Position numbers and translations under genes: made by a program. This document shows positions 1 through 64,000 of a stretch of DNA of 64,000 bases, piece after piece. Below the pieces are notes generated by a model. That model searched no databases. It saw nothing but the letters and a program-made list of their open reading frames with translations, and had not been told where the DNA came from. Source of the stretch: Clavibacter zhangzhiyongii (lineage in GTDB: Bacteria; Actinomycetota; Actinomycetes; Actinomycetales; Microbacteriaceae). The first letter of the stretch is position 1, and each line of letters opens with the position of its first letter. The stretch covers positions 2,790,001-2,854,000 of the forward strand of contig NZ_CP061274.1 of NCBI RefSeq assembly GCF_014775655.1, given 5' to 3'.

Positions 1-95
1 TCGGCCGACGCGTCCGTGCCCCGAGCTCGGAGGGCCGAGGCGCGACCTGGGGACGGTCGCCGAGGCGGCCCGACGCATCCGGATACGGTGTGCGG

Positions 96-719
96 ATGAC
101 ACGCCCCGCCCTCGCCACCCGTGGCCCGTACCGCAAGGGACTGGAGCGCAGGGAGCTCCTCATCCGCACGGCCATCGAGGTGTTCGCCGAGCAGGGCTAC
201 CGCGGCAGCTCGCTGCGCGAGATCGCGTCGCGCGCGGAGATCACGCCGGCCGGCCTGCTGCACCACTTCAGCGGCAAGGAGGAGCTGCTGCTCGCCGTGC
301 TCGCGCGTCGCGAGGAGCGCCTGGCCGCCGCCATCGAGCTGCACCGCCCGCGCAGCGTCGCCGAGCACGCGGCCGTGGTCATCGCCGACGGGGAGCAGAG
401 CGCGTGCCTCACGCGCGTCCTCGCCGTCGTCTCGTCCGAGGCCTCGGCCGCCGGCCACTCGCTGCACGACATGTTCCGCGAGCGCCGCGCGCGCGAGCTC
501 GACCGCATCACCTCCGGCGTCATCGTCGACCAGGCGCGCGGCATCATCGACCCGCACCTCGACCCGGAGGCCGCCGCGGCCGTCGTGCTGTCCGCCATGG
601 ACGGCCTGCACGTGCAGCGGTCCTACGGCGTGGGCGCCGGCGCCAGCGAGGCCTTCGAGGACCTGCGGCGCCACTACCTCGAGCCGCCCGAGTTCGCCGA
701 GCGGGCCGCCGCGGTCTGA
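96..719 (+). CDS. TetR/AcrR family transcriptional regulator
   Basis: This is a TetR-type repressor of about 207 residues. The N-terminal helix-turn-helix spans roughly residues 20-65, with the usual pattern of a helix ending FAEQGYRG, then SLREIASRAEIT, then GLLHHFSGKEELL. The rest is the all-helical ligand domain, which does not reveal the ligand. An in-frame GTG lies two codons upstream at 90, and I prefer the ATG. The next gene is convergent, so the regulated target is probably upstream of the window or the gene itself. The family call is secure and the target is unknown. Confidence 0.85.
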   Translation: MTRPALATRGPYRKGLERRELLIRTAIEVFAEQGYRGSSLREIASRAEITPAGLLHHFSGKEELLLAVLARREERLAAAIELHRPRSVAEHAAVVIADGEQSACLTRVLAVVSSEASAAGHSLHDMFRERRARELDRITSGVIVDQARGIIDPHLDPEAAAAVVLSAMDGLHVQRSYGVGAGASEAFEDLRRHYLEPPEFAERAAAV

Positions 720-771
720 GCGCGCGTCGCCTCCGGGCGGCCGGCGCTCGCGTGCCCGGGCCGGGATACGC

Positions 772-1326
772 CTAGGGCAGCACGCCCACCGAGGCGAGGG
801 CCGCGCGGAGCAACGCGCCGCGGCCGCCCTCCATGTCGGCGGAGACGGCGTCGGACGCGGCCTCCTCCGGCGTCATCCACGTGATCTCCAGGGCGTCCTG
901 CCGCGGATCGCACGTGCCCGTCACCGGCACCACGTACGCGAGCGAGACGGCGTGCTGCCGGTCGTCGGTGAACGGGCTCGCGCCGGGGAACGGGAAGTAC
1001 TCGGCGATCGAGAACGGCGTCGGGCTCGCGGGGAGCTGCGGGAACGCCATCGGCCCGAGGTCCTTCTCGAGGTGGCGGAAGAGCGCGTCGCGCAGGGTCT
1101 CGCCGTACATGACGCGGCCGGAGACGAGCATGCGCGTCATCTGGCCGGTGACCGTGGCGCGCAGCAGCACGCCGATGTCCTTCACCCGGCCCATCCCGTC
1201 GACCCGCACGGGCACGGCCTCCACGTAGAGGAGGGGCAGCCGCTGCCGGATCTGCGCCAGCTCCACGTCCGACAGCCAGCCGGAGTTCGGGTCGGGGATG
1301 TTCGGGTCCGGGGTGCGAACGGTCAT
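772..1326 (-). CDS. NUDIX-like hydrolase (DUF4916 type)
   Basis: The 184-residue protein looks like the actinobacterial NUDIX-fold DUF4916 group. It starts with a Pro/Asp-rich segment, then has a beta-rich core. A degenerate NUDIX-box helix, GETLRDALFRHLEKDLG, sits near the middle, where the canonical REUXEEXGU pattern is only partly kept, so catalysis on nucleoside diphosphate-X substrates is uncertain. The ATG at 1326 is the only sensible start. It is transcribed divergently from the esterase gene. Substrate unknown. Confidence 0.7.
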   Translation of the reverse strand: MTVRTPDPNIPDPNSGWLSDVELAQIRQRLPLLYVEAVPVRVDGMGRVKDIGVLLRATVTGQMTRMLVSGRVMYGETLRDALFRHLEKDLGPMAFPQLPASPTPFSIAEYFPFPGASPFTDDRQHAVSLAYVVPVTGTCDPRQDALEITWMTPEEAASDAVSADMEGGRGALLRAALASVGVLP

Positions 1327-1393
1327 GGTCCATTGTCACCCACGGCCGGAGCGCGACGGCCACCGGCGCGCTCCGGGGCTCGCAGCGTCCCCC

Positions 1394-1438
1394 GGCTGCC
1401 CGCCCGGCTGCCCGCCCGACTGCCCGCCCGACTGCCCC
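1394..1438. repeat. 12-bp tandem repeat (about 3.7 units)
   Basis: Units of the form GRCTGCCCGCCC follow each other at 1394-1405, 1406-1417 and 1418-1429, with a partial fourth to about 1438. It lies in the gap between the NUDIX-like gene and the esterase, so a length change would not disturb a protein. It could be a slippage-prone microsatellite; no function is evident. Confidence 0.6.
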
Positions 1439-1531
1439 GATGCCGTCCAGGGGCGGGTGCGAGGATGGGCGCGCCGGTCGATCCCCGCGTCCGCGCATCC
1501 GCCGCCGCCCGGCCCGTCGACGAGGACACCC

Positions 1532-2173
1532 GTGACCGCTCTCCCGCTGGATCCCGACGCCGTCCTCTGGTCGGCCTCGACCGCCGAGCTCGCCGACCGG
1601 CCGCTGCTCGTGCTGCTGCACGGCTTCGGCTCGCACGAGGGCGACCTCTTCGGCCTGTCGCCGTACCTGCCGCTCGGGCCCGTGGTCGCGTCGCTGCGGG
1701 CGCCGATCGCGCTGCAGGGCGGGCACGCGTGGTTCCCGATCGTGCCCGGTACCACGGGCGACCCGGATCCCGCGGCCGCCGACGCCGCCGCGCAGGGCGT
1801 GCTCGACTGGCTCGACGCACTGCCCGTGCCGCCGCGCTCCGTCGGCCTCCTCGGCTTCAGCCAGGGCGGCGCGACCGCGCTGCAGCTCCTGCGGCTCGCG
1901 CCCGGGCGCTTCGCGTACGCGGTGCAGCTCAGCGGGTTCTCCGTGCGCGGCGGACACGCGGGCGACGCGGCCAACGCCGCCGCCCCGACGCCGGTGTTCT
2001 GGGGCCGCGGCACGGCCGACCAGGTCATCCCGGACGAGGCCGTCGCGCGCACGAGCGCCTGGATCGGCGCCCACACCGACCTCACGGAGCGCATCTACGA
2101 GGACCTGCCGCACTCCGTGTCGGCGCCGGAGCTGCGGGACGTGTCCGCCTTCATCCGGGAGCACGCGGGCTGA
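1532..2173 (+). CDS. Alpha/beta hydrolase, phospholipase/carboxylesterase family
   Basis: This is a cytosolic serine esterase of about 213 residues. The oxyanion-loop motif LLHGFGSHEGD follows the first strand, the nucleophile elbow is GFSQGG, the acid is likely the Asp in GTADQVIP, and the catalytic His is in LPHSVS near the C-terminus. Length and motif spacing match the YpfH/carboxylesterase family. The reading frame is open far upstream, but that part is Pro/Arg-rich and covers the tandem repeat, so I chose the GTG at 1532 (MTALPLDPDAV). Substrate not predictable. Confidence 0.85.
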   Translation: MTALPLDPDAVLWSASTAELADRPLLVLLHGFGSHEGDLFGLSPYLPLGPVVASLRAPIALQGGHAWFPIVPGTTGDPDPAAADAAAQGVLDWLDALPVPPRSVGLLGFSQGGATALQLLRLAPGRFAYAVQLSGFSVRGGHAGDAANAAAPTPVFWGRGTADQVIPDEAVARTSAWIGAHTDLTERIYEDLPHSVSAPELRDVSAFIREHAG

Positions 2174-2255
2174 CGGCCGCACGACCGGCCGACCGCCGCC
2201 GTCCGGCGGGCGCGCGGCCCGGCCGGATGTCGGTGGCGCGGAGGAGGATGAGCAG

Positions 2256-5200
2256 ATGGATCCCGTCCTCGCGCGCTTCTCCCCGGCCACCCGGGAGTGG
2301 TTCCAGGGCGCCTTCCCCGGCCCCACCGCCGCGCAGACCGGCGCGTGGGAGGCCGTGCAGAAGGGGTCGCACGCGCTCGTCGTGGCGCCCACGGGATCCG
2401 GCAAGACGCTCGCGGCGTTCCTCTGGTCCATCGACCGGCTGGCCTCGCGACCCGCGCCGGAGGATCCGATGCGGCGCACGCGCGTCCTCTACATCTCGCC
2501 GCTCAAGGCGCTCGCTGTCGACGTGGAGCGGAACCTCCGCTCGCCGCTCGTGGGCATCGTGCAGACGGCGAAGCGGCTGGGCGCCGAGCCGCCCGAGGTC
2601 ACGGTGGGCGTGCGCTCCGGCGACACCCCGGCGGCCGACCGGCGGGCGCTCGCGAGGACGCCGCCGGACATCCTCATCACCACGCCCGAGTCGCTGTTCC
2701 TCATGCTCACGTCGGCCGCGCGGGAGACGCTCGCGGGGGTCGAGACGGTCATCGTCGACGAGGTGCACGCGGTCGCGGCGACCAAGCGCGGCAGCCACCT
2801 CGCGCTCTCGCTGGAGCGGCTCGACGCGCTGCTCGAGAAGCCGGCCCAGCGGATCGGGCTGTCGGCCACCGTCCGGCCGCCCGAGGAGGTGGCGCGGTTC
2901 CTCGGCGGACGCTCGCCCGTGAGCATCGTGTCGCCCAAGAACACCAAGGAGTTCGACCTCCGGGTCATCGTGCCGGTCGACGACATGACCGAGCTCGGCA
3001 CCACGGCGCCGCTCGAGGGGTCGGCGGCGCAAGGCGACGCGCCGCAGCAGGGGTCCATCTGGCCGCACGTGGAGGAGGGCATCGTCGACCTCGTGCTCCA
3101 GCACACGTCGTCCATCGTCTTCACGAACAGCAGGCGCCTGGCGGAGCGGCTCACGGCGCGGCTCAACGAGATCTACACGGGGCGCATCGAGGAGGGGCGG
3201 ATCGACGCCGAGGGTCGGGCGATCTCGGGCGGGTCCGCGGCGGCGGACGCCGTGCCCGTGCTCGCGGGGGCCGCGGCGCTCACGTCGGCGACCTCCACCT
3301 CGTCGGGCGGCGGCGCCGACGCCACCGCGTTCTCCGCCACGCGCCGCACCGCCGCGCGCCCGCCCGCCGAGGTCATGGCGCAGGCCGGGAGCACCGAGGG
3401 CGCGGATCCCGTGCTCGCCAAGGCGCACCACGGATCCGTCTCCAAGGAGCAGCGGGCCCTCATCGAGGACGACCTCAAGTCCGGCCGCCTCCGCTGCGTG
3501 GTCGCCACCTCCAGCCTCGAGCTCGGCATCGACATGGGCGACGTCGACCTCGTGGTGCAGGTGGAGGCGCCGCCGTCGGTCGCGAGCGGGCTGCAGCGCG
3601 TCGGCCGCGCCGGGCACCAGGTGGGCGAGGTCTCCCGCGGCGTCATCTTCCCCAAGCACCGCGCCGACCTCATCCACTCGGCCGTCGCCGCGGAGCGCAT
3701 GGCGAGCGGGCAGATCGAGTCGCTGCGCGTTCCCGCGAACCCGCTCGACGTGCTCGCGCAGCAGACCGTCGCCGCCGTGGCGCTCGAGTCCGTCGGCGTC
3801 GAGGAGTGGTTCGACATCGTGCGGCGGAGCGCGCCCTTCGCGACCCTCCCGCGCTCCGCGTACGAGGCCACGCTCGACCTGCTGAGCGGCCGCTACCCGT
3901 CCGACGAGTTCGCGGAGCTGCGGCCCCGCATCGTGTGGGACCGCGACGAGGGCACCATCGAGGGGCGGCCGGGCGCGCAGCGGCTCGCGGTCACCTCCGG
4001 CGGCACCATCCCCGACCGCGGCCTGTTCGGCGTGTTCATGGTGGGCGAGAAGGCGTCGCGCGTCGGCGAGCTCGACGAGGAGATGGTCTACGAGTCGCGC
4101 GTCGGCGACGTGTTCGCGCTGGGGGCCACGAGCTGGCGGATCCAGGAGATCACGCACGACCGCGTGCTCGTCACGCCCGCGTTCGGCGAGCCCGGCAAGC
4201 TGCCGTTCTGGAAGGGCGACGGGCTCGGCCGGCCGCTGGAGCTCGGCCGCGCCATCGGGGCGTTCGTGCGCGAGCTGTCGGGATCCGCGGTCGACGACGC
4301 CCGGGCCCGGGCCGGCCGCGTGGGCCTCGACGACCGCGCCGTGAACAACCTGCTCGCGTTCCTCGACGACCAGAAGAAGGCCACCGGCCACGTCCCGAAC
4401 GACCGCACCCTCGTCGTCGAGCGCTTCCGCGACGAGCTGGGCGACTGGCGCGTGGTGCTGCACTCCCCCTACGGGATGCAGGTGCACGCGCCGTGGGCGC
4501 TCGCGGTGGGTGCGCGGGTCACCGAGCTGTACGGCATCGACGGCGCGACCATGGCCAACGACGACGGCATCGTGGTGCGCATCCCCGAGACCGACGGCGA
4601 GCCGCCGGGAGCCGACCTCTTCGTGTTCGAGCCGGACGAGCTCGACGCCATCGTCACGCGCGAGGTCGGCGGGTCCGCGCTGTTCGCCTCGCGCTTCCGC
4701 GAGTGCGCGGCCCGCGCTCTCCTGCTGCCGCGCTACAACCCCGGCCGCCGCTCGCCGCTCTGGCAGCAGCGCCAGCGGGCGTCGCAGCTGCTCGACGTCG
4801 CGCGCAAGTTCCCCGCGTTCCCCATCGTGCTGGAGACCGTGCGCGAGGTGCTGCAGGACGTCTACGACCTTCCCGCGCTCACGTCGCTCGCGAAGGACAT
4901 CGAGGCCCGGCGCATCAAGATCGTCGAGACCACCACGGAGGACGCGTCGCCGTTCGCGCGCAGCCTCCTCTTCAGCTACGTCGGCGCCTTCATGTACGAG
5001 GGCGACAGCCCGCTCGCCGAGCGCCGGGCCGCGGCGCTCTCGCTCGACGCCGGGCTCCTCAGCGAGCTGCTGGGCCGGGCGGAGCTGCGCGAGCTGCTGG
5101 ATCCCGCGGTCATCGCCCGCACCGAGCTGGAGCTGCAGCGGCTCGCGCCCGATCGGCGGGCGAAGGGGCTCGAGGGCGTGGCCGACCTGCTGCGGATCCT

Positions 5201-7067
5201 CGGCCCGCTCGACGCCGACGAGGTCGCCGCGCGCCTCGAGCCCGAGGAGGCCGGCGAGGGCGCCGCGCACCTCGACGCCCTCGTCGTCGGCAAGCGCGCG
5301 CTCCGCGTCTCGTTCGGCGGGCAGCCGCGCGTCGCCGCCATCGAGGACGCGAGCCGCCTCCGCGACGCCCTCGGGGTGCCGCTGCCCATCGGCACGCCGC
5401 TCGCCTTCGTCGAGCCCGTGGCCGATCCGCTCGGCGACCTCGTGGGCCGGTACGCGCGCACGCACGGCCCCTTCACCATCGCGGACGCGGCCACCGGCAT
5501 CGGCCTCGGATCCGCCGTGATCGCCGACACGCTCGCCCGGCTCGGCGCCCAGCGGCGGGTGGTCGAGGGCGAGTTCCGGCCGGGCGCCTCCGGCAGCGAG
5601 TGGTGCGACGTCGAGGTGCTGCGGCGCCTCCGGAGCCGCTCGCTGGCGGCGCTCCGCAGCGAGGTCGAGCCGGTCGAGCGAGCCGCGTACGCGCGCTTCC
5701 TGCCGGCGTGGCAGCACGTCGCGGGCGCGGACCGCGAACGCGGGCTCCGCGGGGTCGACGGCGTGCTGCAGGTCATCGAGCAGCTCGCGGGCGCGCCCGT
5801 GCCCGCCTCCGCGTGGGAGACGCTCGTGCTGCCCGCCCGGGTGCGCGACTACACGCCCGCCTTCCTCGACGAGCTCACGTCCACGGGCGAGGTCATCTGG
5901 TCGGGCGCCGGCACGCTCGCGGGCGCCGACGGCTGGGTGAGCCTGCACCTCGCCGACCAGGTCGCGCTCACGCTGCCGGAGCCCGACGCGCACGACACCG
6001 ACGAGCTGCAGCGCGAGGTCCTCACCACGCTCGGCACGGGCGGCGGCTACTTCTTCCGGCAGCTGAGCGACGCCGTCGGATCCACGGACGACAAGGCGCT
6101 CGTCACCGCGCTGTGGGACCTCGTGTGGGCGGGCCTCGTCACGAACGACACGCTCTCGCCGCTGCGGGCGCTGCTCGCGGGCGGATCCACCGCGCACAAG
6201 ACCCCGCAGCGGGCGCCGCGCGGCCGCATGTACCGGGGAGGGCGGATGCCGCGGCCCGACATGCCCACGCGCACCGGGCCCTCGACGGCGGCCGGGCGGT
6301 GGTCGATCGTGCCGCTCGCCGAGACCGACGCCACCGTGCGCGCCGCGGGCACGGCCGAGCTGCTGCTCGAGCGGTACGGCGTGGTCACGCGCGGGTCGGT
6401 CATGACCGAGCGCGTGCCGGGCGGCTTCGCGCTCACCTACAAGGTGCTCGCCGGGTTCGAGGACACCGGGCGCGCGCGCCGCGGGTACTTCATCGAGACG
6501 CTGGGCGCGGCGCAGTTCTCCACGGGCGGGACGGTCGACCGGCTGCGCGGCTTCACGCGGGATCCCGACGCGGGCGAGCGGCCGCTGAACGCGCTGACGC
6601 TGGCGGCCACGGATCCGGCCAACGCGTACGGCGCGGCGCTGCCCTGGCCGCGGCTCGACGGGTCGTCGGTGGACGGCGACGACGGCGCGGACGCGGATCC
6701 CGCGGGCGACGCGGACGGCGGCGGCGCGACGGCGACGGTCGCGGCGGCCGGCAGCGTCGACGCGCGCGGCGAGCGGCCCACGGGCCACCGGGCCGGCCGC
6801 AAGGCGGGCGCGCTCGTCGTGCTGGTCGACGGCGAGCTCGTGCTCTACGTGGAGCGCGGCGGCAAGACGGTGCTGCGGTTCGACGACGACGAGGCCGTGC
6901 TGCGCGCGGCGGCGGAGTCGCTCGGCGGCGTCGTCCGGCGCGGCGGCGTGGCGAAGCTCGCGATCGAGAAGGTCAACGGCGCGTTCATCCTCGGCACCCC
7001 GCTCGGCACGGCGCTGCAAGAGCACGGATTCTCGGCCACGCCGCGCGGGCTGCGGATGCGGTCGTGA
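2256..7067 (+). CDS. lhr: Large ATP-dependent DNA helicase Lhr
   Basis: At 1603 residues this is a full-length bacterial Lhr, a 3'-5' superfamily 2 helicase linked to DNA repair in actinobacteria. It shows Walker A APTGSGKT (44-51), the DEVH box (168-171), SAT (203-205) and motif VI QRVGRAGH (447-454). The winged-helix and beta-barrel parts and a long C-terminal Lhr extension follow. A low-complexity Ala/Ser/Thr insert at about 325-385 splits the second RecA domain before HHGSVSKEQR, and an Asp/Gly/Ala-rich insert sits near the C-terminus. The GGAGGA ribosome site lies close before the ATG. The nei-like gene follows 45 nt downstream, a pairing also known in mycobacteria. Confidence 0.95.
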   Translation: MDPVLARFSPATREWFQGAFPGPTAAQTGAWEAVQKGSHALVVAPTGSGKTLAAFLWSIDRLASRPAPEDPMRRTRVLYISPLKALAVDVERNLRSPLVGIVQTAKRLGAEPPEVTVGVRSGDTPAADRRALARTPPDILITTPESLFLMLTSAARETLAGVETVIVDEVHAVAATKRGSHLALSLERLDALLEKPAQRIGLSATVRPPEEVARFLGGRSPVSIVSPKNTKEFDLRVIVPVDDMTELGTTAPLEGSAAQGDAPQQGSIWPHVEEGIVDLVLQHTSSIVFTNSRRLAERLTARLNEIYTGRIEEGRIDAEGRAISGGSAAADAVPVLAGAAALTSATSTSSGGGADATAFSATRRTAARPPAEVMAQAGSTEGADPVLAKAHHGSVSKEQRALIEDDLKSGRLRCVVATSSLELGIDMGDVDLVVQVEAPPSVASGLQRVGRAGHQVGEVSRGVIFPKHRADLIHSAVAAERMASGQIESLRVPANPLDVLAQQTVAAVALESVGVEEWFDIVRRSAPFATLPRSAYEATLDLLSGRYPSDEFAELRPRIVWDRDEGTIEGRPGAQRLAVTSGGTIPDRGLFGVFMVGEKASRVGELDEEMVYESRVGDVFALGATSWRIQEITHDRVLVTPAFGEPGKLPFWKGDGLGRPLELGRAIGAFVRELSGSAVDDARARAGRVGLDDRAVNNLLAFLDDQKKATGHVPNDRTLVVERFRDELGDWRVVLHSPYGMQVHAPWALAVGARVTELYGIDGATMANDDGIVVRIPETDGEPPGADLFVFEPDELDAIVTREVGGSALFASRFRECAARALLLPRYNPGRRSPLWQQRQRASQLLDVARKFPAFPIVLETVREVLQDVYDLPALTSLAKDIEARRIKIVETTTEDASPFARSLLFSYVGAFMYEGDSPLAERRAAALSLDAGLLSELLGRAELRELLDPAVIARTELELQRLAPDRRAKGLEGVADLLRILGPLDADEVAARLEPEEAGEGAAHLDALVVGKRALRVSFGGQPRVAAIEDASRLRDALGVPLPIGTPLAFVEPVADPLGDLVGRYARTHGPFTIADAATGIGLGSAVIADTLARLGAQRRVVEGEFRPGASGSEWCDVEVLRRLRSRSLAALRSEVEPVERAAYARFLPAWQHVAGADRERGLRGVDGVLQVIEQLAGAPVPASAWETLVLPARVRDYTPAFLDELTSTGEVIWSGAGTLAGADGWVSLHLADQVALTLPEPDAHDTDELQREVLTTLGTGGGYFFRQLSDAVGSTDDKALVTALWDLVWAGLVTNDTLSPLRALLAGGSTAHKTPQRAPRGRMYRGGRMPRPDMPTRTGPSTAAGRWSIVPLAETDATVRAAGTAELLLERYGVVTRGSVMTERVPGGFALTYKVLAGFEDTGRARRGYFIETLGAAQFSTGGTVDRLRGFTRDPDAGERPLNALTLAATDPANAYGAALPWPRLDGSSVDGDDGADADPAGDADGGGATATVAAAGSVDARGERPTGHRAGRKAGALVVLVDGELVLYVERGGKTVLRFDDDEAVLRAAAESLGGVVRRGGVAKLAIEKVNGAFILGTPLGTALQEHGFSATPRGLRMRS

Positions 7068-7112
7068 GCGTGCGCACGTCCCCGAGCGGCATCGCCACGA
7101 CGGGAGCCGCGC

Positions 7113-7916
7113 GTGCCTGAGGGCGACACCGTCTACCGCACCGCCGCGCACCTGCACGAGGCCATCGGCGGCCGGGTGCTCACGCGCAGCGACTTCCGCG
7201 TGCCGAAGCACGCGACGCTCGACCTCGTCGGGCGCGAGGTCGACGAGGTCGTGAGCGTCGGGAAGCACATCCTCCACCGGGTCGACGACGTCACGATCCA
7301 CAGCCACCTCAAGATGGAGGGGTCCTGGCACATCTACCAGCACGGCACCGCGTGGCGGCGGCCGGCGTTCGAGGCGCGCGTCGTGCTCGAGACGGCGGAG
7401 CGCGTCACGGTGGGCTTCTCGCTGGGGGTGCTCGAGGTGATCCCGCGCGACCAGGAGCACACGGTCGTCGGGCACCTGGGGCCGGACATCCTCGGCCCAG
7501 GGTGGGATGACGCGCAGGCGGAGGAGGTCGTGCGGCGCATCGCCGCCCAGCCCGACCGTCCCATCGGCCTCGCGCTCCTCGACCAGCGGAACGCGGCCGG
7601 AATCGGCAACGTCTACCGCGCCGAGCTCTGCTTCCTCCGCGGCGTGCTGCCCACGCGGCCGGTGCGCGAGGTGCCGGACCTGCCCGCGATGGTCGCGCTC
7701 GCCCGCCGCACCATGCGCGCCAACCGCGACCGCATCGAGCGCACCACCACGGGCGACCTCCGCCGCGGCCGCACCGACTGGGTCTACGGGCGCAAGGGCA
7801 AGCCGTGCCTGCGATGCGGCACGCGCATCCTGCAGGGCCAGCTCGGCGACCCCGTGCGGCCCGGCATGGGCTCGCAGGACCGGGTCACCTACTGGTGCCC
7901 GCGCTGCCAGACCTGA
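7113..7916 (+). CDS. nei: Endonuclease VIII-like DNA glycosylase/AP lyase (Fpg/Nei family)
   Basis: The 267-residue enzyme removes oxidised bases and nicks the abasic site. The GTG start gives MPEGDT, so Pro2 (the Schiff-base nucleophile after Met removal) and Glu3 are in place. A helix-two-turn-helix segment, DQRNAAGIGNVYRAE, lies near residues 155-170. The C-terminal zinc finger has Cys232, Cys235, Cys262 and Cys265. PEGDT favours Nei over Fpg, which usually begins PELPE. It follows lhr in the same direction with a short gap, so the two probably form a DNA-repair operon. Confidence 0.92.
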   Translation: MPEGDTVYRTAAHLHEAIGGRVLTRSDFRVPKHATLDLVGREVDEVVSVGKHILHRVDDVTIHSHLKMEGSWHIYQHGTAWRRPAFEARVVLETAERVTVGFSLGVLEVIPRDQEHTVVGHLGPDILGPGWDDAQAEEVVRRIAAQPDRPIGLALLDQRNAAGIGNVYRAELCFLRGVLPTRPVREVPDLPAMVALARRTMRANRDRIERTTTGDLRRGRTDWVYGRKGKPCLRCGTRILQGQLGDPVRPGMGSQDRVTYWCPRCQT

Positions 7917-7934
7917 CGCGCGGGCACCCGGGGA

Positions 7935-9467
7935 TCAGTCCCGCGGCGTCGACGCCGACGGCAGCTCGGGCGCGGGCTCGCCGCCCGCCGCGATCCGCGC
8001 CTCCTCCTTGCCGAGCACCGAGTGGCGGCGGCCGTAGAGGAAGTAGATCGCGAAGCCGATCGCGAGCCAGACGACGAAGCGCACCCAGGTGAGGGTCGTG
8101 AGGTTGAGCATCAGCCAGATGCAGAGCACGGCCGAGAGGATCGGCAGCCACGGCATGAAGGGCACACGGAACGACGCGCGGATGTCCGGTCGCTTGCGAC
8201 GCAGCACGATCACGCCGATGCTCACCAGCACGAACGCGGACAGCGTGCCGATGTTGATCATCTCCTCCAGCACGCCCACGTCGGTGAAGCCGGCGAGGGC
8301 CGCGACCACGACGCCCGCGATGATCTGCACGCGCACCGGCGTCCGGCGCTTCGCCGAGGTGCGGCTGAGGCCGCGCGGCAGCAGGCCGTCGCGGCTCATC
8401 GCGAACACCACGCGCGCGAGGCCGAGCAGCAGCACCATGAGCACGGTGGTGAGGCCGAGCAGCGTGCCGATGGAGATGACCTGCGCCGCCCATCCGGCGC
8501 CCACCGCGGTGAACGCGGTCGTGAGCGACGGGTCCTCGGCGTCGGCGAGCACCGTGTACGGCACCATGCCCGTGAGCACGAGGGTCACGAGCACGTAGAG
8601 CACGGTGACGACCGCGAGGCCCGCGAAGATGCCGCGCGGCAGGGTGCGCTGCGGGTCCTTGACCTCCTCGGCGCTCGTGGCGACGACGTCGAAGCCGATG
8701 AACGCGAAGAAGACGAGCGAGGCGCCGGCGAGCAGGCCGTAGAGGCCGTACTGCGTGGGCTCCTGGCCGCTCGCCCACGAGAAGAGGGACTGGGTCCAGA
8801 CGTCGGCGGCCTTGCCCTCGGCGGGCTGCTGCGGCGGGATGAAGGGCGCGTAGTTCTCGGCCTTCACGTAGAAGGCGCCCACGACGATCACGAACAGGAC
8901 GACCGCGACCTTGAGCACGGTGAAGACGCTCGAGACGCGGCTGGAGAGCTTGGTGCCGAGCACGAGCAGCACGGTGAAGATCCCGGTGATGAGCACGGCG
9001 CCCCAGCTGATCCCGAGACCGAAGACCGTGACGGTGGCGGGGATGTCGAGCCCCGCGAGCTGCAGCGCCGACTCCAGGTAGATGCCCCAGTACTTGGCGA
9101 TGACGGCTGCCGCGGTGAGCATCTCGAGGATGAGGTCCCAGCCGATGATCCAGGCGAGCAGCTCGCCCATGGTCGCGTAGGTGAACGTGTACGCGCTGCC
9201 CGCGACCGGCACGGCCGACGCGAACTCGGCGTAGCACATGATCGCGAGGCCGCACGTGACGGCGGCGAGCACGAACGCGAGCGTGACCGACGGGCCCGCG
9301 TAGTTGCCGGCCGCCTTCGCGCCGACGGAGAAGATGCCGGCGCCGACCGCGACGGCCACGCCCATGAGCATGAGGTCCCAGGTGCCGAGCGAGCGGGTGA
9401 GGCTGCGCTCGCCTCCCGCGGCGTCGGCGAGCGACGACTCGATGCTCTTCGTGCGGAACAGGCTCAT
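7935..9467 (-). CDS. Amino acid permease, APC superfamily
   Basis: The roughly 510-residue integral membrane protein has about 12-13 hydrophobic segments. The first one carries VAVAVGAGIFSVG, the unwound substrate-binding TM1 of APC transporters. CYAEFASAVPVAGSAYTFTY follows, as in the cationic amino acid transporter (CAT/YfnA-like) branch. The frame is open upstream to 9758, but that part is not membrane-like, so I use the ATG at 9467 (MSLFRTKSI). It is convergent with nei and divergent from the sigma-factor gene. Substrate specificity cannot be read from sequence. Confidence 0.9.
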   Translation of the reverse strand: MSLFRTKSIESSLADAAGGERSLTRSLGTWDLMLMGVAVAVGAGIFSVGAKAAGNYAGPSVTLAFVLAAVTCGLAIMCYAEFASAVPVAGSAYTFTYATMGELLAWIIGWDLILEMLTAAAVIAKYWGIYLESALQLAGLDIPATVTVFGLGISWGAVLITGIFTVLLVLGTKLSSRVSSVFTVLKVAVVLFVIVVGAFYVKAENYAPFIPPQQPAEGKAADVWTQSLFSWASGQEPTQYGLYGLLAGASLVFFAFIGFDVVATSAEEVKDPQRTLPRGIFAGLAVVTVLYVLVTLVLTGMVPYTVLADAEDPSLTTAFTAVGAGWAAQVISIGTLLGLTTVLMVLLLGLARVVFAMSRDGLLPRGLSRTSAKRRTPVRVQIIAGVVVAALAGFTDVGVLEEMINIGTLSAFVLVSIGVIVLRRKRPDIRASFRVPFMPWLPILSAVLCIWLMLNLTTLTWVRFVVWLAIGFAIYFLYGRRHSVLGKEEARIAAGGEPAPELPSASTPRD

Positions 9468-9528
9468 GGGACGTCCGTTCGGGTGGGGAGGCGGGGAACG
9501 GGGATCGAGCCTACCGGCGCGCGGGCCG

Positions 9529-9665
9529 CGCCCCCGTGCGGGGGCGCTGCTCCGGACTGGTGCGGATGCGGCGGCCATCGACACGCCCGGCCGACGGAGA
9601 AGCAGGAGAAGCGCCGAGGAGAAGTGCTCGCCCGACCTAGGCACCTCCGAGAAGCAGTGCTTCTC
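9529..9665. repeat. Intergenic repeat element, copy 1, with two palindromes
   Basis: This gap between the permease and sigma-factor genes holds a perfect 8+2+8 inverted repeat CGCCCCCGTGCGGGGGCG (9529-9546) and several GGAGAAG words. It also holds a 17-nt palindrome GAGAAGCAGTGCTTCTC (9649-9665). Two blocks recur exactly in the gap at 38.3 kb: CGGGGGCGCTGCTCC (9539-9553) and GAGGAGAAGTGCTCGC (9616-9631). The palindrome lies 50-70 nt before the sigma-factor start and could be regulatory. Confidence 0.5.
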
Positions 9666-9718
9666 TGGAGGAGCGGTCAAGCAGCGTGCCGCGTCCGCCT
9701 TCGTCCGGAGGGTCCTGA

Positions 9719-10774
9719 GTGACCGGAACGCTGCGCTCGCGCGCCCTCGTCGCCGCATCGCCCGCCTCGCGCGGAGCCGCCTCGGCGACCCCAGCCGCGA
9801 CGGCCCTCCCGCGCACAGCGGGTCGATCCGCGACCCGGTCCGCCCCGGTGGCGCCGACCCCGCTCGGCTCCGCCGTGACGGCGACCGCGACGACCGCGGA
9901 GCGCGCGGCGACGGGCCTCGCCGCCGCCCGCGACGAGAAGCGCCGGCTGACCCACGAGCGCTTCGTGCGGGCTGCGGCCGCCGCCGAGGATCCCGCGGGC
10001 GACGCCGAGCGCCGCCGGCTGCACGACCAGATCGTCCTCGACCACCTCGAGCTCGCCGACCAGCTGGCCCGCCAGCACTCGGGCCGCGCCCACGACTGGA
10101 GCGACCTCCGCCAGGTCGGCTACCTCGGCCTCGTGAAGGCCGCGCGCCGCTACGACCCGGGCTTCGGCGCGCCCTTCGTGTCGTTCGCGATCCCCACCAT
10201 CTCCGGCGAGATCAAGCGCCACCTGCGGGACAACGGCTGGGTCGTGCGGCCGCCCCGCCAGATCCAGGAGCTGCGGCACGCGCTCCTCGCGGTCGTGCCC
10301 GCGCTCACGCAGCGCCTCGGCCGCACGCCCACCGACGCGGAGCTGGCCGCGCACACCGGGCACCCGCGCGAGGAGGTCGCCGAGGCGCTGGCCGCGCACT
10401 CGAGCCTGCGTCCCGCGTCCCTCGACTTCACGGTGCACGAGGAGGAGGGGACCTCGCTCGCCGAGACCCTCGGCGCCGACGACCCCGGCTTCGCGCGCGC
10501 CGAGCGCACGGTGCTGCTGGACGCCGCCCGCGGGGTGCTCAGCGACCGCGACCGGCGGATCCTGCACCTGCGCTTCGTCGACGAGTGCAGCCAGAGCGAG
10601 ATCGCGGCTGAGCTCGGCGTGACCCAGATGCAGGTGTCGCGGCTGCTGGCGCGGATCCTCGGCCGGCTGCGCGCGGAGCTCACCCGCGGCGAGCCGGAGG
10701 CGCTGCCCGAGGCCGCGCCGCTCGCGGAGGTGTCGCCCATCCGCGCGGGCGTAGCGGACCGGCGCTCGGCCTGA
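9719..10774 (+). CDS. RNA polymerase sigma factor, SigB/SigF-like
   Basis: The 351-residue alternative sigma factor of the stress/sporulation group has an unusual Ala/Thr/Pro-rich N-terminus of about 60 residues. Region 2 lies at about 110-170 (VGYLGLVKAARRYDPGFG, then ISGEIKRHLRDNGW). Region 3 follows, and region 4 has the recognition helix segment CSQSEIAAELGVTQMQVSR. The GTG at 9719 has a GGAGG ribosome site; a start further in, before AARDEKRRL, is possible. The convergent neighbour is an ANTAR regulator ending 30 nt away. No anti-sigma factor gene is adjacent. Confidence 0.88.
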   Translation: MTGTLRSRALVAASPASRGAASATPAATALPRTAGRSATRSAPVAPTPLGSAVTATATTAERAATGLAAARDEKRRLTHERFVRAAAAAEDPAGDAERRRLHDQIVLDHLELADQLARQHSGRAHDWSDLRQVGYLGLVKAARRYDPGFGAPFVSFAIPTISGEIKRHLRDNGWVVRPPRQIQELRHALLAVVPALTQRLGRTPTDAELAAHTGHPREEVAEALAAHSSLRPASLDFTVHEEEGTSLAETLGADDPGFARAERTVLLDAARGVLSDRDRRILHLRFVDECSQSEIAAELGVTQMQVSRLLARILGRLRAELTRGEPEALPEAAPLAEVSPIRAGVADRRSA

Positions 10775-10804
10775 CGCCTCGCCAGGCCGCGCGGGCGGAT
10801 CCGC

Positions 10805-11383
10805 TCAGGCCGAGGGCAGCGCGCCCGTCTCGACCACGCGACGCGCGACCTCGACGAGCTTCACGTTGCCGTCCTGCGAGTGACGGCGGAGGACCTGGAA
10901 CGCGCGGTCGGCGTCGAGCGAGAAGCGCTCCATGAGGATCCCCTGCGCCTGCCCGATGAGCGAGCGCGACGCGAGCCCGCGGGCGAGGTCCTCCGCGGAG
11001 TCCCACGCGGCGAGCGCGATGCGCGCGTGCACGGCGACCTCCTCGGCGACGACCAGGTCGTCCTCGCCGAGCGCGGCGGATCCGCGGTGCAGCGCGACGA
11101 CGCCGGCGGCACCCGGGCGCACGGCCGGCTCGTCCCCCAGGGCCACGATCAGCAGGCCGGACCCGGTCGCCGGCCCCGGCCCCCGCAGCAGCTCGGCGAG
11201 CGCCGGCCCGGTCTCCCCGGCCACCGCGATCCCGGCTCCGCGCGGCAGGACCACGGCCGCGCCGGTCGCGGAAGACGCGTCGAGGAGGGCGGCGAGCAGG
11301 AGGTCGACCCCGGAGGAACGATCGGCGGCGGAGTGGATCGCGGCGACGACGCGGGCGGGCAGGGCGGACCGGCGCTGCTCCAT
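10805..11383 (-). CDS. GAF/ANTAR-type transcription antitermination regulator
   Basis: The 192-residue protein has a GAF-like N-terminal sensory region (about 1-125) and a C-terminal ANTAR domain (about 130-187). The ANTAR domain is shown by LIGQAQGILMERFSLDADRAF followed by a Leu/Arg helix and a short final helix. ANTAR proteins bind paired RNA hairpins and prevent termination. The RNA target is not evident here. The gene is convergent with the sigma-factor gene and divergent from the PspC gene. A palindrome at 11503-11514 lies in its upstream gap. Confidence 0.85.
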   Translation of the reverse strand: MEQRRSALPARVVAAIHSAADRSSGVDLLLAALLDASSATGAAVVLPRGAGIAVAGETGPALAELLRGPGPATGSGLLIVALGDEPAVRPGAAGVVALHRGSAALGEDDLVVAEEVAVHARIALAAWDSAEDLARGLASRSLIGQAQGILMERFSLDADRAFQVLRRHSQDGNVKLVEVARRVVETGALPSA

Positions 11384-11502
11384 CCGTTCCTCCTGGCGCT
11401 CGAGGGGCGTGGCGGCTCACCGGACGCGTGCGCGACCGCGACCCGCGGCATCGCGAGGAGACGCCGAGCCCCGGCTCGACCGTTCGAGTATCGCACCATG
11501 GC

Positions 11503-11514
11503 TTTGGGCCCAAA
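11503..11514. promoter_or_regulatory. Perfect 12-bp palindrome in a divergent promoter gap
   Basis: TTTGGGCCCAAA lies between the divergent ANTAR gene (start 11383) and PspC gene (start 11612), about equally far from both. On the minus strand a TGNGATACT-like extended -10 follows it about 10 nt downstream, so a protein bound here could control the ANTAR gene promoter. The function is inferred from position and symmetry only. Confidence 0.4.
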
Positions 11515-11611
11515 CCGACCCGGGGGAGAACTCACGGGGAGCCGTACGCTCGCGCGCGGGAGCCGCGCCCCCGTCCGGTCGCCGCCCACCCGCGCCTGGC
11601 ATGCTCGGTGC

Positions 11612-11794
11612 ATGGCCACCCTCATGCGTCCCCGTCGCGGGAAGATCATCGCCGGCGTCTGCGCCGCGCTCGCCGACCGCTTCGGCATCAGCCGCTTCCT
11701 CGTCCGCCTGCTCTTCGTGATCTCGATCGTGCTGCCGGGCCCGCAGGTGCTGCTGTACCTGATCCTCTGGATCGTCTTCCCCAAGCAGCGCTGA
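11612..11794 (+). CDS. PspC-domain small membrane protein
   Basis: The 60-residue protein is essentially one PspC domain. It has the basic start MRPRRGKIIAGVCAALADRFGI, then one long hydrophobic segment (FVISIVLPGPQVLLYLILWIVF) and the ending PKQR. PspC proteins act at the membrane in envelope-stress responses; here no PspA-like partner is adjacent. The frame extends upstream, but the ATG at 11612 matches the usual PspC start. Confidence 0.85.
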   Translation: MATLMRPRRGKIIAGVCAALADRFGISRFLVRLLFVISIVLPGPQVLLYLILWIVFPKQR

Positions 11795-11936
11795 CCCGCC
11801 GGATGGTCCCGTCGCCCGCGGCGCCGCCCGCGCCCGCGCCGCCCGGCGACCCGGGATCGTCCCGCGCCCGAAACGCCGCCGCAACACCCGGTTCCCAGAC
11901 TGAGGAGACGCCTCTCCCCCGTCTGGAGGAATCCGC

Positions 11937-13835
11937 ATGGCCGCACGCCGACGCCCCCGCGCGCGCATCCGCCGCGCGCCCGTCCTCGTCGGCCGCGGCG
12001 TCGCGACGCTCGCCCTCGCGGCCGCGCTCGCGGTCGGCGGACTCGGCGTCGGCACCGCGTCCCCGGCCCGCGCCCTCGCCGAGCGCCCCGCGGCGGACGC
12101 AAGCGTGAGCGCCCCCGCCGTCGTCGACCTGAATGTCGCCGACACGGTCGCGCTGCTCGACTCGGGCGCCACCACCTCCGTCGAGCTGACCCGCGCCTAC
12201 CTCGCGCGCATCGAGGAGTACGACGACCCGCGCGGCGACCGGAAGGGCTTGAAGGCCGTCATCACGACGAACGCGGACGCGCTCGCGACCGCCGCCGAGC
12301 TCGACGCGGAGCGCGCGGCCGGCACGATCCGCGGGCCGCTGCACGGCGTGCCGATCGTCGTCAAGGACAACCTCGCGACCGCCGACATGCCCACCACCGC
12401 CGGCAGCGCCGCGCTCGCCGAGTACCGGACGCGCGACGACGCCACGGTCGTCGCGAGGCTCCGCGCGGCCGGCGCGATCGTCCTCGCGAAGACGAACATG
12501 TCGGAGTTCGCCTGGCACGGCACCTACACGCTGAGCTCCGCGCGCGGGCGCACCGCGAACCCCTACGACCTCTCGTGGAGCGCGAGCGGATCCAGCGGCG
12601 GCACGGGCGCGGCGGTCGCGGCCGCGTACGCGCCGGCGGGCCTCGGCACCGACTCGTGCGGATCCGTGCTCGGCCCGGCCGCGCACCAGAGCCTCGTCGG
12701 GCTCCGGCCGACCCTCGGCCTCACGAGCACGGCCGGCGTCGTGCCGCTCTCGCCGCGGCAGGACGTGGTCGGCCCGCTCACCACGACGGTCGCCGACGCC
12801 GCGCTCCTCCTGGAGGTGCTCGCGGGGCGCGACCCGGCGGATCCGCTCACGGTCGCCGCCGACGCGCAGCCCGGCACCGCGTACGTGGCCGGCCTCCGCC
12901 CCGACGCGCTCGCGGGCAAGCGGATCGGCGTCGTGCGCTGGGCGTTCGAGGAGGACCCCGAGAAGCCGGGCCTCGCCGAGACGACCGCGCTGTTCGAGCA
13001 GGCCGTGCGCGACCTCGCGGCGCAGGGCGCCGAGGTGGTCGAGGTCCCGCTCACGCGCGAGTTCGTCGAGGGGACGCTGCAGAGCGGCGGCTGGATGGAC
13101 ATGCGCCCGTCCATCGACCGCTTCCTCCGTGAGACACCCGCGACCTGGCCGGCCCGCGTCGCCGCGCGCACCGCGCCCGAGGACGTCCTCTCGTTCGCCG
13201 ACGCGATGGCGGACCGCGCGAGCGCGCTCACGGACGGCGACATCGCCCACTTCCTCGGTCAGCGCGACGTCCCGAACCCCGAGTACGACGCGGCGATCGC
13301 CGAGCAGGAGGCGGGCAGGGACGCGATGGACGCGTTCTTCGTCGAGCACGGCGTCGACGCCCTCGCGATGCCCGTGAGCGCCACCAGCGCGACGCCGACC
13401 TGGGCGGGCACCACCTTCTGCGACGTCGGCGCGAACACCGGGATCCCCACGATCTCCGTGCCGGCCGGCTTCACGTCGGCGGGCGCGCCCGTGGGGCTCG
13501 AGCTCGCCGCGCCCCGGCACCGGGACGGCGACCTGCTCGCGATGGCCTACGCGTACGAGCAGGCGACGCTGCACCGGGTCGCGCCCACGGCCACGCCGGA
13601 GCTGGCGGTGGCCGAGGAGCCCGCGGCAGCCGACGACGGGACGGCGGCGGGCCCCGCCCCCGCCGGATCCGCTCCCCAGGCGCTCGGCGCCGCCCGCGTC
13701 ACGGGCGCCGGCGTCAACACCGGCGCGCAGAACCTCGCCATCTCCGCGGGCCTCGCGCTCGTCGCCGGCGTCGTGGTCGCCTGCGGAGCCGGCCTCCTCC
13801 GCCGACGCCGCGCCCGGGGATCCGGACCCGTCTGA
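11937..13835 (+). CDS. Secreted, membrane-anchored amidase (amidase signature family)
   Basis: The 632-residue protein has an Arg-rich N-terminus and a hydrophobic signal segment (about 20-48). The amidase signature domain shows the Ser-cisSer-Lys triad: Lys143 in [10 protein letters not shown], Ser219/220 in the GSSGG loop, and nucleophile Ser243 in [11 protein letters not shown]. An Ala/Pro-rich spacer and a C-terminal hydrophobic helix end in RRRRAR, which resembles a cell-surface anchor, but no LPXTG-type sortase motif is visible. It is likely an extracytoplasmic amide hydrolase. It stands alone between the PspC and catalase genes. Confidence 0.88.
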
Positions 13836-13917
13836 TCCTCTGCGAGTCGGGGCCGGTCGCTGGGCGTGTCGCCCGCGGCTCGGCAGGCTGGGAGGACGAC
13901 GACGAAAGGACTCCCCC

Positions 13918-15582
13918 ATGACCGACGTCTCCTCCCAGGGCCCCGCCGAGGGCGATGACCGCGAGGTCCTCACGAACCGCCAGGGCCACCCCGTCTACGA
14001 CAACCAGAACCAGCGCACCGTCGGCGCGCGCGGCCCCGCGACGCTGGAGAACTACCAGTTCCTCGAGAAGATCAGCCACTTCGACCGCGAGCGGATCCCG
14101 GAACGCGTCGTGCACGCGCGCGGCGCCGTCGCGTTCGGCTACTTCGAGGCGACCGGCACGTGGGGCGACGAGCCCGTCTCGAAGTACACGCGCGCGAAGC
14201 TCTTCCAGGAGGCGGGCAAGCGCACCGACGTCGCCATCCGCTTCTCGACCGTGATCGGCGGCCGCGACTCCTCCGAGGCGGCACGCGACCCGCGCGGGTT
14301 CGCCGTGAAGTTCTACACGGAGGACGGCAACTGGGACCTCGTGGGCAACAACATGGGCGTCTTCTTCATCCGCGACGCCATCAAGTTCCCCGACGTGATC
14401 CACTCGCTGAAGCCCGACCCCGTCACCTTCCGCCAGGAGCCCGCGCGCATCTTCGACTTCATGTCGCAGACGCCCGAGTCGATGCACATGCTGATGAACC
14501 TGTTCAGCCCCCGCGGCATCCCCGCGGACTACCGCCACATGCAGGGCTTCGGCGTGAACACCTACAAGTGGGTGGATGCCGACGGCGGCACGAAGCTCGT
14601 GAAGTACCACTGGATCCCGAAGGCCGGCGTCAGCAGCATGACCGAGGCCGACGCGGCCGTCGTGCAGGGCGGCGACCTCGGCCACGCGTCGAAGGACCTC
14701 TACGAGGCCATCGAGCGCGGCGACTTCCCCGAGTGGGAGCTCCGCGTGCAGCTCATGGACGACGGCGACCACCCCGAGCTCGACTTCGACCCGCTGGACG
14801 ACACGAAGGTCTGGCCGGAGAACGACTTCCCGCCGAAGGCCGTGGGCCGCATGGTGCTCGACCGGAACGTGACCAACCACTTCGCCGAGAACGAGCAGCT
14901 CTCGTTCGGCACCGGCGTGCTCGTGGACGGCCTCGACTTCTCCGACGACAAGATGCTCGTCGGCCGCACCTTCTCCTACTCGGACGCGCAGCGGTACCGC
15001 GTGGGCCCGAACTACCTGCAGCTGCCGGTGAACGCGCCGCAGCACGCGAAGGTGGCGACGAACCAGCGTGACGGCCAGATGACGTTCCACCAGGATCACG
15101 GCGGCCAGAACCCGCACATTAACTACGAGCCGTCGATCACGGGCGGGCTCCGCGAGGGGCAGTACCCGACGCATGACGACCAGGGCCCGGAGATCACCGG
15201 CCGACTGACGCGCAAGCGGATCCCGCTGACCGCCGACTACCTGCAGGCCGGCCAGCGCTACCTGCTCATGGAGGGCTGGGAGCGCGACGACCTCGTCGCG
15301 AACCTCACCGACCTCATCTCGCAGGCCGCGCGCCCGGTGCAGGAGCGCATGCTCTGGCACTTCTACCTCGTGGAGGACGACCTGGGCCGCCGCGTGGGCG
15401 AGGGCCTCGGGATCACGCTGGAGGAGGTCAAGGACCTGCCGCCGCTGCAGTCGCAGACGCTGTCGGAGGAGGAGCGGACCCGCCTCGCGAACCTCGGGCA
15501 CAACGGGACGCGCGACGTCACGGGCCTCGTGATGACGCACTGCGTGCCGGACGCGCGACGCAACCTGGTCGACGCGGCGTAG
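13918..15582 (+). CDS. katA: Haem catalase (monofunctional, small-to-mid subunit type)
   Basis: The 554-residue protein is a clade-type monofunctional catalase that decomposes hydrogen peroxide. Visible hallmarks are the catalytic His in [14 protein letters not shown] and the RFSTV and [12 protein letters not shown] segments. Asn and Phe lie in the [10 protein letters not shown] distal pocket, and the haem-ligand Tyr region follows [18 protein letters not shown]. It is slightly longer than typical 480-500-residue catalases, with extra C-terminal residues. AGGA precedes the ATG. A strong terminator follows at 15614-15648. No Fur/OxyR-type gene is adjacent. Confidence 0.96.
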
Positions 15583-15613
15583 GTCGCGGGCCCGCGCACC
15601 ACGCGGGACGACG

Positions 15614-15648
15614 GGAGGGGCGGGTGGCCGAGGGCCGCCCGCCCCTCC
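15614..15648 (+). terminator. Terminator-like hairpin after the catalase gene
   Basis: Two 14-nt arms, GGAGGGGCGGGTGG and CCGCCCGCCCCTCC, pair with one G-T wobble around a 7-nt loop, 31 nt after the catalase stop. There is no T-run, as is common in high-G+C actinobacteria. The stem closely resembles the one at 28250-28282. The low-G+C insertion begins directly after it. Confidence 0.75.
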
Positions 15649-15842
15649 GACTCATGTACAGGCTCCCGCCAAGGCGAGCCGGTCTCTCTGAGCCGACCGC
15701 GAAGCTTGACCACGGCGCCCGCACTACAGCTAGTCGAGAGCGACGGCCTTTGGGACCGAGGCTTGTCACCTGAGCGCTCGAGATGACGCTTCAGATGACT
15801 CCACAGGGCTCCTGAGGACGAAGTTCGACATGTAAGGCTGCC

Positions 15843-17231
15843 ATGGCGCATACTCAGAGCATGCTGCTCCTACGCTTCCGCCTCTCGAACCACCGAAGCT
15901 TCCGCGACGAAGCAGAGCTGTCGTTTTTGCAGAGCCGGTTGAAGTCCGCCCGGCCCCACGACGGCCAATGGGCTGACTACACGACGCATGTGGCGGCGAT
16001 ATACGGCGCGAACGCCTCTGGAAAATCCTCAGTCTTGGGAGCCATGGAGCTGTTCCGAAACATGATCCAAAACTCCGCAACAGCGTGGGCAGACCGAAAG
16101 AAGCTGCCACAAACTCCTTTTAAGTTGGATGACGTTTCGAGCGCACAGCCAACTTCATTCGTTCTCGACTTTGCAATAGATGACCTGCGGCACGAATACG
16201 GATTCACTTTCACAGAAGACGCGATAGTCTCAGAATGGCTATACGACTACCCCGTAAGCCGCAGGAGGGTATTGTTCGAACGGAATAACGTTACGGATTA
16301 CAAGTTCGGGCGGGCCCTTCGAGGTGAAACGGCAATTTTGGAAAAGATTACAGGACAAAGAGAGCTGTTTCTTTCCCGTGCCGCAAGCTCTCGCCACGAA
16401 CTTCTTCGTGAAATCATGCTTGAACTCACATCCAAAATGCGGTACGCGGAGTTCACTGACGCAAGTCGTCAAACTCGAATTGCGAAAATAGCAGAAGGCC
16501 TAGCTGATGGCGAAGTTGCACTTCGAGACATAGTCACGTTGCTAAAGGTTGCTGACGTTGGAATTGGCGAAGTGGAGGTCAAAACCTCCGAACTCCCCGC
16601 CGAGGTCCTTGACATGATTCAACGTATGATAAACGCCGCAGCCGAGAACCCAGGAAAGGGTAAGCGAAAAGCACAAGCAACGAAGAACGAAGATAACAGC
16701 GGAAGCGCGCGCTCCATAGAAGGCTTCAGGGCCATTGACAGCATTCAGCGTGCGCTTGAATTCTCGCACCTGGGTCAAGACGGAAAATACTATAACTTGC
16801 CTGCAGTTGTTCAATCTACTGGAACAATGTCCTGGCTGAGTTTAGCGCTTCCCAGCGTCGAAATATTGCGCCACGGCGGCGCATTGCTGATCGACGAATT
16901 GGATGCCAGTCTCCACCCCCAATTAGCTCAAGTCTTGATTCAGATGTTTAAGGACCCGTTGCTTAATCAAGCAGGTGCGCAATTGATATTCACGACTCAC
17001 GACACTTACTTTCTTTCTCCAGCCGCAGAGGTCCGCCTAGGCGAAGAAGAAGTTTGGTTCGCAGAAAAGGATCGAAGCGGACTTAGCGAGTTGTATGCGC
17101 TATCCGATTTTAATATTCGGGACAGCGAAAATATATCTAGGCGCTACCTCCATGGTCGATATGGCGCCACTCCTTCGGTGGCACCCAGCTTCCTGGCATC
17201 CCTGTTTGACCAACACGAAATTGACGCTTAA
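15843..17231 (+). CDS. RloA-like AAA ATPase (AAA_15/SMC-like), putative defence ATPase
   Basis: The 462-residue protein is an ABC/SMC-type ATPase of the RloA/AAA_15 group, typically the sensor or motor of anti-phage systems. The N-terminus has RFRLSNHRSF, then Walker A GANASGKS (55-62). A helical region and a charged Lys/Glu linker (about 265-292) precede the STGT signature-like motif (325-328). Walker B and D-loop are IDELDASLHP (350-359), with a switch His in TTHD (384-387). The ATG at 15843 has an AAGG site; the ATG at 15861 would give a start closer to family norms. Codon use is unlike flanking genes. The partner gene starts 2 nt after the stop. Confidence 0.85.
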   Translation: MAHTQSMLLLRFRLSNHRSFRDEAELSFLQSRLKSARPHDGQWADYTTHVAAIYGANASGKSSVLGAMELFRNMIQNSATAWADRKKLPQTPFKLDDVSSAQPTSFVLDFAIDDLRHEYGFTFTEDAIVSEWLYDYPVSRRRVLFERNNVTDYKFGRALRGETAILEKITGQRELFLSRAASSRHELLREIMLELTSKMRYAEFTDASRQTRIAKIAEGLADGEVALRDIVTLLKVADVGIGEVEVKTSELPAEVLDMIQRMINAAAENPGKGKRKAQATKNEDNSGSARSIEGFRAIDSIQRALEFSHLGQDGKYYNLPAVVQSTGTMSWLSLALPSVEILRHGGALLIDELDASLHPQLAQVLIQMFKDPLLNQAGAQLIFTTHDTYFLSPAAEVRLGEEEVWFAEKDRSGLSELYALSDFNIRDSENISRRYLHGRYGATPSVAPSFLASLFDQHEIDA

Positions 17232-17233
17232 TT

Positions 17234-17824
17234 ATGAGCAGCAGTCGTGTCAACCGAAAGCACCGAGCCCGACAAGAGCGGAAACGAATTCTTGTAGTCT
17301 CGGAAGGGGTGGTTACCGAAGCTCAGTATATACAGGGGCTGGCGCAATATCTGCGGACGAGTGGAGTCAGCATCCGTACGCCACTATTAAAAGGCATAGG
17401 AAGAGATCCGTATAGCGTACTGCAGGCCACGGTCAAACTCAGGGAATCTGACGCCGAAGGCTTCGACGAGACCTTTGCTCTCGTGGACGTGGATGATCAT
17501 GAGACCTTAGACAAATGCCTTGAAAGTTCAGGGGCGGCCAGCGTGGGCGTCATTGTCTCCAATCCCTGCTTTGAAATATGGCTCTTGTGGCACTACCGTG
17601 ATCACAATCGCAATGACTCGACAAGTGCGGTGCAGGCAGCTTTAAAACATGAAGGCCACGAGCAAAAAGCAATTCCAACAAAGTTTCCATATGAGAAGTA
17701 CGTAGATGCCGTTGAGCGGGCCGACAAGCGCAATCGCAAAATGGTTACCAGCCATGCTGGTCAAAATCCCGGCAGCTCGATGCCGCGCCTGATCGAGGCA
17801 ATGATTTTAAACGCGCAGGGCTAG
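17234..17824 (+). CDS. RloB-like protein, TOPRIM-like putative nuclease partner
   Basis: The 196-residue protein fits the RloB family. After a basic N-terminus, strand ILVVSEG leads into VTEAQYIQGL (Glu24/Glu29), then FALVDVDDH (Asp85, Asp87, Asp88), then SNPCFEIWLLWHY (109-121). The Glu plus DxD arrangement resembles a TOPRIM metal site, as in the effector of ATPase/TOPRIM systems such as PARIS and OLD-type pairs. That mechanistic reading is an inference. It starts 2 nt after the ATPase stop with no strong ribosome site, so translational coupling is likely. Confidence 0.8.
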   Translation: MSSSRVNRKHRARQERKRILVVSEGVVTEAQYIQGLAQYLRTSGVSIRTPLLKGIGRDPYSVLQATVKLRESDAEGFDETFALVDVDDHETLDKCLESSGAASVGVIVSNPCFEIWLLWHYRDHNRNDSTSAVQAALKHEGHEQKAIPTKFPYEKYVDAVERADKRNRKMVTSHAGQNPGSSMPRLIEAMILNAQG

Positions 17825-18243
17825 TGCGTCAAACAACACAAGTAGATGTGCGGGAGATGTTATTCAGTCTGATGCCTATCGGTTATCGAAGACATCACTA
17901 GAGCCCTCAATGAGCCGGAATAACGCATTTTTCTCGGCGCTTCACCGAGCGCCCTAAGAGCGGCAATTCTGGGGCAGTTGTCTCCTCTATTCGGTAGCGA
18001 TGCTAGCCCGTCCAAGGCCCCGTCGCCGAGACCCCGAGACCATACTCACGGTCATCCGGCTAGCCTTGCCCGCAATCACCGCTGCCAAGTCGCGGCACTG
18101 CAAGCCGCCCGCAGTGCCCACCTCTAGACGCTTACTCAAGTTACTCACTGTCAGCGGTTATCTGGCGGCGCTGCTATTGCATTGCTGTCTCGCCGCGACT
18201 CCATAACGCCGCGAGCAACACTCGAGGCGCGGCGTGCGGCGGG
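17825..18243. other. Gene-poor right end of the low-G+C insertion
   Basis: No convincing gene is present in these 419 nt. A small stem, GGCGCT with AGCGCC around a 6-nt loop (17936-17953) preceded by TTTTT, may end the RloA/RloB transcript weakly. A 68-codon open frame at 18000-18206 has no ribosome site and unremarkable composition. Base composition rises back to the genome norm towards 18200. Confidence 0.5.
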
Positions 18244-19620
18244 TCAGCCGCGCGACCGCGGGACGAAGCTGCGGGTCTCGGGCTCGAGCGTCATGCCGCC
18301 GCCCGCGCGGATGCGGTCGACCGAGCCGTCGGCGGCGCGCTCGGCCGTGACCTCCTCGCCGACGGATCCGAAGCCCTCGCCCTCCACGATGCGCGCCGAC
18401 GAGTCGCCCGTCGCTGCGAGCACGTCGACGGCGTCGAGGGGGTGCTCGGCCGTCGGGTCGATGCGGAGGAAGCGGTCGCCGACCACCTGGAAGTCCTGCA
18501 CGCCCCACATGTTCGCGAAGCGGCCCGTGAAGGGCGCGTCGACGGCGGCGCGCTCCGCGTCGGTGGCGGCGGAGTCGGCCAGCAGCAGCTCGAGCACGCC
18601 CGTGCTGAGCGCAGCCGCGGGGCCGTCGATCGCGTTCGTGAGGACGCTGACCGCCCAGCCGCTCACCGGATTCACCGCCGTGCGCGTGATGTGGCCGGGG
18701 TACCCGCCCGAGTGGCCGAGCACGGTGGCCTCGTGCGCGCCGGATCCGACGCGCTCGACGATGAGGCCGTAGCCGTAGCGGCGGGGACCGGCCGGGTCCT
18801 GGCCGGTGGCGAAACGCGGACGCTGCTGGATCCGCTTCGACGCGTCGGTCAGGAGCCGCTCGTCGCCGGGCAGCACGAGCGCGGAGAAGAACGCGACCAG
18901 CTCGGCCGCGGTGCTCGTGACGCCGGTCGCCGCGGCCATCGCCTGCGTGTCGACGTGCGGGAGGACGCTGCGCTCGCGCGAGGTGCGGAGCGAGGTGGAG
19001 GCCGCCGCGTACTCGCCCGCGCGCTCCGGCAGGTACTCGGCGGCGGTGTCGCGGAGCCCGAGCGGGGCGATGATCCGGTCGGCCAGGTAGTCGGCGAAGG
19101 ACAGGCCGGACGCCGCCTCGACGACGAGCCCGAGCAGCGCGTAGCCGACGTTCGAGTAGTTGAACGCGGTGTCGGGCGCGACCTTGGCGACGCCGGGCGC
19201 GGTCGCCATCGCGAGCAGGTGGCGGCGGTCGGGGAACGGGCCGGCGTGCTGCCAGTGGTCGCCGTCGGGCCCGTCGCGGAGCACGCCCGCGCCGTGCTCG
19301 AGGAGGGCGGCGACCGTGACGTCGGCCAGCTCGGATCCGGCCAGCTCCGGCACGTGCAGCGCGAGCCGGTCGTCGAGGCGGAGGGCGCCGCGCTCGGCGA
19401 GCTGGAGGATCGCGGTGGCCGTGAAGGACTTGGAGTGGGACGCCACCCGGAACAGGTGCGCGGGGGTGAGCGGCGCCTCGGTGGTGGGATCCGCGACGCC
19501 GTACGCCTCCGACAGCACGACCTCGCCGTGCCGGGCGATCGCGACCTGCGCGCCGGGAACGCGGGTCTGCCAGACCCGGAGGTCGAGCCAGGTGCGGACG
19601 TAGTCGAGGATCTCGGTCAT
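18244..19620 (-). CDS. Serine hydrolase, beta-lactamase (class C/esterase) fold
   Basis: The 458-residue protein is a penicillin-binding-protein-like hydrolase. The nucleophile motif is S61-H-S-K64 (RVASHSKSF), the second motif is Y155-S-N157, and HSGGYPGH stands where the KTG motif would be. A C-terminal domain of about 130 residues resembles the lipocalin-like extension of esterase/D-aminopeptidase members. No signal peptide is visible, so it is probably cytosolic. Substrate may be an ester or peptide; antibiotic hydrolysis is not implied. Confidence 0.85.
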   Translation of the reverse strand: MTEILDYVRTWLDLRVWQTRVPGAQVAIARHGEVVLSEAYGVADPTTEAPLTPAHLFRVASHSKSFTATAILQLAERGALRLDDRLALHVPELAGSELADVTVAALLEHGAGVLRDGPDGDHWQHAGPFPDRRHLLAMATAPGVAKVAPDTAFNYSNVGYALLGLVVEAASGLSFADYLADRIIAPLGLRDTAAEYLPERAGEYAAASTSLRTSRERSVLPHVDTQAMAAATGVTSTAAELVAFFSALVLPGDERLLTDASKRIQQRPRFATGQDPAGPRRYGYGLIVERVGSGAHEATVLGHSGGYPGHITRTAVNPVSGWAVSVLTNAIDGPAAALSTGVLELLLADSAATDAERAAVDAPFTGRFANMWGVQDFQVVGDRFLRIDPTAEHPLDAVDVLAATGDSSARIVEGEGFGSVGEEVTAERAADGSVDRIRAGGGMTLEPETRSFVPRSRG

Positions 19621-19762
19621 GGCGGGGCTCCGGCTCGTGTCGGTGACGGGGTACGCGGGGATGCGCGACCGCGCGGCACGGGCGGCGGACCGCCGACCTC
19701 CGGGACCGCGGGTCGCCCGTCGGACACTACGCGAGTCCCCGGCGCCGACCGGGGATCCGCCC

Positions 19763-20221
19763 TCAGCGGGCGTGCCAGCCGCGGTAGTACTCGTAGGTCC
19801 AGCCGACGAGCGCGATGACGAGCAGGATCGCGCCGAACAGGGCGATCCAGATCCCCACCGCGAGCCCGAGGAACACGAGCGCGCCGCCGCCCGCCAGGGT
19901 GATGGGCCACCAGCTGTGCGGGGAGAAGAAGCCGAGCTCGGGGTCGCCGTCGTCGACGTTCGCGCTCTCGACGTCCTGGGGCAGCTCGCCCGACTGCGCC
20001 CGGTGGACGCGCTGCAGGAAGAACCCGATGAGGGCCGCGAAGGCCGCGGACAGGAACAGCGCGGTCGTGCCGACCCACTCCACCGTCGACGCGCCCTCGC
20101 CGCTGTTCGGGTCGGTGTTCAGGCCCTGCGCCTCGTAGGCGATGTTCCACACGACGTAGGCGACGGCGGCGACCACGAAGAACGAGGCCAGGACGAACAT
20201 CAGTCGGACGTTGGCGCGCAT
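19763..20221 (-). CDS. ctaF: Cytochrome c oxidase subunit IV, actinobacterial type
   Basis: The 152-residue membrane protein matches actinobacterial CtaF, a small subunit of the aa3 oxidase. It has two N-terminal transmembrane helices, an acidic loop, the typical PELGFFSPHSWWPI segment (about 95-108), two more helices and the ending YEYYRGWHAR. ctaF usually lies with ctaC and ctaD; here no other oxidase gene is nearby, so this is an isolated copy or the family was split in this genome. Confidence 0.88.
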   Translation of the reverse strand: MRANVRLMFVLASFFVVAAVAYVVWNIAYEAQGLNTDPNSGEGASTVEWVGTTALFLSAAFAALIGFFLQRVHRAQSGELPQDVESANVDDGDPELGFFSPHSWWPITLAGGGALVFLGLAVGIWIALFGAILLVIALVGWTYEYYRGWHAR

Positions 20222-20367
20222 GGTCCCCCTCGGATCGGTCGGCGTGCGTCGATCGCACTCCGATAGGGCGGGGGCGCCCAGGTGCTTGACCTCGGCGGGC
20301 CGGGTGCGCTATCCGACGACCCGACCGAGGGCCGCGGTCCGCGGCCCGCGGTCCGCGATCCCCGACT

Positions 20368-20547
20368 TCAGTCGTCGGCGCCGCACACCGCCTCGAGGAT
20401 GGGCCGGGCCGCGGACTCCGCCGCCTCGTGGGAGGGGTACGGGCCGTCCTCCGGCATGCCGTCGAAGCCCTACAGGTCGAACGGGTGGCGCACGAAGAAG
20501 GCGGGACCGGCGTCGCCGCGCTCGGTGGTGATGGTCACGTCGGACAT
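20368..20547 (-). pseudogene. Small conserved-looking gene interrupted by in-frame TAG
   Basis: From an ATG with a strong GGGGGAGG ribosome site, a 60-codon frame runs to a TGA, but codon 26 is TAG (20470-20472). The two halves read MSDVTITTERGDAGPAFFV... then GFDGMPEDGPYPSHEAA.... Both keep the strong G/C third-position bias of real genes, and the junction HPFDL-stop-GFDG suggests one lost codon, perhaps Tyr. This is either a nonsense mutation or a sequencing error. Product unknown. It lies downstream of the nitroreductase gene on the same strand. Confidence 0.55.
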
Positions 20548-20609
20548 GCGGGCCTCCCCCGACGGCTCCGCCGACCCGGGGGTCGACGGCCGCGTGCGTG
20601 CGGGTGGGA

Positions 20610-21218
20610 CTACTCGCGGACGAGCACCAGCTCGGAGAGCGGCAGGCGCGTGCGCGGCAGGGTCTCGCGCTCGGCGAGCGGGCCCTCGAGCGCGTCGGCG
20701 GGCGCGACCGTGCCGACGGCCGTGACGGTGAGCGGCTGGAGGTTCTCGGGCAGGTCGAACGCGGCGGACAGCTTGTCGAACTCGACGCCGGCCATCTGGT
20801 GCGTGTGGAGGCCCTCGGCCTGCGCCTGCACGGAGAGGTGGGCGACGGCCTGGCCGAGGTCGTACGCGGCGTAGGGGCGCTTCTCGCCCTCGACCGTGGA
20901 GGTCTCGGCGATGGCGACGATCAGCGCGGAGGCGTGCACGGCCCACGCGGCGTTGAAGCCGACGAGCGCGTCGACGATGGTGTCGAAGGCGTGCGTGCCG
21001 CGGCGGGCGACGATGAAGCGGCGCGGCTGCTGGTTGCTGCCGGACGGCGCCCAGCGGGCGGCCTCGAGGAGCGCGTCGAGCTGCTGGTCGGAGACGGTGG
21101 CGTCCCGGTCGAAGGAGCGGGGGCTCCAGCGGGCGTCGAGCTCGCGCACGATCGGCACGGACGTGTCGGCGGTGCGCTCGGTGGAGGCGGGGGTGGTGGT
21201 GCTCTCGGTGAGGGTCAT
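20610..21218 (-). CDS. Nitroreductase family protein (FMN-dependent)
   Basis: About 202 residues with the nitroreductase fold. RWSPRSFD near the start and LLEAARWAPSGSNQQPRRF (about 50-70) form the FMN phosphate and isoalloxazine contacts. A central helix with YDLGQAVAHLSVQAQAEGL and a Gly/Val-rich C-terminal strand follow. These enzymes reduce nitro compounds, quinones or related substrates with NAD(P)H. I take the ATG at 21218 (MTLTESTTT), because the open frame upstream to 21278 is not family-like. Confidence 0.88.
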   Translation of the reverse strand: MTLTESTTTPASTERTADTSVPIVRELDARWSPRSFDRDATVSDQQLDALLEAARWAPSGSNQQPRRFIVARRGTHAFDTIVDALVGFNAAWAVHASALIVAIAETSTVEGEKRPYAAYDLGQAVAHLSVQAQAEGLHTHQMAGVEFDKLSAAFDLPENLQPLTVTAVGTVAPADALEGPLAERETLPRTRLPLSELVLVRE

Positions 21219-21336
21219 GCGACGGTCCTTCGGTCGGTGGTCGGGGATCGGCACGCCGTCGGGCCTCGCGGTGCACAAGGCGGGACGCGGCCCGGCTATT
21301 CCTGCGTGACGCCGGGCCGCCGGGCCGCGTCCTGCC

Positions 21337-22437
21337 TCACGGGGCGGGCTGGTCCGCCAGCGGGTGCCGCACGTCCTCGAAGAGGCCGGACTCCGCGGAT
21401 CGGCCGGCCGCCTCCATCAGGGCGAGGCTGCCGAGGTTGTCGCGGCCGCTCGTCTCGGGCGGCGGGCCGCCGAGGATCGAGAGGGCGAAGGCGCGCAGGC
21501 CCGCGGCGCGGCCCTTCAGCGGGAGGGTCTCGAGGTCGAGCTCGCGCTCGGCGCCGGCGGCGTCGCGGATCCCGACCCGGTCGGCCGAGACGCCCTCGCC
21601 GCGGCTCGTGAAGGTCAGCTCGCCCTCCTCGCCCGAGATGCGCCACTCGCCCGCCCACGGCGTCGCGGGTCCGCGGTGCAGCCAGCTGCCGCGGTAGTCG
21701 ACGACGAGGCCGCCCTCCAGCTCGATGACCATGCTCGCGACCGCGGCGTCGCGGTAGTGGCTGAACGACGGCCGGCTGGTGCGGGCGAACACGCGCACGG
21801 CCTCGCGGCCGGTGACCATGCGGATCAGGTCGAAGTGGTGGATCGCCATGTCGTTGATGATCGGCTGCGGGAACCGGTAGTGCGGGTAGTCGTCGGGCTC
21901 GTCGTTGTCCCACTGGCGGAAGTCGATCTCGATGGTCGCGACCTCGCCGAGCGCGTCGGCCGCGAGCAGCTCGCGCACGCGGCGCGGCGCCGGGTACCAG
22001 CGGTAGTTCTGGCTGACCTGCACGATGAGCCCCAGCTCCTCGCCGCGCCGCACCACCTCGGCGGCCTCCACGGTCGAGTTCGCGAACGGCTTCTCGACGA
22101 TCACGTGCTTGCCCGCGGCGAGCGCCTCCAGCGCGAGCGGCGCGTGGGTGACGGCGGGCGCGGTGATGATGACGGCGTCCGCCTCCACCGCGGCGAGCGC
22201 GTCGGCGAGCGACGCGAAGGCGGCGGATGCGGGCAGGCCGAGCAGCGCGCGGACCTCCTCGCGGGTGGGCTCGCTCGGATCCACGATCGCGGCGACCTCG
22301 ACCTCGGCCACCTGCGGCACGGCGTTGCGCGCCCAGTCGCCGCCCCAGCCGCCGAGGCCGACGTGGATCACGCGGACGCGCGGGCCGTCGTAGGCGGGCG
22401 CGGCGGGCACGGCGGGCGTCGCCTTCGCGGCGCTCAT
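21337..22437 (-). CDS. Gfo/Idh/MocA family oxidoreductase
   Basis: The 366-residue NAD(P)-dependent sugar dehydrogenase has an N-terminal Rossmann motif [14 protein letters not shown], then the family motif VEKPFANS (about residues 119-126). The mixed beta-sheet substrate domain carries the [11 protein letters not shown] active-site helix with its catalytic His. Its ATG overlaps the stop of the upstream ThuA-like gene by 4 nt, so the two are co-translated. Together they point to oxidation of an unusual sugar or glycoside. Confidence 0.9.
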
Positions 22438-23165
22438 CGGGCGAGGAACCAGTCGCGCGGGTGCTGGTCGGCCGTGAGGTCGGCGCGGCCCTGCGTGGGC
22501 GCGACCCAGCGCGCGGCGTTCGCGAGCACGCGGCGGATGTCGGGGTGGTGGTACACGGGGTACTCCTGATCCCCGGGCGAGAAGTAGAAGACGCGGCCGC
22601 GGCCGCGGTGGTACGCGACGCCCGAGCGGAAGACCTCGCCGCCCGCGAAGGTGGAGAGGAACACCTCCTCGTCGGGGCGCGGGATGTCGAACTGCTCGCC
22701 GTACATCTCCTGCCGGTCGATGACGATCGGGTGCGGGATGCCCTCGGCGATCGGGTGCTGCGGCGCGATGGTCCAGACGAGCTCGCGCTCGCCGTCGTTC
22801 CGCCACTTGAGCGAGCACGTCGTGCCCATGAGGCGCGTGAACACCTTCGAGTAGTGGCCGGAGTGCAGGACCACGAGGCCCATGCCCGCGTGGACGTGGC
22901 GGATCACGCGCTCGACGACCTCGTCGGACACCTCGCCGTGGGCCACGTGGCCCCACCAGTACAGGACGTCCGTGGCGGCGAGGCGCTCCTCGGTGAGGCC
23001 GTGCTCCGGATCCTGCAGCGTGGCGGTGCTCACGGACGCGTCGTCGCCCAGCAGCTCGCGGAGGCCGTCGGCGACGACGGCGTGGATCCCGTCCGGGTAG
23101 TGCGACAGGACGGTCGCGTCGCCCCTGCTCTCGTGCACGTTCTCGTTCCAGACGACGATGTCCAT
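22434..23165 (-). CDS. ThuA-like domain protein (class I glutamine amidotransferase-like fold)
   Basis: The 243-residue protein has the ThuA fold associated with trehalose and related disaccharide use. It begins [10 protein letters not shown], has [15 protein letters not shown] and [13 protein letters not shown] in the middle, and ends with a [19 protein letters not shown] segment that carries conserved His residues. It is the first gene of a two-gene unit with the Gfo/Idh oxidoreductase and is divergent from the sugar isomerase gene. The biochemical role of ThuA proteins is not settled. Confidence 0.88.
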
Positions 23166-23339
23166 GGCGCTCCTCGTTCGGCGGTGATCGGGGGATCGGG
23201 CGTGCGCCGCACGGGTCGGGCCCGAGATCGGCCGGACGCGGCGGCATGCCCGCGCCTACGATCGTACGCATGCCCCGCGCCGATGCGGGCGACCCGGAGG
23301 ACGCATGGACGCCATCGCCGACGACCACGGAGCGATCCG

Positions 23340-24158
23340 ATGACCGGCCCCACCGACAAGGCCGTGCACGCCTGGTCCCTCGACGGGACGCTCGGGCATC
23401 CCCGCGTCCCCGGCCCGGACGGATCCGGCTCCGTCACCCGCGCCGCCGGTGCCCTCGACCTCCTCGACCTGCCCGCCGAGCTCGCCCGCCGCGGATACCG
23501 GGCCGTGCAGCTCGCCCACTTCCAGCTGCCCACGCGCGACGCCTCCTACCTCGAGGAGCTGCGGTCGTCGCTCGAGACGGCGGGCATCGTGCTCGACGCG
23601 TTCCTCGTCGACGACGGCGACCTCACGCACCCCACCGACGCCGACCTGCACGAGCGGTGGATCTCCGACCGGCTCGACGACGCCCTCGCCCTCGGCGCGC
23701 ACCACGCCCGCGTCGGCGCCGGCCGCAGCGCGCCCACCCCGGAGCTGATCGCGTCGAGCGCCCGGCGCATGTCCCGGCTCGCGGACGCGCACCCGGGCCT
23801 CCAGCTGGTCGTCGAGAACTGGCGCGAGATGATGCCCGACGCGGACTCCGTGCTCGCGCTCCTGGCCGACGCCGGCGACATCCGCGTGCTCGTCGACCTC
23901 GGCAACTGGACCATGCCCGACAAGCACGAGCAGCTCGCCCGCATCGCGCCGCACGCGGTCACCTGCCACGCCAAGGCCCACCGCCACGACGACGGCCGCC
24001 TCGACGACGTCGACTACGCCCGCTCCCTCCGCGTGCTCCAGGACGCGGGGTTCACGGGCGCGCTGGCGATGGTCAACGAGTCGAGCCGGCCCGACGGATC
24101 CGACGAGTGGGACGGCCTCGAGGAGGAGTTCGAGGTGGTGCGGCGGGTGTTCGGGTGA
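23340..24158 (+). CDS. Sugar phosphate isomerase/epimerase (AP endonuclease 2-like TIM barrel)
   Basis: The 272-residue protein is a xylose-isomerase-like TIM barrel. Metal-ligand-type positions are seen as ENWREMMPD (Glu), LVDLGNWTMPD (Asp), CHAKAHRHD (His) and ALAMVNESS (Glu) on successive strands. The ATG at 23340 starts MTGPTDKAV; the longer open frames upstream are not barrel-like. It is divergent from the ThuA/Gfo-Idh pair, a typical set for catabolism of a modified sugar. Confidence 0.82.
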   Translation: MTGPTDKAVHAWSLDGTLGHPRVPGPDGSGSVTRAAGALDLLDLPAELARRGYRAVQLAHFQLPTRDASYLEELRSSLETAGIVLDAFLVDDGDLTHPTDADLHERWISDRLDDALALGAHHARVGAGRSAPTPELIASSARRMSRLADAHPGLQLVVENWREMMPDADSVLALLADAGDIRVLVDLGNWTMPDKHEQLARIAPHAVTCHAKAHRHDDGRLDDVDYARSLRVLQDAGFTGALAMVNESSRPDGSDEWDGLEEEFEVVRRVFG

Positions 24159-24182
24159 GGTGACGCGGCTCCCGCGCCGGCC

Positions 24183-26093
24183 TCAGCGGCCGGGACCACC
24201 CACGGGCTCCTCGTCCGCCGCCACGGCGGCCTTCCGCACCGCGAACTGGGTGCGGTGCAGCTCCTCGTACCGGCCCGCCGCGGCCAGCAGCTCGTCGTGC
24301 GTGCCGCGCTCGACGATGGATCCGTCCTCGACCACGAGGATCATGTCCGCGCTGCGGATCGTGGAGAGGCGGTGGGCGATGACGAGCGCCGTCCGCCCCT
24401 CGAGCGCCTCGCTCAGCGCGGCCTGCACCGCGGCCTCGGAGGTCGAGTCGAGCGCCGCCGTCGCCTCGTCGAGGATGACGACGCGCGGCTGGGCGAGCAG
24501 GAGCCGGGCGATGGTCATGCGCTGGCGCTCGCCGCCGGAGAGCCGGTAGCCGCGCTCCCCCACCATCGTGTCGAGCTGATCCGGGAGGGACCGGACGAGC
24601 GGCTCCAGGCGGGCACGGCGGACGGCGTCCCACACCTCGTCGTCGGTCGCCTCGGGCCGGGCCAGGCGCAGGTTGGACAGGATCGTCTCGTGGAACAGGT
24701 GGCCGTCCTGCGTCACCATGCCGAGGGTGTGCCGCATGGAGGCGGAGGTGACGTCGCGCACGTCCGTCCCCGCGAGGCGCACGGCGCCGCTGTCGACGTC
24801 GTACAGGCGCGCGAGGAGCTGCGCGATCGTGGACTTGCCGGCGCCAGACGTGCCGACGAGGGCGACGGTCTGCCCCGCCTCGATCCGGAACGAGACGCCG
24901 TGCAGCACCTCCTCGCCGCCGCGGGTGTCGAGCGTCGAGACCTCCTCGAGGGAGGCGAGCGACACCTTGTCGGCGGACGGGTAGGCGAAGCGGACGTCGT
25001 CGAACTCGACCGCCACCGGACCCGCGGGCACGGGGACGGCGTCGGGCTTCTCCTGGATGAGCGGCTCGAGGTCCAGCACCTCGAAGACCCGCTCGAAGCT
25101 GACCACCGCGCTCATGATCTCGACCCGGGCGTTCGCGAGGCTGGTGAGCGGCGCGTACAGGCGCGTGAGGAGGAGCGCGAGCGTGACCACCTCGCCGGTG
25201 TCCAGCTGGCCGGCCAGCGCGAGGAAGCCGCCGAGCCCGTAGACGAGGGCGAGCGCGAGGGCGGAGACGAGCATCAGCGCGGTGAAGAAGACGAACTGCA
25301 GCATCGTGCTGCGGACCCCGATGTCGCGGACGCGGGCGGCGCGCACGCGGAACTCCTCGGATTCCTCATCGGGGCGGCCGAACAGCTTGACGAGGGTCGC
25401 GCCGGGCGCCGAGAAGCGCTCGGTCATCTGCGTGCTCATGGCGGAGTTGTGGTCGGCGGCCTCGCGGCGGAGCGCGGCGAGGCGACCGCCCATGCGGCGC
25501 GCGGGGATCAGGAAGATCGGGAGCATGATCACCGCGAGCACGGTCACCAGCCACGAGGTGCTGAGCATGACGGCGAGGGTGAGGATCAGCGCCACGAGGT
25601 TCGTGACCACGCCGGAGAGTGTGCCGCTGAAGGCCTGCTGCGCGCCGATCACGTCGTTGTTGAGGCGGCTCACGAGGGCGCCCGTGCGCGTGCGGGTGAA
25701 GAACGCGATGGGCATCCTCTGCACGTGGTCGAAGACGGCGGTGCGGAGGTCGAGGATCACGCCCTCGCCGATCCGCGCCGAGTACCAGCGCGTGACCAGC
25801 GACACGGCGGCGTCGGCCACGGCCACGAGGGCGATGACGACGGCGAGCCAGGTGATCGTGCCGACCTCGCCCCGGGCGACGATGACGTCGACCACCTGGC
25901 CGGCGAGCACCGGCGTCGCCACGGCGAGGAACGCGCCGACGACGGAGAGCCCGATGAAGACCAGCAGCTTCGACCGGTAGGGCACCGCGAATGCCAGGAT
26001 CCGGCGCACGGACTCCCGGGAGATGCCGTTCCTGCCGTCCCGGGCGCTCGAGATCTTGTAGAGCGAGCTCCAGGCCGCGCCTTCCATGCTCAT
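24183..26093 (-). CDS. ABC exporter, fused membrane and ATPase domains
   Basis: The 636-residue half-transporter has six predicted transmembrane helices in the first 340 residues. The ATPase has Walker A GTSGAGKS, signature LSGGERQRM and Walker B VVILDEATAALD, then an H-loop His in ALVIAHRLS. It would export lipids, drugs or peptides as a homodimer. The start MSMEGAAWSSL at 26093 was chosen; the open frame continues to 26282 but is not membrane-like. No accessory export gene is adjacent. Confidence 0.9.
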   Translation of the reverse strand: MSMEGAAWSSLYKISSARDGRNGISRESVRRILAFAVPYRSKLLVFIGLSVVGAFLAVATPVLAGQVVDVIVARGEVGTITWLAVVIALVAVADAAVSLVTRWYSARIGEGVILDLRTAVFDHVQRMPIAFFTRTRTGALVSRLNNDVIGAQQAFSGTLSGVVTNLVALILTLAVMLSTSWLVTVLAVIMLPIFLIPARRMGGRLAALRREAADHNSAMSTQMTERFSAPGATLVKLFGRPDEESEEFRVRAARVRDIGVRSTMLQFVFFTALMLVSALALALVYGLGGFLALAGQLDTGEVVTLALLLTRLYAPLTSLANARVEIMSAVVSFERVFEVLDLEPLIQEKPDAVPVPAGPVAVEFDDVRFAYPSADKVSLASLEEVSTLDTRGGEEVLHGVSFRIEAGQTVALVGTSGAGKSTIAQLLARLYDVDSGAVRLAGTDVRDVTSASMRHTLGMVTQDGHLFHETILSNLRLARPEATDDEVWDAVRRARLEPLVRSLPDQLDTMVGERGYRLSGGERQRMTIARLLLAQPRVVILDEATAALDSTSEAAVQAALSEALEGRTALVIAHRLSTIRSADMILVVEDGSIVERGTHDELLAAAGRYEELHRTQFAVRKAAVAADEEPVGGPGR

Positions 26094-26502
26094 GGTGGTT
26101 CCTCTCGTGGGCGCCCTGCTCGGGTGATCGGCGGCCGGCCCGGGGTCGGGATGCGCCGTGACGGCGACGAGCCGGGCGGCGTCCCGGGGGACGGCTCGGT
26201 CGGCGACGTCGTCGTGGCCGGATCCGGCGACGGGGCGCGCACCGCTCATCCCGACGATGCCCGCATGCCCATCATGCGCCACGGCCGGCGGCGATCACGC
26301 CGTGCAGGCGATCCGCGACCGGAGGGGACAGGGAGCGGGGCGGCGCGCGAGTCGGCGTCCGTGTCGGCGAGTCGTCCCGCGGAGGACGTAGCCGGCGTCC
26401 GCCTCGCGGACCACGTCGTCGCCGGGAGATGCTCCGCGGCGACCCCCGGGGTCCCCCCTGCGCCCGGCGAGGCCGCGGGGCGGGCGCTCCTAGCGTGACG
26501 AC
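26094..26502. other. Intergenic gap of 409 nt
   Basis: This is the divergent promoter region of the ABC exporter and ferritin-like genes. Several frames are open here only because of high G+C. I see no RNA gene, repeat or convincing operator. A C/G-rich run (CCCCCGGGG near 26445) precedes the ferritin-like gene. Confidence 0.5.
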
Positions 26503-27354
26503 ATGACCTCGAACACACCGACCGCAGCGCACCCCGATCCCCGTCCCGACGCCGCGAGCGGGACGCCCCGCATGGCGACCGCCGTCGACTGGATCGCCCA
26601 CTTCCACGCCAACGCCGACCGGCACCGGACCCCGGAGGAGCTGATCCCGGACGACGCGCCCTCGCCGATGGACGCCCGCACCCGGCGCGCGTTCATCCGC
26701 TCGTTCCAGCGGTTCGCGCTCGGCGAGAGCGGCGACGGCATGCACCTCCTGCGGATGGCGACCGCCGCGGGCGACCCCGCGTACACGCACGCGCTCGCGC
26801 TCCTCGTGCAGGAGGAGCAGAAGCACGTGGCCCTCTTCCTCCGCGCGCTCGACCACCTCGACGCGCCCGCGCTGCCCGCGCACTGGACCGACGCGGCGTT
26901 CACGCGGCTGCGGCACCTCATCGGGCTGCGGACGGAGATCAGCCTGTTCCTCATCGCGGAGACGGTCGCGACGGGCTACTTCCACGCCCTCGCCGACCAC
27001 GCGCCGGATCCCGCTCTCCGGGCGCTCGGGCAGCGGATCGCGGACGACGAGCGCGACCACGTGCGCTTCCAGATCGACCGGCTCCGCACGGGCTTCCGCG
27101 ACACCCCCGCTCCCCTGCGCGCGCTCATCGGCGCGGCCTGGACGGTCGTCGCGGCGGGCGCGGCGATCGTGATCGTGGTCGACCACCGGGCCGCCCTCCG
27201 CGCCTGCGGCGTCGCGCCGCGCGCGTACTGGGGGCAGGGGATGCGCGACTTCGGCGCGGCGGCGCGCTCGGTGCTGGTGGATCCGCGGGCGCCGCTGCTG
27301 GGGCCGGCGGACGCGGGTTCCAGCGGTTCCCCGCGAACCGGAGGTCAGTCGTAG
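26503..27354 (+). CDS. Ferritin-like (four-helix, di-iron-type) protein
   Basis: The 283-residue protein has the helical pattern of the ferritin-like superfamily. VQEEQKHVALFLRA (Glu, Glu-x-x-His), LIAETVATGYFHALAD and ADDERDHVRFQ (Glu-x-x-His) give two ExxH pairs and further carboxylates suited to a di-iron site. A hydrophobic helix, AWTVVAAGAAIVIVV, follows near 210-225, suggesting a membrane-anchored form. It may act as an oxygenase, aldehyde deformylating oxygenase-like protein or iron-handling protein; I cannot choose. Confidence 0.68.
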   Translation: MTSNTPTAAHPDPRPDAASGTPRMATAVDWIAHFHANADRHRTPEELIPDDAPSPMDARTRRAFIRSFQRFALGESGDGMHLLRMATAAGDPAYTHALALLVQEEQKHVALFLRALDHLDAPALPAHWTDAAFTRLRHLIGLRTEISLFLIAETVATGYFHALADHAPDPALRALGQRIADDERDHVRFQIDRLRTGFRDTPAPLRALIGAAWTVVAAGAAIVIVVDHRAALRACGVAPRAYWGQGMRDFGAAARSVLVDPRAPLLGPADAGSSGSPRTGGQS

Positions 27355-27431
27355 CGCATCTCGAGCGTCGCCGGATGAGGAGCCCGACCGGGGTCCTGCG
27401 TCCGCGACCGGCTGTGTATAGCGTCGTCCGG

Positions 27432-28235
27432 GTGAGCATCGAAGGCGATTCCGGTTCCTACGTCTACTTGTACCGCTCGACCGGTACCCAACAGAAGGCG
27501 AAGTACGTCGGGTACGGACGAAAGCCAGCCAGGGCCCTGTCGCATGCAGCCGAGAGCCACAACGATGCACTCAGATCCTGGCTCGAGCGCGGCGATTACT
27601 CGCTCGAGATCGCGGGCCCCTACGCCGACGAGAAGACGGGCTTGGAGGTCGAGGCCGCATTGATCTCCGCCATGGCCCCGGAATTCAACAGAGCTGTGGG
27701 CAATGGTCATCGCTTCCTCCCGTTGGGAGTTCCCGCCGACCTCGCCGACCGGATCGGCCTGGCACCGGTCCACGAAGGAGACCTCGCGCAGCAGGCAGGC
27801 GGTGCGCTGTTCGTCTACCTCGCGGCGGGCGACGTCCTGGCAGACGGCCGGATCATGGCCGACCCGAGCAACCCCGACGAGAAGATCATCGCCGCCGATG
27901 CGGAAGCATGGTGGCAGATCGAGCGGCATCTGGACGAGTGGATCGAGCATCCGACCGACGCGCCTCGCGCGTTGGTCGCCGTCCACGGCCCTCACACCCG
28001 AGCTCGGTTCGTCATCGGGTCGTTCGAGATCGACGTGCAACTCCTCCTGTCTCGCGATCCGTCTTTGCGGCAGGGGTCCTTGTGGAAGATCCCTCTCGTG
28101 AATCGCGAGGACGCCGACTTCGCCGCGCTGCGGGGACGGAAGCTCACCTACAGCTCGTTCGGACAGTTGAAGCAGCAGCTGTACCACTGGGTCGACGAGC
28201 ACGGAGAAACCCGCTGGGACGGCAAGCAGTCCTGA
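27432..28235 (+). CDS. GIY-YIG-like nuclease-fold protein with an unknown C-terminal domain
   Basis: The 267-residue protein starts with a stretch that fits a GIY-YIG fold. YVYLYRSTG is the first strand, KYVGYGRKPARALSH the second strand with Arg/His, and GLEVEAALISAMAPEFNRAVG the helix with the expected catalytic Glu and an N-x-x-x-G ending. The remaining 160 residues are unrecognised, with two strand-rich blocks. G+C is about 63%, lower than neighbours. The start is the GTG at 27432, as the upstream frame (27375) is not fold-like. A strong terminator follows 15 nt after the stop. Confidence 0.6.
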   Translation: MSIEGDSGSYVYLYRSTGTQQKAKYVGYGRKPARALSHAAESHNDALRSWLERGDYSLEIAGPYADEKTGLEVEAALISAMAPEFNRAVGNGHRFLPLGVPADLADRIGLAPVHEGDLAQQAGGALFVYLAAGDVLADGRIMADPSNPDEKIIAADAEAWWQIERHLDEWIEHPTDAPRALVAVHGPHTRARFVIGSFEIDVQLLLSRDPSLRQGSLWKIPLVNREDADFAALRGRKLTYSSFGQLKQQLYHWVDEHGETRWDGKQS

Positions 28236-28249
28236 TCCGCGTACGCCGA

Positions 28250-28282
28250 AGGGGCGGGCGGCCTCCACGGCCGCCCGCCCCT
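28250..28282. terminator. Bidirectional terminator hairpin
   Basis: Perfect 14-bp stem (AGGGGCGGGCGGCC with GGCCGCCCGCCCCT) around the 5-nt loop TCCAC, 15 nt after the GIY-YIG-like gene and 66 nt before the end of the convergent GlsB-like gene. It is nearly the same stem as at 15614-15648. Confidence 0.8.
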
Positions 28283-28347
28283 CCTCGTCTCAACTACCGG
28301 CTGTCGTCAGGTGCGCGCCAGCGCATCGACGGGTCGCCCGGCCGTGT

Positions 28348-28632
28348 TCAGCGGCGGACGCTGCGGTTGCTGCGACCGCCGACCTTCACGTAGATGAGCA
28401 GCACGATGATGGCGCCGATGATCGAGCCGATGATGCCGGCGGGCTGGAGGAAGCCGTCCATCACGTCGTGCTGGAAGATCAGGAAGCCGAGGAAGCCGCC
28501 GACGAACGAGCCGACGATGCCGAGCAGGATCGTCTTGAGGATGCCGAGGTTCTGGCGGCCGGGCACGACCGCGCGGGCGATGAAGCCGGCGATCAGGCCG
28601 ACGACGATGAGGCTGATGATGAGTCCGAGCAT
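28348..28632 (-). CDS. GlsB/YeaQ/YmgE family stress-response membrane protein
   Basis: The 94-residue protein has three hydrophobic segments separated by Gly-rich turns: [20 protein letters not shown], then [19 protein letters not shown], then a C-terminal [14 protein letters not shown]. It closes with a basic tail, as in the transglycosylase-associated family induced by general stress. Precise activity is unknown for the family. It is divergent from a response-regulator gene, with a large palindrome in the shared upstream region. Confidence 0.9.
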
Positions 28633-28706
28633 GGTGTTCTCCTCTGTGCGAGCACGTCAGGGAAGACGCGCGGTGGGTGCCCGTTCGGGCCGATGACCCC
28701 AACCAA

Positions 28707-28744
28707 CCACCCTCCGGGGTGTGGGAGCACACCCCTGGGGGTGG
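28707..28744. promoter_or_regulatory. Large inverted repeat upstream of the response regulator
   Basis: Arms CCACCCTCCGGGGTGTG (28707-28723) and CACACCCCTGGGGGTGG (28728-28744) pair over 17 positions with two mismatches around GGAG. The repeat ends 12 nt before the ATG of the LuxR-type gene and 75 nt upstream of the divergent GlsB-like gene. It may be an operator for the regulator itself or an RNA hairpin that hides its ribosome site, since no strong Shine-Dalgarno is otherwise seen. Confidence 0.55.
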
Positions 28745-28756
28745 GATCCTGGATCC

Positions 28757-29425
28757 ATGCCCGCCACCCGCACCCGCCCTGTCACGATCGCGCTCGTCGA
28801 CGACTACGACGTGGTGCTGAAGGGCCTCGCCCACATGTTTGACGACTACCGCGACCGCGTGGTCGTCGCCGAGATCGACGCGAACGCGGCCCTCGCCGAC
28901 GAGATCGACATCGTGCTCTACGACTCGTTCGCGCAGCCGGAGTCCGACCACCACGAGATCGCGGAGCTGGTGCGGAACCCGCGCGCGACCCACGTGGTCG
29001 TCTACACCTGGAACTTCCAGCCCGAGCTGATCGCCGACGCTCGCCGCCAGGGCGTGCACGGCTACCTCTCCAAGGCACTGCCGGCCCGCGAGCTGGTGGA
29101 GGCGCTCGAGCGGATACAGGCCGGGGAGGAGCTGTTCAACGACGCGCCGCTGCGGGCCGCGAGCGCGCCGTCGCTCGACTGGCCGGGCAAGCGCGAGGGG
29201 ATCACGGACCGCGAGTCGGAGATCCTCGCGCTCATCACGCAGGGCAAGAGCAACCAGGAGGTCGCCGCCCTCACGTACCTCTCCCCCAACACGGTGAAGA
29301 GCTACATCCGCTCGATCTACCGGAAGATCCAGGTGCAGAGCCGCACCCAGGCGGTCATCTGGGGCGTGGGGCACGGGTTCAGCCCGGACCACCATCGGAT
29401 CGACCACTGGCTGGGCGGGCCGTAG
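28757..29425 (+). CDS. LuxR-family response regulator (NarL-type)
   Basis: The 222-residue protein has a receiver domain (about 8-120): acidic start IALVDDYDVV, the phosphorylation Asp probably in IVLYDSF, and a Lys in GYLSKALP. A linker and a C-terminal LuxR helix-turn-helix follow (ITDRESEILALITQGKSNQEVA, then YLSPNTVKSYIRSIYRKI). No histidine kinase gene is adjacent, so it is an orphan regulator. The ATG at 28757 follows the large inverted repeat closely. Confidence 0.88.
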   Translation: MPATRTRPVTIALVDDYDVVLKGLAHMFDDYRDRVVVAEIDANAALADEIDIVLYDSFAQPESDHHEIAELVRNPRATHVVVYTWNFQPELIADARRQGVHGYLSKALPARELVEALERIQAGEELFNDAPLRAASAPSLDWPGKREGITDRESEILALITQGKSNQEVAALTYLSPNTVKSYIRSIYRKIQVQSRTQAVIWGVGHGFSPDHHRIDHWLGGP

Positions 29426-29480
29426 GGCGGGACACGCCCCCGTCGAGCAGAGCCACCCGCCGAGGCGAGTCCAGCGCCCC

Positions 29481-29771
29481 TCACAGGTGCCGGGACGGGT
29501 CCATCCGCTGGTGCAGGATCCGGATCACGTTGATCGTGTCGGGCCGGTCCACGTAGTAGACCGTGTGACTCCCGATGCCGTAGCGCCTGTACCCCGGGCG
29601 GATGTCGCCGCAATCGCGGCCGCGCAGGGAGTCCTCGGCCACGCGCTCGATGGCGGCTCCGATCTCCCGGACGTACGACTCGGCCTGATCGGCGTCCCAG
29701 CGCTCCTCGGTGTAGTCCCAGATCTCGGAGAGGTCCTTCGTCGCCGCCGGCGTGAGCCGGTAGGGCTTCAC
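29481..29771 (-). CDS. parE: ParE-type toxin of a ParDE toxin-antitoxin system
   Basis: The 96-residue RelE/ParE-superfamily protein starts with [24 protein letters not shown] and continues with [13 protein letters not shown]. It ends with the strand segment [25 protein letters not shown], which is typical of ParE toxins that inhibit DNA gyrase. The GTG start overlaps the ParD stop by 4 nt (GTGA). Toxicity is inferred from the family. Confidence 0.9.
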
Positions 29772-30001
29772 GCGCGCTTGTCCGCGATGAACGCGTCGAG
29801 GTCGAACGGTGCGGCCTCGCCGCTCGCCTCGCCGGCGATGAGCGCTGCACGCAACGCCTCGAGCTGCGTCTCCTGGTCCTCCAGGAGACGAAGCCCGGCA
29901 CGGACCACCTCGCTCGCCGAGCGATAGCGCCCGGATTCGACCTCCCGGGCGAGGAAGCCGGTGAAGTGCCCGTCCAGGCTGATCGACGTGTTCTGAGCCA
30001 T
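29768..30001 (-). CDS. parD: ParD-type antitoxin
   Basis: The 77-residue protein has an N-terminal ribbon-helix-helix, [37 protein letters not shown] in outline (residues 5-41), and a C-terminal segment ([24 protein letters not shown]) that would wrap the ParE toxin. It precedes parE in the operon and likely represses it by binding the palindrome at 30011-30027 just upstream of its ATG. Confidence 0.92.
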
Positions 30002-30010
30002 GGCACGAAG

Positions 30011-30027
30011 GTACCAAGGATTGGTAC
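30011..30027. promoter_or_regulatory. ParD operator palindrome
   Basis: Perfect inverted repeat GTACCAAGGATTGGTAC (7+3+7), starting 10 nt upstream of the parD ATG. Its symmetry, spacing and place fit autorepression by the ribbon-helix-helix antitoxin. Confidence 0.75.
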
Positions 30028-30081
30028 AAGGGGGAACGGACGGAGGGATCGCCCCGCGGGCTCACGGGCTCCTCTGCGAGC

Positions 30082-31155
30082 ATGACCCGCATGACGCCCT
30101 CCACCACCTCCCGGTTCCGCAAGTCCGTGCCCAAGGCGAAGGCGGGAGACCAGGTGGCGGTGCTGAGCCCCGCGTTCGCCGCCCCCGGGATCGCGCCCGA
30201 GGTGCACGAGCAGGCGATGCGCCGGCTGCAGGAGGCGACCGGGCTGATCCCCGTCGAGTACCCGACCACCCGGCGGCTCGGTGCGAGCGCCGAGGACCGC
30301 GCCGCCGACATCACCGCCGCGTTCGCCGACGACTCGATCCGCGCCATCGTCTCGACCATCGGCGGGGACGACCAGGTCACCGTGGTGCCGCACGTCGACA
30401 TCGAGGAGCTGGCCCGGAACCCCAAGCCGTTCCTCGGCTACAGCGACAACACGAACCTGCACAACCTGCTCGCGGGGCTCGGCATCCCCTCCTTCTACGG
30501 CGGATCCACCCAGGTGCACCTCGGCGCCGGACCCGGCATCGACGACGTGCACCTCCGCTCGCTCCGGGCGGCGCTGATCGAGGGCGGGGAGCTGGCGATC
30601 ACGGAACCGGGCGAGTCGGAGGACTTCGGGATCGACTGGACGGATCCTCGCGCGCTCACCGAGCACGGCGAGCGCCACGCGACCGAGCCGTGGAAGTGGG
30701 CCGGTCCCGCGAAGATCGCGGAGGGGCCGACGTGGGGCGGCTGCATCGAGGTGATCGACCAGATCGCGATGGCCGGGCGCATGCCCGAGGTCGCGAAGCT
30801 CGAGGGCGGGATCCTGCTGCTGGAGACCAGCGAGGAGGTGCCGTCGGCCGACAGCGTGCGACGGTGGGTGAGGGGGCTCGGCGAGCGCGGGATCCTCGAC
30901 GTCGTCGCGGGCGTGCTCGTCGCCCGGCCGCCGACCATCATCATGGGAGCGCCGGTGCCGTCGGCCGAGGAGCGCGCGCGGCTGCGGGCGGAGCAGCGCG
31001 ACACGATCATCGAGCAGGTCGCCCGCTACAACCCGCGCGCCGTGGTCTGCGTGGGCGTGCCGTTCGGTCACACGCGGCCGCAGTGGATCCTGCCGCACGG
31101 CGGGACGGTGCGGCTCGACGGCGCGGCGAAGACGGTGCACGCGGACTACAGCTGA
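30082..31155 (+). CDS. S66-family peptidase, LD-carboxypeptidase/MccF-like
   Basis: The 357-residue serine peptidase has the S66 catalytic set: nucleophile Ser121 in FLGYSDNTNL, Glu248 in LLLETSEE and His330 in VPFGHTRPQW. Length and spacing favour the MccF branch, which cleaves nucleotide-linked peptides such as microcin C, over short LD-carboxypeptidases of murein recycling, but both are possible. There is no signal peptide, so it is cytosolic. It is divergent from the parDE operon. Confidence 0.88.
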   Translation: MTRMTPSTTSRFRKSVPKAKAGDQVAVLSPAFAAPGIAPEVHEQAMRRLQEATGLIPVEYPTTRRLGASAEDRAADITAAFADDSIRAIVSTIGGDDQVTVVPHVDIEELARNPKPFLGYSDNTNLHNLLAGLGIPSFYGGSTQVHLGAGPGIDDVHLRSLRAALIEGGELAITEPGESEDFGIDWTDPRALTEHGERHATEPWKWAGPAKIAEGPTWGGCIEVIDQIAMAGRMPEVAKLEGGILLLETSEEVPSADSVRRWVRGLGERGILDVVAGVLVARPPTIIMGAPVPSAEERARLRAEQRDTIIEQVARYNPRAVVCVGVPFGHTRPQWILPHGGTVRLDGAAKTVHADYS

Positions 31156-31162
31156 TGCAGCG

Positions 31163-31678
31163 ATGACGGACCCGGCGATGGAGCACTCGAACCTCCCGCG
31201 CGCGGCGACGTTCCGCGGGAACCTGCTGTCGCGGCTGACGCTCGTGGAGCTGTCGCAGCCGGAGTGCGTCGCGATCGTGGAGGGTGTCGAGTTCGCCGAG
31301 GACTCGACGACGCTGATCACGACCTCCGGGCACCGGATCCGCATGCCGGGGTGGGCGACGAGCGAGGAGATCCATGAGGCACTCGCCGCCTTCATGCCGC
31401 TCGCGCCGCTCGACCCGGACTGCTGGCAGAGCTTCCCGTACGACATGACGCCGTGGGCGATCTGGCTCACGCTCCACTACGACCTCGCGTCGCTCGAGCA
31501 CCACCTCGACGACAACGTGCCGGGGCTGCACCTGGTCGAGGTGCATCGCGACGGCGAGCACGCACGCATCGTCACGGGGATCGGCGACGAGCGCGTCCGG
31601 CACGAGGTGCCCCTCACGGAGCAGCCGCTCGCCGTCCCGGTCGACCTCGCTTTCGAGGTCATGCGGCTGCGGCGCTGA
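31163..31678 (+). CDS. Hypothetical protein
   Basis: I do not recognise this 171-residue protein. It is soluble, with no signal or membrane segment. It has a central block PLDPDCWQSFPYDMTPWAIWLTLHYDLASLEHHL rich in aromatic residues (about 81-115) and beta-rich flanks. The ATG lies 7 nt after the S66 peptidase stop, so the two genes are probably co-transcribed. Codon use is normal for the genome. Confidence 0.7.
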   Translation: MTDPAMEHSNLPRAATFRGNLLSRLTLVELSQPECVAIVEGVEFAEDSTTLITTSGHRIRMPGWATSEEIHEALAAFMPLAPLDPDCWQSFPYDMTPWAIWLTLHYDLASLEHHLDDNVPGLHLVEVHRDGEHARIVTGIGDERVRHEVPLTEQPLAVPVDLAFEVMRLRR

Positions 31679-31700
31679 GCCGTCCTGCGGTCGCGGCGGA

Positions 31701-32765
31701 TCAGTCGCGCGGCTCGCCCGTGAGGGGACGGATCACGCGGTGGCCGTCGAGGGAGCGGGCCGCCTCGAGGACGTGGGCCGGCGTGATCGCGAGAAGCGCC
31801 GGATCCGGGATCGCGGAGAAGGTGTCGCCGAGGCGCTGCGACGCGTCGGTCAGCACGATGTGCGGGCCGGACGCGGGCGGGCCCCACTCCTCGGGCGGGG
31901 CCGGGCCGAAGATCACGACCGACGGGATGCCGTAGGCGCTCGCGAGGTGGGCGGCGCCCGTGTCGGCGGAGATCACGAGGTCGGCGGCCGCGATGACGCC
32001 CGCGAAGGCGTCGAGGGCCAGCTCGCCCGCGAGCACCGTCTCCGTGGGCATGCCGGCGAGGGCGGCGACCTCGAGGGCGCGCTCGCGCTCCTTGTCGCTG
32101 CCGGTGAAGACGACCGTGCGGCCCTCGTCGGCGAGCGCGCGGGCGACCTCGGCGAAGCGGTCGACGGGCCACTGGCGGGATCCGTAGGCGGCGCCCACGT
32201 GGATCACGACGGCGTGCTCGGCGACGGGCGGCTCGGCGGGCACCAGGATGCCGACGTCGTCCGGGTCCGCGGGCATGCCGTGCCAGGAGACGAGCCGGGC
32301 CCAGCGGTAGCGCTCGAGGACGTGGTCCTCCCACGCGGGGCCGTCGGCGGCGGGCATGCCGTCGAGCTCGGGCGCCGCGTGGCCGAGGGTGCGGTGCGCG
32401 CGCAGCTCGTGGAGGAGCGTGCGGCTCTCGATGCCGGCGCCGTGCAGGTTGATCGCGAGGTCGACGGTTCCGGGCTCGCGCGCGATGGGGTGGTCGAAGC
32501 CCTGCTGCGGGAGGTGCACGTCGACCATGCCGAGGAGTTCCACGACGGGGGCGAGCCAGCCGGTGGTGGCGAGCAGGATCCGCGACCCCGGGTGCGCGCG
32601 GCGGATGGCGCGGAGCGCGGGGACGGCCACGAGGATGTCGCCGAGCTTGATGGCGCGGAGGACGAGGATCTCGGCGGGGCTGTCGAGGCTCGCGGCGCCG
32701 TCGGTGCTCGTGGGAGCGGGGCGGGCGTCGTCGGGGAGGGCGGCGCGATCGCCGGGGGTATGCAT
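31701..32765 (-). CDS. Glycosyltransferase family 9 (heptosyltransferase-like)
   Basis: The 354-residue protein has a GT-B fold of family 9. It has an early strand ILVLRAIKLGDILVAVPALRA, the acceptor-side helices, and the donor-binding half with HVGAAYGSRQWP and the typical ISADTGAAHLASAYGIPSV motif. Family 9 enzymes usually move ADP-heptose. Such substrates fit the heptose genes at 38-44 kb, although this gene stands alone. There is no signal or membrane segment; it likely works at the inner face of the membrane. Confidence 0.88.
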   Translation of the reverse strand: MHTPGDRAALPDDARPAPTSTDGAASLDSPAEILVLRAIKLGDILVAVPALRAIRRAHPGSRILLATTGWLAPVVELLGMVDVHLPQQGFDHPIAREPGTVDLAINLHGAGIESRTLLHELRAHRTLGHAAPELDGMPAADGPAWEDHVLERYRWARLVSWHGMPADPDDVGILVPAEPPVAEHAVVIHVGAAYGSRQWPVDRFAEVARALADEGRTVVFTGSDKERERALEVAALAGMPTETVLAGELALDAFAGVIAAADLVISADTGAAHLASAYGIPSVVIFGPAPPEEWGPPASGPHIVLTDASQRLGDTFSAIPDPALLAITPAHVLEAARSLDGHRVIRPLTGEPRD

Positions 32766-32833
32766 GGGTTCCAGCCTGGCACGCGATCTCAGCCTGTAGC
32801 ACCCACTCGTACCAGTACCACGGCAAATGAACT

Positions 32834-32845
32834 GTTTTGCAAAAC
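32834..32845. promoter_or_regulatory. Perfect 12-bp A/T-rich palindrome upstream of a low-G+C gene
   Basis: GTTTTGCAAAAC lies in the gap between the GT9 gene and the unknown low-G+C gene, about 70 nt before the latter's ATG. In this high-G+C context it stands out and could be an operator, but no regulator gene is next to it. Confidence 0.35.
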
Positions 32846-32912
32846 GGCTGGAGGTGCAGCATTTAGGTGCGGAAACGCTTGCAAATGGAGCACGAATCTG
32901 TTCAACTTGAAT

Positions 32913-33767
32913 ATGAGTACAGAAACTATCTTACACTTTTCACGTGCCTTAGCATCCCACATTCAAGCAGGGGAAGCGCTCATCATTAAACTTCTCGAGG
33001 AAGGAGACCGACGTGAAGAGTCTGCTGCTAAACTTCACTTGGATTCCAGCGGTGATATTTCTCGTGATGACATCCGGCATGCTCACCAAGATCTGTTAAT
33101 GACTGCGCTGTCCGGCCTTGACCATTTCAAGGCTTTTTGCTCCACCCTCGAGGCCCGGCCGGTCGGCGCATGGGCACTCGGCTCACTAGCCAGAGGCGCC
33201 ACAGAGGCCTTTGGCAAGGTCGCTTACTTCCTCGAATCAGAAACAACCGAAGAATTTTACTACCGCTTTTCTAGGCTTCGTATTAAGTCCGTCAGCTACT
33301 TAGCCGGCGAGGAGTACCGCGAATATGAAACCGAATGGGGCCGCCGAGCGCGAGATCATGCAGCACGCTGGGAGGCAGAGCTTATATCCAATAGCGGGGA
33401 GCCGGTATCCAAAACCAACACTCCGACGCCGCCCCGGTTAGCAAAAAATCTTCTTCGTAAGACTTTTGAGGCAAGAGCCAGTTCTTGGTATGCGTCCGTA
33501 GCAGCATTAAGCCACAGCGAGTACTCAGCCATGGATCGCCTGGTAGATCCAACCATACATAACAACCACGACTTGATTGTCGTCATCAACGGATTATATG
33601 TTGACGTTGAGCAGCTCGTTGCGCCACCCATGCTCGTCGAAAGCTATGTGCTGCGCTCCATCAGTGAATACTTTGGGCTTTCTGAAGTGGAGCTGAATGA
33701 TTGGATCCAAACAGGCACAACCACTGCCGAATATGCAGCCAAGTACTGGACCGGCAGGGCAACCTAA
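32913..33767 (+). CDS. Hypothetical protein of low G+C, probably acquired
   Basis: I do not recognise this 284-residue, mostly helical soluble protein. It contains the segment ALGSLARGATEAFGKVAYFLE (about 97-117), reminiscent of HEPN-like or DUF5677-type proteins, but no catalytic RxxxxH motif is clear. Counted G+C is about 47% in the line at 33001, and codon use is unlike neighbours. The ATG at 32913 was chosen because the upstream frame is G+C-rich shadow. A solitary defence or toxin role is possible but unsupported. Confidence 0.7.
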   Translation: MSTETILHFSRALASHIQAGEALIIKLLEEGDRREESAAKLHLDSSGDISRDDIRHAHQDLLMTALSGLDHFKAFCSTLEARPVGAWALGSLARGATEAFGKVAYFLESETTEEFYYRFSRLRIKSVSYLAGEEYREYETEWGRRARDHAARWEAELISNSGEPVSKTNTPTPPRLAKNLLRKTFEARASSWYASVAALSHSEYSAMDRLVDPTIHNNHDLIVVINGLYVDVEQLVAPPMLVESYVLRSISEYFGLSEVELNDWIQTGTTTAEYAAKYWTGRAT

Positions 33768-33868
33768 ATTGAGCTCGCGCTCGTATGCACGTTTTCACCA
33801 GATAGTTGGAGGAGCCAGCTTCAACTTCAATCGAGTTGGATCCCGTCAAGCGACCGCATGATCGCGGC

Positions 33869-33900
33869 CGCCCGCGCCCACCGGCAGGCGGGCGCGGGCG
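33869..33900 (-). terminator. Terminator-like hairpin after dedA
   Basis: An 11-bp stem (CGCCCGCGCCC with GGGCGCGGGCG) around a 10-nt loop, 17 nt beyond the DedA stop on the minus strand. It could also end transcripts from the convergent low-G+C gene. Confidence 0.6.
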
Positions 33901-33917
33901 TGGCGTGCCCCGCGCCC

Positions 33918-34583
33918 TCAGGCCGCCCGCACCCGCCGGATCAGCCGCGACACCACGAACCACAGCACCAGCAGCGCGATGACGCCGACGGCCGCGTACG
34001 AGATCAGCCCGCTCCACTCCTCGAGCACCGGGCGGATCGCCGGGCCGAACGCGAAGCCGAGGCCCACCCAGACGGCGTTCCAGGCACCGGATCCGATCAC
34101 CGTGTAGAGGGAGAAGCGCCAGACGGGCATGCGCTCGATGCCCGCGGGGATCGAGATGAAGGAGCGCACGAGCGGCACGCAGCGGCCGAGGAGCACGGCG
34201 GTGCCGCCCCAGCGCACGAAGAAGGCCTCGGCCTTGTCGAAGTCGGCGTGGTCGAGCAGCGGGATCCGGCCGACGAGGCGGCGGGTGCGGTCGCGGCCGA
34301 GGGCGGCACCGATCGCGTACCAGATGAGCGCGCCGAGGAGCGCGCCCACGGTGGCCGCGGCCCAGGCGCCCCACGCGCTCATCCGGCCCTCGTAGGCGAG
34401 GAAGCCGGCGACGGGGAGGATCGCCTCCGACGGGATCGGCGGCACGAACGTCTCGATGAGGACCGCGAGGCCGACGCCCACCTCCCCCAGCGTCTCGATG
34501 AGCGAGAGGACCCAGCCGACGAAGCCGTCGTACCCCTCGCTCGGATGGATCTCGCCGGGGGTCACTGCGGTGATGGCGCTCAT
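33918..34583 (-). CDS. DedA family membrane protein
   Basis: The 221-residue protein has the DedA/SNARE-associated pattern. Its first helix region contains the re-entrant loop ETFVPPIPSEAILPVAGFLAYEG, then GALIWYAIGAALGR, then the conserved F-x-R-x-x-P-type segment GRCVPLVRSFISIPAGIERM, and C-terminal helices end in RRVRAA. DedA proteins act as lipid scramblases or transporters, for example for undecaprenyl phosphate or phosphatidylethanolamine; the substrate is not shown here. The start is the ATG at 34583. Confidence 0.92.
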   Translation of the reverse strand: MSAITAVTPGEIHPSEGYDGFVGWVLSLIETLGEVGVGLAVLIETFVPPIPSEAILPVAGFLAYEGRMSAWGAWAAATVGALLGALIWYAIGAALGRDRTRRLVGRIPLLDHADFDKAEAFFVRWGGTAVLLGRCVPLVRSFISIPAGIERMPVWRFSLYTVIGSGAWNAVWVGLGFAFGPAIRPVLEEWSGLISYAAVGVIALLVLWFVVSRLIRRVRAA

Positions 34584-34818
34584 GCGGCCTCTCGTCTCTC
34601 GGGGGGTCGGGCGTCGGGGTCGGGCGTCGGGTCCCGCGTCGGGAGCCCCGCGAAGCCTAGGGAACGCTTTTCCACATCCGCTGAATCGGAAGCGTGGTCC
34701 GAGCGGGGGACCCGCCTGCACCGCCCGGGGGACGACGCGCGCGTCCACGCGGGAGAGGCTGGATCCGCGGCCCGCACGACGCGCCGCATCCGCCCGACGC
34801 CTCCCGAGGAGCCCCGCC

Positions 34819-35784
34819 GTGATCCACCCCGCCCGACCCGTGCGCCTCGCCGCCGTCGCGTCGCTCGCCGTCGCCCTCCTCGCCGGGTGCGCCGCCCCCG
34901 CCGCCGAGTCCCCGACGCCGCCCGCCCCCGCCGCGCCGCCCGCATCGGCCGAGCCCTCGCCCGCGGTCGACCAGGCCGCCGCCGACGCCGCGTTCACCGC
35001 CCTGGAGGGGCGCTTCGGCGCGCGCCTCGGGGTCCACGCGGTCGACACGGGCACGGGCGCCGAGGTCTCCTGGCGCGCGGACGAGCGGTTCGCGTACGCC
35101 TCCACCATCAAGGCCCCGCTGGCCGCGGCCCTCCTCGACCGCGTCGGCATCGCGGGGATGGAGCGCGCGGTGCCGATCGACGCGGCCGACGTCCTCTCCT
35201 ACGCCCCCGTCACCGAGACGCGCGTCGGCGGCACGATGACCCTCCGCGAGCTGGCCGAGGCCGCCATGACCCGCAGCGACAACACCGCGGCGAACCTCCT
35301 GCTCGAGGCGCTCGGCGGCCCCGCGGAGCTGGATGCGGCGCTCACGGCCCTCGGCGACGACACGACGATCGTCTCCCGCACCGAGCCCGACCTCAACGAG
35401 GCCACCCCGGGCGACGACCGCGACACCACCACCCCGCGGGCCGCCGCCGCACTGCTCCGCGCGTACGCCCTGGGCGGCCCGGGGGCGATCGCGGATCCCC
35501 TCGACGCCGACGAGCGCGCCCTCTTCACCGGCTGGCTGACGGCGACGCAGACGGGCGACACCCTCGTGCGCGCCGAGCTGCCGACGGACTGGACGGTCGG
35601 CGACAAGTCGGGCAGCGGCGCCTACGCGAGCCGCGGCGACGTGGCCGTCGTCTGGCGGCCGGATGCCGCACCGATCGTGATCGCCGTGCACTCGTCGAAG
35701 GACCGGCAGGACGCGGACGTCGACGACGCCCTCATCTCCGGCGCCGCGAAGGCCGCCGTCGCGGCGCTGGGCGCGCTCGACTGA
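34819..35784 (+). CDS. Class A beta-lactamase, lipoprotein
   Basis: The 321-residue protein carries all class A active-site elements: S95-T-I-K98, S153-D-N155, E189-P-D-L-N193 (the omega-loop Glu166 motif) and K263-S-G. The GTG start gives a lipobox ending LAGC at Cys24, followed by a Pro/Ala/Ser-rich spacer, so the enzyme is probably tethered outside the membrane. With no gram-negative outer membrane, surface tethering is the usual mode. No blaI/blaR-type regulator is adjacent. Spectrum cannot be predicted. Confidence 0.92.
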   Translation: MIHPARPVRLAAVASLAVALLAGCAAPAAESPTPPAPAAPPASAEPSPAVDQAAADAAFTALEGRFGARLGVHAVDTGTGAEVSWRADERFAYASTIKAPLAAALLDRVGIAGMERAVPIDAADVLSYAPVTETRVGGTMTLRELAEAAMTRSDNTAANLLLEALGGPAELDAALTALGDDTTIVSRTEPDLNEATPGDDRDTTTPRAAAALLRAYALGGPGAIADPLDADERALFTGWLTATQTGDTLVRAELPTDWTVGDKSGSGAYASRGDVAVVWRPDAAPIVIAVHSSKDRQDADVDDALISGAAKAAVAALGALD

Positions 35785-35867
35785 CGCGGCACCCGGGCAC
35801 CGCCCAGCTCGGCCCGGCTCGGCCCGGCCAGCCGTGAGGCCAGACGTCGCGCCGGCCGACCCGCGGA

Positions 35868-36104
35868 TCAGGCGGGGCAGCGCACCTGCGTGCGCGCCCC
35901 CGACCGGTCGATGTCGTGGTCGGGCATGGGCTTGCCGCACATGGGGCAGAGGCGCGACTGCGGCTCGGGCACCGGATCGTCGGTGTACGGCCCGAGCGGG
36001 GGCGCGCCGAGGTACGGGCGCAGCCGCTGGTTGAACCGCTCGACGGCCGCCCCGAAGCCGCGCTCGTGCCGCGGGCCGTCCTCCCGCCCATTACCTCGTG
36101 TCAT
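35868..36104 (-). CDS. Small zinc-ribbon-like protein
   Basis: The 78-residue protein has a basic start, a central Pro-rich part and a C-terminal CPMCGKPMPDHDIDRSGARTQVRCPA-type segment with one CxxC pair, another Cys and a His, suggesting a small metal-binding ribbon. The frame is open far upstream; the ATG at 36104 lies in the gap shared with the OhrR-like gene, which is divergent, so joint regulation is plausible. Function unknown. Confidence 0.6.
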   Translation of the reverse strand: MTRGNGREDGPRHERGFGAAVERFNQRLRPYLGAPPLGPYTDDPVPEPQSRLCPMCGKPMPDHDIDRSGARTQVRCPA

Positions 36105-36150
36105 AGTATTCAGTGTACGCGGTATTTCTCCGCGCGGCGAGGAGCAGGGC

Positions 36151-36621
36151 ATGGCACACGACGACGCGACGCGCGCGGATCCCCTGGCGCTCGAGAGCCA
36201 GGTCTGCTTCGCGGCGGTGCTGGCGGCGCGATCGGTCGTCTCGCTGTACCGGCCGATCCTCGAGCCGCTGGGCCTCACGCATCCGCAGTACCTCGTGATG
36301 CTGGCGCTCTGGGAGCGGGACGGCCGCTCCATCTCCGACCTCGGCGGCGCGCTCGCGCTGGAGCCCGCGACGGTGACGCCGCTGCTCAAGCGCCTCCAGT
36401 CGGCGGGCCTCCTCGAGCGGTCGCGCAGCGAGGAGGACGAGCGCGTCGTGCGCGTCACCCTCACCGGCGCGGGCCGGGCGCTCCGTCGGCAGGCCGAGCA
36501 GGTGCCCGCGCGCGTCGCCGAGCGCACCGGCATGACCCCGGCCGAGCTCGGACGGATCCGCGACGACCTGCACGCGTTCCTCGCGCGCATCGACGCCGCC
36601 CCGGATCCCGCCGCCGCGTAG
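36151..36621 (+). CDS. OhrR-like MarR family regulator
   Basis: The 156-residue winged-helix repressor has the OhrR layout. Its N-terminus LESQVCFAAVL places the peroxide-sensing Cys at residue 19, LYRPILEPLGLTHPQYLVMLALWE follows, and the DNA-binding part has PATVTPLLKRLQSAGLLERSRSEEDERVV. OhrR controls organic hydroperoxide reductase, but no ohr gene is adjacent here. The divergent zinc-ribbon gene and the shared A/T-rich gap are the nearest candidates for a target. Confidence 0.85.
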   Translation: MAHDDATRADPLALESQVCFAAVLAARSVVSLYRPILEPLGLTHPQYLVMLALWERDGRSISDLGGALALEPATVTPLLKRLQSAGLLERSRSEEDERVVRVTLTGAGRALRRQAEQVPARVAERTGMTPAELGRIRDDLHAFLARIDAAPDPAAA

Positions 36622-36743
36622 CCTCGCGCCGCGTCCGACGGGCCGAGCGGCTCCGCGTGTCGCGTCGCGACGATGCGGACGACCCCGGTGACGGTTCCCC
36701 GCCAGCGGCGGTCGGTGCGGCCCCGCTGGGGGACGATGGACGC

Positions 36744-37589
36744 ATGACCCTCAGCGCCGACGGCACCCTGCAGGACGGGCGGGTGCTCATCGGCCCGGTC
36801 GACGCCCCCGACCTGCACGTGATGACGTACAACATCCGCCGCCTGTTCCGCCGCTACCGGCCGGGCAGCCCCGACCGCTGGGCCGACCGCGAGCCGCTCC
36901 TCGCCGCGCTGCTGCAGCGCGAGCAGCCCGCGCTCCTCGGCACGCAGGAGGCGATGCCCACGCAGGGCCGCGCCCTGTCGCACGCGCTCGGGCGGCACTA
37001 CCGGCGGATCGGCCACGGCCGCAACCCCGACGGGCACGGCGAGGGCTGCCCCACCTTCTACGACACGCGCCGCCTCGAGCTCACGAGCTGGCGGCAGGTC
37101 GCGCTGTCGGACACGCCCGCGGTCGCCGGATCCCGGAGCTGGGGCAACATGGTGCCCCGCATCGCCGTGGTCGCCGACTTCACCGACCTCGCCACGGGCC
37201 TCCCGCTCCGGCACGTGAACACGCACTTCGACCACCTCTCGCGGCGCTCCCGCGAGGCGTCGGCGCGCATGATGCTCGAGATCGTCGCCGAGGTGCCGGT
37301 GCCGACCATCGTCTCGGGCGACACCAACGCGGGCGTCGACACCGAGCCGCACCGGCTGCTCGTCGAGTCGGGCGCGCTCGTCGACGCCTGGCCCGCCGCC
37401 CGCGAGCGCCTCACTCCGGAGTGGGGCACGTGGTCGAACTACAAGGCGCCGAAGCGGACGACCCGCCGGATCGACTGGATGCTCGTCACGCCCGACGTCG
37501 AGGTGACGCGCGTGGGCATCAACACCACGCGCGTCGCGGGCCGCGCGCCGAGCGACCACGAGGCGCTGCAGGCGGTGGTGCGGTGCTGA
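36744..37589 (+). CDS. Endonuclease/exonuclease/phosphatase family protein
   Basis: The 281-residue protein has the EEP fold: the MTYNIRR first strand, GTQEAM with the metal-ligand Glu, HVNTHFDHLSRRSREASA, the VSGDTNAG acid pair, and the final RIDWML and SDHEALQ with the catalytic Asp/His. It could be a phosphodiesterase, a phosphatase or a nuclease; no signal peptide is visible. The following membrane gene overlaps it by 7 nt, so they are co-translated. Confidence 0.88.
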   Translation: MTLSADGTLQDGRVLIGPVDAPDLHVMTYNIRRLFRRYRPGSPDRWADREPLLAALLQREQPALLGTQEAMPTQGRALSHALGRHYRRIGHGRNPDGHGEGCPTFYDTRRLELTSWRQVALSDTPAVAGSRSWGNMVPRIAVVADFTDLATGLPLRHVNTHFDHLSRRSREASARMMLEIVAEVPVPTIVSGDTNAGVDTEPHRLLVESGALVDAWPAARERLTPEWGTWSNYKAPKRTTRRIDWMLVTPDVEVTRVGINTTRVAGRAPSDHEALQAVVRC

Positions 37590-38242
37590 CGGACCCCACC
37601 GCGTCGACCCCGCCCGACGCGCCCGCCCCGCCCGAGGACGTCGCGGCCTTCGCCGGGCTGGCCGGGCTCACCTTCCTGCAGCCGCCGCGCGGGATCACGG
37701 CGGTCCTCGCCGACGCCGTGCGCGTGATCGGGCTGCTCACGTTCCTCTTCTCCGTGTTCGCGTGGACGGGCGTCACCTCCGCGATGTTCGCGCTCGCGCT
37801 GCTCGGGCTGGTGGCGCCGCGGGGTCTCGGCGCGCGGCCCGGGCTGGACCTCGCCATCGGGATCACGACCCTCGTCTCCGCTGCGAGCAACCGGCTCGAC
37901 CTCTACGAGAGGCTGCCGTGGTGGGACATCCCCGCGCACCTCGTCACGACGGCCGCGCTCGCCGCGCTCGTGATCCTGCTGGCCGACCGCGCGGGCGTCG
38001 TCGTCGACCGGCGGCCGCTGCCGCTCGGGTTCCTCAGCCTCACCGTGGGCCTCGCGCTCTCGGCGCTGTGGGAGCTCGGCGAGTGGGCGGGGCAGACGTG
38101 GCTCGACCCGGAGATCCTCACCGGCTACGCCGACACGATCGGCGACATGGCCGTCGGCGGGCTGGGCGCGCTGCTGATCGCGCCGCTCATGCCGATGCTG
38201 CTGGCGCGATCGCGGTGGATCACGGAGGCGCCCGCGCGCTGA
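37583..38242 (+). CDS. Integral membrane protein, YjdF/DUF2238-like
   Basis: The 219-residue protein has about five to six transmembrane segments. PWWDIPAHLVTTAALAAL and SALWELGEWAGQTWLDPEILTGYADTIGDMAVGGLGALL carry His, Glu and Asp positions typical of YjdF/DUF2238 proteins. The GTG start lies inside the upstream EEP gene (7-nt overlap), so the two are coupled. The role is unknown. Confidence 0.72.
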   Translation: MLTDPTASTPPDAPAPPEDVAAFAGLAGLTFLQPPRGITAVLADAVRVIGLLTFLFSVFAWTGVTSAMFALALLGLVAPRGLGARPGLDLAIGITTLVSAASNRLDLYERLPWWDIPAHLVTTAALAALVILLADRAGVVVDRRPLPLGFLSLTVGLALSALWELGEWAGQTWLDPEILTGYADTIGDMAVGGLGALLIAPLMPMLLARSRWITEAPAR

Positions 38243-38296
38243 CGCCGGCCTCCGCTCGACCCGCGCCCCCGTCCGCGCGCCCCCGTCCGAGGGCGC

Positions 38297-38368
38297 TGCT
38301 GCTCCCCGCGCGGGGGCGCTGCTCCTCGGCTCGCGGAGAAGTGTGACGGGAGGAGGAGAAGTGCTCGC
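38297..38368. repeat. Intergenic repeat element, copy 2
   Basis: Just before the heptose operon, this gap repeats two exact blocks of the 9.5 kb element: CGGGGGCGCTGCTCC (38311-38325) and GAGGAGAAGTGCTCGC (38353-38368). They are 42 nt apart here, against 77 nt in copy 1. An extra GGGCGCTGCTGCTCC variant sits at 38291-38305. The element ends about 40 nt before the operon's first ATG, so it may influence its expression. Confidence 0.5.
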
Positions 38369-38409
38369 GGCCGCGTTTGGGAGGAGGAGCAGTCGGGTAC
38401 GGGCCGATC

Positions 38410-40023
38410 ATGCGCTCGCCCGGGATCGACCTCCAGGCCGTCCTGTTCGACCGGGACGGGACGCTCGTCGTCGACGTGCCGTACAACGGCGACCCGGCCC
38501 TCGTCACGCTCATGCCCGGCGCCCGCGAGGCCGTCGACGCCGTGCGCGCCGCGGGCCTGCGCGTCGGCATGGTGACCAACCAGTCCGGCATCGCGCGCGG
38601 CCTCATCACCCGCGATCAGGCCGACGCCGTCAACGCGCGCGTGCAGGAGCTGCTCGGCGCGTTCGACCTCGTGCTGCTGTGCCCGCACGGATCCGACGAC
38701 GGCTGCGACTGCCGGAAGCCCGCCCCCGGCATGGTGCTCGAGGCCTGCCGGACGTGGGGCATCGCGCCGTCGACCGTCGCGGTCGTGGGCGACATCGCCG
38801 CCGACATGGGCGCCGCCCGGAACGCGGGCGCGCGCGGCGTGCTCGTGCCGACGCCCGTCACGCGCGAGGAGGAGGTGGCCGAGGCGGAGCTCGTGGCCCC
38901 GACGGTCCTCGACGCGGTGCACCTCCTCATCCACGACCCCGCGCCCCGCCGCGTGCTCGTCGTGCGGCTCGACTCCGTGGGCGACGTGCTGATCTCCGGC
39001 CCCGCGGTGCGCGCCGTCGCCGCCGACCCGCGCGTCGAGGTCCACCTGCTCTGCGGCCCGCGCGGCGCGTCCGGCGGTCGGCTGCTGCCGGGCGTCCACG
39101 CGGTGCACGTGTGGGACTCGCCGTGGATCTCCTCCCCCGCGCCCGCCGCCGACGCCGCGTCCGTCGACGCCCTGCACGCGATCCTCACCGAGGTCGCGCC
39201 CGACGAGGCCGTCATCCTCACGTCCTTCCACCAGTCGCCGCTCCCGCTCGCGCTGCTGCTGCGGCTGGCGGGCGTGCGGCGGATCACCGGCGCGAGCGTC
39301 GACTACGCCGGCTCCCTCCTCGACGTGCGCCTGAAGCCCGGCGAGGACCTCGACGAGGACCAGCCCGAGCCCGAGCGCGCCCTCGCGATCGCCGCCGCGG
39401 CCGGGCACGCGCTGCCCGCCGACGACGACGGCCGGCTCGCCGTCCGGGAGGCCGCGCTGCCGTCCGACGTGGAGGCGCTCCTCCCCGACGGCCCGTTCGC
39501 GCTCGTGCACCCGGGAGCCGCGGTCGGCGCGCGCTCCTACCCGGCCGACCAGCACCGGGACGCCGTCGCGCTCCTCGTGGAGCGCGGGATCCCCGTGGTC
39601 GTCACCGGCGGACCCGACGAGCGGGACCTCACGGCGCACGTCGCCGGATCCGCCGCCCTCGACCTCGGCGGCCGCACCGACCTCGCCGGCCTCGGCGCGC
39701 TCATGCGCCGCGCGGCCGTGCTCGTGAGCGGCAACACCGGGCCCGCGCACCTCGCCGCCGCGACCGACCTCCCCGTCGTCAGCCTGTTCTCGCCCGTCGT
39801 GCCGCCCATCCGCTGGGCGCCGTACCGCGTGCCGGTGATCCTGCTGGGCGACCAGGACGCGCCCTGCAAGCTGAGCCGCGCCCGCGACTGCCCGATCCCC
39901 GGCCACCCGTGCCTCGCCGGCGTCTCCCCCGCGGAGGTCGCCGACGCGGTCGAGCGCCTGCTCGCGACCACGGGCGGCACCGGCGGCACGGCGTCGCGAC
40001 CGTCCTCGGAGGTGCCCGCATGA
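38410..40023 (+). CDS. GmhB-like heptose bisphosphate phosphatase fused to a GT9 glycosyltransferase
   Basis: The 537-residue fusion starts with a HAD domain (about 8-170): catalytic Asp14 and Asp16 in LFDRDGT, VTNQSGIARG, and a zinc site Cys91, His93, Cys99, Cys101 in the CPHGSDDGCDCRKPAPGM stretch, a hallmark of heptose 1,7-bisphosphate phosphatases (GmhB). From about residue 180 a family 9 GT-B domain begins with RVLVVRLDSVGDVLISGPAV and ends with SGNTGPAHLAAATDLPVV. One protein would thus make heptose-1-phosphate and transfer activated heptose. It opens a run of four genes with 4-nt overlaps. Confidence 0.88.
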   Translation: MRSPGIDLQAVLFDRDGTLVVDVPYNGDPALVTLMPGAREAVDAVRAAGLRVGMVTNQSGIARGLITRDQADAVNARVQELLGAFDLVLLCPHGSDDGCDCRKPAPGMVLEACRTWGIAPSTVAVVGDIAADMGAARNAGARGVLVPTPVTREEEVAEAELVAPTVLDAVHLLIHDPAPRRVLVVRLDSVGDVLISGPAVRAVAADPRVEVHLLCGPRGASGGRLLPGVHAVHVWDSPWISSPAPAADAASVDALHAILTEVAPDEAVILTSFHQSPLPLALLLRLAGVRRITGASVDYAGSLLDVRLKPGEDLDEDQPEPERALAIAAAAGHALPADDDGRLAVREAALPSDVEALLPDGPFALVHPGAAVGARSYPADQHRDAVALLVERGIPVVVTGGPDERDLTAHVAGSAALDLGGRTDLAGLGALMRRAAVLVSGNTGPAHLAAATDLPVVSLFSPVVPPIRWAPYRVPVILLGDQDAPCKLSRARDCPIPGHPCLAGVSPAEVADAVERLLATTGGTGGTASRPSSEVPA

Positions 40024-41072
40024 GGATCCTGATGTGGCACGTCCACGGCGGCTGGACCGACTCGTTCGTCCTCGGCTCGCACGAGATCCTCTTCCCGACG
40101 ACGCCCGCGCGCGACGCGTGGGGCCTCGGCCGCGGCGGCCGCGCGTGGCCCGCGAGCGCCCGCGAGGTGGATCCGTCGTCCCTGCACGACGCCGACGTCG
40201 ACCTCGTGCTCCTCCAGCGCGTCGCCGAGATCGAGGAGGCGGAGCGCCTGCTCGGCCGACGCCTCGGATCCGACGTGCCGGCCGTCTTCCTCGAGCACAA
40301 CACCCCGCGCGGCGCCCCGACCGAGACCGTGCACCCGCTCGCCGACCGCACCGACATCCCCGTGATCCACGTCACGCGCTTCAACGCGCTCATGTGGGAC
40401 ACCGGATCCGCGCCCACCACGGTCGTCGAGCACGGCGTCCCCGACCCCGGCGCGCTGTACACGGGCGAGGTCGCCTCCTTCGGCGCGGTGATCAACGAGC
40501 CCGTGCGCCGCGGCCGCATCACCGGCACGGACCTGCTGCCCGCGTTCGCCGACGTCGCGCCCGTCGAGGTGTTCGGCATGGGCACCGACCTGCTGCCGGG
40601 CGCGTTCCCCGAGCTCGGCGAGCGCCTCGTGCCGCGCGGCGACCTGCCGACCGCGCGCATGCACCCGGAGCTCGCGCGGCTGCGTGCCTACATCCACCCG
40701 CACCGCTGGACCTCGCTCGGCCTGTCGCTGCTCGAGGCGATGCACATGGCCATGCCGGTGCTCGTGCTCGACGCGACCGAGGCGTCGCGTGCGGTGCCGC
40801 CGGACGCGGGCGCCGTCTCGTCCGACCCGGCCGAGCTCGTGCGCGTCGCCCGGCTGCTGCTCGCGGATCCCGACGAGGCCACCCGGCGCGGCCGCGTCGC
40901 CCGCGAGGCCGCGCTCGCCCGCTACTCGCTCGGCCGGTTCCTCGGCGACATGGACGCCGCGCTGCACGACGCCGTGGATGCCGCGGCCGCGCGCCGCTCC
41001 CGCCGCGCCCCCGCCGGATCCGGCCCCAGGACTTCCCCGCACCACCCGCTCGACGAGAGGACGACACGATGA
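40020..41072 (+). CDS. Glycosyltransferase, GT-B family (GT4-like)
   Basis: The 350-residue protein begins MRILMWHVHGGWTDSF and contains a divergent first half with FLEHNTPRGAPTETVH and a donor-binding half with HPHRWTSLGLSLLEAMHMAMPVLVLDATEASRA, where the usual EX7E motif of GT4 enzymes is partly kept. No membrane helix is visible. It overlaps the preceding and following genes by 4 nt (ATGA), so it is part of the heptose glycan operon. Sugar donor and acceptor are unknown. Confidence 0.82.
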   Translation: MRILMWHVHGGWTDSFVLGSHEILFPTTPARDAWGLGRGGRAWPASAREVDPSSLHDADVDLVLLQRVAEIEEAERLLGRRLGSDVPAVFLEHNTPRGAPTETVHPLADRTDIPVIHVTRFNALMWDTGSAPTTVVEHGVPDPGALYTGEVASFGAVINEPVRRGRITGTDLLPAFADVAPVEVFGMGTDLLPGAFPELGERLVPRGDLPTARMHPELARLRAYIHPHRWTSLGLSLLEAMHMAMPVLVLDATEASRAVPPDAGAVSSDPAELVRVARLLLADPDEATRRGRVAREAALARYSLGRFLGDMDAALHDAVDAAAARRSRRAPAGSGPRTSPHHPLDERTTR

Positions 41073-43015
41073 GGATCGCGATGATCTCCGAGCACGCCAG
41101 CCCGCTGGCGACCCTCGGCGGGGTCGATGCCGGCGGCCAGAACGTGCACGTCGCGGCGCTGTCCGCGGCGCTCGCGGACGAGGGCCACACGGTCACCGTC
41201 TACACGCGCCGCGACGACGCCTCGCTGCCCGCCCGCGTCGCCTTCGCGCCCGGCGTGGAGGTCGTGCACCTCGACGCGGGACCCGCGCGCGCCGTCCCCA
41301 AGGACGACCTCCTCCCGCACATGGGCGAGCTCGCCGACGGCCTCCTCGCCGACTGGCGCACCAACCGGCCGGATGTGGTGCACAGCCACTTCTGGATGTC
41401 CGGCATCGCGGCCCTCGACGCCGCCGCCCGCCTCGCCTCCTCGCCGGTGGGCGCCGCCGCGGCCCCGCCCGTGCTGCACACCTTCCACGCGCTCGGCTCC
41501 GTGAAGCGCCGCCACCTCGGCGCCGAGGACACGAGCCCCGCCGAGCGCACCGAGCTCGAGCCCGGCGTCGGCCGCCGCGCGGACGCGGTCATCGCGACCT
41601 GCTCCGACGAGGCCGCCGAGCTCGTGCGCACGGGCGTCGACGCGGCCCGCATCACGGTGATCCCGTGCGGCGTCGACGTCGAGCACTTCACCCCGCGGTC
41701 GTACGCGGACGCCGACGCGGATGCCCCGATGCGCGTCATGGTCGTCGGCCGCCTGGTGCCCCGCAAGGGCGTCGACCTCGGGATCGAGGCCCTCGGGATC
41801 CTCGCCGGCCGCGGCCGGCGCGACGTCGAGCTCGTGATCGTCGGCGGATCCGGCGACGCCGCGAGCGCCACCGAGGAGACCGAGGCCCGACGCCTGATGG
41901 ACGCCGCCCGCGCCGCCGGGGTCGCCGACCGCGTGCGCCTGCACGGCCGCGTCTCCCAGGCCGACATGCCCGCCGTGATGCGCACCGCCGACGTCGTCGT
42001 GTGCGCGCCCTGGTACGAGCCGTTCGGCATCGTGCCCCTGGAGGCGATGGCCTCGGGCGTGCCCGTCGTCGCGTCCGCCGTGGGCGGCCTCACCGACAGC
42101 GTGGTCGACGGCGTGACGGGGATCCTCGTGCCGCCGCGCGACCCCGCCGCCATCGCCGACGCCCTCGGGGAGCTCCTCGCGGATCCCGCCCGCCGCCGCC
42201 GCCTCGGCCGCGCCGGCCGCGACCGCATGGAGCAGGGCTACTCCTGGGCGACCGTCGCCGCCCGCACCGCCGACGCCTACCGGTCCGCGATCCAGGACGC
42301 CGCCCTCGACGACCTCCCCGCCGACCCGACCGTGGTCGACGCGCACCTCGACGCGCTCGGCCCGGTGCTCGACGCCCTCCGCACGCACGCGCCGCGCCTC
42401 ACCGCGTGGGGCAGCGAGATGGCCGACCGGATGAGCCACGGCGCGCGCCTGCTCGCGGCCGGCAACGGCGGATCCGCGGCCGAGGCCCAGCACCTCACGA
42501 GCGAGCTGGTGGGCCGGTTCGACGGCGACCGGCGACCGTTCTCCGCGATCGCGCTGCACTCCGAGTCGTCCGCGGTCACCGCGATCGGCAACGACTACGG
42601 CTTCGACGAGGTCTTCGCGCGCCAGGTGCACGCGCATGCGCGCTCCGGCGACATCGTCGTGCTCCTCTCCACCAGCGGCCGGAGCGTCAACCTCCTCAAG
42701 GCCGCAGCCGCCGCGCGCGCCGCCGGCGCCACCACCTGGGCGATGACGGGCCCCGGCCCGAACCCGCTCGTGGAGGCGTGCGACGAGTCGCTCGCGCTCG
42801 ACGGGCCGTCGGCCAACGTGCAGGAGGCGCAGCTCGTCGCCGTGCACGCGATCTGCCGCGCGTTCGAGAGCCGCCTGAAGGCGAACGACCGCGCCGCCGC
42901 CCTCGCCTCGGCCACCGCGGACGCGGCTCCCGCGTCGCCGGCATCCGTCGCGTCCGTCCCCGTGACGGTCACGCCCGCGTCCACCACGGCCGCTCCCGCG
43001 GAGGTGCCGGCATGA
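41069..43015 (+). CDS. GT4 glycosyltransferase fused to a GmhA-type SIS isomerase domain
   Basis: The 648-residue fusion starts with a complete GT4 transferase (about 1-405): GGVDAGGQNVHVAALS, VVHSHFWMSG, and YEPFGIVPLEAMASGVPVVA with the EX7E motif. From about 430 a SIS domain follows, whose AAGNGGSAAEAQHLTSELVGRF segment (around 463-484, GNGGSA at 465-470) is the signature of GmhA, the sedoheptulose 7-phosphate isomerase. LLSTSGRSVNLLKA is the phosphate loop. So the first step of heptose synthesis is on the same chain as a transferase. An Ala/Pro/Val-rich tail ends the protein. Confidence 0.88.
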   Translation: MRIAMISEHASPLATLGGVDAGGQNVHVAALSAALADEGHTVTVYTRRDDASLPARVAFAPGVEVVHLDAGPARAVPKDDLLPHMGELADGLLADWRTNRPDVVHSHFWMSGIAALDAAARLASSPVGAAAAPPVLHTFHALGSVKRRHLGAEDTSPAERTELEPGVGRRADAVIATCSDEAAELVRTGVDAARITVIPCGVDVEHFTPRSYADADADAPMRVMVVGRLVPRKGVDLGIEALGILAGRGRRDVELVIVGGSGDAASATEETEARRLMDAARAAGVADRVRLHGRVSQADMPAVMRTADVVVCAPWYEPFGIVPLEAMASGVPVVASAVGGLTDSVVDGVTGILVPPRDPAAIADALGELLADPARRRRLGRAGRDRMEQGYSWATVAARTADAYRSAIQDAALDDLPADPTVVDAHLDALGPVLDALRTHAPRLTAWGSEMADRMSHGARLLAAGNGGSAAEAQHLTSELVGRFDGDRRPFSAIALHSESSAVTAIGNDYGFDEVFARQVHAHARSGDIVVLLSTSGRSVNLLKAAAAARAAGATTWAMTGPGPNPLVEACDESLALDGPSANVQEAQLVAVHAICRAFESRLKANDRAAALASATADAAPASPASVASVPVTVTPASTTAAPAEVPA

Positions 43016-44391
43016 GGATCGTCGTGGTCGGCGACGTGCTCCTCGACGTCGACATGACGGGCGCCGCGCACCGCCTGAGCCCGGATGCGCCCGTCCCCGT
43101 CATCGAGGTCGAGGAGTCGCTGCCGCGCGCCGGCGGCGCGGGCCTCGTCGCGACGATGCTCGCGCGGGACGGCCACGACGTCCGCCTCGTCACCGTGCTC
43201 TCCGACGACCGGCACGCGGCGACCCTCCGCGCGTGCCTCGACCGGATCGACGTGGTCGCCGGCCCGTCCCGCGCGCCCACGCCCGTGAAGACCCGCGTCC
43301 GCGCCGACGGCCACGCCATCGCCCGCATCGACGAGGGCTGCGCGCCGCCGCCCACGCCGGAGGCGACCGACGCGATGCTCGACGCGATCGCCACCGCCGA
43401 CGCCATCGTGGTCGCCGACTACGGCCGCGGCGTCACGCGCGACCCCCGCGTCCGCGCCGCTCTCGACGCGCGCGCCGCGGTCGTGCCGCTGGTCTGGGAT
43501 CCGCACCCCGCGGGCGAGCCGCCCGTCCCGAACACCGCGCTCGCCACCCCGAACCTCGCCGAGGCGCGCGCGTTCTCCGGGATCGCCGGGCGCGACGTGT
43601 CCGCCGCCGCCGACGCCGCCCGCCTCCTGCAGGAGAGGTGGGGCGTGGGCACGGTCGCCGTCACCATGAGCGAGCGCGGCGCGCTGCTCGTCTCGGCGCC
43701 GTCGGCCGGGGGATCCCCGTCCATGCCCGTCATCGTCCCCGCCCCGCTCGTCGCCACCGGTGACCCGTGCGGCGCGGGCGACCGCCTGGCCGCCACCGCC
43801 CTCGCGGCCCTCGCCGGCGGATCCGCGGTGGACGACGCCATGCGCGACGCCGTCGCCTCCGCCGCCGAGTACGTGGACGCGGGCGGCGTCGCCACGCTCA
43901 CGGGCCCGCCGGCCGCCCGCCCCATCGGCGGCCACGCGGCGAGCGCCCTCCAGGTCGTGCGCGCGACCCGCGCCGCCGGCGGCACCGTCGTCGCGACCGG
44001 CGGCTGCTTCGACCTCGTGCACGCCGGCCACGCCCGCACGCTGGCCGCGGCCCGCGCCCTCGGCGACTGCCTCGTCGTCCTCCTCAACTCGGACGACTCC
44101 GTCCGCCGCCTCAAGGGACCCGAGCGGCCGATCATGACCGAGGAGGACCGCGTGGACCTCCTCATGTCGCTCGGCGTCGTGGACGCGGTCGTGCTCTTCT
44201 CCGAGGACACCCCCGAGGAGGCGCTCCGCTCCATCAAGCCCGACCTCTGGGTCAAGGGCGGCGACTACCGCGCCGAGGACCTCCCCGAGTCGGCGGTCAT
44301 CGCCGAGTGGGGCGGCCAGGCCGTGACCGTGCCGTACCACCCCGGCCGCTCGACAACGAAGCTCGCGGGCGCGCTCGCCCGCGTCGGCTGA
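43012..44391 (+). CDS. HldE-like bifunctional heptose 7-phosphate kinase/heptose 1-phosphate adenylyltransferase (copy 1)
   Basis: The 459-residue protein has a PfkB-type kinase domain (1-310: VVGDVLLDVDM, ATPNLAEARAF, and GAGD at 254-257 with the catalytic Asp). The C-terminal nucleotidyltransferase domain (320-459) shows GGCFDLVHAGH with HAGH at 337-340, NSDDSVRRLKGPERP and WVKGGDY. Domain order and length match HldE, which phosphorylates heptose 7-phosphate at C1 and later adds AMP. The kinase lacks the usual N-terminal lead of about 15 residues. It overlaps the GT4-SIS gene by 4 nt. Confidence 0.9.
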   Translation: MRIVVVGDVLLDVDMTGAAHRLSPDAPVPVIEVEESLPRAGGAGLVATMLARDGHDVRLVTVLSDDRHAATLRACLDRIDVVAGPSRAPTPVKTRVRADGHAIARIDEGCAPPPTPEATDAMLDAIATADAIVVADYGRGVTRDPRVRAALDARAAVVPLVWDPHPAGEPPVPNTALATPNLAEARAFSGIAGRDVSAAADAARLLQERWGVGTVAVTMSERGALLVSAPSAGGSPSMPVIVPAPLVATGDPCGAGDRLAATALAALAGGSAVDDAMRDAVASAAEYVDAGGVATLTGPPAARPIGGHAASALQVVRATRAAGGTVVATGGCFDLVHAGHARTLAAARALGDCLVVLLNSDDSVRRLKGPERPIMTEEDRVDLLMSLGVVDAVVLFSEDTPEEALRSIKPDLWVKGGDYRAEDLPESAVIAEWGGQAVTVPYHPGRSTTKLAGALARVG

Positions 44392-44463
44392 GCCCCTGAT
44401 CCGCACGTCTCCCCCGCACCTCCGCGCCCACCGGGCGCGATCCGCATCACGGAAGGAACACCC

Positions 44464-45168
44464 ATGACCGACTCCCCCCGCCCCAGCACCGGCCGCGTCC
44501 TCATCACCGGAGGCGCGTCCGGGCTCGGCGCCGCGGTCGCGCAGGCGGTCCTCGCGGCCGGCGGCGAGCCCATCGTGCTCGACCTCGACACCTCGAGCGT
44601 CACCGGCATGGAGGCCCACCGCATCGACGTCTCCGACACCCGCGCCACCGAGGCGCTCGTCACCGAGATCGCCCAGGCGCACGGCGGGCTGGACGCCGTC
44701 GTCACCGCCGCGGGCATCGACCGCTGCGGCCGCCTCGTCGACGTCGCCCCCACCGAGTGGGAGAAGGTCATCGGCGTGAACCTGATGGGCACGGTCGCCG
44801 TCGTCCGCGCGGCGCTGCCGTTCCTCACCGAGTCGCACGGCCGCGTCGTCACCGTCGCGTCGTCGCTCGCGATCAAGGCCGTCTCCGACGCGACCGCCTA
44901 CTGCGCGTCGAAGTTCGGCGTGCTCGGCTTCACCCGGGCCCTCGCCGCCGAGACGAAGGGCGAGGTCGGCGTGACCACGCTCATCCCCTCCGGCATGAAG
45001 ACCCACTTCTTCGACGACCGCGACCCGAAGTACAAGCCCGGCTCCGACGCGAACCTCAACGACCCGGCCGCCGTCGCCGACAGCGTGATGTTCATCCTCG
45101 GCCAGCCGCGCGGCTGCGAGATCCGCGAGCTCGTCATCACCCACGAGCTCGAGGACAGCTGGCCGTGA
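44464..45168 (+). CDS. Short-chain dehydrogenase/reductase
   Basis: The 234-residue classical SDR has TGGASGLGAAV (cofactor loop), a VTAAGIDRCG strand, the catalytic Ser in VASSLAI and the YCASKFG active-site Tyr/Lys. It is too short and of the wrong type to be HldD, the extended SDR that epimerises ADP-heptose. It follows the HldE-like gene after a 72-nt gap with its own GGAAGGA site, and likely belongs to the same operon, where it could oxidise or reduce a sugar intermediate. A terminator follows. Confidence 0.88.
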   Translation: MTDSPRPSTGRVLITGGASGLGAAVAQAVLAAGGEPIVLDLDTSSVTGMEAHRIDVSDTRATEALVTEIAQAHGGLDAVVTAAGIDRCGRLVDVAPTEWEKVIGVNLMGTVAVVRAALPFLTESHGRVVTVASSLAIKAVSDATAYCASKFGVLGFTRALAAETKGEVGVTTLIPSGMKTHFFDDRDPKYKPGSDANLNDPAAVADSVMFILGQPRGCEIRELVITHELEDSWP

Positions 45169-45200
45169 GCCGCGGCTGATCCGCACCCTGCGCACGTGAC

Positions 45201-45237
45201 ACGAGCCCGGCCCCGCATCGCGCGGGGACGGGCTCGT
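45201..45237. terminator. Terminator hairpin at the end of the heptose operon
   Basis: Arms ACGAGCCCGGCCCCGC and GCGGGGACGGGCTCGT pair over 16 positions with one mismatch around the loop ATCGC, 32 nt after the SDR stop and 13 nt beyond the end of the convergent membrane-protein gene. It probably stops transcription from both sides. Confidence 0.8.
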
Positions 45238-45250
45238 CTCGTCCCGAGGG

Positions 45251-45628
45251 TCAGCGGAGAGCGATGCCGGTCATGACCTGCACCGCGAAGTTGATCCCCA
45301 CGATGAGCGCGATCCCGGTGATCGGCGCCCACGCGGCCGGCACACGACGCGTGCGGCAGACGACGACGGCCACGGTCGACAGCACGAGCACCGCGATGGT
45401 CCCGACGACCCAGAGTCGCGAGGCCGCCGTCTCGAGGCCGATGTCGCAGGCGCCCGAGACCCCGCAGCGGTCCGGGAGCCAGCTCACGAGCACCATGGCG
45501 ACGAGCCCCGCGAAGCCGAGCACCCACTCGACGACGAGCAGGATCATCGCGAGCCGCGCGTCGTACGGCGGCCGGGTCGGCACGGGTCCGGCGACGCTCG
45601 GGCGGTGCGCGGTCTGCTGGTCGCTCAT
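45251..45628 (-). CDS. Small integral membrane protein
   Basis: I do not recognise a family. The 125-residue protein has a Pro-rich cytosolic start, then three to four hydrophobic segments (MILLVVEWVLGFAGLVAMVL; VVGTIAVLVLSTVAVVV; WAPITGIALIVGINFAVQV). A short extracytoplasmic loop between helices has a Cys pair (RCGVSGAC) that could form a disulphide. It resembles many small actinobacterial membrane proteins of unknown role. Confidence 0.7.
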   Translation of the reverse strand: MSDQQTAHRPSVAGPVPTRPPYDARLAMILLVVEWVLGFAGLVAMVLVSWLPDRCGVSGACDIGLETAASRLWVVGTIAVLVLSTVAVVVCRTRRVPAAWAPITGIALIVGINFAVQVMTGIALR

Positions 45629-45722
45629 CGGATCCCCCTGATCCCGGGCGCACGCTACGCCTGTCGATCCCCCGACGCTATCCGCGTCCCCGCCCGCCGC
45701 GGAAGGGCCTTGCGCGATCGCG

Positions 45723-46334
45723 TCAGACCGGCCGCACCAGCGTCACCCCGCGCTCCGCGGAGAACCGCGCGAAGTCCGCCACCCCGAGCCGCGCATCCGC
45801 CGCCGTGGATCCCACGCCCGACGGGTTGTGGAACGTCGCCGTCTCCCCGTCGAACGCGTGCACCAGCACGAGGTGCCCGCCGCGCCTCGTCGCCGGCCGC
45901 TCCGGGTACCGGATCTCCGACGACACCGACGCGAGCACCACCCGCCCCTCGCCCACCCCGGCGAGCAGCTCGGGCACGGCGATCCGCGGATGCACGACCG
46001 CCTCGATCCCGAAGTCGTCGCGCACCCACTCCGCGAACGGCCGGTAGTACAGCCCGCCGACCTCGTCGCCGTCGCGCGTGAGGGCGGCGCGCGCGACGGC
46101 GCGGGTGATCAGCTCCTGCATCGGCAGCGCGCCGGCCGCGGGGATCCACGCCTTGAGCACCGACCGCAGCCCCGCGAGCCCGCAGACGTGCCGCGACCAG
46201 AACAGGTACTCGGCCTCCGACGGGTGGCCCTCGGTGCGCCAGTCGAACCGGTCGGCCGGGCTCTCGCCGCGCTCGATGAGCGGCGCGTTGCAGGCGAGGT
46301 CGCCCCACTGCGACTCGTACGGGTACGTGGTCAT
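45723..46334 (-). CDS. C39-like cysteine peptidase domain protein
   Basis: The 203-residue protein resembles the peptidase C39-like group. The probable catalytic Cys is in LFWSRHVCGLAGLRSVLKAW (about residues 45-64) and the His in GGHLVLVHAFDGETATFHNPSG, near residue 160, followed by an Asn/Asp position. No ABC transporter or leader-peptide substrate is adjacent, so a bacteriocin-processing role is unlikely; a soluble hydrolase is more plausible. The ATG at 46334 was preferred to the one at 46370. Confidence 0.72.
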   Translation of the reverse strand: MTTYPYESQWGDLACNAPLIERGESPADRFDWRTEGHPSEAEYLFWSRHVCGLAGLRSVLKAWIPAAGALPMQELITRAVARAALTRDGDEVGGLYYRPFAEWVRDDFGIEAVVHPRIAVPELLAGVGEGRVVLASVSSEIRYPERPATRRGGHLVLVHAFDGETATFHNPSGVGSTAADARLGVADFARFSAERGVTLVRPV

Positions 46335-46438
46335 GCGGGCTCCTCGGGTCGGTCCTGCACAGGGTGGCATGCGGGCGGTGGGAGCACGTCCCTCCTCCGG
46401 CCGACGCTCCCGGCGCAGCCCCGGCCTACGTTCGACGG

Positions 46439-46933
46439 GTGATCTCCACCCCGCGCCCCGGCCCGCGCCCGTCCCTCTCCGACGAGGGCCCGCAGCGGCA
46501 GCTCACCGACCGCGCCGCGCCCGAGCTGTGGGGGCGGCTCGTCGCGCACGCGTTCGCGCTGCCCGGGGTGCGCGAGAGCCACAGCCAGGTGTCGCCCGCG
46601 TCGTCGCGCGGCCTGTTCCTCCGCGATCTCGAGACGCCGATCGTCCCGTGGACCTCGCTCGCCCCCGAGGGCCGCCTCGAGCCGGTGCACCTGCACGGCG
46701 TCGACGACACCTCGGTGCACCTCTGCCTCCCTGTCGCCCGCGGCGCCGAGCTCACCGCGCTGGGCTGGGCCACGCCGCACCAGTACGAGGACTTCGGCAC
46801 CGAGTTCCTCGTCTACGGCCCGCGCGACGAGGCCGAGGTCGACGTGGTCGTCAGCCTGATCGAGGAGGCCATCGCCTTCGCGCGGGATCCCGGCGACGAG
46901 CAGCCGGCGCACCTCCCCGTCGCCGGGGGCTGA
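46439..46933 (+). CDS. DUF5519 (luciferase-domain) protein
   Basis: The 164-residue protein fits the small DUF5519 family. LPGVRESHSQVSPASSRGLFLRD gives a His/Ser-rich strand, HLHGVDDTSVHLCLP a His cluster in the centre, and GWATPHQYEDFGTEFLVYGPRDEAEV the conserved C-terminal part. Function is not known; the label luciferase is historical and no light-producing chemistry should be assumed. The GTG at 46439 is my start. It is divergent from the peptidase gene. Confidence 0.68.
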   Translation: MISTPRPGPRPSLSDEGPQRQLTDRAAPELWGRLVAHAFALPGVRESHSQVSPASSRGLFLRDLETPIVPWTSLAPEGRLEPVHLHGVDDTSVHLCLPVARGAELTALGWATPHQYEDFGTEFLVYGPRDEAEVDVVVSLIEEAIAFARDPGDEQPAHLPVAGG

Positions 46934-47064
46934 GCGCGAGCGGGCGCATGGATCCCCACCCGACCATCGCCTGACCGTCCGGCCGTGACCGGACATCGCC
47001 CCGGGATGCAGCGGGAGCGTCGGATAGCTTCCGGGGAGCGGACATCCGCAGAGAATTGGTCAGA

Positions 47065-48078
47065 ATGCAGCACCACCCCCTCCCCTTCCGCCCCGCGACC
47101 GCCCTCCTCCTGGGTCTCGCCCTCACCGCCGGGGTCCTCACGGCAGCATCCCCCGCCAGCGCCGCGACCCGCGGCACCGCACCCGCCGTCGGCGCCGCGT
47201 CCGCCGCCCCGACCGTCTCCGACGCCCGGCTCCGCTTCGGCGTCGCGACGCCCGGCGGCCCGACCGCCGGCGGCGAGCTCGACCAGGTCGCCGCGCAGGT
47301 CGGCGAGAGCCCGAGCATCGTGCTCTCCTACGCCGACTTCACGCAGGCGCCGCCCATCGCGGCCCTCGACGCCGTCGCCGCCCGGGGTGCCGAGAGCCTC
47401 CTCACCTGGGAGCCCTGGCGCGCCGGAGGCGGCCGGGACCAGCCGGGCTTCTCGAACGCGAGCATCGTCGCGGGCGACCACGACGCGCACCTCCGCGCGT
47501 GGGGATCCCAGCTGGCCGCGTGGGGAGGTCCGGTCTCCCTCCGCTACGCGCACGAGATGAACGGCGACTGGTACCCCTGGGCCGAGGGCGTCAACGGCAA
47601 CGCGGCGGGCTCGTACGCCGCGGCCTGGCAGCACGTGCACGACGTCGTCGTGGCCGAGGGCGCCACCAACGTGCGCTGGGTGTGGACGCCGAACGTGCCC
47701 TACGCGGGATCCACCGCGCTCGCGGGCCTCTACCCCGGCGACGCGTACGTCGACGTCGTCGGGCTCGACGGCTACAACTGGGGCACCGGCGTCGCGGGCT
47801 TCGCCTGGGTGTCGCCCGCCGACCTGTTCGGCCCCGGCATCGAGCGCCTCCGCGCCATCGCGCCCGGCAAGCCCATCGTCATCGCGGAGACGGCGTCGTC
47901 GGAGATCGGCGGATCGAAGGCCGCCTGGGATCGCGACCTCGTCGCGTTCCTGCAGGCCCAGCCCGACGTCGCGGCCTTCGTCTGGTTCGACATGGACAAG
48001 GAGGCGGACTGGCGCATCGGCAGCTCCGAGTCGTCCGCGACCGCCTTCCGCGACGCGCTCGCCGCCCGCCGCGTCTGA
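47065..48078 (+). CDS. Secreted GH26-like glycoside hydrolase (beta-mannanase type), copy 1
   Basis: The 337-residue protein has a signal peptide (cleavage after about SPASA) and a single GH26-type barrel: LLTWEPW, the acid/base Glu in RYAHEMNGDWYPW, VGLDGYNWG, and the nucleophile Glu in IVIAETASSE. GH26 enzymes cut mannans or mixed-linkage glucans; the exact substrate is unknown. It stands directly upstream of a paralogue with the same catalytic segments. A plant-polysaccharide target would fit a plant-associated host, which is an inference. Confidence 0.87.
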   Translation: MQHHPLPFRPATALLLGLALTAGVLTAASPASAATRGTAPAVGAASAAPTVSDARLRFGVATPGGPTAGGELDQVAAQVGESPSIVLSYADFTQAPPIAALDAVAARGAESLLTWEPWRAGGGRDQPGFSNASIVAGDHDAHLRAWGSQLAAWGGPVSLRYAHEMNGDWYPWAEGVNGNAAGSYAAAWQHVHDVVVAEGATNVRWVWTPNVPYAGSTALAGLYPGDAYVDVVGLDGYNWGTGVAGFAWVSPADLFGPGIERLRAIAPGKPIVIAETASSEIGGSKAAWDRDLVAFLQAQPDVAAFVWFDMDKEADWRIGSSESSATAFRDALAARRV

Positions 48079-48186
48079 TCCGCCGCCCCGGCCGTCGGAT
48101 CCCGTCGCTCAGCGGACATCCGATGGACGGCGGGGGCCGAAGAACATACGCTCGCATGGATCCATCGGGGGAAGGACCATCTCGCC

Positions 48187-49575
48187 ATGCCCGCTCGTCG
48201 CCGTCTGAAGTGCGCCGTCGTCACCGCCGTCGCCCCCGCTGTCGTCGTCACGGCCACCGTCCTCGCCGCACCGGCGACCGTGACCCAGGCCGCCGCCGCG
48301 CAGGCCGTGCCCGCGGCCCCCGCCGCGATCGTCCTCTCGGTCGCCGCCGGCCCCGTCGGCACCGCCGTCACGGTGACCGGCACCGGCTTCCCCGCGAGGA
48401 AGGCCGCGGTCGTCACGGCCGGAACCACCGCGAAGCGCATCACGACCACGGCCACCGGCCGTCTCACCACCGCGATCCCGATCGCCCGCACGGCGCTGTC
48501 GACCATCCGGATCACCGCGACGTCCGGCACGCGCACGGCCGCCGCGTCGTTCACCGTCACCCCGGCCCGCAGCGCGCGCGAGACGCGGACGACCCCGACG
48601 CCCGCCCCCGCCCCGAAGCCGGTCCCGAAGCCCGCGCCGGCACCGCGGCCGACCCCGACACCCGCGCCCACCGTGTCCGCGCCGAGCGCCCCGGCGGCCC
48701 CCTCCGCCCCGGCCATCAGCTCGGCCCGCCTGCGCCTCGGCCTCTCCACCCCCGGCGGCCCCACGGCGAACGGCGAGCTCGATGCCGCCGCCGCGACGCT
48801 CGGCGAGAGCCCGTCCATCGTGATGAGCCACGTCGACTTCACGCATCCGGCGCCCGTGGCGGGCCTCGCGAGCGTCGCCGCGCGCGGCGCCGACAGCCTC
48901 CTCACCTGGGAGCCGTGGATCGGCGGCGCGGGCGTCGACCAGCCGGCCTACGCGAACGCACGCATCCTCGCGGGCGACCAGGACGCCTACATCCGCTCCT
49001 GGGGCGCCGACCTCGCGAGGTACGGCGGGCCCGTCTACCTCAGATACGGCCACGAGATGAACGGGAACTGGTACCCGTGGTCGGACGGCGTCAACGGCAA
49101 CGCGCCCGGCTCCTACGTGGCCGCGTGGAAGCACGTGCACGACCTCGTCGTCGCCGAGGGCGCCACCAACGTCAAGTGGGTGTGGAGCCCGAACGTGCCG
49201 TACCCGGGATCCACCGACCTCGCCTCCCTCTACCCCGGCAGCGACCAGGTCGACGTGGTCGCGCTCGACGGCTACAACTGGGGGACCGCGCCCGGCCAGA
49301 CGTGGACCGCGCCCGCCGCGCTCTTCGGCCCCGGCATCGACCGCCTCCGCGCCATCGCGCCCGGCAAGCCCCTCGTCATCGGCGAGGTCGCGTCGAGCGA
49401 GGCCGGCGGATCCAAGTCCGCGTGGAACCGGGACCTCGTCTCCTACCTGCAGGCCCAGCCCGACGTGCTCGGCTTCGTGTGGTTCGACTTCCGGAAGGAG
49501 GAGGACTGGCGGATCGACAGCTCGGCCACCTCCGCCGCCGCCCTCCGCGACGCGCTCGCGCTCCGGCGCCGCTGA
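48187..49575 (+). CDS. Secreted GH26-like glycoside hydrolase with N-terminal Ig-like domain, copy 2
   Basis: The 462-residue paralogue adds an N-terminal signal and an Ig/IPT-like domain (about 45-125, with GPVGTAVTVTGTGFP). A Pro/Thr/Ala/Lys linker (about 130-170) precedes a GH26-type barrel with LLTWEPW, YGHEMNGNWYPW, VALDGYNWG and VIGEVASSE. It is very similar over the whole catalytic part to the upstream copy, so a tandem duplication followed by domain gain or loss is likely. The ATG follows AAGGA. Confidence 0.87.
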   Translation: MPARRRLKCAVVTAVAPAVVVTATVLAAPATVTQAAAAQAVPAAPAAIVLSVAAGPVGTAVTVTGTGFPARKAAVVTAGTTAKRITTTATGRLTTAIPIARTALSTIRITATSGTRTAAASFTVTPARSARETRTTPTPAPAPKPVPKPAPAPRPTPTPAPTVSAPSAPAAPSAPAISSARLRLGLSTPGGPTANGELDAAAATLGESPSIVMSHVDFTHPAPVAGLASVAARGADSLLTWEPWIGGAGVDQPAYANARILAGDQDAYIRSWGADLARYGGPVYLRYGHEMNGNWYPWSDGVNGNAPGSYVAAWKHVHDLVVAEGATNVKWVWSPNVPYPGSTDLASLYPGSDQVDVVALDGYNWGTAPGQTWTAPAALFGPGIDRLRAIAPGKPLVIGEVASSEAGGSKSAWNRDLVSYLQAQPDVLGFVWFDFRKEEDWRIDSSATSAAALRDALALRRR

Positions 49576-49750
49576 TCCGGGCCCGCGCCGGCACCGCCCG
49601 CCGGCCCGCGCTCCGTCACGCCCGGCGCCTCCCGTCCCCCAACACACCCGGCGCGCACCCAGCCGGCGCACAGCGGATGCCCGCCGCCCGCGCCCTACCC
49701 TCTGACGGGCGCCGCCCGACCCGACCGGCGACGTCCCAGACGAGGAGGCG

Positions 49751-51109
49751 GTGGTGACCCGAGCCCACCGGCGGCGCGAGACGGCACATGGCGTCCCGTC
49801 CCGAGCCCACCGGCGGCGCGAGACCGCGCTGGCCCTCGCGGCCGTGCTCGTCGGCCTGCTGATCCTCCCGGCCCCGCCCGGCTCCGGCGTCGAGGGCGGC
49901 TTCGCCCAGCTCGACCGCTACTCCGCCCTCACGGCCGCGCAGGCGCACCGCATGATCGCCGCGCATCCCGCGCTCGAGCTGCAGGTGATGGACGCGGCGC
50001 CCGACCGCGTCGTCGCGTGGTGGGCGGCCAAGGACCGGAAGCACCGGAAGGCGCTGATCCGCGAGTCGCCCGCGCTCATCGGCAACCTCGACGGCGTGGA
50101 CTACGCCTCGCGCGACGCCGCCAACCGCCGCCAGCTCCGGACGGAGATCCGCGAGGAGGAGCAGGCGGTCGCGGCGAGGCCCCGCGACGCCGACGCGCAC
50201 GCGCGCCTCGCCGCCCTCACCGCGATCCGCGCCGCCTTGCACGCGCACGCCTCCACCCCCGGCGGCCCGGAGCCGAAGCGCACGCTCGTGTCGCTCACCC
50301 GCCGGGATCCGCCGCTCGCCGCCATCGCCGTGGGGGATCTCGACACCGCCCGGCAGGTCACGTTCACCGTCCCGGGCATGGGCACCTACACCGACGACAT
50401 GCAGCTCTGGACGGAGACGGCGCAGAACGTCTTCGACGCGCAGGCGTCGGTCGGCGCGCCGGCCGCGCACGCCGTGGTCGCGTGGATCGGGTACCGCACG
50501 CCGCCGCCCGGCGTCGACGCGACCCTCGGCGACGCCGCGGAGCGCGGCGCCCCGCTGTTCGCGAGCGAGCTGGCCGGGCTGCAGGCGGCGCGGCGCGGCG
50601 GCGACCTGTCGTCGGTGAGCGTCATCGCGCACTCGTACGGATCCACCATGGTCGCCGACGCCCTCGCCGCCCGCGACCTCGGCGTGCGCTCCTTCGTCAT
50701 GCTCGGCTCGGCCGGCGTCGAGGACGGCATCCACGGCGTCCGCGACCTGCACGCCCGCCACGTCTTCGCGGGCGAGGCCGCGGACGACGGCGAGGCCGTG
50801 TGGGGCCGGCTGTCCCGGCAGGATCCGCGCGCCCCCGGCTTCGGCGCCACCGTGATCTCCGTCGACGGCGATCCCGCGCGCGGCCTCCTGCCCGTCACCG
50901 GCCACGCGCCCGTGCTGCACTCCCCCTGGAACGACGACCCGGACTCGCGCGCCTGGACCACGATCCCCGACGAGGCCCAGCGCGCCGCCGAGTACGCCGC
51001 CCACGAGAGGACCTACGGCTACCTCGACGCGGGCACGGAGTCGCTGCTCGATGCGGCGATCGCGACGACCCCGCACGCGACGGGGCCGCTCCTCACCGAG
51101 CAGGGCTGA
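49751..51109 (+). CDS. DUF1023-like alpha/beta hydrolase
   Basis: The 452-residue protein fits the actinobacterial DUF1023 group. A hydrophobic N-terminal segment (LALAAVLVGLLILPAP) suggests export or anchoring. A helical region with EEEQAVAARP follows, then the hydrolase core with AWIGYRTPP, nucleophile elbow VIAHSYGSTMVA, LGSAGVED and the final SPWND region. Substrate is unknown. The N-terminus carries a duplicated RAHRRRETA motif from a repeat at 49759-49824, so the true start may be either copy. Confidence 0.8.
   Translation: MVTRAHRRRETAHGVPSRAHRRRETALALAAVLVGLLILPAPPGSGVEGGFAQLDRYSALTAAQAHRMIAAHPALELQVMDAAPDRVVAWWAAKDRKHRKALIRESPALIGNLDGVDYASRDAANRRQLRTEIREEEQAVAARPRDADAHARLAALTAIRAALHAHASTPGGPEPKRTLVSLTRRDPPLAAIAVGDLDTARQVTFTVPGMGTYTDDMQLWTETAQNVFDAQASVGAPAAHAVVAWIGYRTPPPGVDATLGDAAERGAPLFASELAGLQAARRGGDLSSVSVIAHSYGSTMVADALAARDLGVRSFVMLGSAGVEDGIHGVRDLHARHVFAGEAADDGEAVWGRLSRQDPRAPGFGATVISVDGDPARGLLPVTGHAPVLHSPWNDDPDSRAWTTIPDEAQRAAEYAAHERTYGYLDAGTESLLDAAIATTPHATGPLLTEQG
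49759..49824 (+). repeat. Imperfect 42-bp tandem duplication in a coding start region
   Basis: A 24-nt block beginning CCGAGCCCACCGGCGGCG occurs exactly at 49759-49782 and again at 49801-49824, a period of 42 nt (14 codons), so the frame is kept. The encoded RAHRRRETA stands twice before the hydrophobic segment of the DUF1023-like protein, extending its basic N-region. Confidence 0.75.
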
Positions 51110-51116
51110 GCGCGGC

Positions 51117-52289
51117 TCAGGCCGTCACGCGCTCCCCGAGCGACGCGCGCCGCAGCTGCTCCACGTCCGCGTGCACGTCGTCGACCCGCACGTCGGCCAC
51201 GTACGACGGGTCGTGCTCGCAGCGCTCCGCGGTCCAGCCGACCTGGGTCACGTCGACGCCGCAGACGGGGCAGCGCGTGGTCCAGCCCATGTGGATCCGG
51301 TGCCGTGTGCGCCCGAACGCCGCCGCGTTGATCACGTTGCCGAACCAGAACACGCCGACCGTGCGCGCGCCGACGGCCTGCGCGAGGTGGCGCGGTCCGC
51401 TGTCGTTGCCGAGCACCACGTCGGCGTGGGTGAAGAGGCCGGCCAGCTCGCCGAGGGTGAGGGCGTCGGCGAGGGAGGTGATCCGCTCGGCCTGCTCCGC
51501 CGGCAGGCCCTGGCGGCCGAGCGCGACGATGCGGTCGGCGTCGGCCGCGTCCGTCGCGTCGCCCACCACGACCACCTGCGCGTCGTCGGCGGCGGCCCGG
51601 CGCGCGACGTCGGCGAACGACCCGACCGGCCAGCGGCGGCGCACGTCCGTGGCGCCCGGGTGGATGACGACGAGCCCGCCGGGCGCGCCCGTCACGTGCT
51701 CCGCCGCTGCCGACCGCTCGGCGTCGGTGACCTGGACGACCGGCTCGAGGTCGGCGATCGGCGCGCCCGCGAGCCCCGCGACCTCGAGCCCGCGCAGCAC
51801 CTCGTGCTGGTAGTAGACGTACGGGATTACGCGCTCGAGCCGCTCGGCGTCGTCGGTCGCGGTGCCCACGGTGTGCCGCGCGCCGAGCCGCAGCAGGAAC
51901 GGGTTGGAGTTGCGGCCGCCGCCGTGCACCTGCACGGCGAGGTCGAACCGGCGCTCGCGCATCCGGGCGGCGAACGCCTCGATCTCCTCGGGGTCGGGAT
52001 CCGTGCCCGGCACGTCCCGCACGCCGTGCGCGACCGGCAGCACCTCGATCTCCTCGGGCGCTCCCGGGCGGCCCTCCAGCAGCGCGCGGTGCAGCGGCGT
52101 GCCGAGCAGCGTGATCCGCGCGCCCGGGTACGCGGCCCGCAGCGCCGCGATGGCCGGCAGCGCGAAGATCAGGTCGCCGAGCCCGCCGCCGCGCAGCACG
52201 GCGATGGAGCGGACGCGATGGAAGGTCTCATGGAGCGGGGCGACGACGGGCACGGGCGGGCCTCCTGGTGGGGCGGTCGGGTCCCCCAC
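51117..52289 (-). CDS. Glycosyltransferase family 9 protein
   Basis: The 390-residue GT-B protein has the GT9 start SIAVLRGGGLGDLIFALPAIAALRA, the donor half VVIHPGATDVRRRWP, and LGNDSGPRHLAQAVGARTVGVFWFG. Near the C-terminus a CPVCGVDV...ERCEHD segment may bind zinc, an unusual addition. Candidates for the donor are ADP-heptoses made by the two HldE-like loci. It is convergent with the DUF1023-like gene, with only 7 nt between the stops. Confidence 0.88.
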   Translation of the reverse strand: MGDPTAPPGGPPVPVVAPLHETFHRVRSIAVLRGGGLGDLIFALPAIAALRAAYPGARITLLGTPLHRALLEGRPGAPEEIEVLPVAHGVRDVPGTDPDPEEIEAFAARMRERRFDLAVQVHGGGRNSNPFLLRLGARHTVGTATDDAERLERVIPYVYYQHEVLRGLEVAGLAGAPIADLEPVVQVTDAERSAAAEHVTGAPGGLVVIHPGATDVRRRWPVGSFADVARRAAADDAQVVVVGDATDAADADRIVALGRQGLPAEQAERITSLADALTLGELAGLFTHADVVLGNDSGPRHLAQAVGARTVGVFWFGNVINAAAFGRTRHRIHMGWTTRCPVCGVDVTQVGWTAERCEHDPSYVADVRVDDVHADVEQLRRASLGERVTA

Positions 52290-52337
52290 CCCGTTCCCCG
52301 CGGCGGCCGTGTCGAAACGGTCCGGCGGATCGGCGCG

Positions 52338-53387
52338 CTACGTCCGCGGCGCCCCCGCGCTCTCGCGCACCACGAGCCGCGTCGGCACGATGCGGTCGCC
52401 CGAGGGCTCGCGCCCGTCGAGCATCTCCAGCAGCACCTGCATGGAGCGGCGGCCGATCTCGGTGAAGTCCTGGTGCACGGTGGTGAGCGGCGGCCAGAAC
52501 GAGCTCGACTCCTCGGTGTCGTCGAAGCCGACCACGCTGACGTCGCCCGGCACGTCGCGGCCGAGCTCGTGCAGCGCGTGCATGATCCCGAGGGCCATCT
52601 GGTCGTTCGCGGCGACGATGCCGGTGATGTCCGTCCGCCGCCCGAGCTCCTTCCCGATGCGGTAGCCGGACGCCGTGGTCCAGTCCCCCTGCGCCGGGTC
52701 CTCCGGGGTGAGCCCCGCGTCGAGCATGGTCGCGCGCCACTCCGCCGCGCGCCGGGCCGCCGAGTACGAGGTGGACGGCCCCGCGACGTGCACGATCGCG
52801 GTGTGCCCGAGGTCCAGCAGGTGCTGCGTGACGAGCCGCGTGCCCTGCTCCTGGTCGGTGTCGACGACCACGAACGGGTCGCCCGCGTCGGAGTCGATGA
52901 TCACGACGGGCAGCCCCACGGGGATGATCACGTCGGCCCGGTCGAGCATGTGCGCCTCGATGATGATGACGACGCCGTCGACCGCCTCCTCCTGCAGCCG
53001 GCTGAACGCCCCGGCCACCTCGCCCTCGGTGGGATGCGGCACGGGCATGAGCGTGATCGTGTAGCCGGCGCCGGACGCGGCCGTCACGATCGCGTCGAGC
53101 GTGCGCATGTTGCCGAGGGTGGAGAGCGTGAACATGATGATGCCGATGCTGCGGAAGCGCCCGGTCTTCAGGGCCCGCGCGGCGCTGTTCGGCCGGTAGC
53201 CGAGCTCGGCCATCGCGTCCATCACCCGCTGGCGCGTCGTCGCCTCCACGTTCTGGGCCCCGTTGGACACGCGGGAGACGGTCTGGGCGGACACGCCGGC
53301 GTGCGCGGCGACGTCCGCCATCGACACGGTGCGGCCCCCGGGCGTGCGGCGGCCAGCCGACTTGACGACCGACGGTGGAGATGTCAT
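52338..53387 (-). CDS. LacI family transcriptional repressor
   Basis: About 349 residues: an N-terminal LacI helix-turn-helix, VSMADVAAHAGVSAQTVSRVSNG, and hinge helix (RPNSAARALKTG), then a periplasmic-binding-protein-like sugar sensor. It likely represses the divergent ABC transporter and galactosidase genes. I chose the ATG at 53387 over 53420 because the perfect operator palindrome at 53406-53419 would otherwise lie inside the gene. Confidence 0.92.
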   Translation of the reverse strand: MTSPPSVVKSAGRRTPGGRTVSMADVAAHAGVSAQTVSRVSNGAQNVEATTRQRVMDAMAELGYRPNSAARALKTGRFRSIGIIMFTLSTLGNMRTLDAIVTAASGAGYTITLMPVPHPTEGEVAGAFSRLQEEAVDGVVIIIEAHMLDRADVIIPVGLPVVIIDSDAGDPFVVVDTDQEQGTRLVTQHLLDLGHTAIVHVAGPSTSYSAARRAAEWRATMLDAGLTPEDPAQGDWTTASGYRIGKELGRRTDITGIVAANDQMALGIMHALHELGRDVPGDVSVVGFDDTEESSSFWPPLTTVHQDFTEIGRRSMQVLLEMLDGREPSGDRIVPTRLVVRESAGAPRT

Positions 53388-53405
53388 GGTTGCGAGCATC
53401 ACAGA

Positions 53406-53419
53406 TGTTTGCGCAAACA
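53406..53419. promoter_or_regulatory. LacI-type operator palindrome
   Basis: TGTTTGCGCAAACA is a perfect 14-bp palindrome with the central CG typical of LacI-family operators. It lies between the repressor gene and the divergent sugar ABC transporter genes, 79 nt before the permease ATG, so one bound dimer could control both. Confidence 0.82.
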
Positions 53420-53497
53420 CCCAATCCTCCTGAGGTGGGTGACCGGCCTTTCGAAACGGCCCGGCAGCGCGGAGATCCCCCGACGAAGTGGAAGCAC

Positions 53498-54439
53498 ATG
53501 ACGACGATGTCGACCTCGGCCACCCGGCCGAAGGCGCCCGACGCGGGCCGCCCGAGCGGCCCCCCGATGCGACGCGACAAGCGACGCTGGACCGGGCTGG
53601 GCTTCGTCGCCCCGTTCCTCGTGGTCTTCCTCGTCGTCCTCATCGCGCCCGTCGGCTACTCGATCTACCTCAGCCTGTTCCAGGAGCGGATGATCGGCGG
53701 CAACTCGTTCGTCGGCCTCGCCAACTACACTCAGGCGCTCAACGACCCGAAGTTCTGGGACGCGCTCGGCCGCGTCGCCCTGTTCCTCGTCGTGCAGGTG
53801 CCGATCATGCTGGCCATCGCCCTGTTCGCGGCGCTCGCGCTCGACTCGGCCCGCCTGCACTTCACGGCGTTCTTCCGCATCTCGATCTTCCTGCCGTACG
53901 CCGTCCCCGCGGTCGTCGCGGCGCTCATGTGGGGCTTCATCTACGGCAACCGCTTCGGCCTCGTCGGCAACGTCGAGCAGGCCACCGGCTGGGACCTCCC
54001 CGACCTGCTCTCGCAGAGCTGGATCCTCGCGTCGATCGGCAACATCGTCACGTGGGAGTTCGTCGGCTACAACATGCTGCTGTTCTACGCGGCCCTCCGC
54101 GTCATCTCGCCCGACCTCTACGAGGCCGCCGAGCTCGACGGCGCCGGCCCGTTCCGCATCGTCACCGGCATCAAGCTGCCCGCCATCCGCGGCGCGCTCG
54201 TCATCGGCGTGATCTTCTCCATCATCGGCAGCTTCCAGCTGTTCAACGAGCCGAACATCCTGCAGACGCTGGCGCCGAACGGCATCAGCTCGTTCTTCAC
54301 GCCGAACATGTACGCCTACAACCTGTCCTTCGCGGGACAGCAGTTCAACTACTCCGCCGCCATCGCGATCATCATGGGCGTCCTGACGATGGTGGTCGCC
54401 TACGTGGTGCAGCTCGTCGGCACCCGGAAGGACAGCTGA
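53498..54439 (+). CDS. Sugar ABC transporter permease, MalF type
   Basis: The 313-residue membrane protein has six helices and the permease EAA-type loop YEAAELDGAGPFRIVTGIKLPAI that contacts the ATPase. It is the first gene after the LacI operator. The partner permease starts 2 nt after the stop. No ATPase gene is in the cluster, so a shared MsiK-like ATPase encoded elsewhere must energise it, as is common in actinobacteria. Confidence 0.92.
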   Translation: MTTMSTSATRPKAPDAGRPSGPPMRRDKRRWTGLGFVAPFLVVFLVVLIAPVGYSIYLSLFQERMIGGNSFVGLANYTQALNDPKFWDALGRVALFLVVQVPIMLAIALFAALALDSARLHFTAFFRISIFLPYAVPAVVAALMWGFIYGNRFGLVGNVEQATGWDLPDLLSQSWILASIGNIVTWEFVGYNMLLFYAALRVISPDLYEAAELDGAGPFRIVTGIKLPAIRGALVIGVIFSIIGSFQLFNEPNILQTLAPNGISSFFTPNMYAYNLSFAGQQFNYSAAIAIIMGVLTMVVAYVVQLVGTRKDS

Positions 54440-54441
54440 CC

Positions 54442-55392
54442 GTGTCGACCCTCACCGGAACCCCCCTCGCCGCGCCCGACGCCGGCACGCCCACCCGCGA
54501 CGCCCCGGCCGACAAGGCGCCGAAGCGCCGCAAGAGCGCGGGCGCTCCCCGCGAGCGCCGCAGCATCGTGCTCACGCTCGTCATGGCGCTGCTGCTCATC
54601 TACTCCGTGCTCCCCCTCTTCTGGCTCCTGGTCAACTCGACCAAGACGCAGGACGCGCTGTTCAGCTCGTTCGGCCTCTGGTTCTCGGGCGACTTCGCGC
54701 TGTGGGACAACATCCAGGGCGTGCTGACCTACGGCAACGGCGAGTTCGTCCGCTGGCTCGGCAACACGCTCATCTACGTGGTCGTCGGAGCGGGCGGCGC
54801 CACGCTGCTCGCCACGCTCGCGGGCTACGGCCTCGCGAAGTTCGACTTCCCGGGCAAGAAGATCGTGTTCGCGGTGGTGCTCGGCGCCGTCGCGATCCCC
54901 GGCACGGCCCTCGCGGTGCCGACCTTCCTGCTCTTCAGCCAGATGGGCCTCACGAACACCCCGTGGGCGATCATCCTGCCGTCGCTCATCAGCCCCTTCG
55001 GCCTGTACCTCATCTGGACCTACGCGGTCGACTCGGTGCCCACCGAGATCCTCGAGGCGGCCCGGATGGACGGCTCGAGCGAGCTGCGCACGTTCTTCAC
55101 GATCAGCCTCCGGCTCCTCAGCCCCGGCCTCATCACGGTGCTGCTGTTCTCGATCGTGGCGACCTGGAACAACTACTTCCTCCCCCTGATCATGCTGAGC
55201 GACTCCCGCTGGTACCCCCTCACGGTGGGCCTCAACCAGTGGAACGCGCAGTCGACCACCGTGGGCGGCCAGCCGATCTACAACCTCGTCATCACGGGCT
55301 CGTTCCTCGCGATCATCCCGATCGTGATCGCGTTCCTCTTCCTCCAGCGCTACTGGCAGTCCGGCCTCTCGGCCGGCGGCGTCAAGGCGTAG
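54442..55392 (+). CDS. Sugar ABC transporter permease, MalG type
   Basis: The 316-residue protein has a Pro/Lys-rich cytosolic N-terminus and six helices. Its EAA loop, TEILEAARMDGSSELRTFFTI, is the one that defines MalG-type subunits, and it ends RYWQSGLSAGGVKA, a typical MalG C-terminus. The GTG start is 2 nt after the MalF-type stop. It forms the membrane channel with its neighbour. Confidence 0.93.
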   Translation: MSTLTGTPLAAPDAGTPTRDAPADKAPKRRKSAGAPRERRSIVLTLVMALLLIYSVLPLFWLLVNSTKTQDALFSSFGLWFSGDFALWDNIQGVLTYGNGEFVRWLGNTLIYVVVGAGGATLLATLAGYGLAKFDFPGKKIVFAVVLGAVAIPGTALAVPTFLLFSQMGLTNTPWAIILPSLISPFGLYLIWTYAVDSVPTEILEAARMDGSSELRTFFTISLRLLSPGLITVLLFSIVATWNNYFLPLIMLSDSRWYPLTVGLNQWNAQSTTVGGQPIYNLVITGSFLAIIPIVIAFLFLQRYWQSGLSAGGVKA

Positions 55393-55463
55393 CGCTCCCC
55401 GACAGCACCTCCCCGCACCACAGCACGTCCCCTCACCACCACGAAGAAGTGAAAGGCACCACC

Positions 55464-56819
55464 ATGTCCATCTCGTTCCCCCGCAGGGCGAAGCGCGCCA
55501 TCGCGCTCGGCCTCGGCATCGTCCTCGCGGGCTCGCTCGCGGCGTGCTCCTCCGGATCCGGCGGCGGCGCCAGCGGCGGCACCGCCAGCGCCGACGACCT
55601 CGCGAAGGCCCTCGACACCGAGTCCTCCATCACCGTCTGGGGCTGGGCCCCCGCGATCAAGCCGATCGCCGAGGCGTTCGAGAAGGAGCACCCGAAGATC
55701 ACGGTCGACGTGCAGAACGTCGGCACCGGCGCCGACCAGTACACGAAGCTCCAGAACGCCATCAAGGCGGGCAAGGGCGCCCCCGACGTGGCGCAGATCG
55801 AGTACTTCGCGATCCCGCAGTTCGCGCTCGGCAAGTCCCTCGCCGACCTCTCGGGCTACGGCTACACGGACCTCGAGGACCAGTTCACGGCGTCCACCTG
55901 GAACGCGGTCACCGAGGGCGACGCCCTCTACGCGCTGCCGCAGGACTCGGGCCCCATGGCGATGTTCTACCGCCAGGACGTCTTCGACAAGTACGGCATC
56001 TCCGTCCCCACCACGTGGGACGAGTACGTGGCCGCCGCGGAGAAGATGCACGCCGCCGACCCGAACCAGTACATCACCAGCGACTCCGGCGACGCCGGCT
56101 TCACCACGAGCATGATCTGGCAGGCCGGCGGCAAGCCCTACAAGGTCGACGGCGACAAGGTCACCATCGACATGCAGGACGCGGGCGCCAAGAAGTACAC
56201 GGCCATGTGGAACCAGCTCGTCGCCAACGGCTCGCTCGCCCAGACCCCCGGCTGGACCGACGAGTGGTTCCGCGGCCTCGGCGACGGGTCCATCGCGACC
56301 CTGATCACCGGCGCGTGGATGCCCGGCAACCTCATCGCGCAGGCGACCGAGGGCGCCGGCCAGTGGCGCGTCGCCCCCATGCCGCAGTACACCGCGGGTG
56401 ACACCGCGACCGCGGAGAGCGGCGGATCCTCCATCGCCGTCATGCAGCAGTCCGAGAACAAGCTCGTCGCGGCCGAGTTCGCGAAGTTCACCACGGCCGA
56501 CGAGCAGGGTCGCCAGATCTCGTTCGACGCCGGCGGCTTCCCGTCCACCACGGCGGACCTGAACAGCCCCGAGTTCCTCGGCGAGACCCCCGAGTACTTC
56601 GGCGGCCAGAAGATCAACGAGGTGCTCAGCGCGGCCTCGAAGGAGGTCGTCCCGGACTGGCAGTACCTGCCCTTCCAGGTCTACACGAACAGCGTCTTCA
56701 GCGACTCGGCCTCGTCCGCGTACTCCAACGGCACCTCGCTCGACCCCGTCCTCGAGGCGTGGGGCCAGGCGGCTGCCGAGTACGGCCAGCAGCAGGGCTT
56801 CACCGTCGACGTGAAGTAG
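55464..56819 (+). CDS. Sugar-binding lipoprotein of an ABC transporter
   Basis: The 451-residue extracellular solute-binding protein has a lipobox LAGSLAAC ending at Cys28, a Gly/Ser spacer and a type 1 sugar-binding fold (ITVWGWAPAIKPIAEAFEKEHP at the start, then TTWDEYVAAAEKM, PQDSGPMAMFYR and a Trp-rich C-lobe). It would deliver the sugar to the adjacent permeases. AAAGG precedes the ATG. A strong hairpin follows the stop, which suits higher expression of the binding protein than the downstream gene. Confidence 0.93.
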   Translation: MSISFPRRAKRAIALGLGIVLAGSLAACSSGSGGGASGGTASADDLAKALDTESSITVWGWAPAIKPIAEAFEKEHPKITVDVQNVGTGADQYTKLQNAIKAGKGAPDVAQIEYFAIPQFALGKSLADLSGYGYTDLEDQFTASTWNAVTEGDALYALPQDSGPMAMFYRQDVFDKYGISVPTTWDEYVAAAEKMHAADPNQYITSDSGDAGFTTSMIWQAGGKPYKVDGDKVTIDMQDAGAKKYTAMWNQLVANGSLAQTPGWTDEWFRGLGDGSIATLITGAWMPGNLIAQATEGAGQWRVAPMPQYTAGDTATAESGGSSIAVMQQSENKLVAAEFAKFTTADEQGRQISFDAGGFPSTTADLNSPEFLGETPEYFGGQKINEVLSAASKEVVPDWQYLPFQVYTNSVFSDSASSAYSNGTSLDPVLEAWGQAAAEYGQQQGFTVDVK

Positions 56820-56834
56820 CGACACCCGTACGAC

Positions 56835-56868
56835 GAGGGGAGGTGCGACGCGAGTCGCGCCTCCCCTC
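56835..56868 (+). terminator. Hairpin between the binding-protein and galactosidase genes
   Basis: Arms GAGGGGAGGTGCGAC and GTCGCGCCTCCCCTC pair over 15 positions with one wobble around GCGA, 15 nt after the lipoprotein stop. It may be a partial terminator or an mRNA-stabilising stem that lowers expression of the GH35 gene. Confidence 0.72.
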
Positions 56869-56905
56869 TCCCATGCCACCCGCCCCCACATCCGAGGACA
56901 CGACC

Positions 56906-58705
56906 ATGCCCGGCCTCCCCGCCACCAGCACCCGCTTCCGCATCGGCGCCGACGACTTCGAGCTCGACGGCCGCCCGCACCGCGTCATCGCGGGCGCCCT
57001 CCACTACTTCCGCGTGCACCCCGACCAGTGGGCCGACCGGATCCGCAAGGCCCGCCTCATGGGGCTCGACACCATCGAGACGTACGTCGCCTGGAACGCC
57101 CACTCCCCCGAGCGCGGCGCCTTCGACACGTCCGACGGCCTCGACCTCGGCCGCTTCCTCGACCTCGTCCACGCCGAGGGCATGCACGCGATCGTGCGCC
57201 CCGGCCCCTACATCTGCGCGGAGTGGGACGGCGGCGGGCTCCCGGGCTGGCTGTTCGAGGACCCCGCGGTGGGCGTCCGCCGCAGCGAGCCGCTGTACCT
57301 CGCGGCCGTCGACGAGTTCCTCCGCCGCGTGTACGAGATCGTCGCGCCGCGGCAGATCGATGAGGGTGGGCCGGTGATCCTCGTGCAGATCGAGAACGAG
57401 TACGGCGCGTACGGCGACGACGCGGAGTACCTCCGGCACCTGGTCGACCTCACGCGGGAGTCGGGGATCATCGTGCCGCTGACGACCGTCGACCAGCCCA
57501 CCGACGAGATGCTCTCGCGCGGCAGCCTCGACGAGCTGCACCGCACGGGATCCTTCGGCTCGCGCGCCACCGAGCGCCTCGCGACGCTGCGCCGCCACCA
57601 GCCGACCGGCCCGCTCATGTGCAGCGAGTTCTGGGACGGCTGGTTCGACCACTGGGGCGAGCACCACCACACGACCTCCGCCGCGGACGCCGCCGCCGAG
57701 CTCGACGCGCTGCTCGCCGCGGGCGCGTCCGTGAACATCTACATGTTCCACGGCGGCACGAACTTCGGCTTCACGAACGGCGCCAACCACAAGGGCACGT
57801 ACCAGTCGCACGTCACCTCGTACGACTACGACGCCCCGCTCGACGAGACCGGATCCCCGACGGAGAAGTTCTTCGCGTTCCGCGACGTGATCGCCCGCTA
57901 CCGGTCGGTGCCCGACGAGGTGCCCGCGCAGCGCGGCGACGCGCCCGCCTTCCAGGTCGCGTTCGACGCGGTCGCGCCGCTCGCCGACCTCGTCGAGGGC
58001 GGCGCCCCGGGCGTGTTCCGGTCGACGGAGGCCGTGCCGTCGATGGACGCGCTCGGCGTGTTCCGCGGCTTCGCGCTGCACCGGGTGGAGCTGCCCGCGT
58101 CCGACGGCACGCACGTGCTGTCCTTCGGCGAGGTGCGGGACCGCGCCGTGGTGTCGGTCGACGGCGTGCGCGTCGGCGTGATCCAGCGCGACCAGCACGA
58201 GACCGCGATCGCCGTGCCGCCCGGCCGGATCCTCGAGGTGCTCGTGGAGGACCAGGGGCGCGTCAACTACGGCGTGCGGATCGGCGAGGCGAAGGGCCTC
58301 ATCGGGCCGGCGACGCTCGACGGCGTGGAGCTCACGGGCTGGGAGAGCATGCCGCTCGACCTCGGCGCGATGGCCGCGGTCGTCTCCTCGGCGGCGTCCT
58401 TCGCGGCTGAGCCGGCCGAGCCCGTCACGGCGCTCGACGGTCCGGTGCTCGCGCACGCGTCGTTCGACATGGAGGCGCCCGCCGACCTCTTCCTCGACAC
58501 GCGCTCGTGGGGCAAGGGCGTCGCGTTCGTCAACGGGTTCGCGCTCGGCCGCTACTGGACCCGCGGGCCGCAGCACACGCTCTACGTGCCGGGTGCGCAG
58601 CTCCGCGCGGGCCGCAACGACCTCGTGGTGTTCGAGACGGGCGCGGCGGCGGATCCGGTCGTGGCGTTCCTGGCGCAGCCGGAGCTGGGGCACCTGGAGT
58701 CGTAG
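56906..58705 (+). CDS. Beta-galactosidase, GH35 family
   Basis: The 599-residue protein has a GH35 barrel: RPGPYICAEWDGGGLPGWL, the acid/base Glu in the IENEYG motif (162-167), and nucleophile Glu241 in CSEFWDGWFDHWGE. YMFHGGTNFGFTNGA follows. Two beta-sandwich domains follow, with GRYWTRGPQHTLYVP near the end. No signal peptide is visible, so it would cleave imported galactosides in the cytosol, completing the LacI/ABC locus. I use the ATG at 56906, near a GAGGA site; 56873 is the alternative. Confidence 0.93.
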   Translation: MPGLPATSTRFRIGADDFELDGRPHRVIAGALHYFRVHPDQWADRIRKARLMGLDTIETYVAWNAHSPERGAFDTSDGLDLGRFLDLVHAEGMHAIVRPGPYICAEWDGGGLPGWLFEDPAVGVRRSEPLYLAAVDEFLRRVYEIVAPRQIDEGGPVILVQIENEYGAYGDDAEYLRHLVDLTRESGIIVPLTTVDQPTDEMLSRGSLDELHRTGSFGSRATERLATLRRHQPTGPLMCSEFWDGWFDHWGEHHHTTSAADAAAELDALLAAGASVNIYMFHGGTNFGFTNGANHKGTYQSHVTSYDYDAPLDETGSPTEKFFAFRDVIARYRSVPDEVPAQRGDAPAFQVAFDAVAPLADLVEGGAPGVFRSTEAVPSMDALGVFRGFALHRVELPASDGTHVLSFGEVRDRAVVSVDGVRVGVIQRDQHETAIAVPPGRILEVLVEDQGRVNYGVRIGEAKGLIGPATLDGVELTGWESMPLDLGAMAAVVSSAASFAAEPAEPVTALDGPVLAHASFDMEAPADLFLDTRSWGKGVAFVNGFALGRYWTRGPQHTLYVPGAQLRAGRNDLVVFETGAAADPVVAFLAQPELGHLES

Positions 58706-58748
58706 GGGCGGCGCGGTCCGCGCCACCGCCATCGTCACCTCGATGGGG

Positions 58749-59789
58749 TCACGCCGAGCCGTCGTCCTCCGCCCATCCGAGCGCGGCGATGATCTGCTCG
58801 GCCGCGGGCAGCGCATGCTGCTCGGCCGCAGGCAGGCTCTCGTACGTGTAGGTCGACACGGCCATCGGCGCCGACGCCTGCCCGAGCGCATACCGGACCG
58901 TGCGCTGGTTGCGGCTGCCGCAGATCAGGATGCCGACGGTGGGCCGGTGGAAGTCGCGGCGCATCTCGTCGTCGACCACGGCGACGTAGAAGCCGAGCTG
59001 CCCGGCGAAGGCCGGTTCGAACTTCCCGGTCTTGAGCTCGATGACGACGTAGCGGAGCTGCTCGGTGTGGAAGAAGAGGAGGTCGACGTAGAAGTCGTCG
59101 CCATCGACATCGAAGCGCACCTGGCGGCCGACGAACGCGAAGCCGGCGCCGAGCTCCCGGAGGGTGTCGACGATCCGGTCCATGAGCGCCTGCTCGAGCT
59201 CGCGCTCGGAGACCGCGTCGGTGAGGTCGAGGAAGTCGAAGACGTACGGGTCCTTGCCGAGTTCCCGGGCCAGGTCGGAGTCGGCAGGGGCGAGCTGTCC
59301 GGCGAAGTTCGTCGGCGGGGCGCCGACTCGCTCGATGGTCCGGTTCATGATCTGGTTCGTGAGCACGTTGCGCGACCAGCCGTGTTCGGCGGCGCGCACG
59401 GCATACCAGTCGCGTGCTGTCCGGTCGTCGAGCTTGCCGAGGAGGACGGTGATGTGCCCCCACGGAAGTCGTCCAACAGCTTGTTGGACTACTTCGGCAC
59501 GGTCGGGCCACGCCCCCGCGAAGGCTCGCATGTGGAAGAGGTTCGAGCGCGAGAAGCCCTTCATCGCGGGGAACTCGGCGCGAAGGTCATCGGCGAGGCG
59601 CGCGACGACGGCACCACCCCAGCCCTCGTCTGCCTGGCGCTCCAGGATGACGTGCCCGATGGACCAGTACAGCTCGACCAGCTGCGTGTTCACGCGCCGT
59701 TGCGCGGTGAGCTGGGCCGTTCGGACCTGCTGCTTCAGCGCCGTGAGGACGCTGGCGTAGTCGGTGGGCAGCGGCAGCACGTCGGTCAC
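58749..59789 (-). CDS. DUF1016/YhcG-type PD-(D/E)XK nuclease domain protein
   Basis: The 346-residue protein fits the YhcG/DUF1016 family. A helical N-terminal domain (VNTQLVELYWSIGHVILERQ, GFSRSNLFHMRAF) is followed by a C-terminal nuclease domain with the active-site pattern DFYVDLLFFHTEQLRYVVIELKTGKFEP, that is Asp, then Glu-x-Lys. Members occur in restriction and other defence loci, but here no partner gene is adjacent. The start is the GTG at 59789. Confidence 0.87.
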   Translation of the reverse strand: MTDVLPLPTDYASVLTALKQQVRTAQLTAQRRVNTQLVELYWSIGHVILERQADEGWGGAVVARLADDLRAEFPAMKGFSRSNLFHMRAFAGAWPDRAEVVQQAVGRLPWGHITVLLGKLDDRTARDWYAVRAAEHGWSRNVLTNQIMNRTIERVGAPPTNFAGQLAPADSDLARELGKDPYVFDFLDLTDAVSERELEQALMDRIVDTLRELGAGFAFVGRQVRFDVDGDDFYVDLLFFHTEQLRYVVIELKTGKFEPAFAGQLGFYVAVVDDEMRRDFHRPTVGILICGSRNQRTVRYALGQASAPMAVSTYTYESLPAAEQHALPAAEQIIAALGWAEDDGSA

Positions 59790-59939
59790 CGGGTGAGGGT
59801 AGCCGCCGCGGCCCGAGACGAGGGATCGACGCGACGCCCCGTGTGAGGAACAGGGGAAGTGGGTACGGGCCGGGTGGCGCGCGAGCGCCGCCCGGCCCGC
59901 GCCGCACCGTGCGGGCCGCCGACCCGCACGAGGAGACCA

Positions 59940-61442
59940 GTGACCACGGACACCGCACTCGACATCGACGGCCTGATCGACCCCGAGGAGGTCGAGGCCG
60001 GGCCCGGCACGCTGCGGATCACGGATCCGCGCGACGGCTCGCCCGTGGGCGACATCGACGCGTCGAGCCCCGAGGAGGTCGACGCCGCAGTGCGCCGCTC
60101 GGTCGCCGCGTCCGCCGCCTGGGCTGCGACGCCGCCCGCCCAGCGCGGCCAGGCCGTGCGCCGCGCCGCCCACGCGCTCGCGGAGCACGCGGAGGAGCTG
60201 GCGGAGCTCAACGTGCGCGAGACCGGCAAGCCGCACGGCGACGCGCTCGGCGGCGTCGGCGCGGGCGTCGACACGCTCCTGCAGTACTCCGAGCTCGGGC
60301 CCGTCCACCGCGGGAAGGCCCTCCTCGGCACGCTCCCCAACGTCGACTTCTCGGTGCCGCGCCCGCGCGGCGTCACGGTCGCGCTCACGCCGTGGAACGA
60401 TCCGGTGGCGGTCGCCGCCGGCATCATCGGCGCGGCGCTCGTGATGGGGAACACCGTGGTCCACAAGCCGAGCGAGCGCTGCCCGCACACGGGCGAGCTG
60501 CTCGGGCGGATCCTCGCGGAGGCCCTGCCCGACGGCGTGCTCGTCTCCGTGGTCGGCGGCGGCGACGTCGGCGACCGGCTCGTCGCGCACGAGGACACGC
60601 AGGTGGTCGCGCACGTCGGATCCACCGCCGCGGGCGAGGCCATCGCGCGCCGCGCCGCCGGCACCCCCACCCACGTCATCCGCGAGAACGGCGGCAACGA
60701 CCCGCTCCTCGTCGACGCGGGCGTCGATCCCGCGTGGGCCGCCGCGCAGGCCGCCCTCGGGTCCTTCGCGAACGCCGGCCAGATCTGCACCTCGGTCGAG
60801 CGGATCTACGTCCACCGCGACATCGCCGACCGCTTCACCGCCGCGCTCGTCGCCGAGGCCGAGCGCTGGAACTCCTCCGGCGACCTCGGTCCGCTGGTCG
60901 ACGAGCGCATGCGCTCCGCCGTGCACGAGCAGGTGTCGGAGGCGCTCACGGAGGGCGCCCGCGCGCTCGTCGGCGGCCACGTCCCCGACGGCCCCGGGTC
61001 CCGCTACCCCGCCACCGTGCTCGTCGACTGCACCGACGACATGACCGTGATGACGCACGAGACGTTCGGCCCGGTCGCGGCCGTGCGGGTGGTCGAGGAC
61101 TTCGACGAGGCCCTCGAGCGCGCGTCCGCCGACCGCTACGGGCTCGCCGCGAGCGTGCTCACGGCGTCGATGGAGCACGCGCAGCGCGCCGCCGCCGAGC
61201 TGCCCGTCGGCACGATCAAGGTCAACGGCGTCTTCGGCGGCGCACCCGGCGGCGCCGCGCAGCCCCGCGGCCGCAGCGGATCCGGCTTCGGCTACGGCCC
61301 CGAGCTGCTCGACGAGATGAGCACCACGACGGTCGTGCACCTCGGGCTGCCCGTGCTCGACGCGGGCGATGCGCCGGCCGTCACCACCCCGGCCGAGGAC
61401 GCGTCCGGCTCCGTGAGCACCGACGCGGGCGACGCACGATGA
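59940..61442 (+). CDS. Aldehyde dehydrogenase family protein
   Basis: The 500-residue protein has the ALDH fold: TPWNDPVAVAAGIIGAALVMGNTVVHKPSE in the cofactor part, catalytic Glu in VIRENGGNDP (a variant of the usual ELGGK motif), and catalytic Cys in FANAGQICTSVERIYV. The last 25 residues are Ala/Thr/Asp-rich. Its GTG follows GAGGAGA. The stop overlaps the next ATG by 4 nt, so it is co-translated with the second HldE-like gene. It may oxidise an aldehyde of a sugar pathway; the substrate is unknown. Confidence 0.88.
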   Translation: MTTDTALDIDGLIDPEEVEAGPGTLRITDPRDGSPVGDIDASSPEEVDAAVRRSVAASAAWAATPPAQRGQAVRRAAHALAEHAEELAELNVRETGKPHGDALGGVGAGVDTLLQYSELGPVHRGKALLGTLPNVDFSVPRPRGVTVALTPWNDPVAVAAGIIGAALVMGNTVVHKPSERCPHTGELLGRILAEALPDGVLVSVVGGGDVGDRLVAHEDTQVVAHVGSTAAGEAIARRAAGTPTHVIRENGGNDPLLVDAGVDPAWAAAQAALGSFANAGQICTSVERIYVHRDIADRFTAALVAEAERWNSSGDLGPLVDERMRSAVHEQVSEALTEGARALVGGHVPDGPGSRYPATVLVDCTDDMTVMTHETFGPVAAVRVVEDFDEALERASADRYGLAASVLTASMEHAQRAAAELPVGTIKVNGVFGGAPGGAAQPRGRSGSGFGYGPELLDEMSTTTVVHLGLPVLDAGDAPAVTTPAEDASGSVSTDAGDAR

Positions 61443-63022
61443 CGAGCGAGCTGCGCGGGATCATCGGCCTCCTCGCGGAGCGCCGGCCCACCGTCACGGT
61501 CATCGGCGACGTCATCCTCGACGAGTGGTGGCGCGGCCACAGCGACCGGATGACCCGCGAGGCGCCGGCGCCCGTCGTCGACGTGACCGAGCGGATCCAG
61601 TCGCTCGGCGGCGCCGCGAACACGGCCGTGAACCTCGCGAGCCTCGGCGGCACCGTGCGGATGGTCGGCCTCGTCGGCCAGGACGCCGCGGGCGACCGCG
61701 TGCGCGACCTGCTCGTGGCCGCGGGCGTCGACGTCACCGGCCTCGTGCACTCGCCGCGCCTGCGCACCACCACCAAGACGCGCATCGTGGGCGACGACCA
61801 GGTGATCGTGCGGGTCGACGACGTGCACCGCGGATCCGTGCACCGCGACGACGCGCGCGCCCTCGCCCGCGCCGCGCTCGAGGCGACGGCGGGCGTCGAC
61901 GCCGAGATCGTGTCCGACTACGGCACCGGCACGCTGCACGGCGTGGTGCTCGAGTCGCTCGCCGCCCGGTCGAGCCGCCCCGGACTGACCGTCGTGGACG
62001 CGCACGACCCCGCCATGTGGGCGCCGCTCCGCCCCGACCTCATCACGCCGAACGCGGGCGAGGCCGGCCGCCTCGTCGACCGTGCGCTCGGCCGCGACGA
62101 GGACCGCGCCGCCGTCATCGCGGGGCTCGCCGACGCCGTGCTCGCCGCATCCGGATCCGCGACCGCCGTCGTCACCCTCGACCGCGACGGCACCGTGGTG
62201 CTCGGCGCGGGCGAGCCGTACCGCACGCGCGCGCACCCGGTGCCCGAGAAGCAGGCGTCCGGCGCGGGTGACACCTTCGTCGCCGCCCTCACGCTCGCGC
62301 GCGCCGTCGGCCTCCCGCTCCAGGTGAGCGCCGACTTCGCGCAGGCCGCGGCCGACGTGGTCGTGCGCCTCCCCGGCACCTCCGTGTGCTCCGCCGCGAC
62401 CCTCGCCGACCACCTCGGCGAGACGCGCTCGCGCACCGTCAGCCAGGGCGAGCTCGTCGAGCTCGTGGCCGCCGAGCGCGCCGCGGGCCGCCGGATCGTC
62501 TTCACCAACGGCTGCTTCGACGTGCTGCACCGCGGCCACACCACCTACCTCCGCCAGGCCAAGCGCCTCGGCGACGTGCTCGTGGTGGCGCTCAACAGCG
62601 ACGACTCCGTGCGGCGGCTGAAGGGATCCGACCGGCCGGTGAACACCGCGGAGGACCGCGCGGGCGTGCTCGCCGAGCTGTCCTGCGTCGACGTGATCAC
62701 CGTGTTCGACACCGACACCCCCATCCCGCTCATCGAGGCGGTGCAGCCCGACGTGTACGCGAAGGGCGGCGACTACACGCCCGAGATGCTCGACGAGACC
62801 GCGGTGGTGCGCGCGTACGGCGGCGAGGTGTCGATCCTCGGCTACGTGCCGTCGCAGTCGACGAGCTCGATGGTGGACCGGATCCGCGCCTCCGCTCCCG
62901 AGCCCGGCTTCACCCGTCCCACGGGCACGGCGACGTCCGCGCCCGTCTCCGGCCCCGAGGCCGACGCCCCCGCGTCCGCGTCCGAGACGGATCCGGAGCC
63001 CGCGCCGGGAGCACCCCGGTGA
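61439..63022 (+). CDS. HldE-like bifunctional heptose kinase/adenylyltransferase (copy 2)
   Basis: The 527-residue protein has the full HldE layout. The PfkB-type kinase has VIGDVILDEWWRG, SLGGAANTAVNLASLGG and GAGD at 275-278. The nucleotidyltransferase domain has TNGCFDVLHRGH (HRGH at 364-367), NSDDSVRRLKGSDRP and YAKGGDYTPEML. It ends in an Ala/Pro/Glu-rich tail absent from copy 1. It is closer to proteobacterial HldE in its N-terminal motifs than copy 1. It overlaps the ALDH and the following GT2 gene by 4 nt each. Confidence 0.92.
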   Translation: MTSELRGIIGLLAERRPTVTVIGDVILDEWWRGHSDRMTREAPAPVVDVTERIQSLGGAANTAVNLASLGGTVRMVGLVGQDAAGDRVRDLLVAAGVDVTGLVHSPRLRTTTKTRIVGDDQVIVRVDDVHRGSVHRDDARALARAALEATAGVDAEIVSDYGTGTLHGVVLESLAARSSRPGLTVVDAHDPAMWAPLRPDLITPNAGEAGRLVDRALGRDEDRAAVIAGLADAVLAASGSATAVVTLDRDGTVVLGAGEPYRTRAHPVPEKQASGAGDTFVAALTLARAVGLPLQVSADFAQAAADVVVRLPGTSVCSAATLADHLGETRSRTVSQGELVELVAAERAAGRRIVFTNGCFDVLHRGHTTYLRQAKRLGDVLVVALNSDDSVRRLKGSDRPVNTAEDRAGVLAELSCVDVITVFDTDTPIPLIEAVQPDVYAKGGDYTPEMLDETAVVRAYGGEVSILGYVPSQSTSSMVDRIRASAPEPGFTRPTGTATSAPVSGPEADAPASASETDPEPAPGAPR

Positions 63023-63984
63023 CCTCGGGCCGGAGCCGCCGCTGGTCCGGCGAGTGGGGCGCGGGCCGGGCGCCGGACGCGCCCGCGATCGACGTGCTGA
63101 TCCCGAGCGCCGGCCGCACGGCCGAGCTCGCGGTGACCCTCTCGGGCCTCGCCGGGCAGGACGACCCGCCGTTCCGCGTCGTCGTGAGCGACCAGTCCGA
63201 CGGCTTCCGCGCCGACGCCGAGCCGAGCGTGCAAGGCATGGTGCGCGTGCTCCGGGCGCAGGGCCGCGAGGTCGAGGTGGTCTCGCACCTGCCGCGCCGC
63301 GGGATCGCCGAGCACCGGGCGTCGCTCCTCGCGCGCGCCACCGCCGACGCCGTGCTCTTCCTCGACGACGACGTGTGGCTCGAGCCCGGCATGCTGCGCC
63401 GGATGCACGACGCCCTCGAGACCCTCGACATCGGCTTCGTCGGCGCCGCCGTGCAGGGCCTCAGCTACCTCGAGGACCGCCGCGCCCACGAGGCCACGGC
63501 CTTCACGCCGTGGGGCGACGACGTCGAACCGGAGCGCATCCGCCGCGGCACGCCGGGCTTCGACCGCTGGCCGCTGCACAACGCCGCGAACCTCGCGCAC
63601 ATCGCCGCCGACCTCGACCTCGAGGTCGACACCTGGCTCGCCTACCGGATCGCGTGGGTCGGCGGCTGCGTGCTCTACCGCCGCCGCGCGCTCGTGGAGA
63701 CGGGCGGCTTCGACTTCTGGGAGCGCCTGCCCGAGCGCCACTCGGGCGAGGACGTCGCCGCGCAGTGGCGCGTGATGGAGCGCTTCGGCGGCGCGGGCAT
63801 CGTGCCGAGCGGCGCCGTGCACCTCGAGGCGCCGACCACGATCCCGGTCCGCGAGGTCGACGCGTTCGACGTGGTGTTCGCCGAGGATCCGCCGGATCCC
63901 CAGGAAGCACCCCTAGGCGACGCGCCGCCGGAGGAGTCGACTCGATCCGTGGACGCCGCGACCCGTCGCGCCGACCGCTCCTGA
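63019..63984 (+). CDS. Glycosyltransferase family 2
   Basis: The 321-residue GT-A enzyme has IDVLIPSAGRTAELAVTLSGL, the DxD-type metal motif in VLFLDDDVWLEPG, and the acceptor part with GGCVLYRRRALVETGGFDFWERLPERHSGEDV. No membrane helix is visible. The GTG start overlaps the HldE-like stop by 4 nt. It ends 16 nt before the window's edge; further pathway genes probably lie beyond. Confidence 0.88.
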   Translation: MTSGRSRRWSGEWGAGRAPDAPAIDVLIPSAGRTAELAVTLSGLAGQDDPPFRVVVSDQSDGFRADAEPSVQGMVRVLRAQGREVEVVSHLPRRGIAEHRASLLARATADAVLFLDDDVWLEPGMLRRMHDALETLDIGFVGAAVQGLSYLEDRRAHEATAFTPWGDDVEPERIRRGTPGFDRWPLHNAANLAHIAADLDLEVDTWLAYRIAWVGGCVLYRRRALVETGGFDFWERLPERHSGEDVAAQWRVMERFGGAGIVPSGAVHLEAPTTIPVREVDAFDVVFAEDPPDPQEAPLGDAPPEESTRSVDAATRRADRS

Positions 63985-64000
63985 TCACCGACGAGAGGAC

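What the first reader, a model, noticed from the sequence alone, without database searches (positions are those of the whole stretch)
38410..45168. Heptose activation and transfer operon in a probable Gram-positive actinobacterium
The window shows four 4-nt-overlapping genes that carry every domain expected to turn sedoheptulose 7-phosphate into nucleotide-activated heptose: a GmhA-type SIS domain, HldE-like kinase/adenylyltransferase and a GmhB-like phosphatase with its zinc site. They are mixed with three transferase domains. This pathway is best known for LPS core heptose, but nothing here suggests an outer membrane. Inference: the product decorates a surface glycan, glycolipid or secondary metabolite. 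ADP-heptoses are also known immune elicitors, which would matter for a host-associated bacterium.
Basis: partly seen in the sequence, partly recalled or inferred. Interest (0 to 1): 0.78.

Follow-up and report, generated by a model that had tools for sequence, protein, structure and literature searches.

The report
Heptose glycan gene cluster in Clavibacter
A Clavibacter genome carries genes that look able to make and transfer an activated seven-carbon sugar, and they match the core of a stress-controlled Streptomyces operon that the papers seen here describe only as a predicted cell wall glycan operon.

Summary
Four genes overlapping by 4 nt (38410-44391) encode GmhB+GT9, GT4, GT4+GmhA and an HldE-type kinase/nucleotidyltransferase; an SDR follows after 72 nt. 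GmhA zinc ligands, GmhB Asp and Cys/His motifs and HldE catalytic motifs are kept. The genus is Clavibacter; the genes are found in 18 of 18 genus genomes, in a few only in pieces. The operon is the middle of a larger set: many other Microbacteriaceae have one compact 12-gene cluster with two more GT9s, an ALDH, a second HldE (HldE2) and a GT2. Clavibacter keeps order and strands, spread over 31.7-64.0 kb, with two fusions. The core GmhB-GT9-GT4-GT4-GmhA-HldE recurs in many actinobacterial genera and matches cwgD-cwgI of the sigmaE-controlled, vancomycin-induced cwg 'cell wall glycan' operon of Streptomyces coelicolor, located here by its published promoter. So this is a variant of a known but functionally unassigned operon, most likely making a nucleotide-activated D,D-heptose for an envelope glycan. 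HldE1 forms its own clade and usually carries the arginine reported to allow CDP-/UDP-heptose synthesis, so 'ADP-heptose' is not assured. Product, acceptor, nucleotide and export are unproven; the immune-elicitor idea has no support here.

The parts
31701..32765 (-). GT9a, GT9-family heptosyltransferase-like; in compact clusters of other genera it lies divergently next to GmhB; 44% identical to the cwgJ-position gene of L215
38410..38925 (+). GmhB-like HAD-IIIA phosphatase domain (FDRDGT; CPH..CDCRKP), fused to GT9b (boundary approximate)
   Evidence: cwgD-position homologue, 56%
38926..40023 (+). GT9b domain (nearest solved relatives by sequence: heptosyltransferase I, 2gt1/2h1f/6dfe)
   Evidence: cwgE-position homologue, 53%
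40020..41072 (+). GT4w: divergent but complete GT4 (GT-B) glycosyltransferase; used as marker gene of the cluster
   Evidence: cwgF-position homologue, 52%
41069..42298 (+). GT4m: GT4 domain, nearest solved relatives Tll1590 and MshA by sequence, fused to GmhA (boundary approximate)
   Evidence: cwgG-position homologue, 55%
42299..43015 (+). GmhA-like sedoheptulose-7-phosphate isomerase (SIS) domain with all four zinc ligands (boundary approximate)
   Evidence: cwgH-position homologue, 59%
43012..44391 (+). HldE1: PfkB kinase + nucleotidyltransferase of the cwgI-position clade (GGAGL, GAGDR, TGGCFD, GRSTT)
   Evidence: 47% identical to the cwgI-position gene
44464..45168 (+). Short-chain dehydrogenase (SDR); follows HldE1 in 74 of 79 named loci with the cluster, in 11 of 21 class loci
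51117..52253 (-). GT9c, third GT9-family transferase (a longer GTG start at 52289 is also possible)
59940..61442 (+). Aldehyde dehydrogenase (ALDH), first gene of the HldE2 module
61439..63022 (+). HldE2: second HldE-type kinase/nucleotidyltransferase with GGAAN/GAGDT/TNGCFD motifs, 38% identical to HldE1
63019..63984 (+). GT2-family glycosyltransferase, last gene of the HldE2 module

Best explanation
It is the Clavibacter form of a heptose pathway that recurs in many Actinomycetes and whose best-studied relative is the cwgD-cwgJ core of the S. coelicolor cwg operon. [quoted passage not shown] the HldE1 kinase (and probably HldE2) phosphorylates C1; GmhB removes the 7-phosphate; the nucleotidyltransferase domains of HldE1 and HldE2 make NDP-heptose, expected to stay in the D,D form because no HldD epimerase above cut-off was found; GT9 transferases add heptose, and the GT4/GT2 enzymes other sugars, to a cell-envelope glycan or glycolipid. 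Shown: domains, conserved motifs, conserved gene order, the match to cwg. Inferred: substrates, nucleotide, linkage, acceptor and location.
For: All pathway domains are present. GmhA zinc ligands (H61, E65, Q175, H183 in N. gonorrhoeae, PMC5387315 passages; Q172 and H180 in E. coli) are kept in 113-114 of 114 actinobacterial rows, GmhB DxD in 97 of 99 and CxH...CxC in 99 of 99, the rest being gaps. In 18 family genomes that I chose, a GmhA-type gene is in 11 of 11 with HldE and 0 of 7 without (caveat in the Against line). The six core genes stand in exact order in 15 of 31 family loci, 63 of 79 named loci and 13 of 21 class loci by my gene calls. The promoter printed for cwg (PMC6767563 passages) occurs in 1 of 295 genomes of one genus, 147 bases before the first of 12 collinear genes, the distance the paper gives; seven of these match the window's domains at 44-59% identity, and a polysaccharide deacetylase lies divergent to them, as the paper lists for sco6178. 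HldE1 is the only strong HldE nucleotidyltransferase in 13 of 20 chosen genomes. GT9b's nearest solved relatives are heptosyltransferase I. No HldD above cut-off.
Against: GmhA, GmhB and HldE1 fall below NCBIfam equivalog cut-offs; the HldE1 nucleotidyltransferase is borderline (179.4, 182.3, cut-off 181.5). HldE1 has GGAGL in place of GGAAN in 101 of 111 sequences. None of the 12 families of the compact cluster is a flippase, polymerase or exporter, so export is unexplained. A sigmaE-like promoter is not enriched upstream (5 of 65 vs 36 of 672 control genes) and was not found within 300 bp in the window. cwgA, B, C and K have no blastp match and cwgL only a weak one; no carbamoyltransferase was found in the genome. 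In G025, G084 and G140, which have HldE2 but no HldE1 hit, the only GmhA-like gene lies outside the cluster; the one inspected (G025) sits between a ROK and a GH38 gene, so the 11/11 vs 0/7 is weaker than it looks and HldE2 may not depend on this GmhA.
Confidence: 0.72

Rival explanations
1. Two activated sugars: HldE1 with GmhA/GmhB makes CDP- or UDP-heptose (or uses several nucleotides), while HldE2 with ALDH and GT2 makes ADP-heptose or another NDP-sugar; the transferases use different donors.
For: HldE1 has Arg before STT in 95 of 99 readable sequences (111 in all); the window has YHPGRSTT in HldE1 and YVPSQSTS in HldE2. That Arg is reported to give CTP/UTP use (Tang et al. 2024 as told in PMC11461863). 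All 33 HldE1 rows form one group, 100/100. HldE1 was called without HldE2 in 18 of 21 class loci (20-kb stretches), and HldE2 without HldE1 in several family genomes.
Against: HldE2 also has the Arg in 20 of 79 readable sequences (90 in all). The same source says the Arg is not strictly needed for nucleotide promiscuity. In L073 HldE1 is a bare kinase with GAGDR, so HldE2 holds the only nucleotidyltransferase of that locus, which suggests a shared heptose 1-phosphate. The window motif begins with Y, not F/L.
Confidence: 0.3
2. A secondary-metabolite pathway, as for septacidin in Streptomyces fimbriatus, rather than an envelope glycan.
For: NDP-heptose is used for septacidin (stated in PMC11461863); no exporter or polymerase is among the 12 cluster families.
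Against: HldE1 in 18 of 18 Clavibacter genomes; the GT4w marker in 98 of 394 class genomes, with the same order in 13 of 21 class loci looked at; the S. coelicolor relative is described as a sigmaE-controlled, vancomycin-induced operon predicted to make a cell wall glycan. The septacidin cluster itself was not compared.
Confidence: 0.1
3. The HldE/GmhA/GmhB homologues have been recruited for a different sugar phosphate (not heptose).
For: Below equivalog cut-offs; GGAAN changed to GGAGL in the HldE1 kinase.
Against: All successive steps plus GT9 transferases are kept together; GmhA and GmhB catalytic or metal residues kept; GAGD and HxGH kept in HldE1.
Confidence: 0.15

Closest known systems
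S. coelicolor cwg operon (sco6179-6190; [quoted passage not shown] 2002, not read; seen as cited in PMC6767563 and PMC5839063 passages)
   Same: Same order GmhB-GT9-GT4-GT4-GmhA-HldE at the cwgD-I places, plus a GT9a homologue at the cwgJ place; 44-59% identity.
   Different: No match to the cwgA epimerase, cwgB carbamoyltransferase or cwgC/K GT2, a weak one to cwgL; GT9a divergent and 5.6 kb away; GmhB+GT9 and GT4+GmhA fused; added SDR, GT9c and an ALDH-HldE2-GT2 module; no sigmaE-like promoter found.
Gram-negative GmhA/HldE/GmhB ADP-L,D-heptose pathway with WaaC-type heptosyltransferases (LPS core)
   Same: Same four-step chemistry predicted; catalytic motifs kept; GT9 family.
   Different: No HldD above cut-off; HldE1 is a separate group from E. 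coli HldE with altered kinase motif and an Arg in the nucleotide motif. That Clavibacter lacks LPS is recalled.
NDP-heptose nucleotidyltransferases with the STTR5 arginine (Tang et al. 2024, not read; as told in PMC11461863)
   Same: HldE1 carries the Arg before STT.
   Different: The motif begins with Y or F and often has A in place of G; activity not tested.
Septacidin heptose pathway of Streptomyces fimbriatus (mentioned in PMC11461863)
   Same: NDP-heptose made by an actinomycete.
   Different: A secondary metabolite; its cluster was not compared here.

Membership tests
cwg-type heptose core (cwgD-cwgJ) | Collinear GmhB-GT9-GT4-GT4-GmhA-HldE | tested here: met
   (47-59% identity, same order, as domains of four genes)
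cwg-type heptose core (cwgD-cwgJ) | GT9 of the cwgJ kind | tested here: met
   GT9a 31701-32765, 44% identity, but divergent and 5.6 kb away
S. coelicolor 12-gene cwg operon as such | cwgA epimerase, cwgB carbamoyltransferase, cwgC/K/L GT2 | tested here: not met
   no blastp match to cwgA-C or K from the window's 12 domains; GT2 matches the cwgL-place gene at E 5e-5, 32% over 109 aa; no PF02543 in the genome
S. coelicolor 12-gene cwg operon as such | sigmaE-type promoter upstream | tested here: not met
   no AAC-N16-18-CGTC within 300 bp of 38410 or of GT9a; 5/65 vs 36/672 in named relatives
S. coelicolor 12-gene cwg operon as such | Induction by cell-wall antibiotics | not testable with these tools
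   needs expression data
GmhA | Zinc ligands H61, E65, Q175, H183 (N. gonorrhoeae numbering) | tested here: met
   window and 113-114 of 114 rows
GmhA | NCBIfam equivalog cut-off (TIGR00441, 209.45 bits) | tested here: not met
   132.3 bits
GmhB | HAD DxD and CxH...CxC (roles recalled) | tested here: met
   window; 97 of 99 and 99 of 99 rows
GmhB | NCBIfam equivalog cut-off (NF006506, 178 bits) | tested here: not met
   119.2 bits
HldE (HldE1) | Kinase + nucleotidyltransferase with GAGD and HxGH | tested here: met
HldE (HldE1) | GGAAN motif of the kinase (sugar-contact role of Asn recalled from ribokinase) | tested here: not met
   GGAGL in 101 of 111; GGAAN in 85 of 90 HldE2
HldE (HldE1) | NCBIfam cut-offs (NF008454 521 bits; TIGR02198 345 bits) | tested here: not met
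   269.7 and 138.5 bits
STTR5-type nucleotidyltransferase (HldE1) | Arg at fifth place of (F/L)XXGXSTT | tested here: inconclusive
   Arg present: YHPGRSTT in the window, R in 95 of 99 readable; but the first residue is Y, not F/L
STTR5-type nucleotidyltransferase (HldE1) | CTP/UTP use | not testable with these tools
   needs enzyme assay
ADP-L,D-heptose pathway | HldD 6-epimerase | tested here: not met
   best 98.4 bits vs cut-off 274.6

The most novel reading that the evidence does not exclude
Actinomycetes carry a widespread NDP-heptose pathway (the cwg core) whose HldE1 clade makes CDP- or UDP-heptose rather than ADP-heptose for an undescribed heptose-containing envelope glycan, and Micrococcales such as Clavibacter run a second, parallel HldE2 pool with its own transferases.
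Probability: 0.27. Interest if true: 0.75.

Novelty: new variant of a known kind. Interest (0 to 1): 0.5.

Why it matters
The cwg operon is a known target of the Streptomyces envelope stress response, and PMC6767563 and PMC5839063 still call its role in a cell wall glycan predicted or tentative. Tying its core to a heptose pathway that recurs with the same gene order in many actinobacterial genera gives a concrete chemical prediction, heptose in a Gram-positive envelope, that can be tested in harmless laboratory species, and points to the enzyme (HldE1) that decides the nucleotide. It also warns against annotating these genes as LPS synthesis.

Tried and rejected
Secondary-metabolite and LPS readings were considered; the conserved order and the cwg match favour an envelope glycan. 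A sigmaE-like promoter was sought and not found. The gmhA/HldE co-occurrence looked clean, but in G025, G084 and G140 the gmhA-like gene is outside the cluster; the three have neighbours of similar lengths, of which only G025's were identified, as ROK and GH38. 'HldE2 without HldE1' in L147 was a miss of my gene finder: tblastn shows both HldE1 domains there. Free-standing HldE1 kinases: L073 keeps GAGDR; L075 shows no GAGD by my pattern and G069's match holds a TGA, so only L073 is a sound case.

Paper searches, seen as listings only: heptose with Clavibacter (6 papers), with Arthrobacter (2), ADP-heptose with Actinobacteria (7), heptosyltransferase/Streptomyces/Gram-positive (20 of 97 listed), septacidin (12), ALPK1/HldE (20 of 24 listed), cell wall glycopolymer with heptose (4): no title listed is about this cluster. 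Passages were read in PMC5839063, PMC6767563, PMC13011467, PMC3902916, PMC5387315 and PMC5563000 (the last only notes a salt-induced 'ADP-heptose:LPS heptosyltransferase' in Frankia), and the first of two parts of PMC11461863. The library holds open-licence papers only; Hong et al. 2002 and Tang et al. 2024 were not read.

No GT9 enzyme is among the 50 structure rows for GT4w, which excludes nothing. Rows dropped: identical sequences were counted once and 12 HldE1 and 11 HldE2 had no readable STT motif; one of 80 named loci (L167, no cluster family called) was left out, and the two Clavibacter loci L082-L083 were not in the family count. Of the stretches fetched, L005 and L006 were given gene calls but not studied.
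Full report
Observation. The window is G000:C1:2790001-2854000 of a single-contig 3,098,336-base genome. The operon at 38410-44391 is as described: ORFs of 537, 350, 648 and 459 codons joined by three ATGA overlaps, then a 234-codon SDR after 72 nt. Pfam and NCBIfam give HAD-IIIA/GmhB + GT9, a weak GT4, GT4 + SIS/GmhA, and PfkB + nucleotidyltransferase of HldE type. Scores are below the equivalog cut-offs for GmhA, GmhB and the HldE kinase, so names are by similarity. The genus is Clavibacter: a contig of genus member G014 (503,716 bases) has the length of the Clavibacter sp. VKM Ac-2872 contig, with the operon at matching coordinates. The species of the window was not identified. HldE1 is found in 18 of 18 genus genomes, 14 as one full-length alignment and four in pieces; the two fusion proteins are nearly full-length single frames in 17 of 18.

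Larger cluster. A second HldE (38% identical) lies in the same window. Regions of related genomes, annotated with my own gene finder and blastp, show a compact cluster in many other Microbacteriaceae: GT9a(-), GmhB, GT9b, GT4w, GT4m, GmhA, HldE1, SDR, GT9c(-), ALDH, HldE2, GT2. Clavibacter keeps this order and these strands but spreads them over 31.7-64.0 kb, with GmhB+GT9b and GT4m+GmhA fused; between them lie other genes such as two GH26-like proteins, a LacI/ABC/GH35 set and a YhcG-type nuclease. In the family sample 41 of 249 genomes (22 of 85 genera) have an HldE hit at E <= 1e-20; at most six candidates per genome were scored, so this may be low.

Wider core. A profile of GT4w finds matches at E <= 1e-40 in 98 of 394 class genomes, 46 of 138 genera. 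The six-gene core is in exact order in 15 of 31 family loci (29 genomes), 63 of 79 named loci and 13 of 21 class loci by my calls; misses include small GmhB genes not called, loci cut at an end, and real rearrangements such as L196-L198. Both HldEs were called in 23 of 31, 62 of 79 and 1 of 21; one named miss, L147, is a calling error. So HldE2 with ALDH, GT9c and GT2 is mainly an addition in Micrococcales, and HldE1 belongs to the core: in 13 of 20 chosen genomes it is the only strong HldE nucleotidyltransferase (9 with one match, 4 with a second under 82 bits), while 7, the window's own among them, have two or more.

Link to cwg. PMC5839063 (passages) lists cwgD 'putative dehydratase', cwgE, G and J transferases, cwgH 'phosphoheptose isomerase' and cwgI 'bifunctional synthase/transferase'. 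PMC6767563 (passages) describes sco6179-6190 as a 12-gene operon, predicted to make a cell wall glycan, induced by vancomycin and partly sigmaE-dependent, and prints its promoter 147 bp from the start codon. That 29-base string occurs in 1 of 295 genomes of the genus of G391; 147 bases separate it from the first of 12 collinear genes: epimerase, carbamoyltransferase, GT2, GmhB, GT9b, GT4w, GT4m, GmhA, HldE1, GT9a, GT2, GT2, and a polysaccharide deacetylase is divergent, as the paper lists. The window's domains are 44-59% identical to the seven matching proteins.

Natural variants. In L073 (G193) HldE1 is a bare 329-residue kinase with GAGDR, the SDR overlaps it by 4 nt, and the only nucleotidyltransferase in the locus is HldE2's. 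This favours a shared heptose 1-phosphate. L075 looks similar but lacks a readable GAGD. Against a single tidy pathway, G025, G084 and G140 have HldE2 without an HldE1 hit, and their only GmhA-like gene is outside the cluster, in G025 between ROK and GH38 genes.

Verdict. The heptose reading is well founded by homology, gene order and motifs, and the system is a variant of a known, functionally unassigned operon. Nucleotide, glycan, export route and the roles of ALDH and SDR remain open. No HldD above cut-off was found, so D,D-heptose is expected. SigmaE-type control was not found here. Nothing in the sequence supports an immune-elicitor role.

Noticed in passing
window 15843-17824 (+): A low-GC stretch (51% in 16001-18000 against 63-78% in other 2-kb steps) holds an AbiLi-like AAA ATPase and an AbiLii/RloB-like partner: probably an acquired anti-phage defence pair.
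   Followed up: partly
window 58749-59789 (-): A YhcG/DUF1016 PDDEXK nuclease (PADLOC candidate PDC-S02) sits just before the ALDH-HldE2-GT2 module.
   Followed up: partly
window 47065-49575 (+): Two tandem GH26-like proteins lie between the two halves of the heptose cluster; relatives are in the Clavibacter loci L082 and L083 too.
   Followed up: no
window 52338-58705: A LacI regulator, ABC-transporter-like genes and a GH35 beta-galactosidase lie inside the split heptose cluster (the transporter genes were recognised by eye only).
   Followed up: no
L073 11220-12209 and L075 8092-8958: HldE1 reduced to a free-standing kinase domain in two other genera; the L075 copy has no readable GAGD motif.
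   Followed up: partly
L079 / L183 (G147:C1, about 411700-413710): An extra GmhB-GmhA-HldE set whose HldE groups with E. coli HldE rather than with either actinobacterial clade.
   Followed up: partly
G007:C1:2989165-2995014: One Clavibacter genome (92% complete) has split or partial frames in GmhB+GT9b, GT4m+GmhA and HldE1; sequencing errors and decay were not distinguished.
   Followed up: no
L184 (G025:C3): A GmhA-like SIS gene between a ROK-family gene and a GH38 alpha-mannosidase gene suggests a degradation operon, so gmhA hits alone do not prove heptose synthesis.
   Followed up: partly
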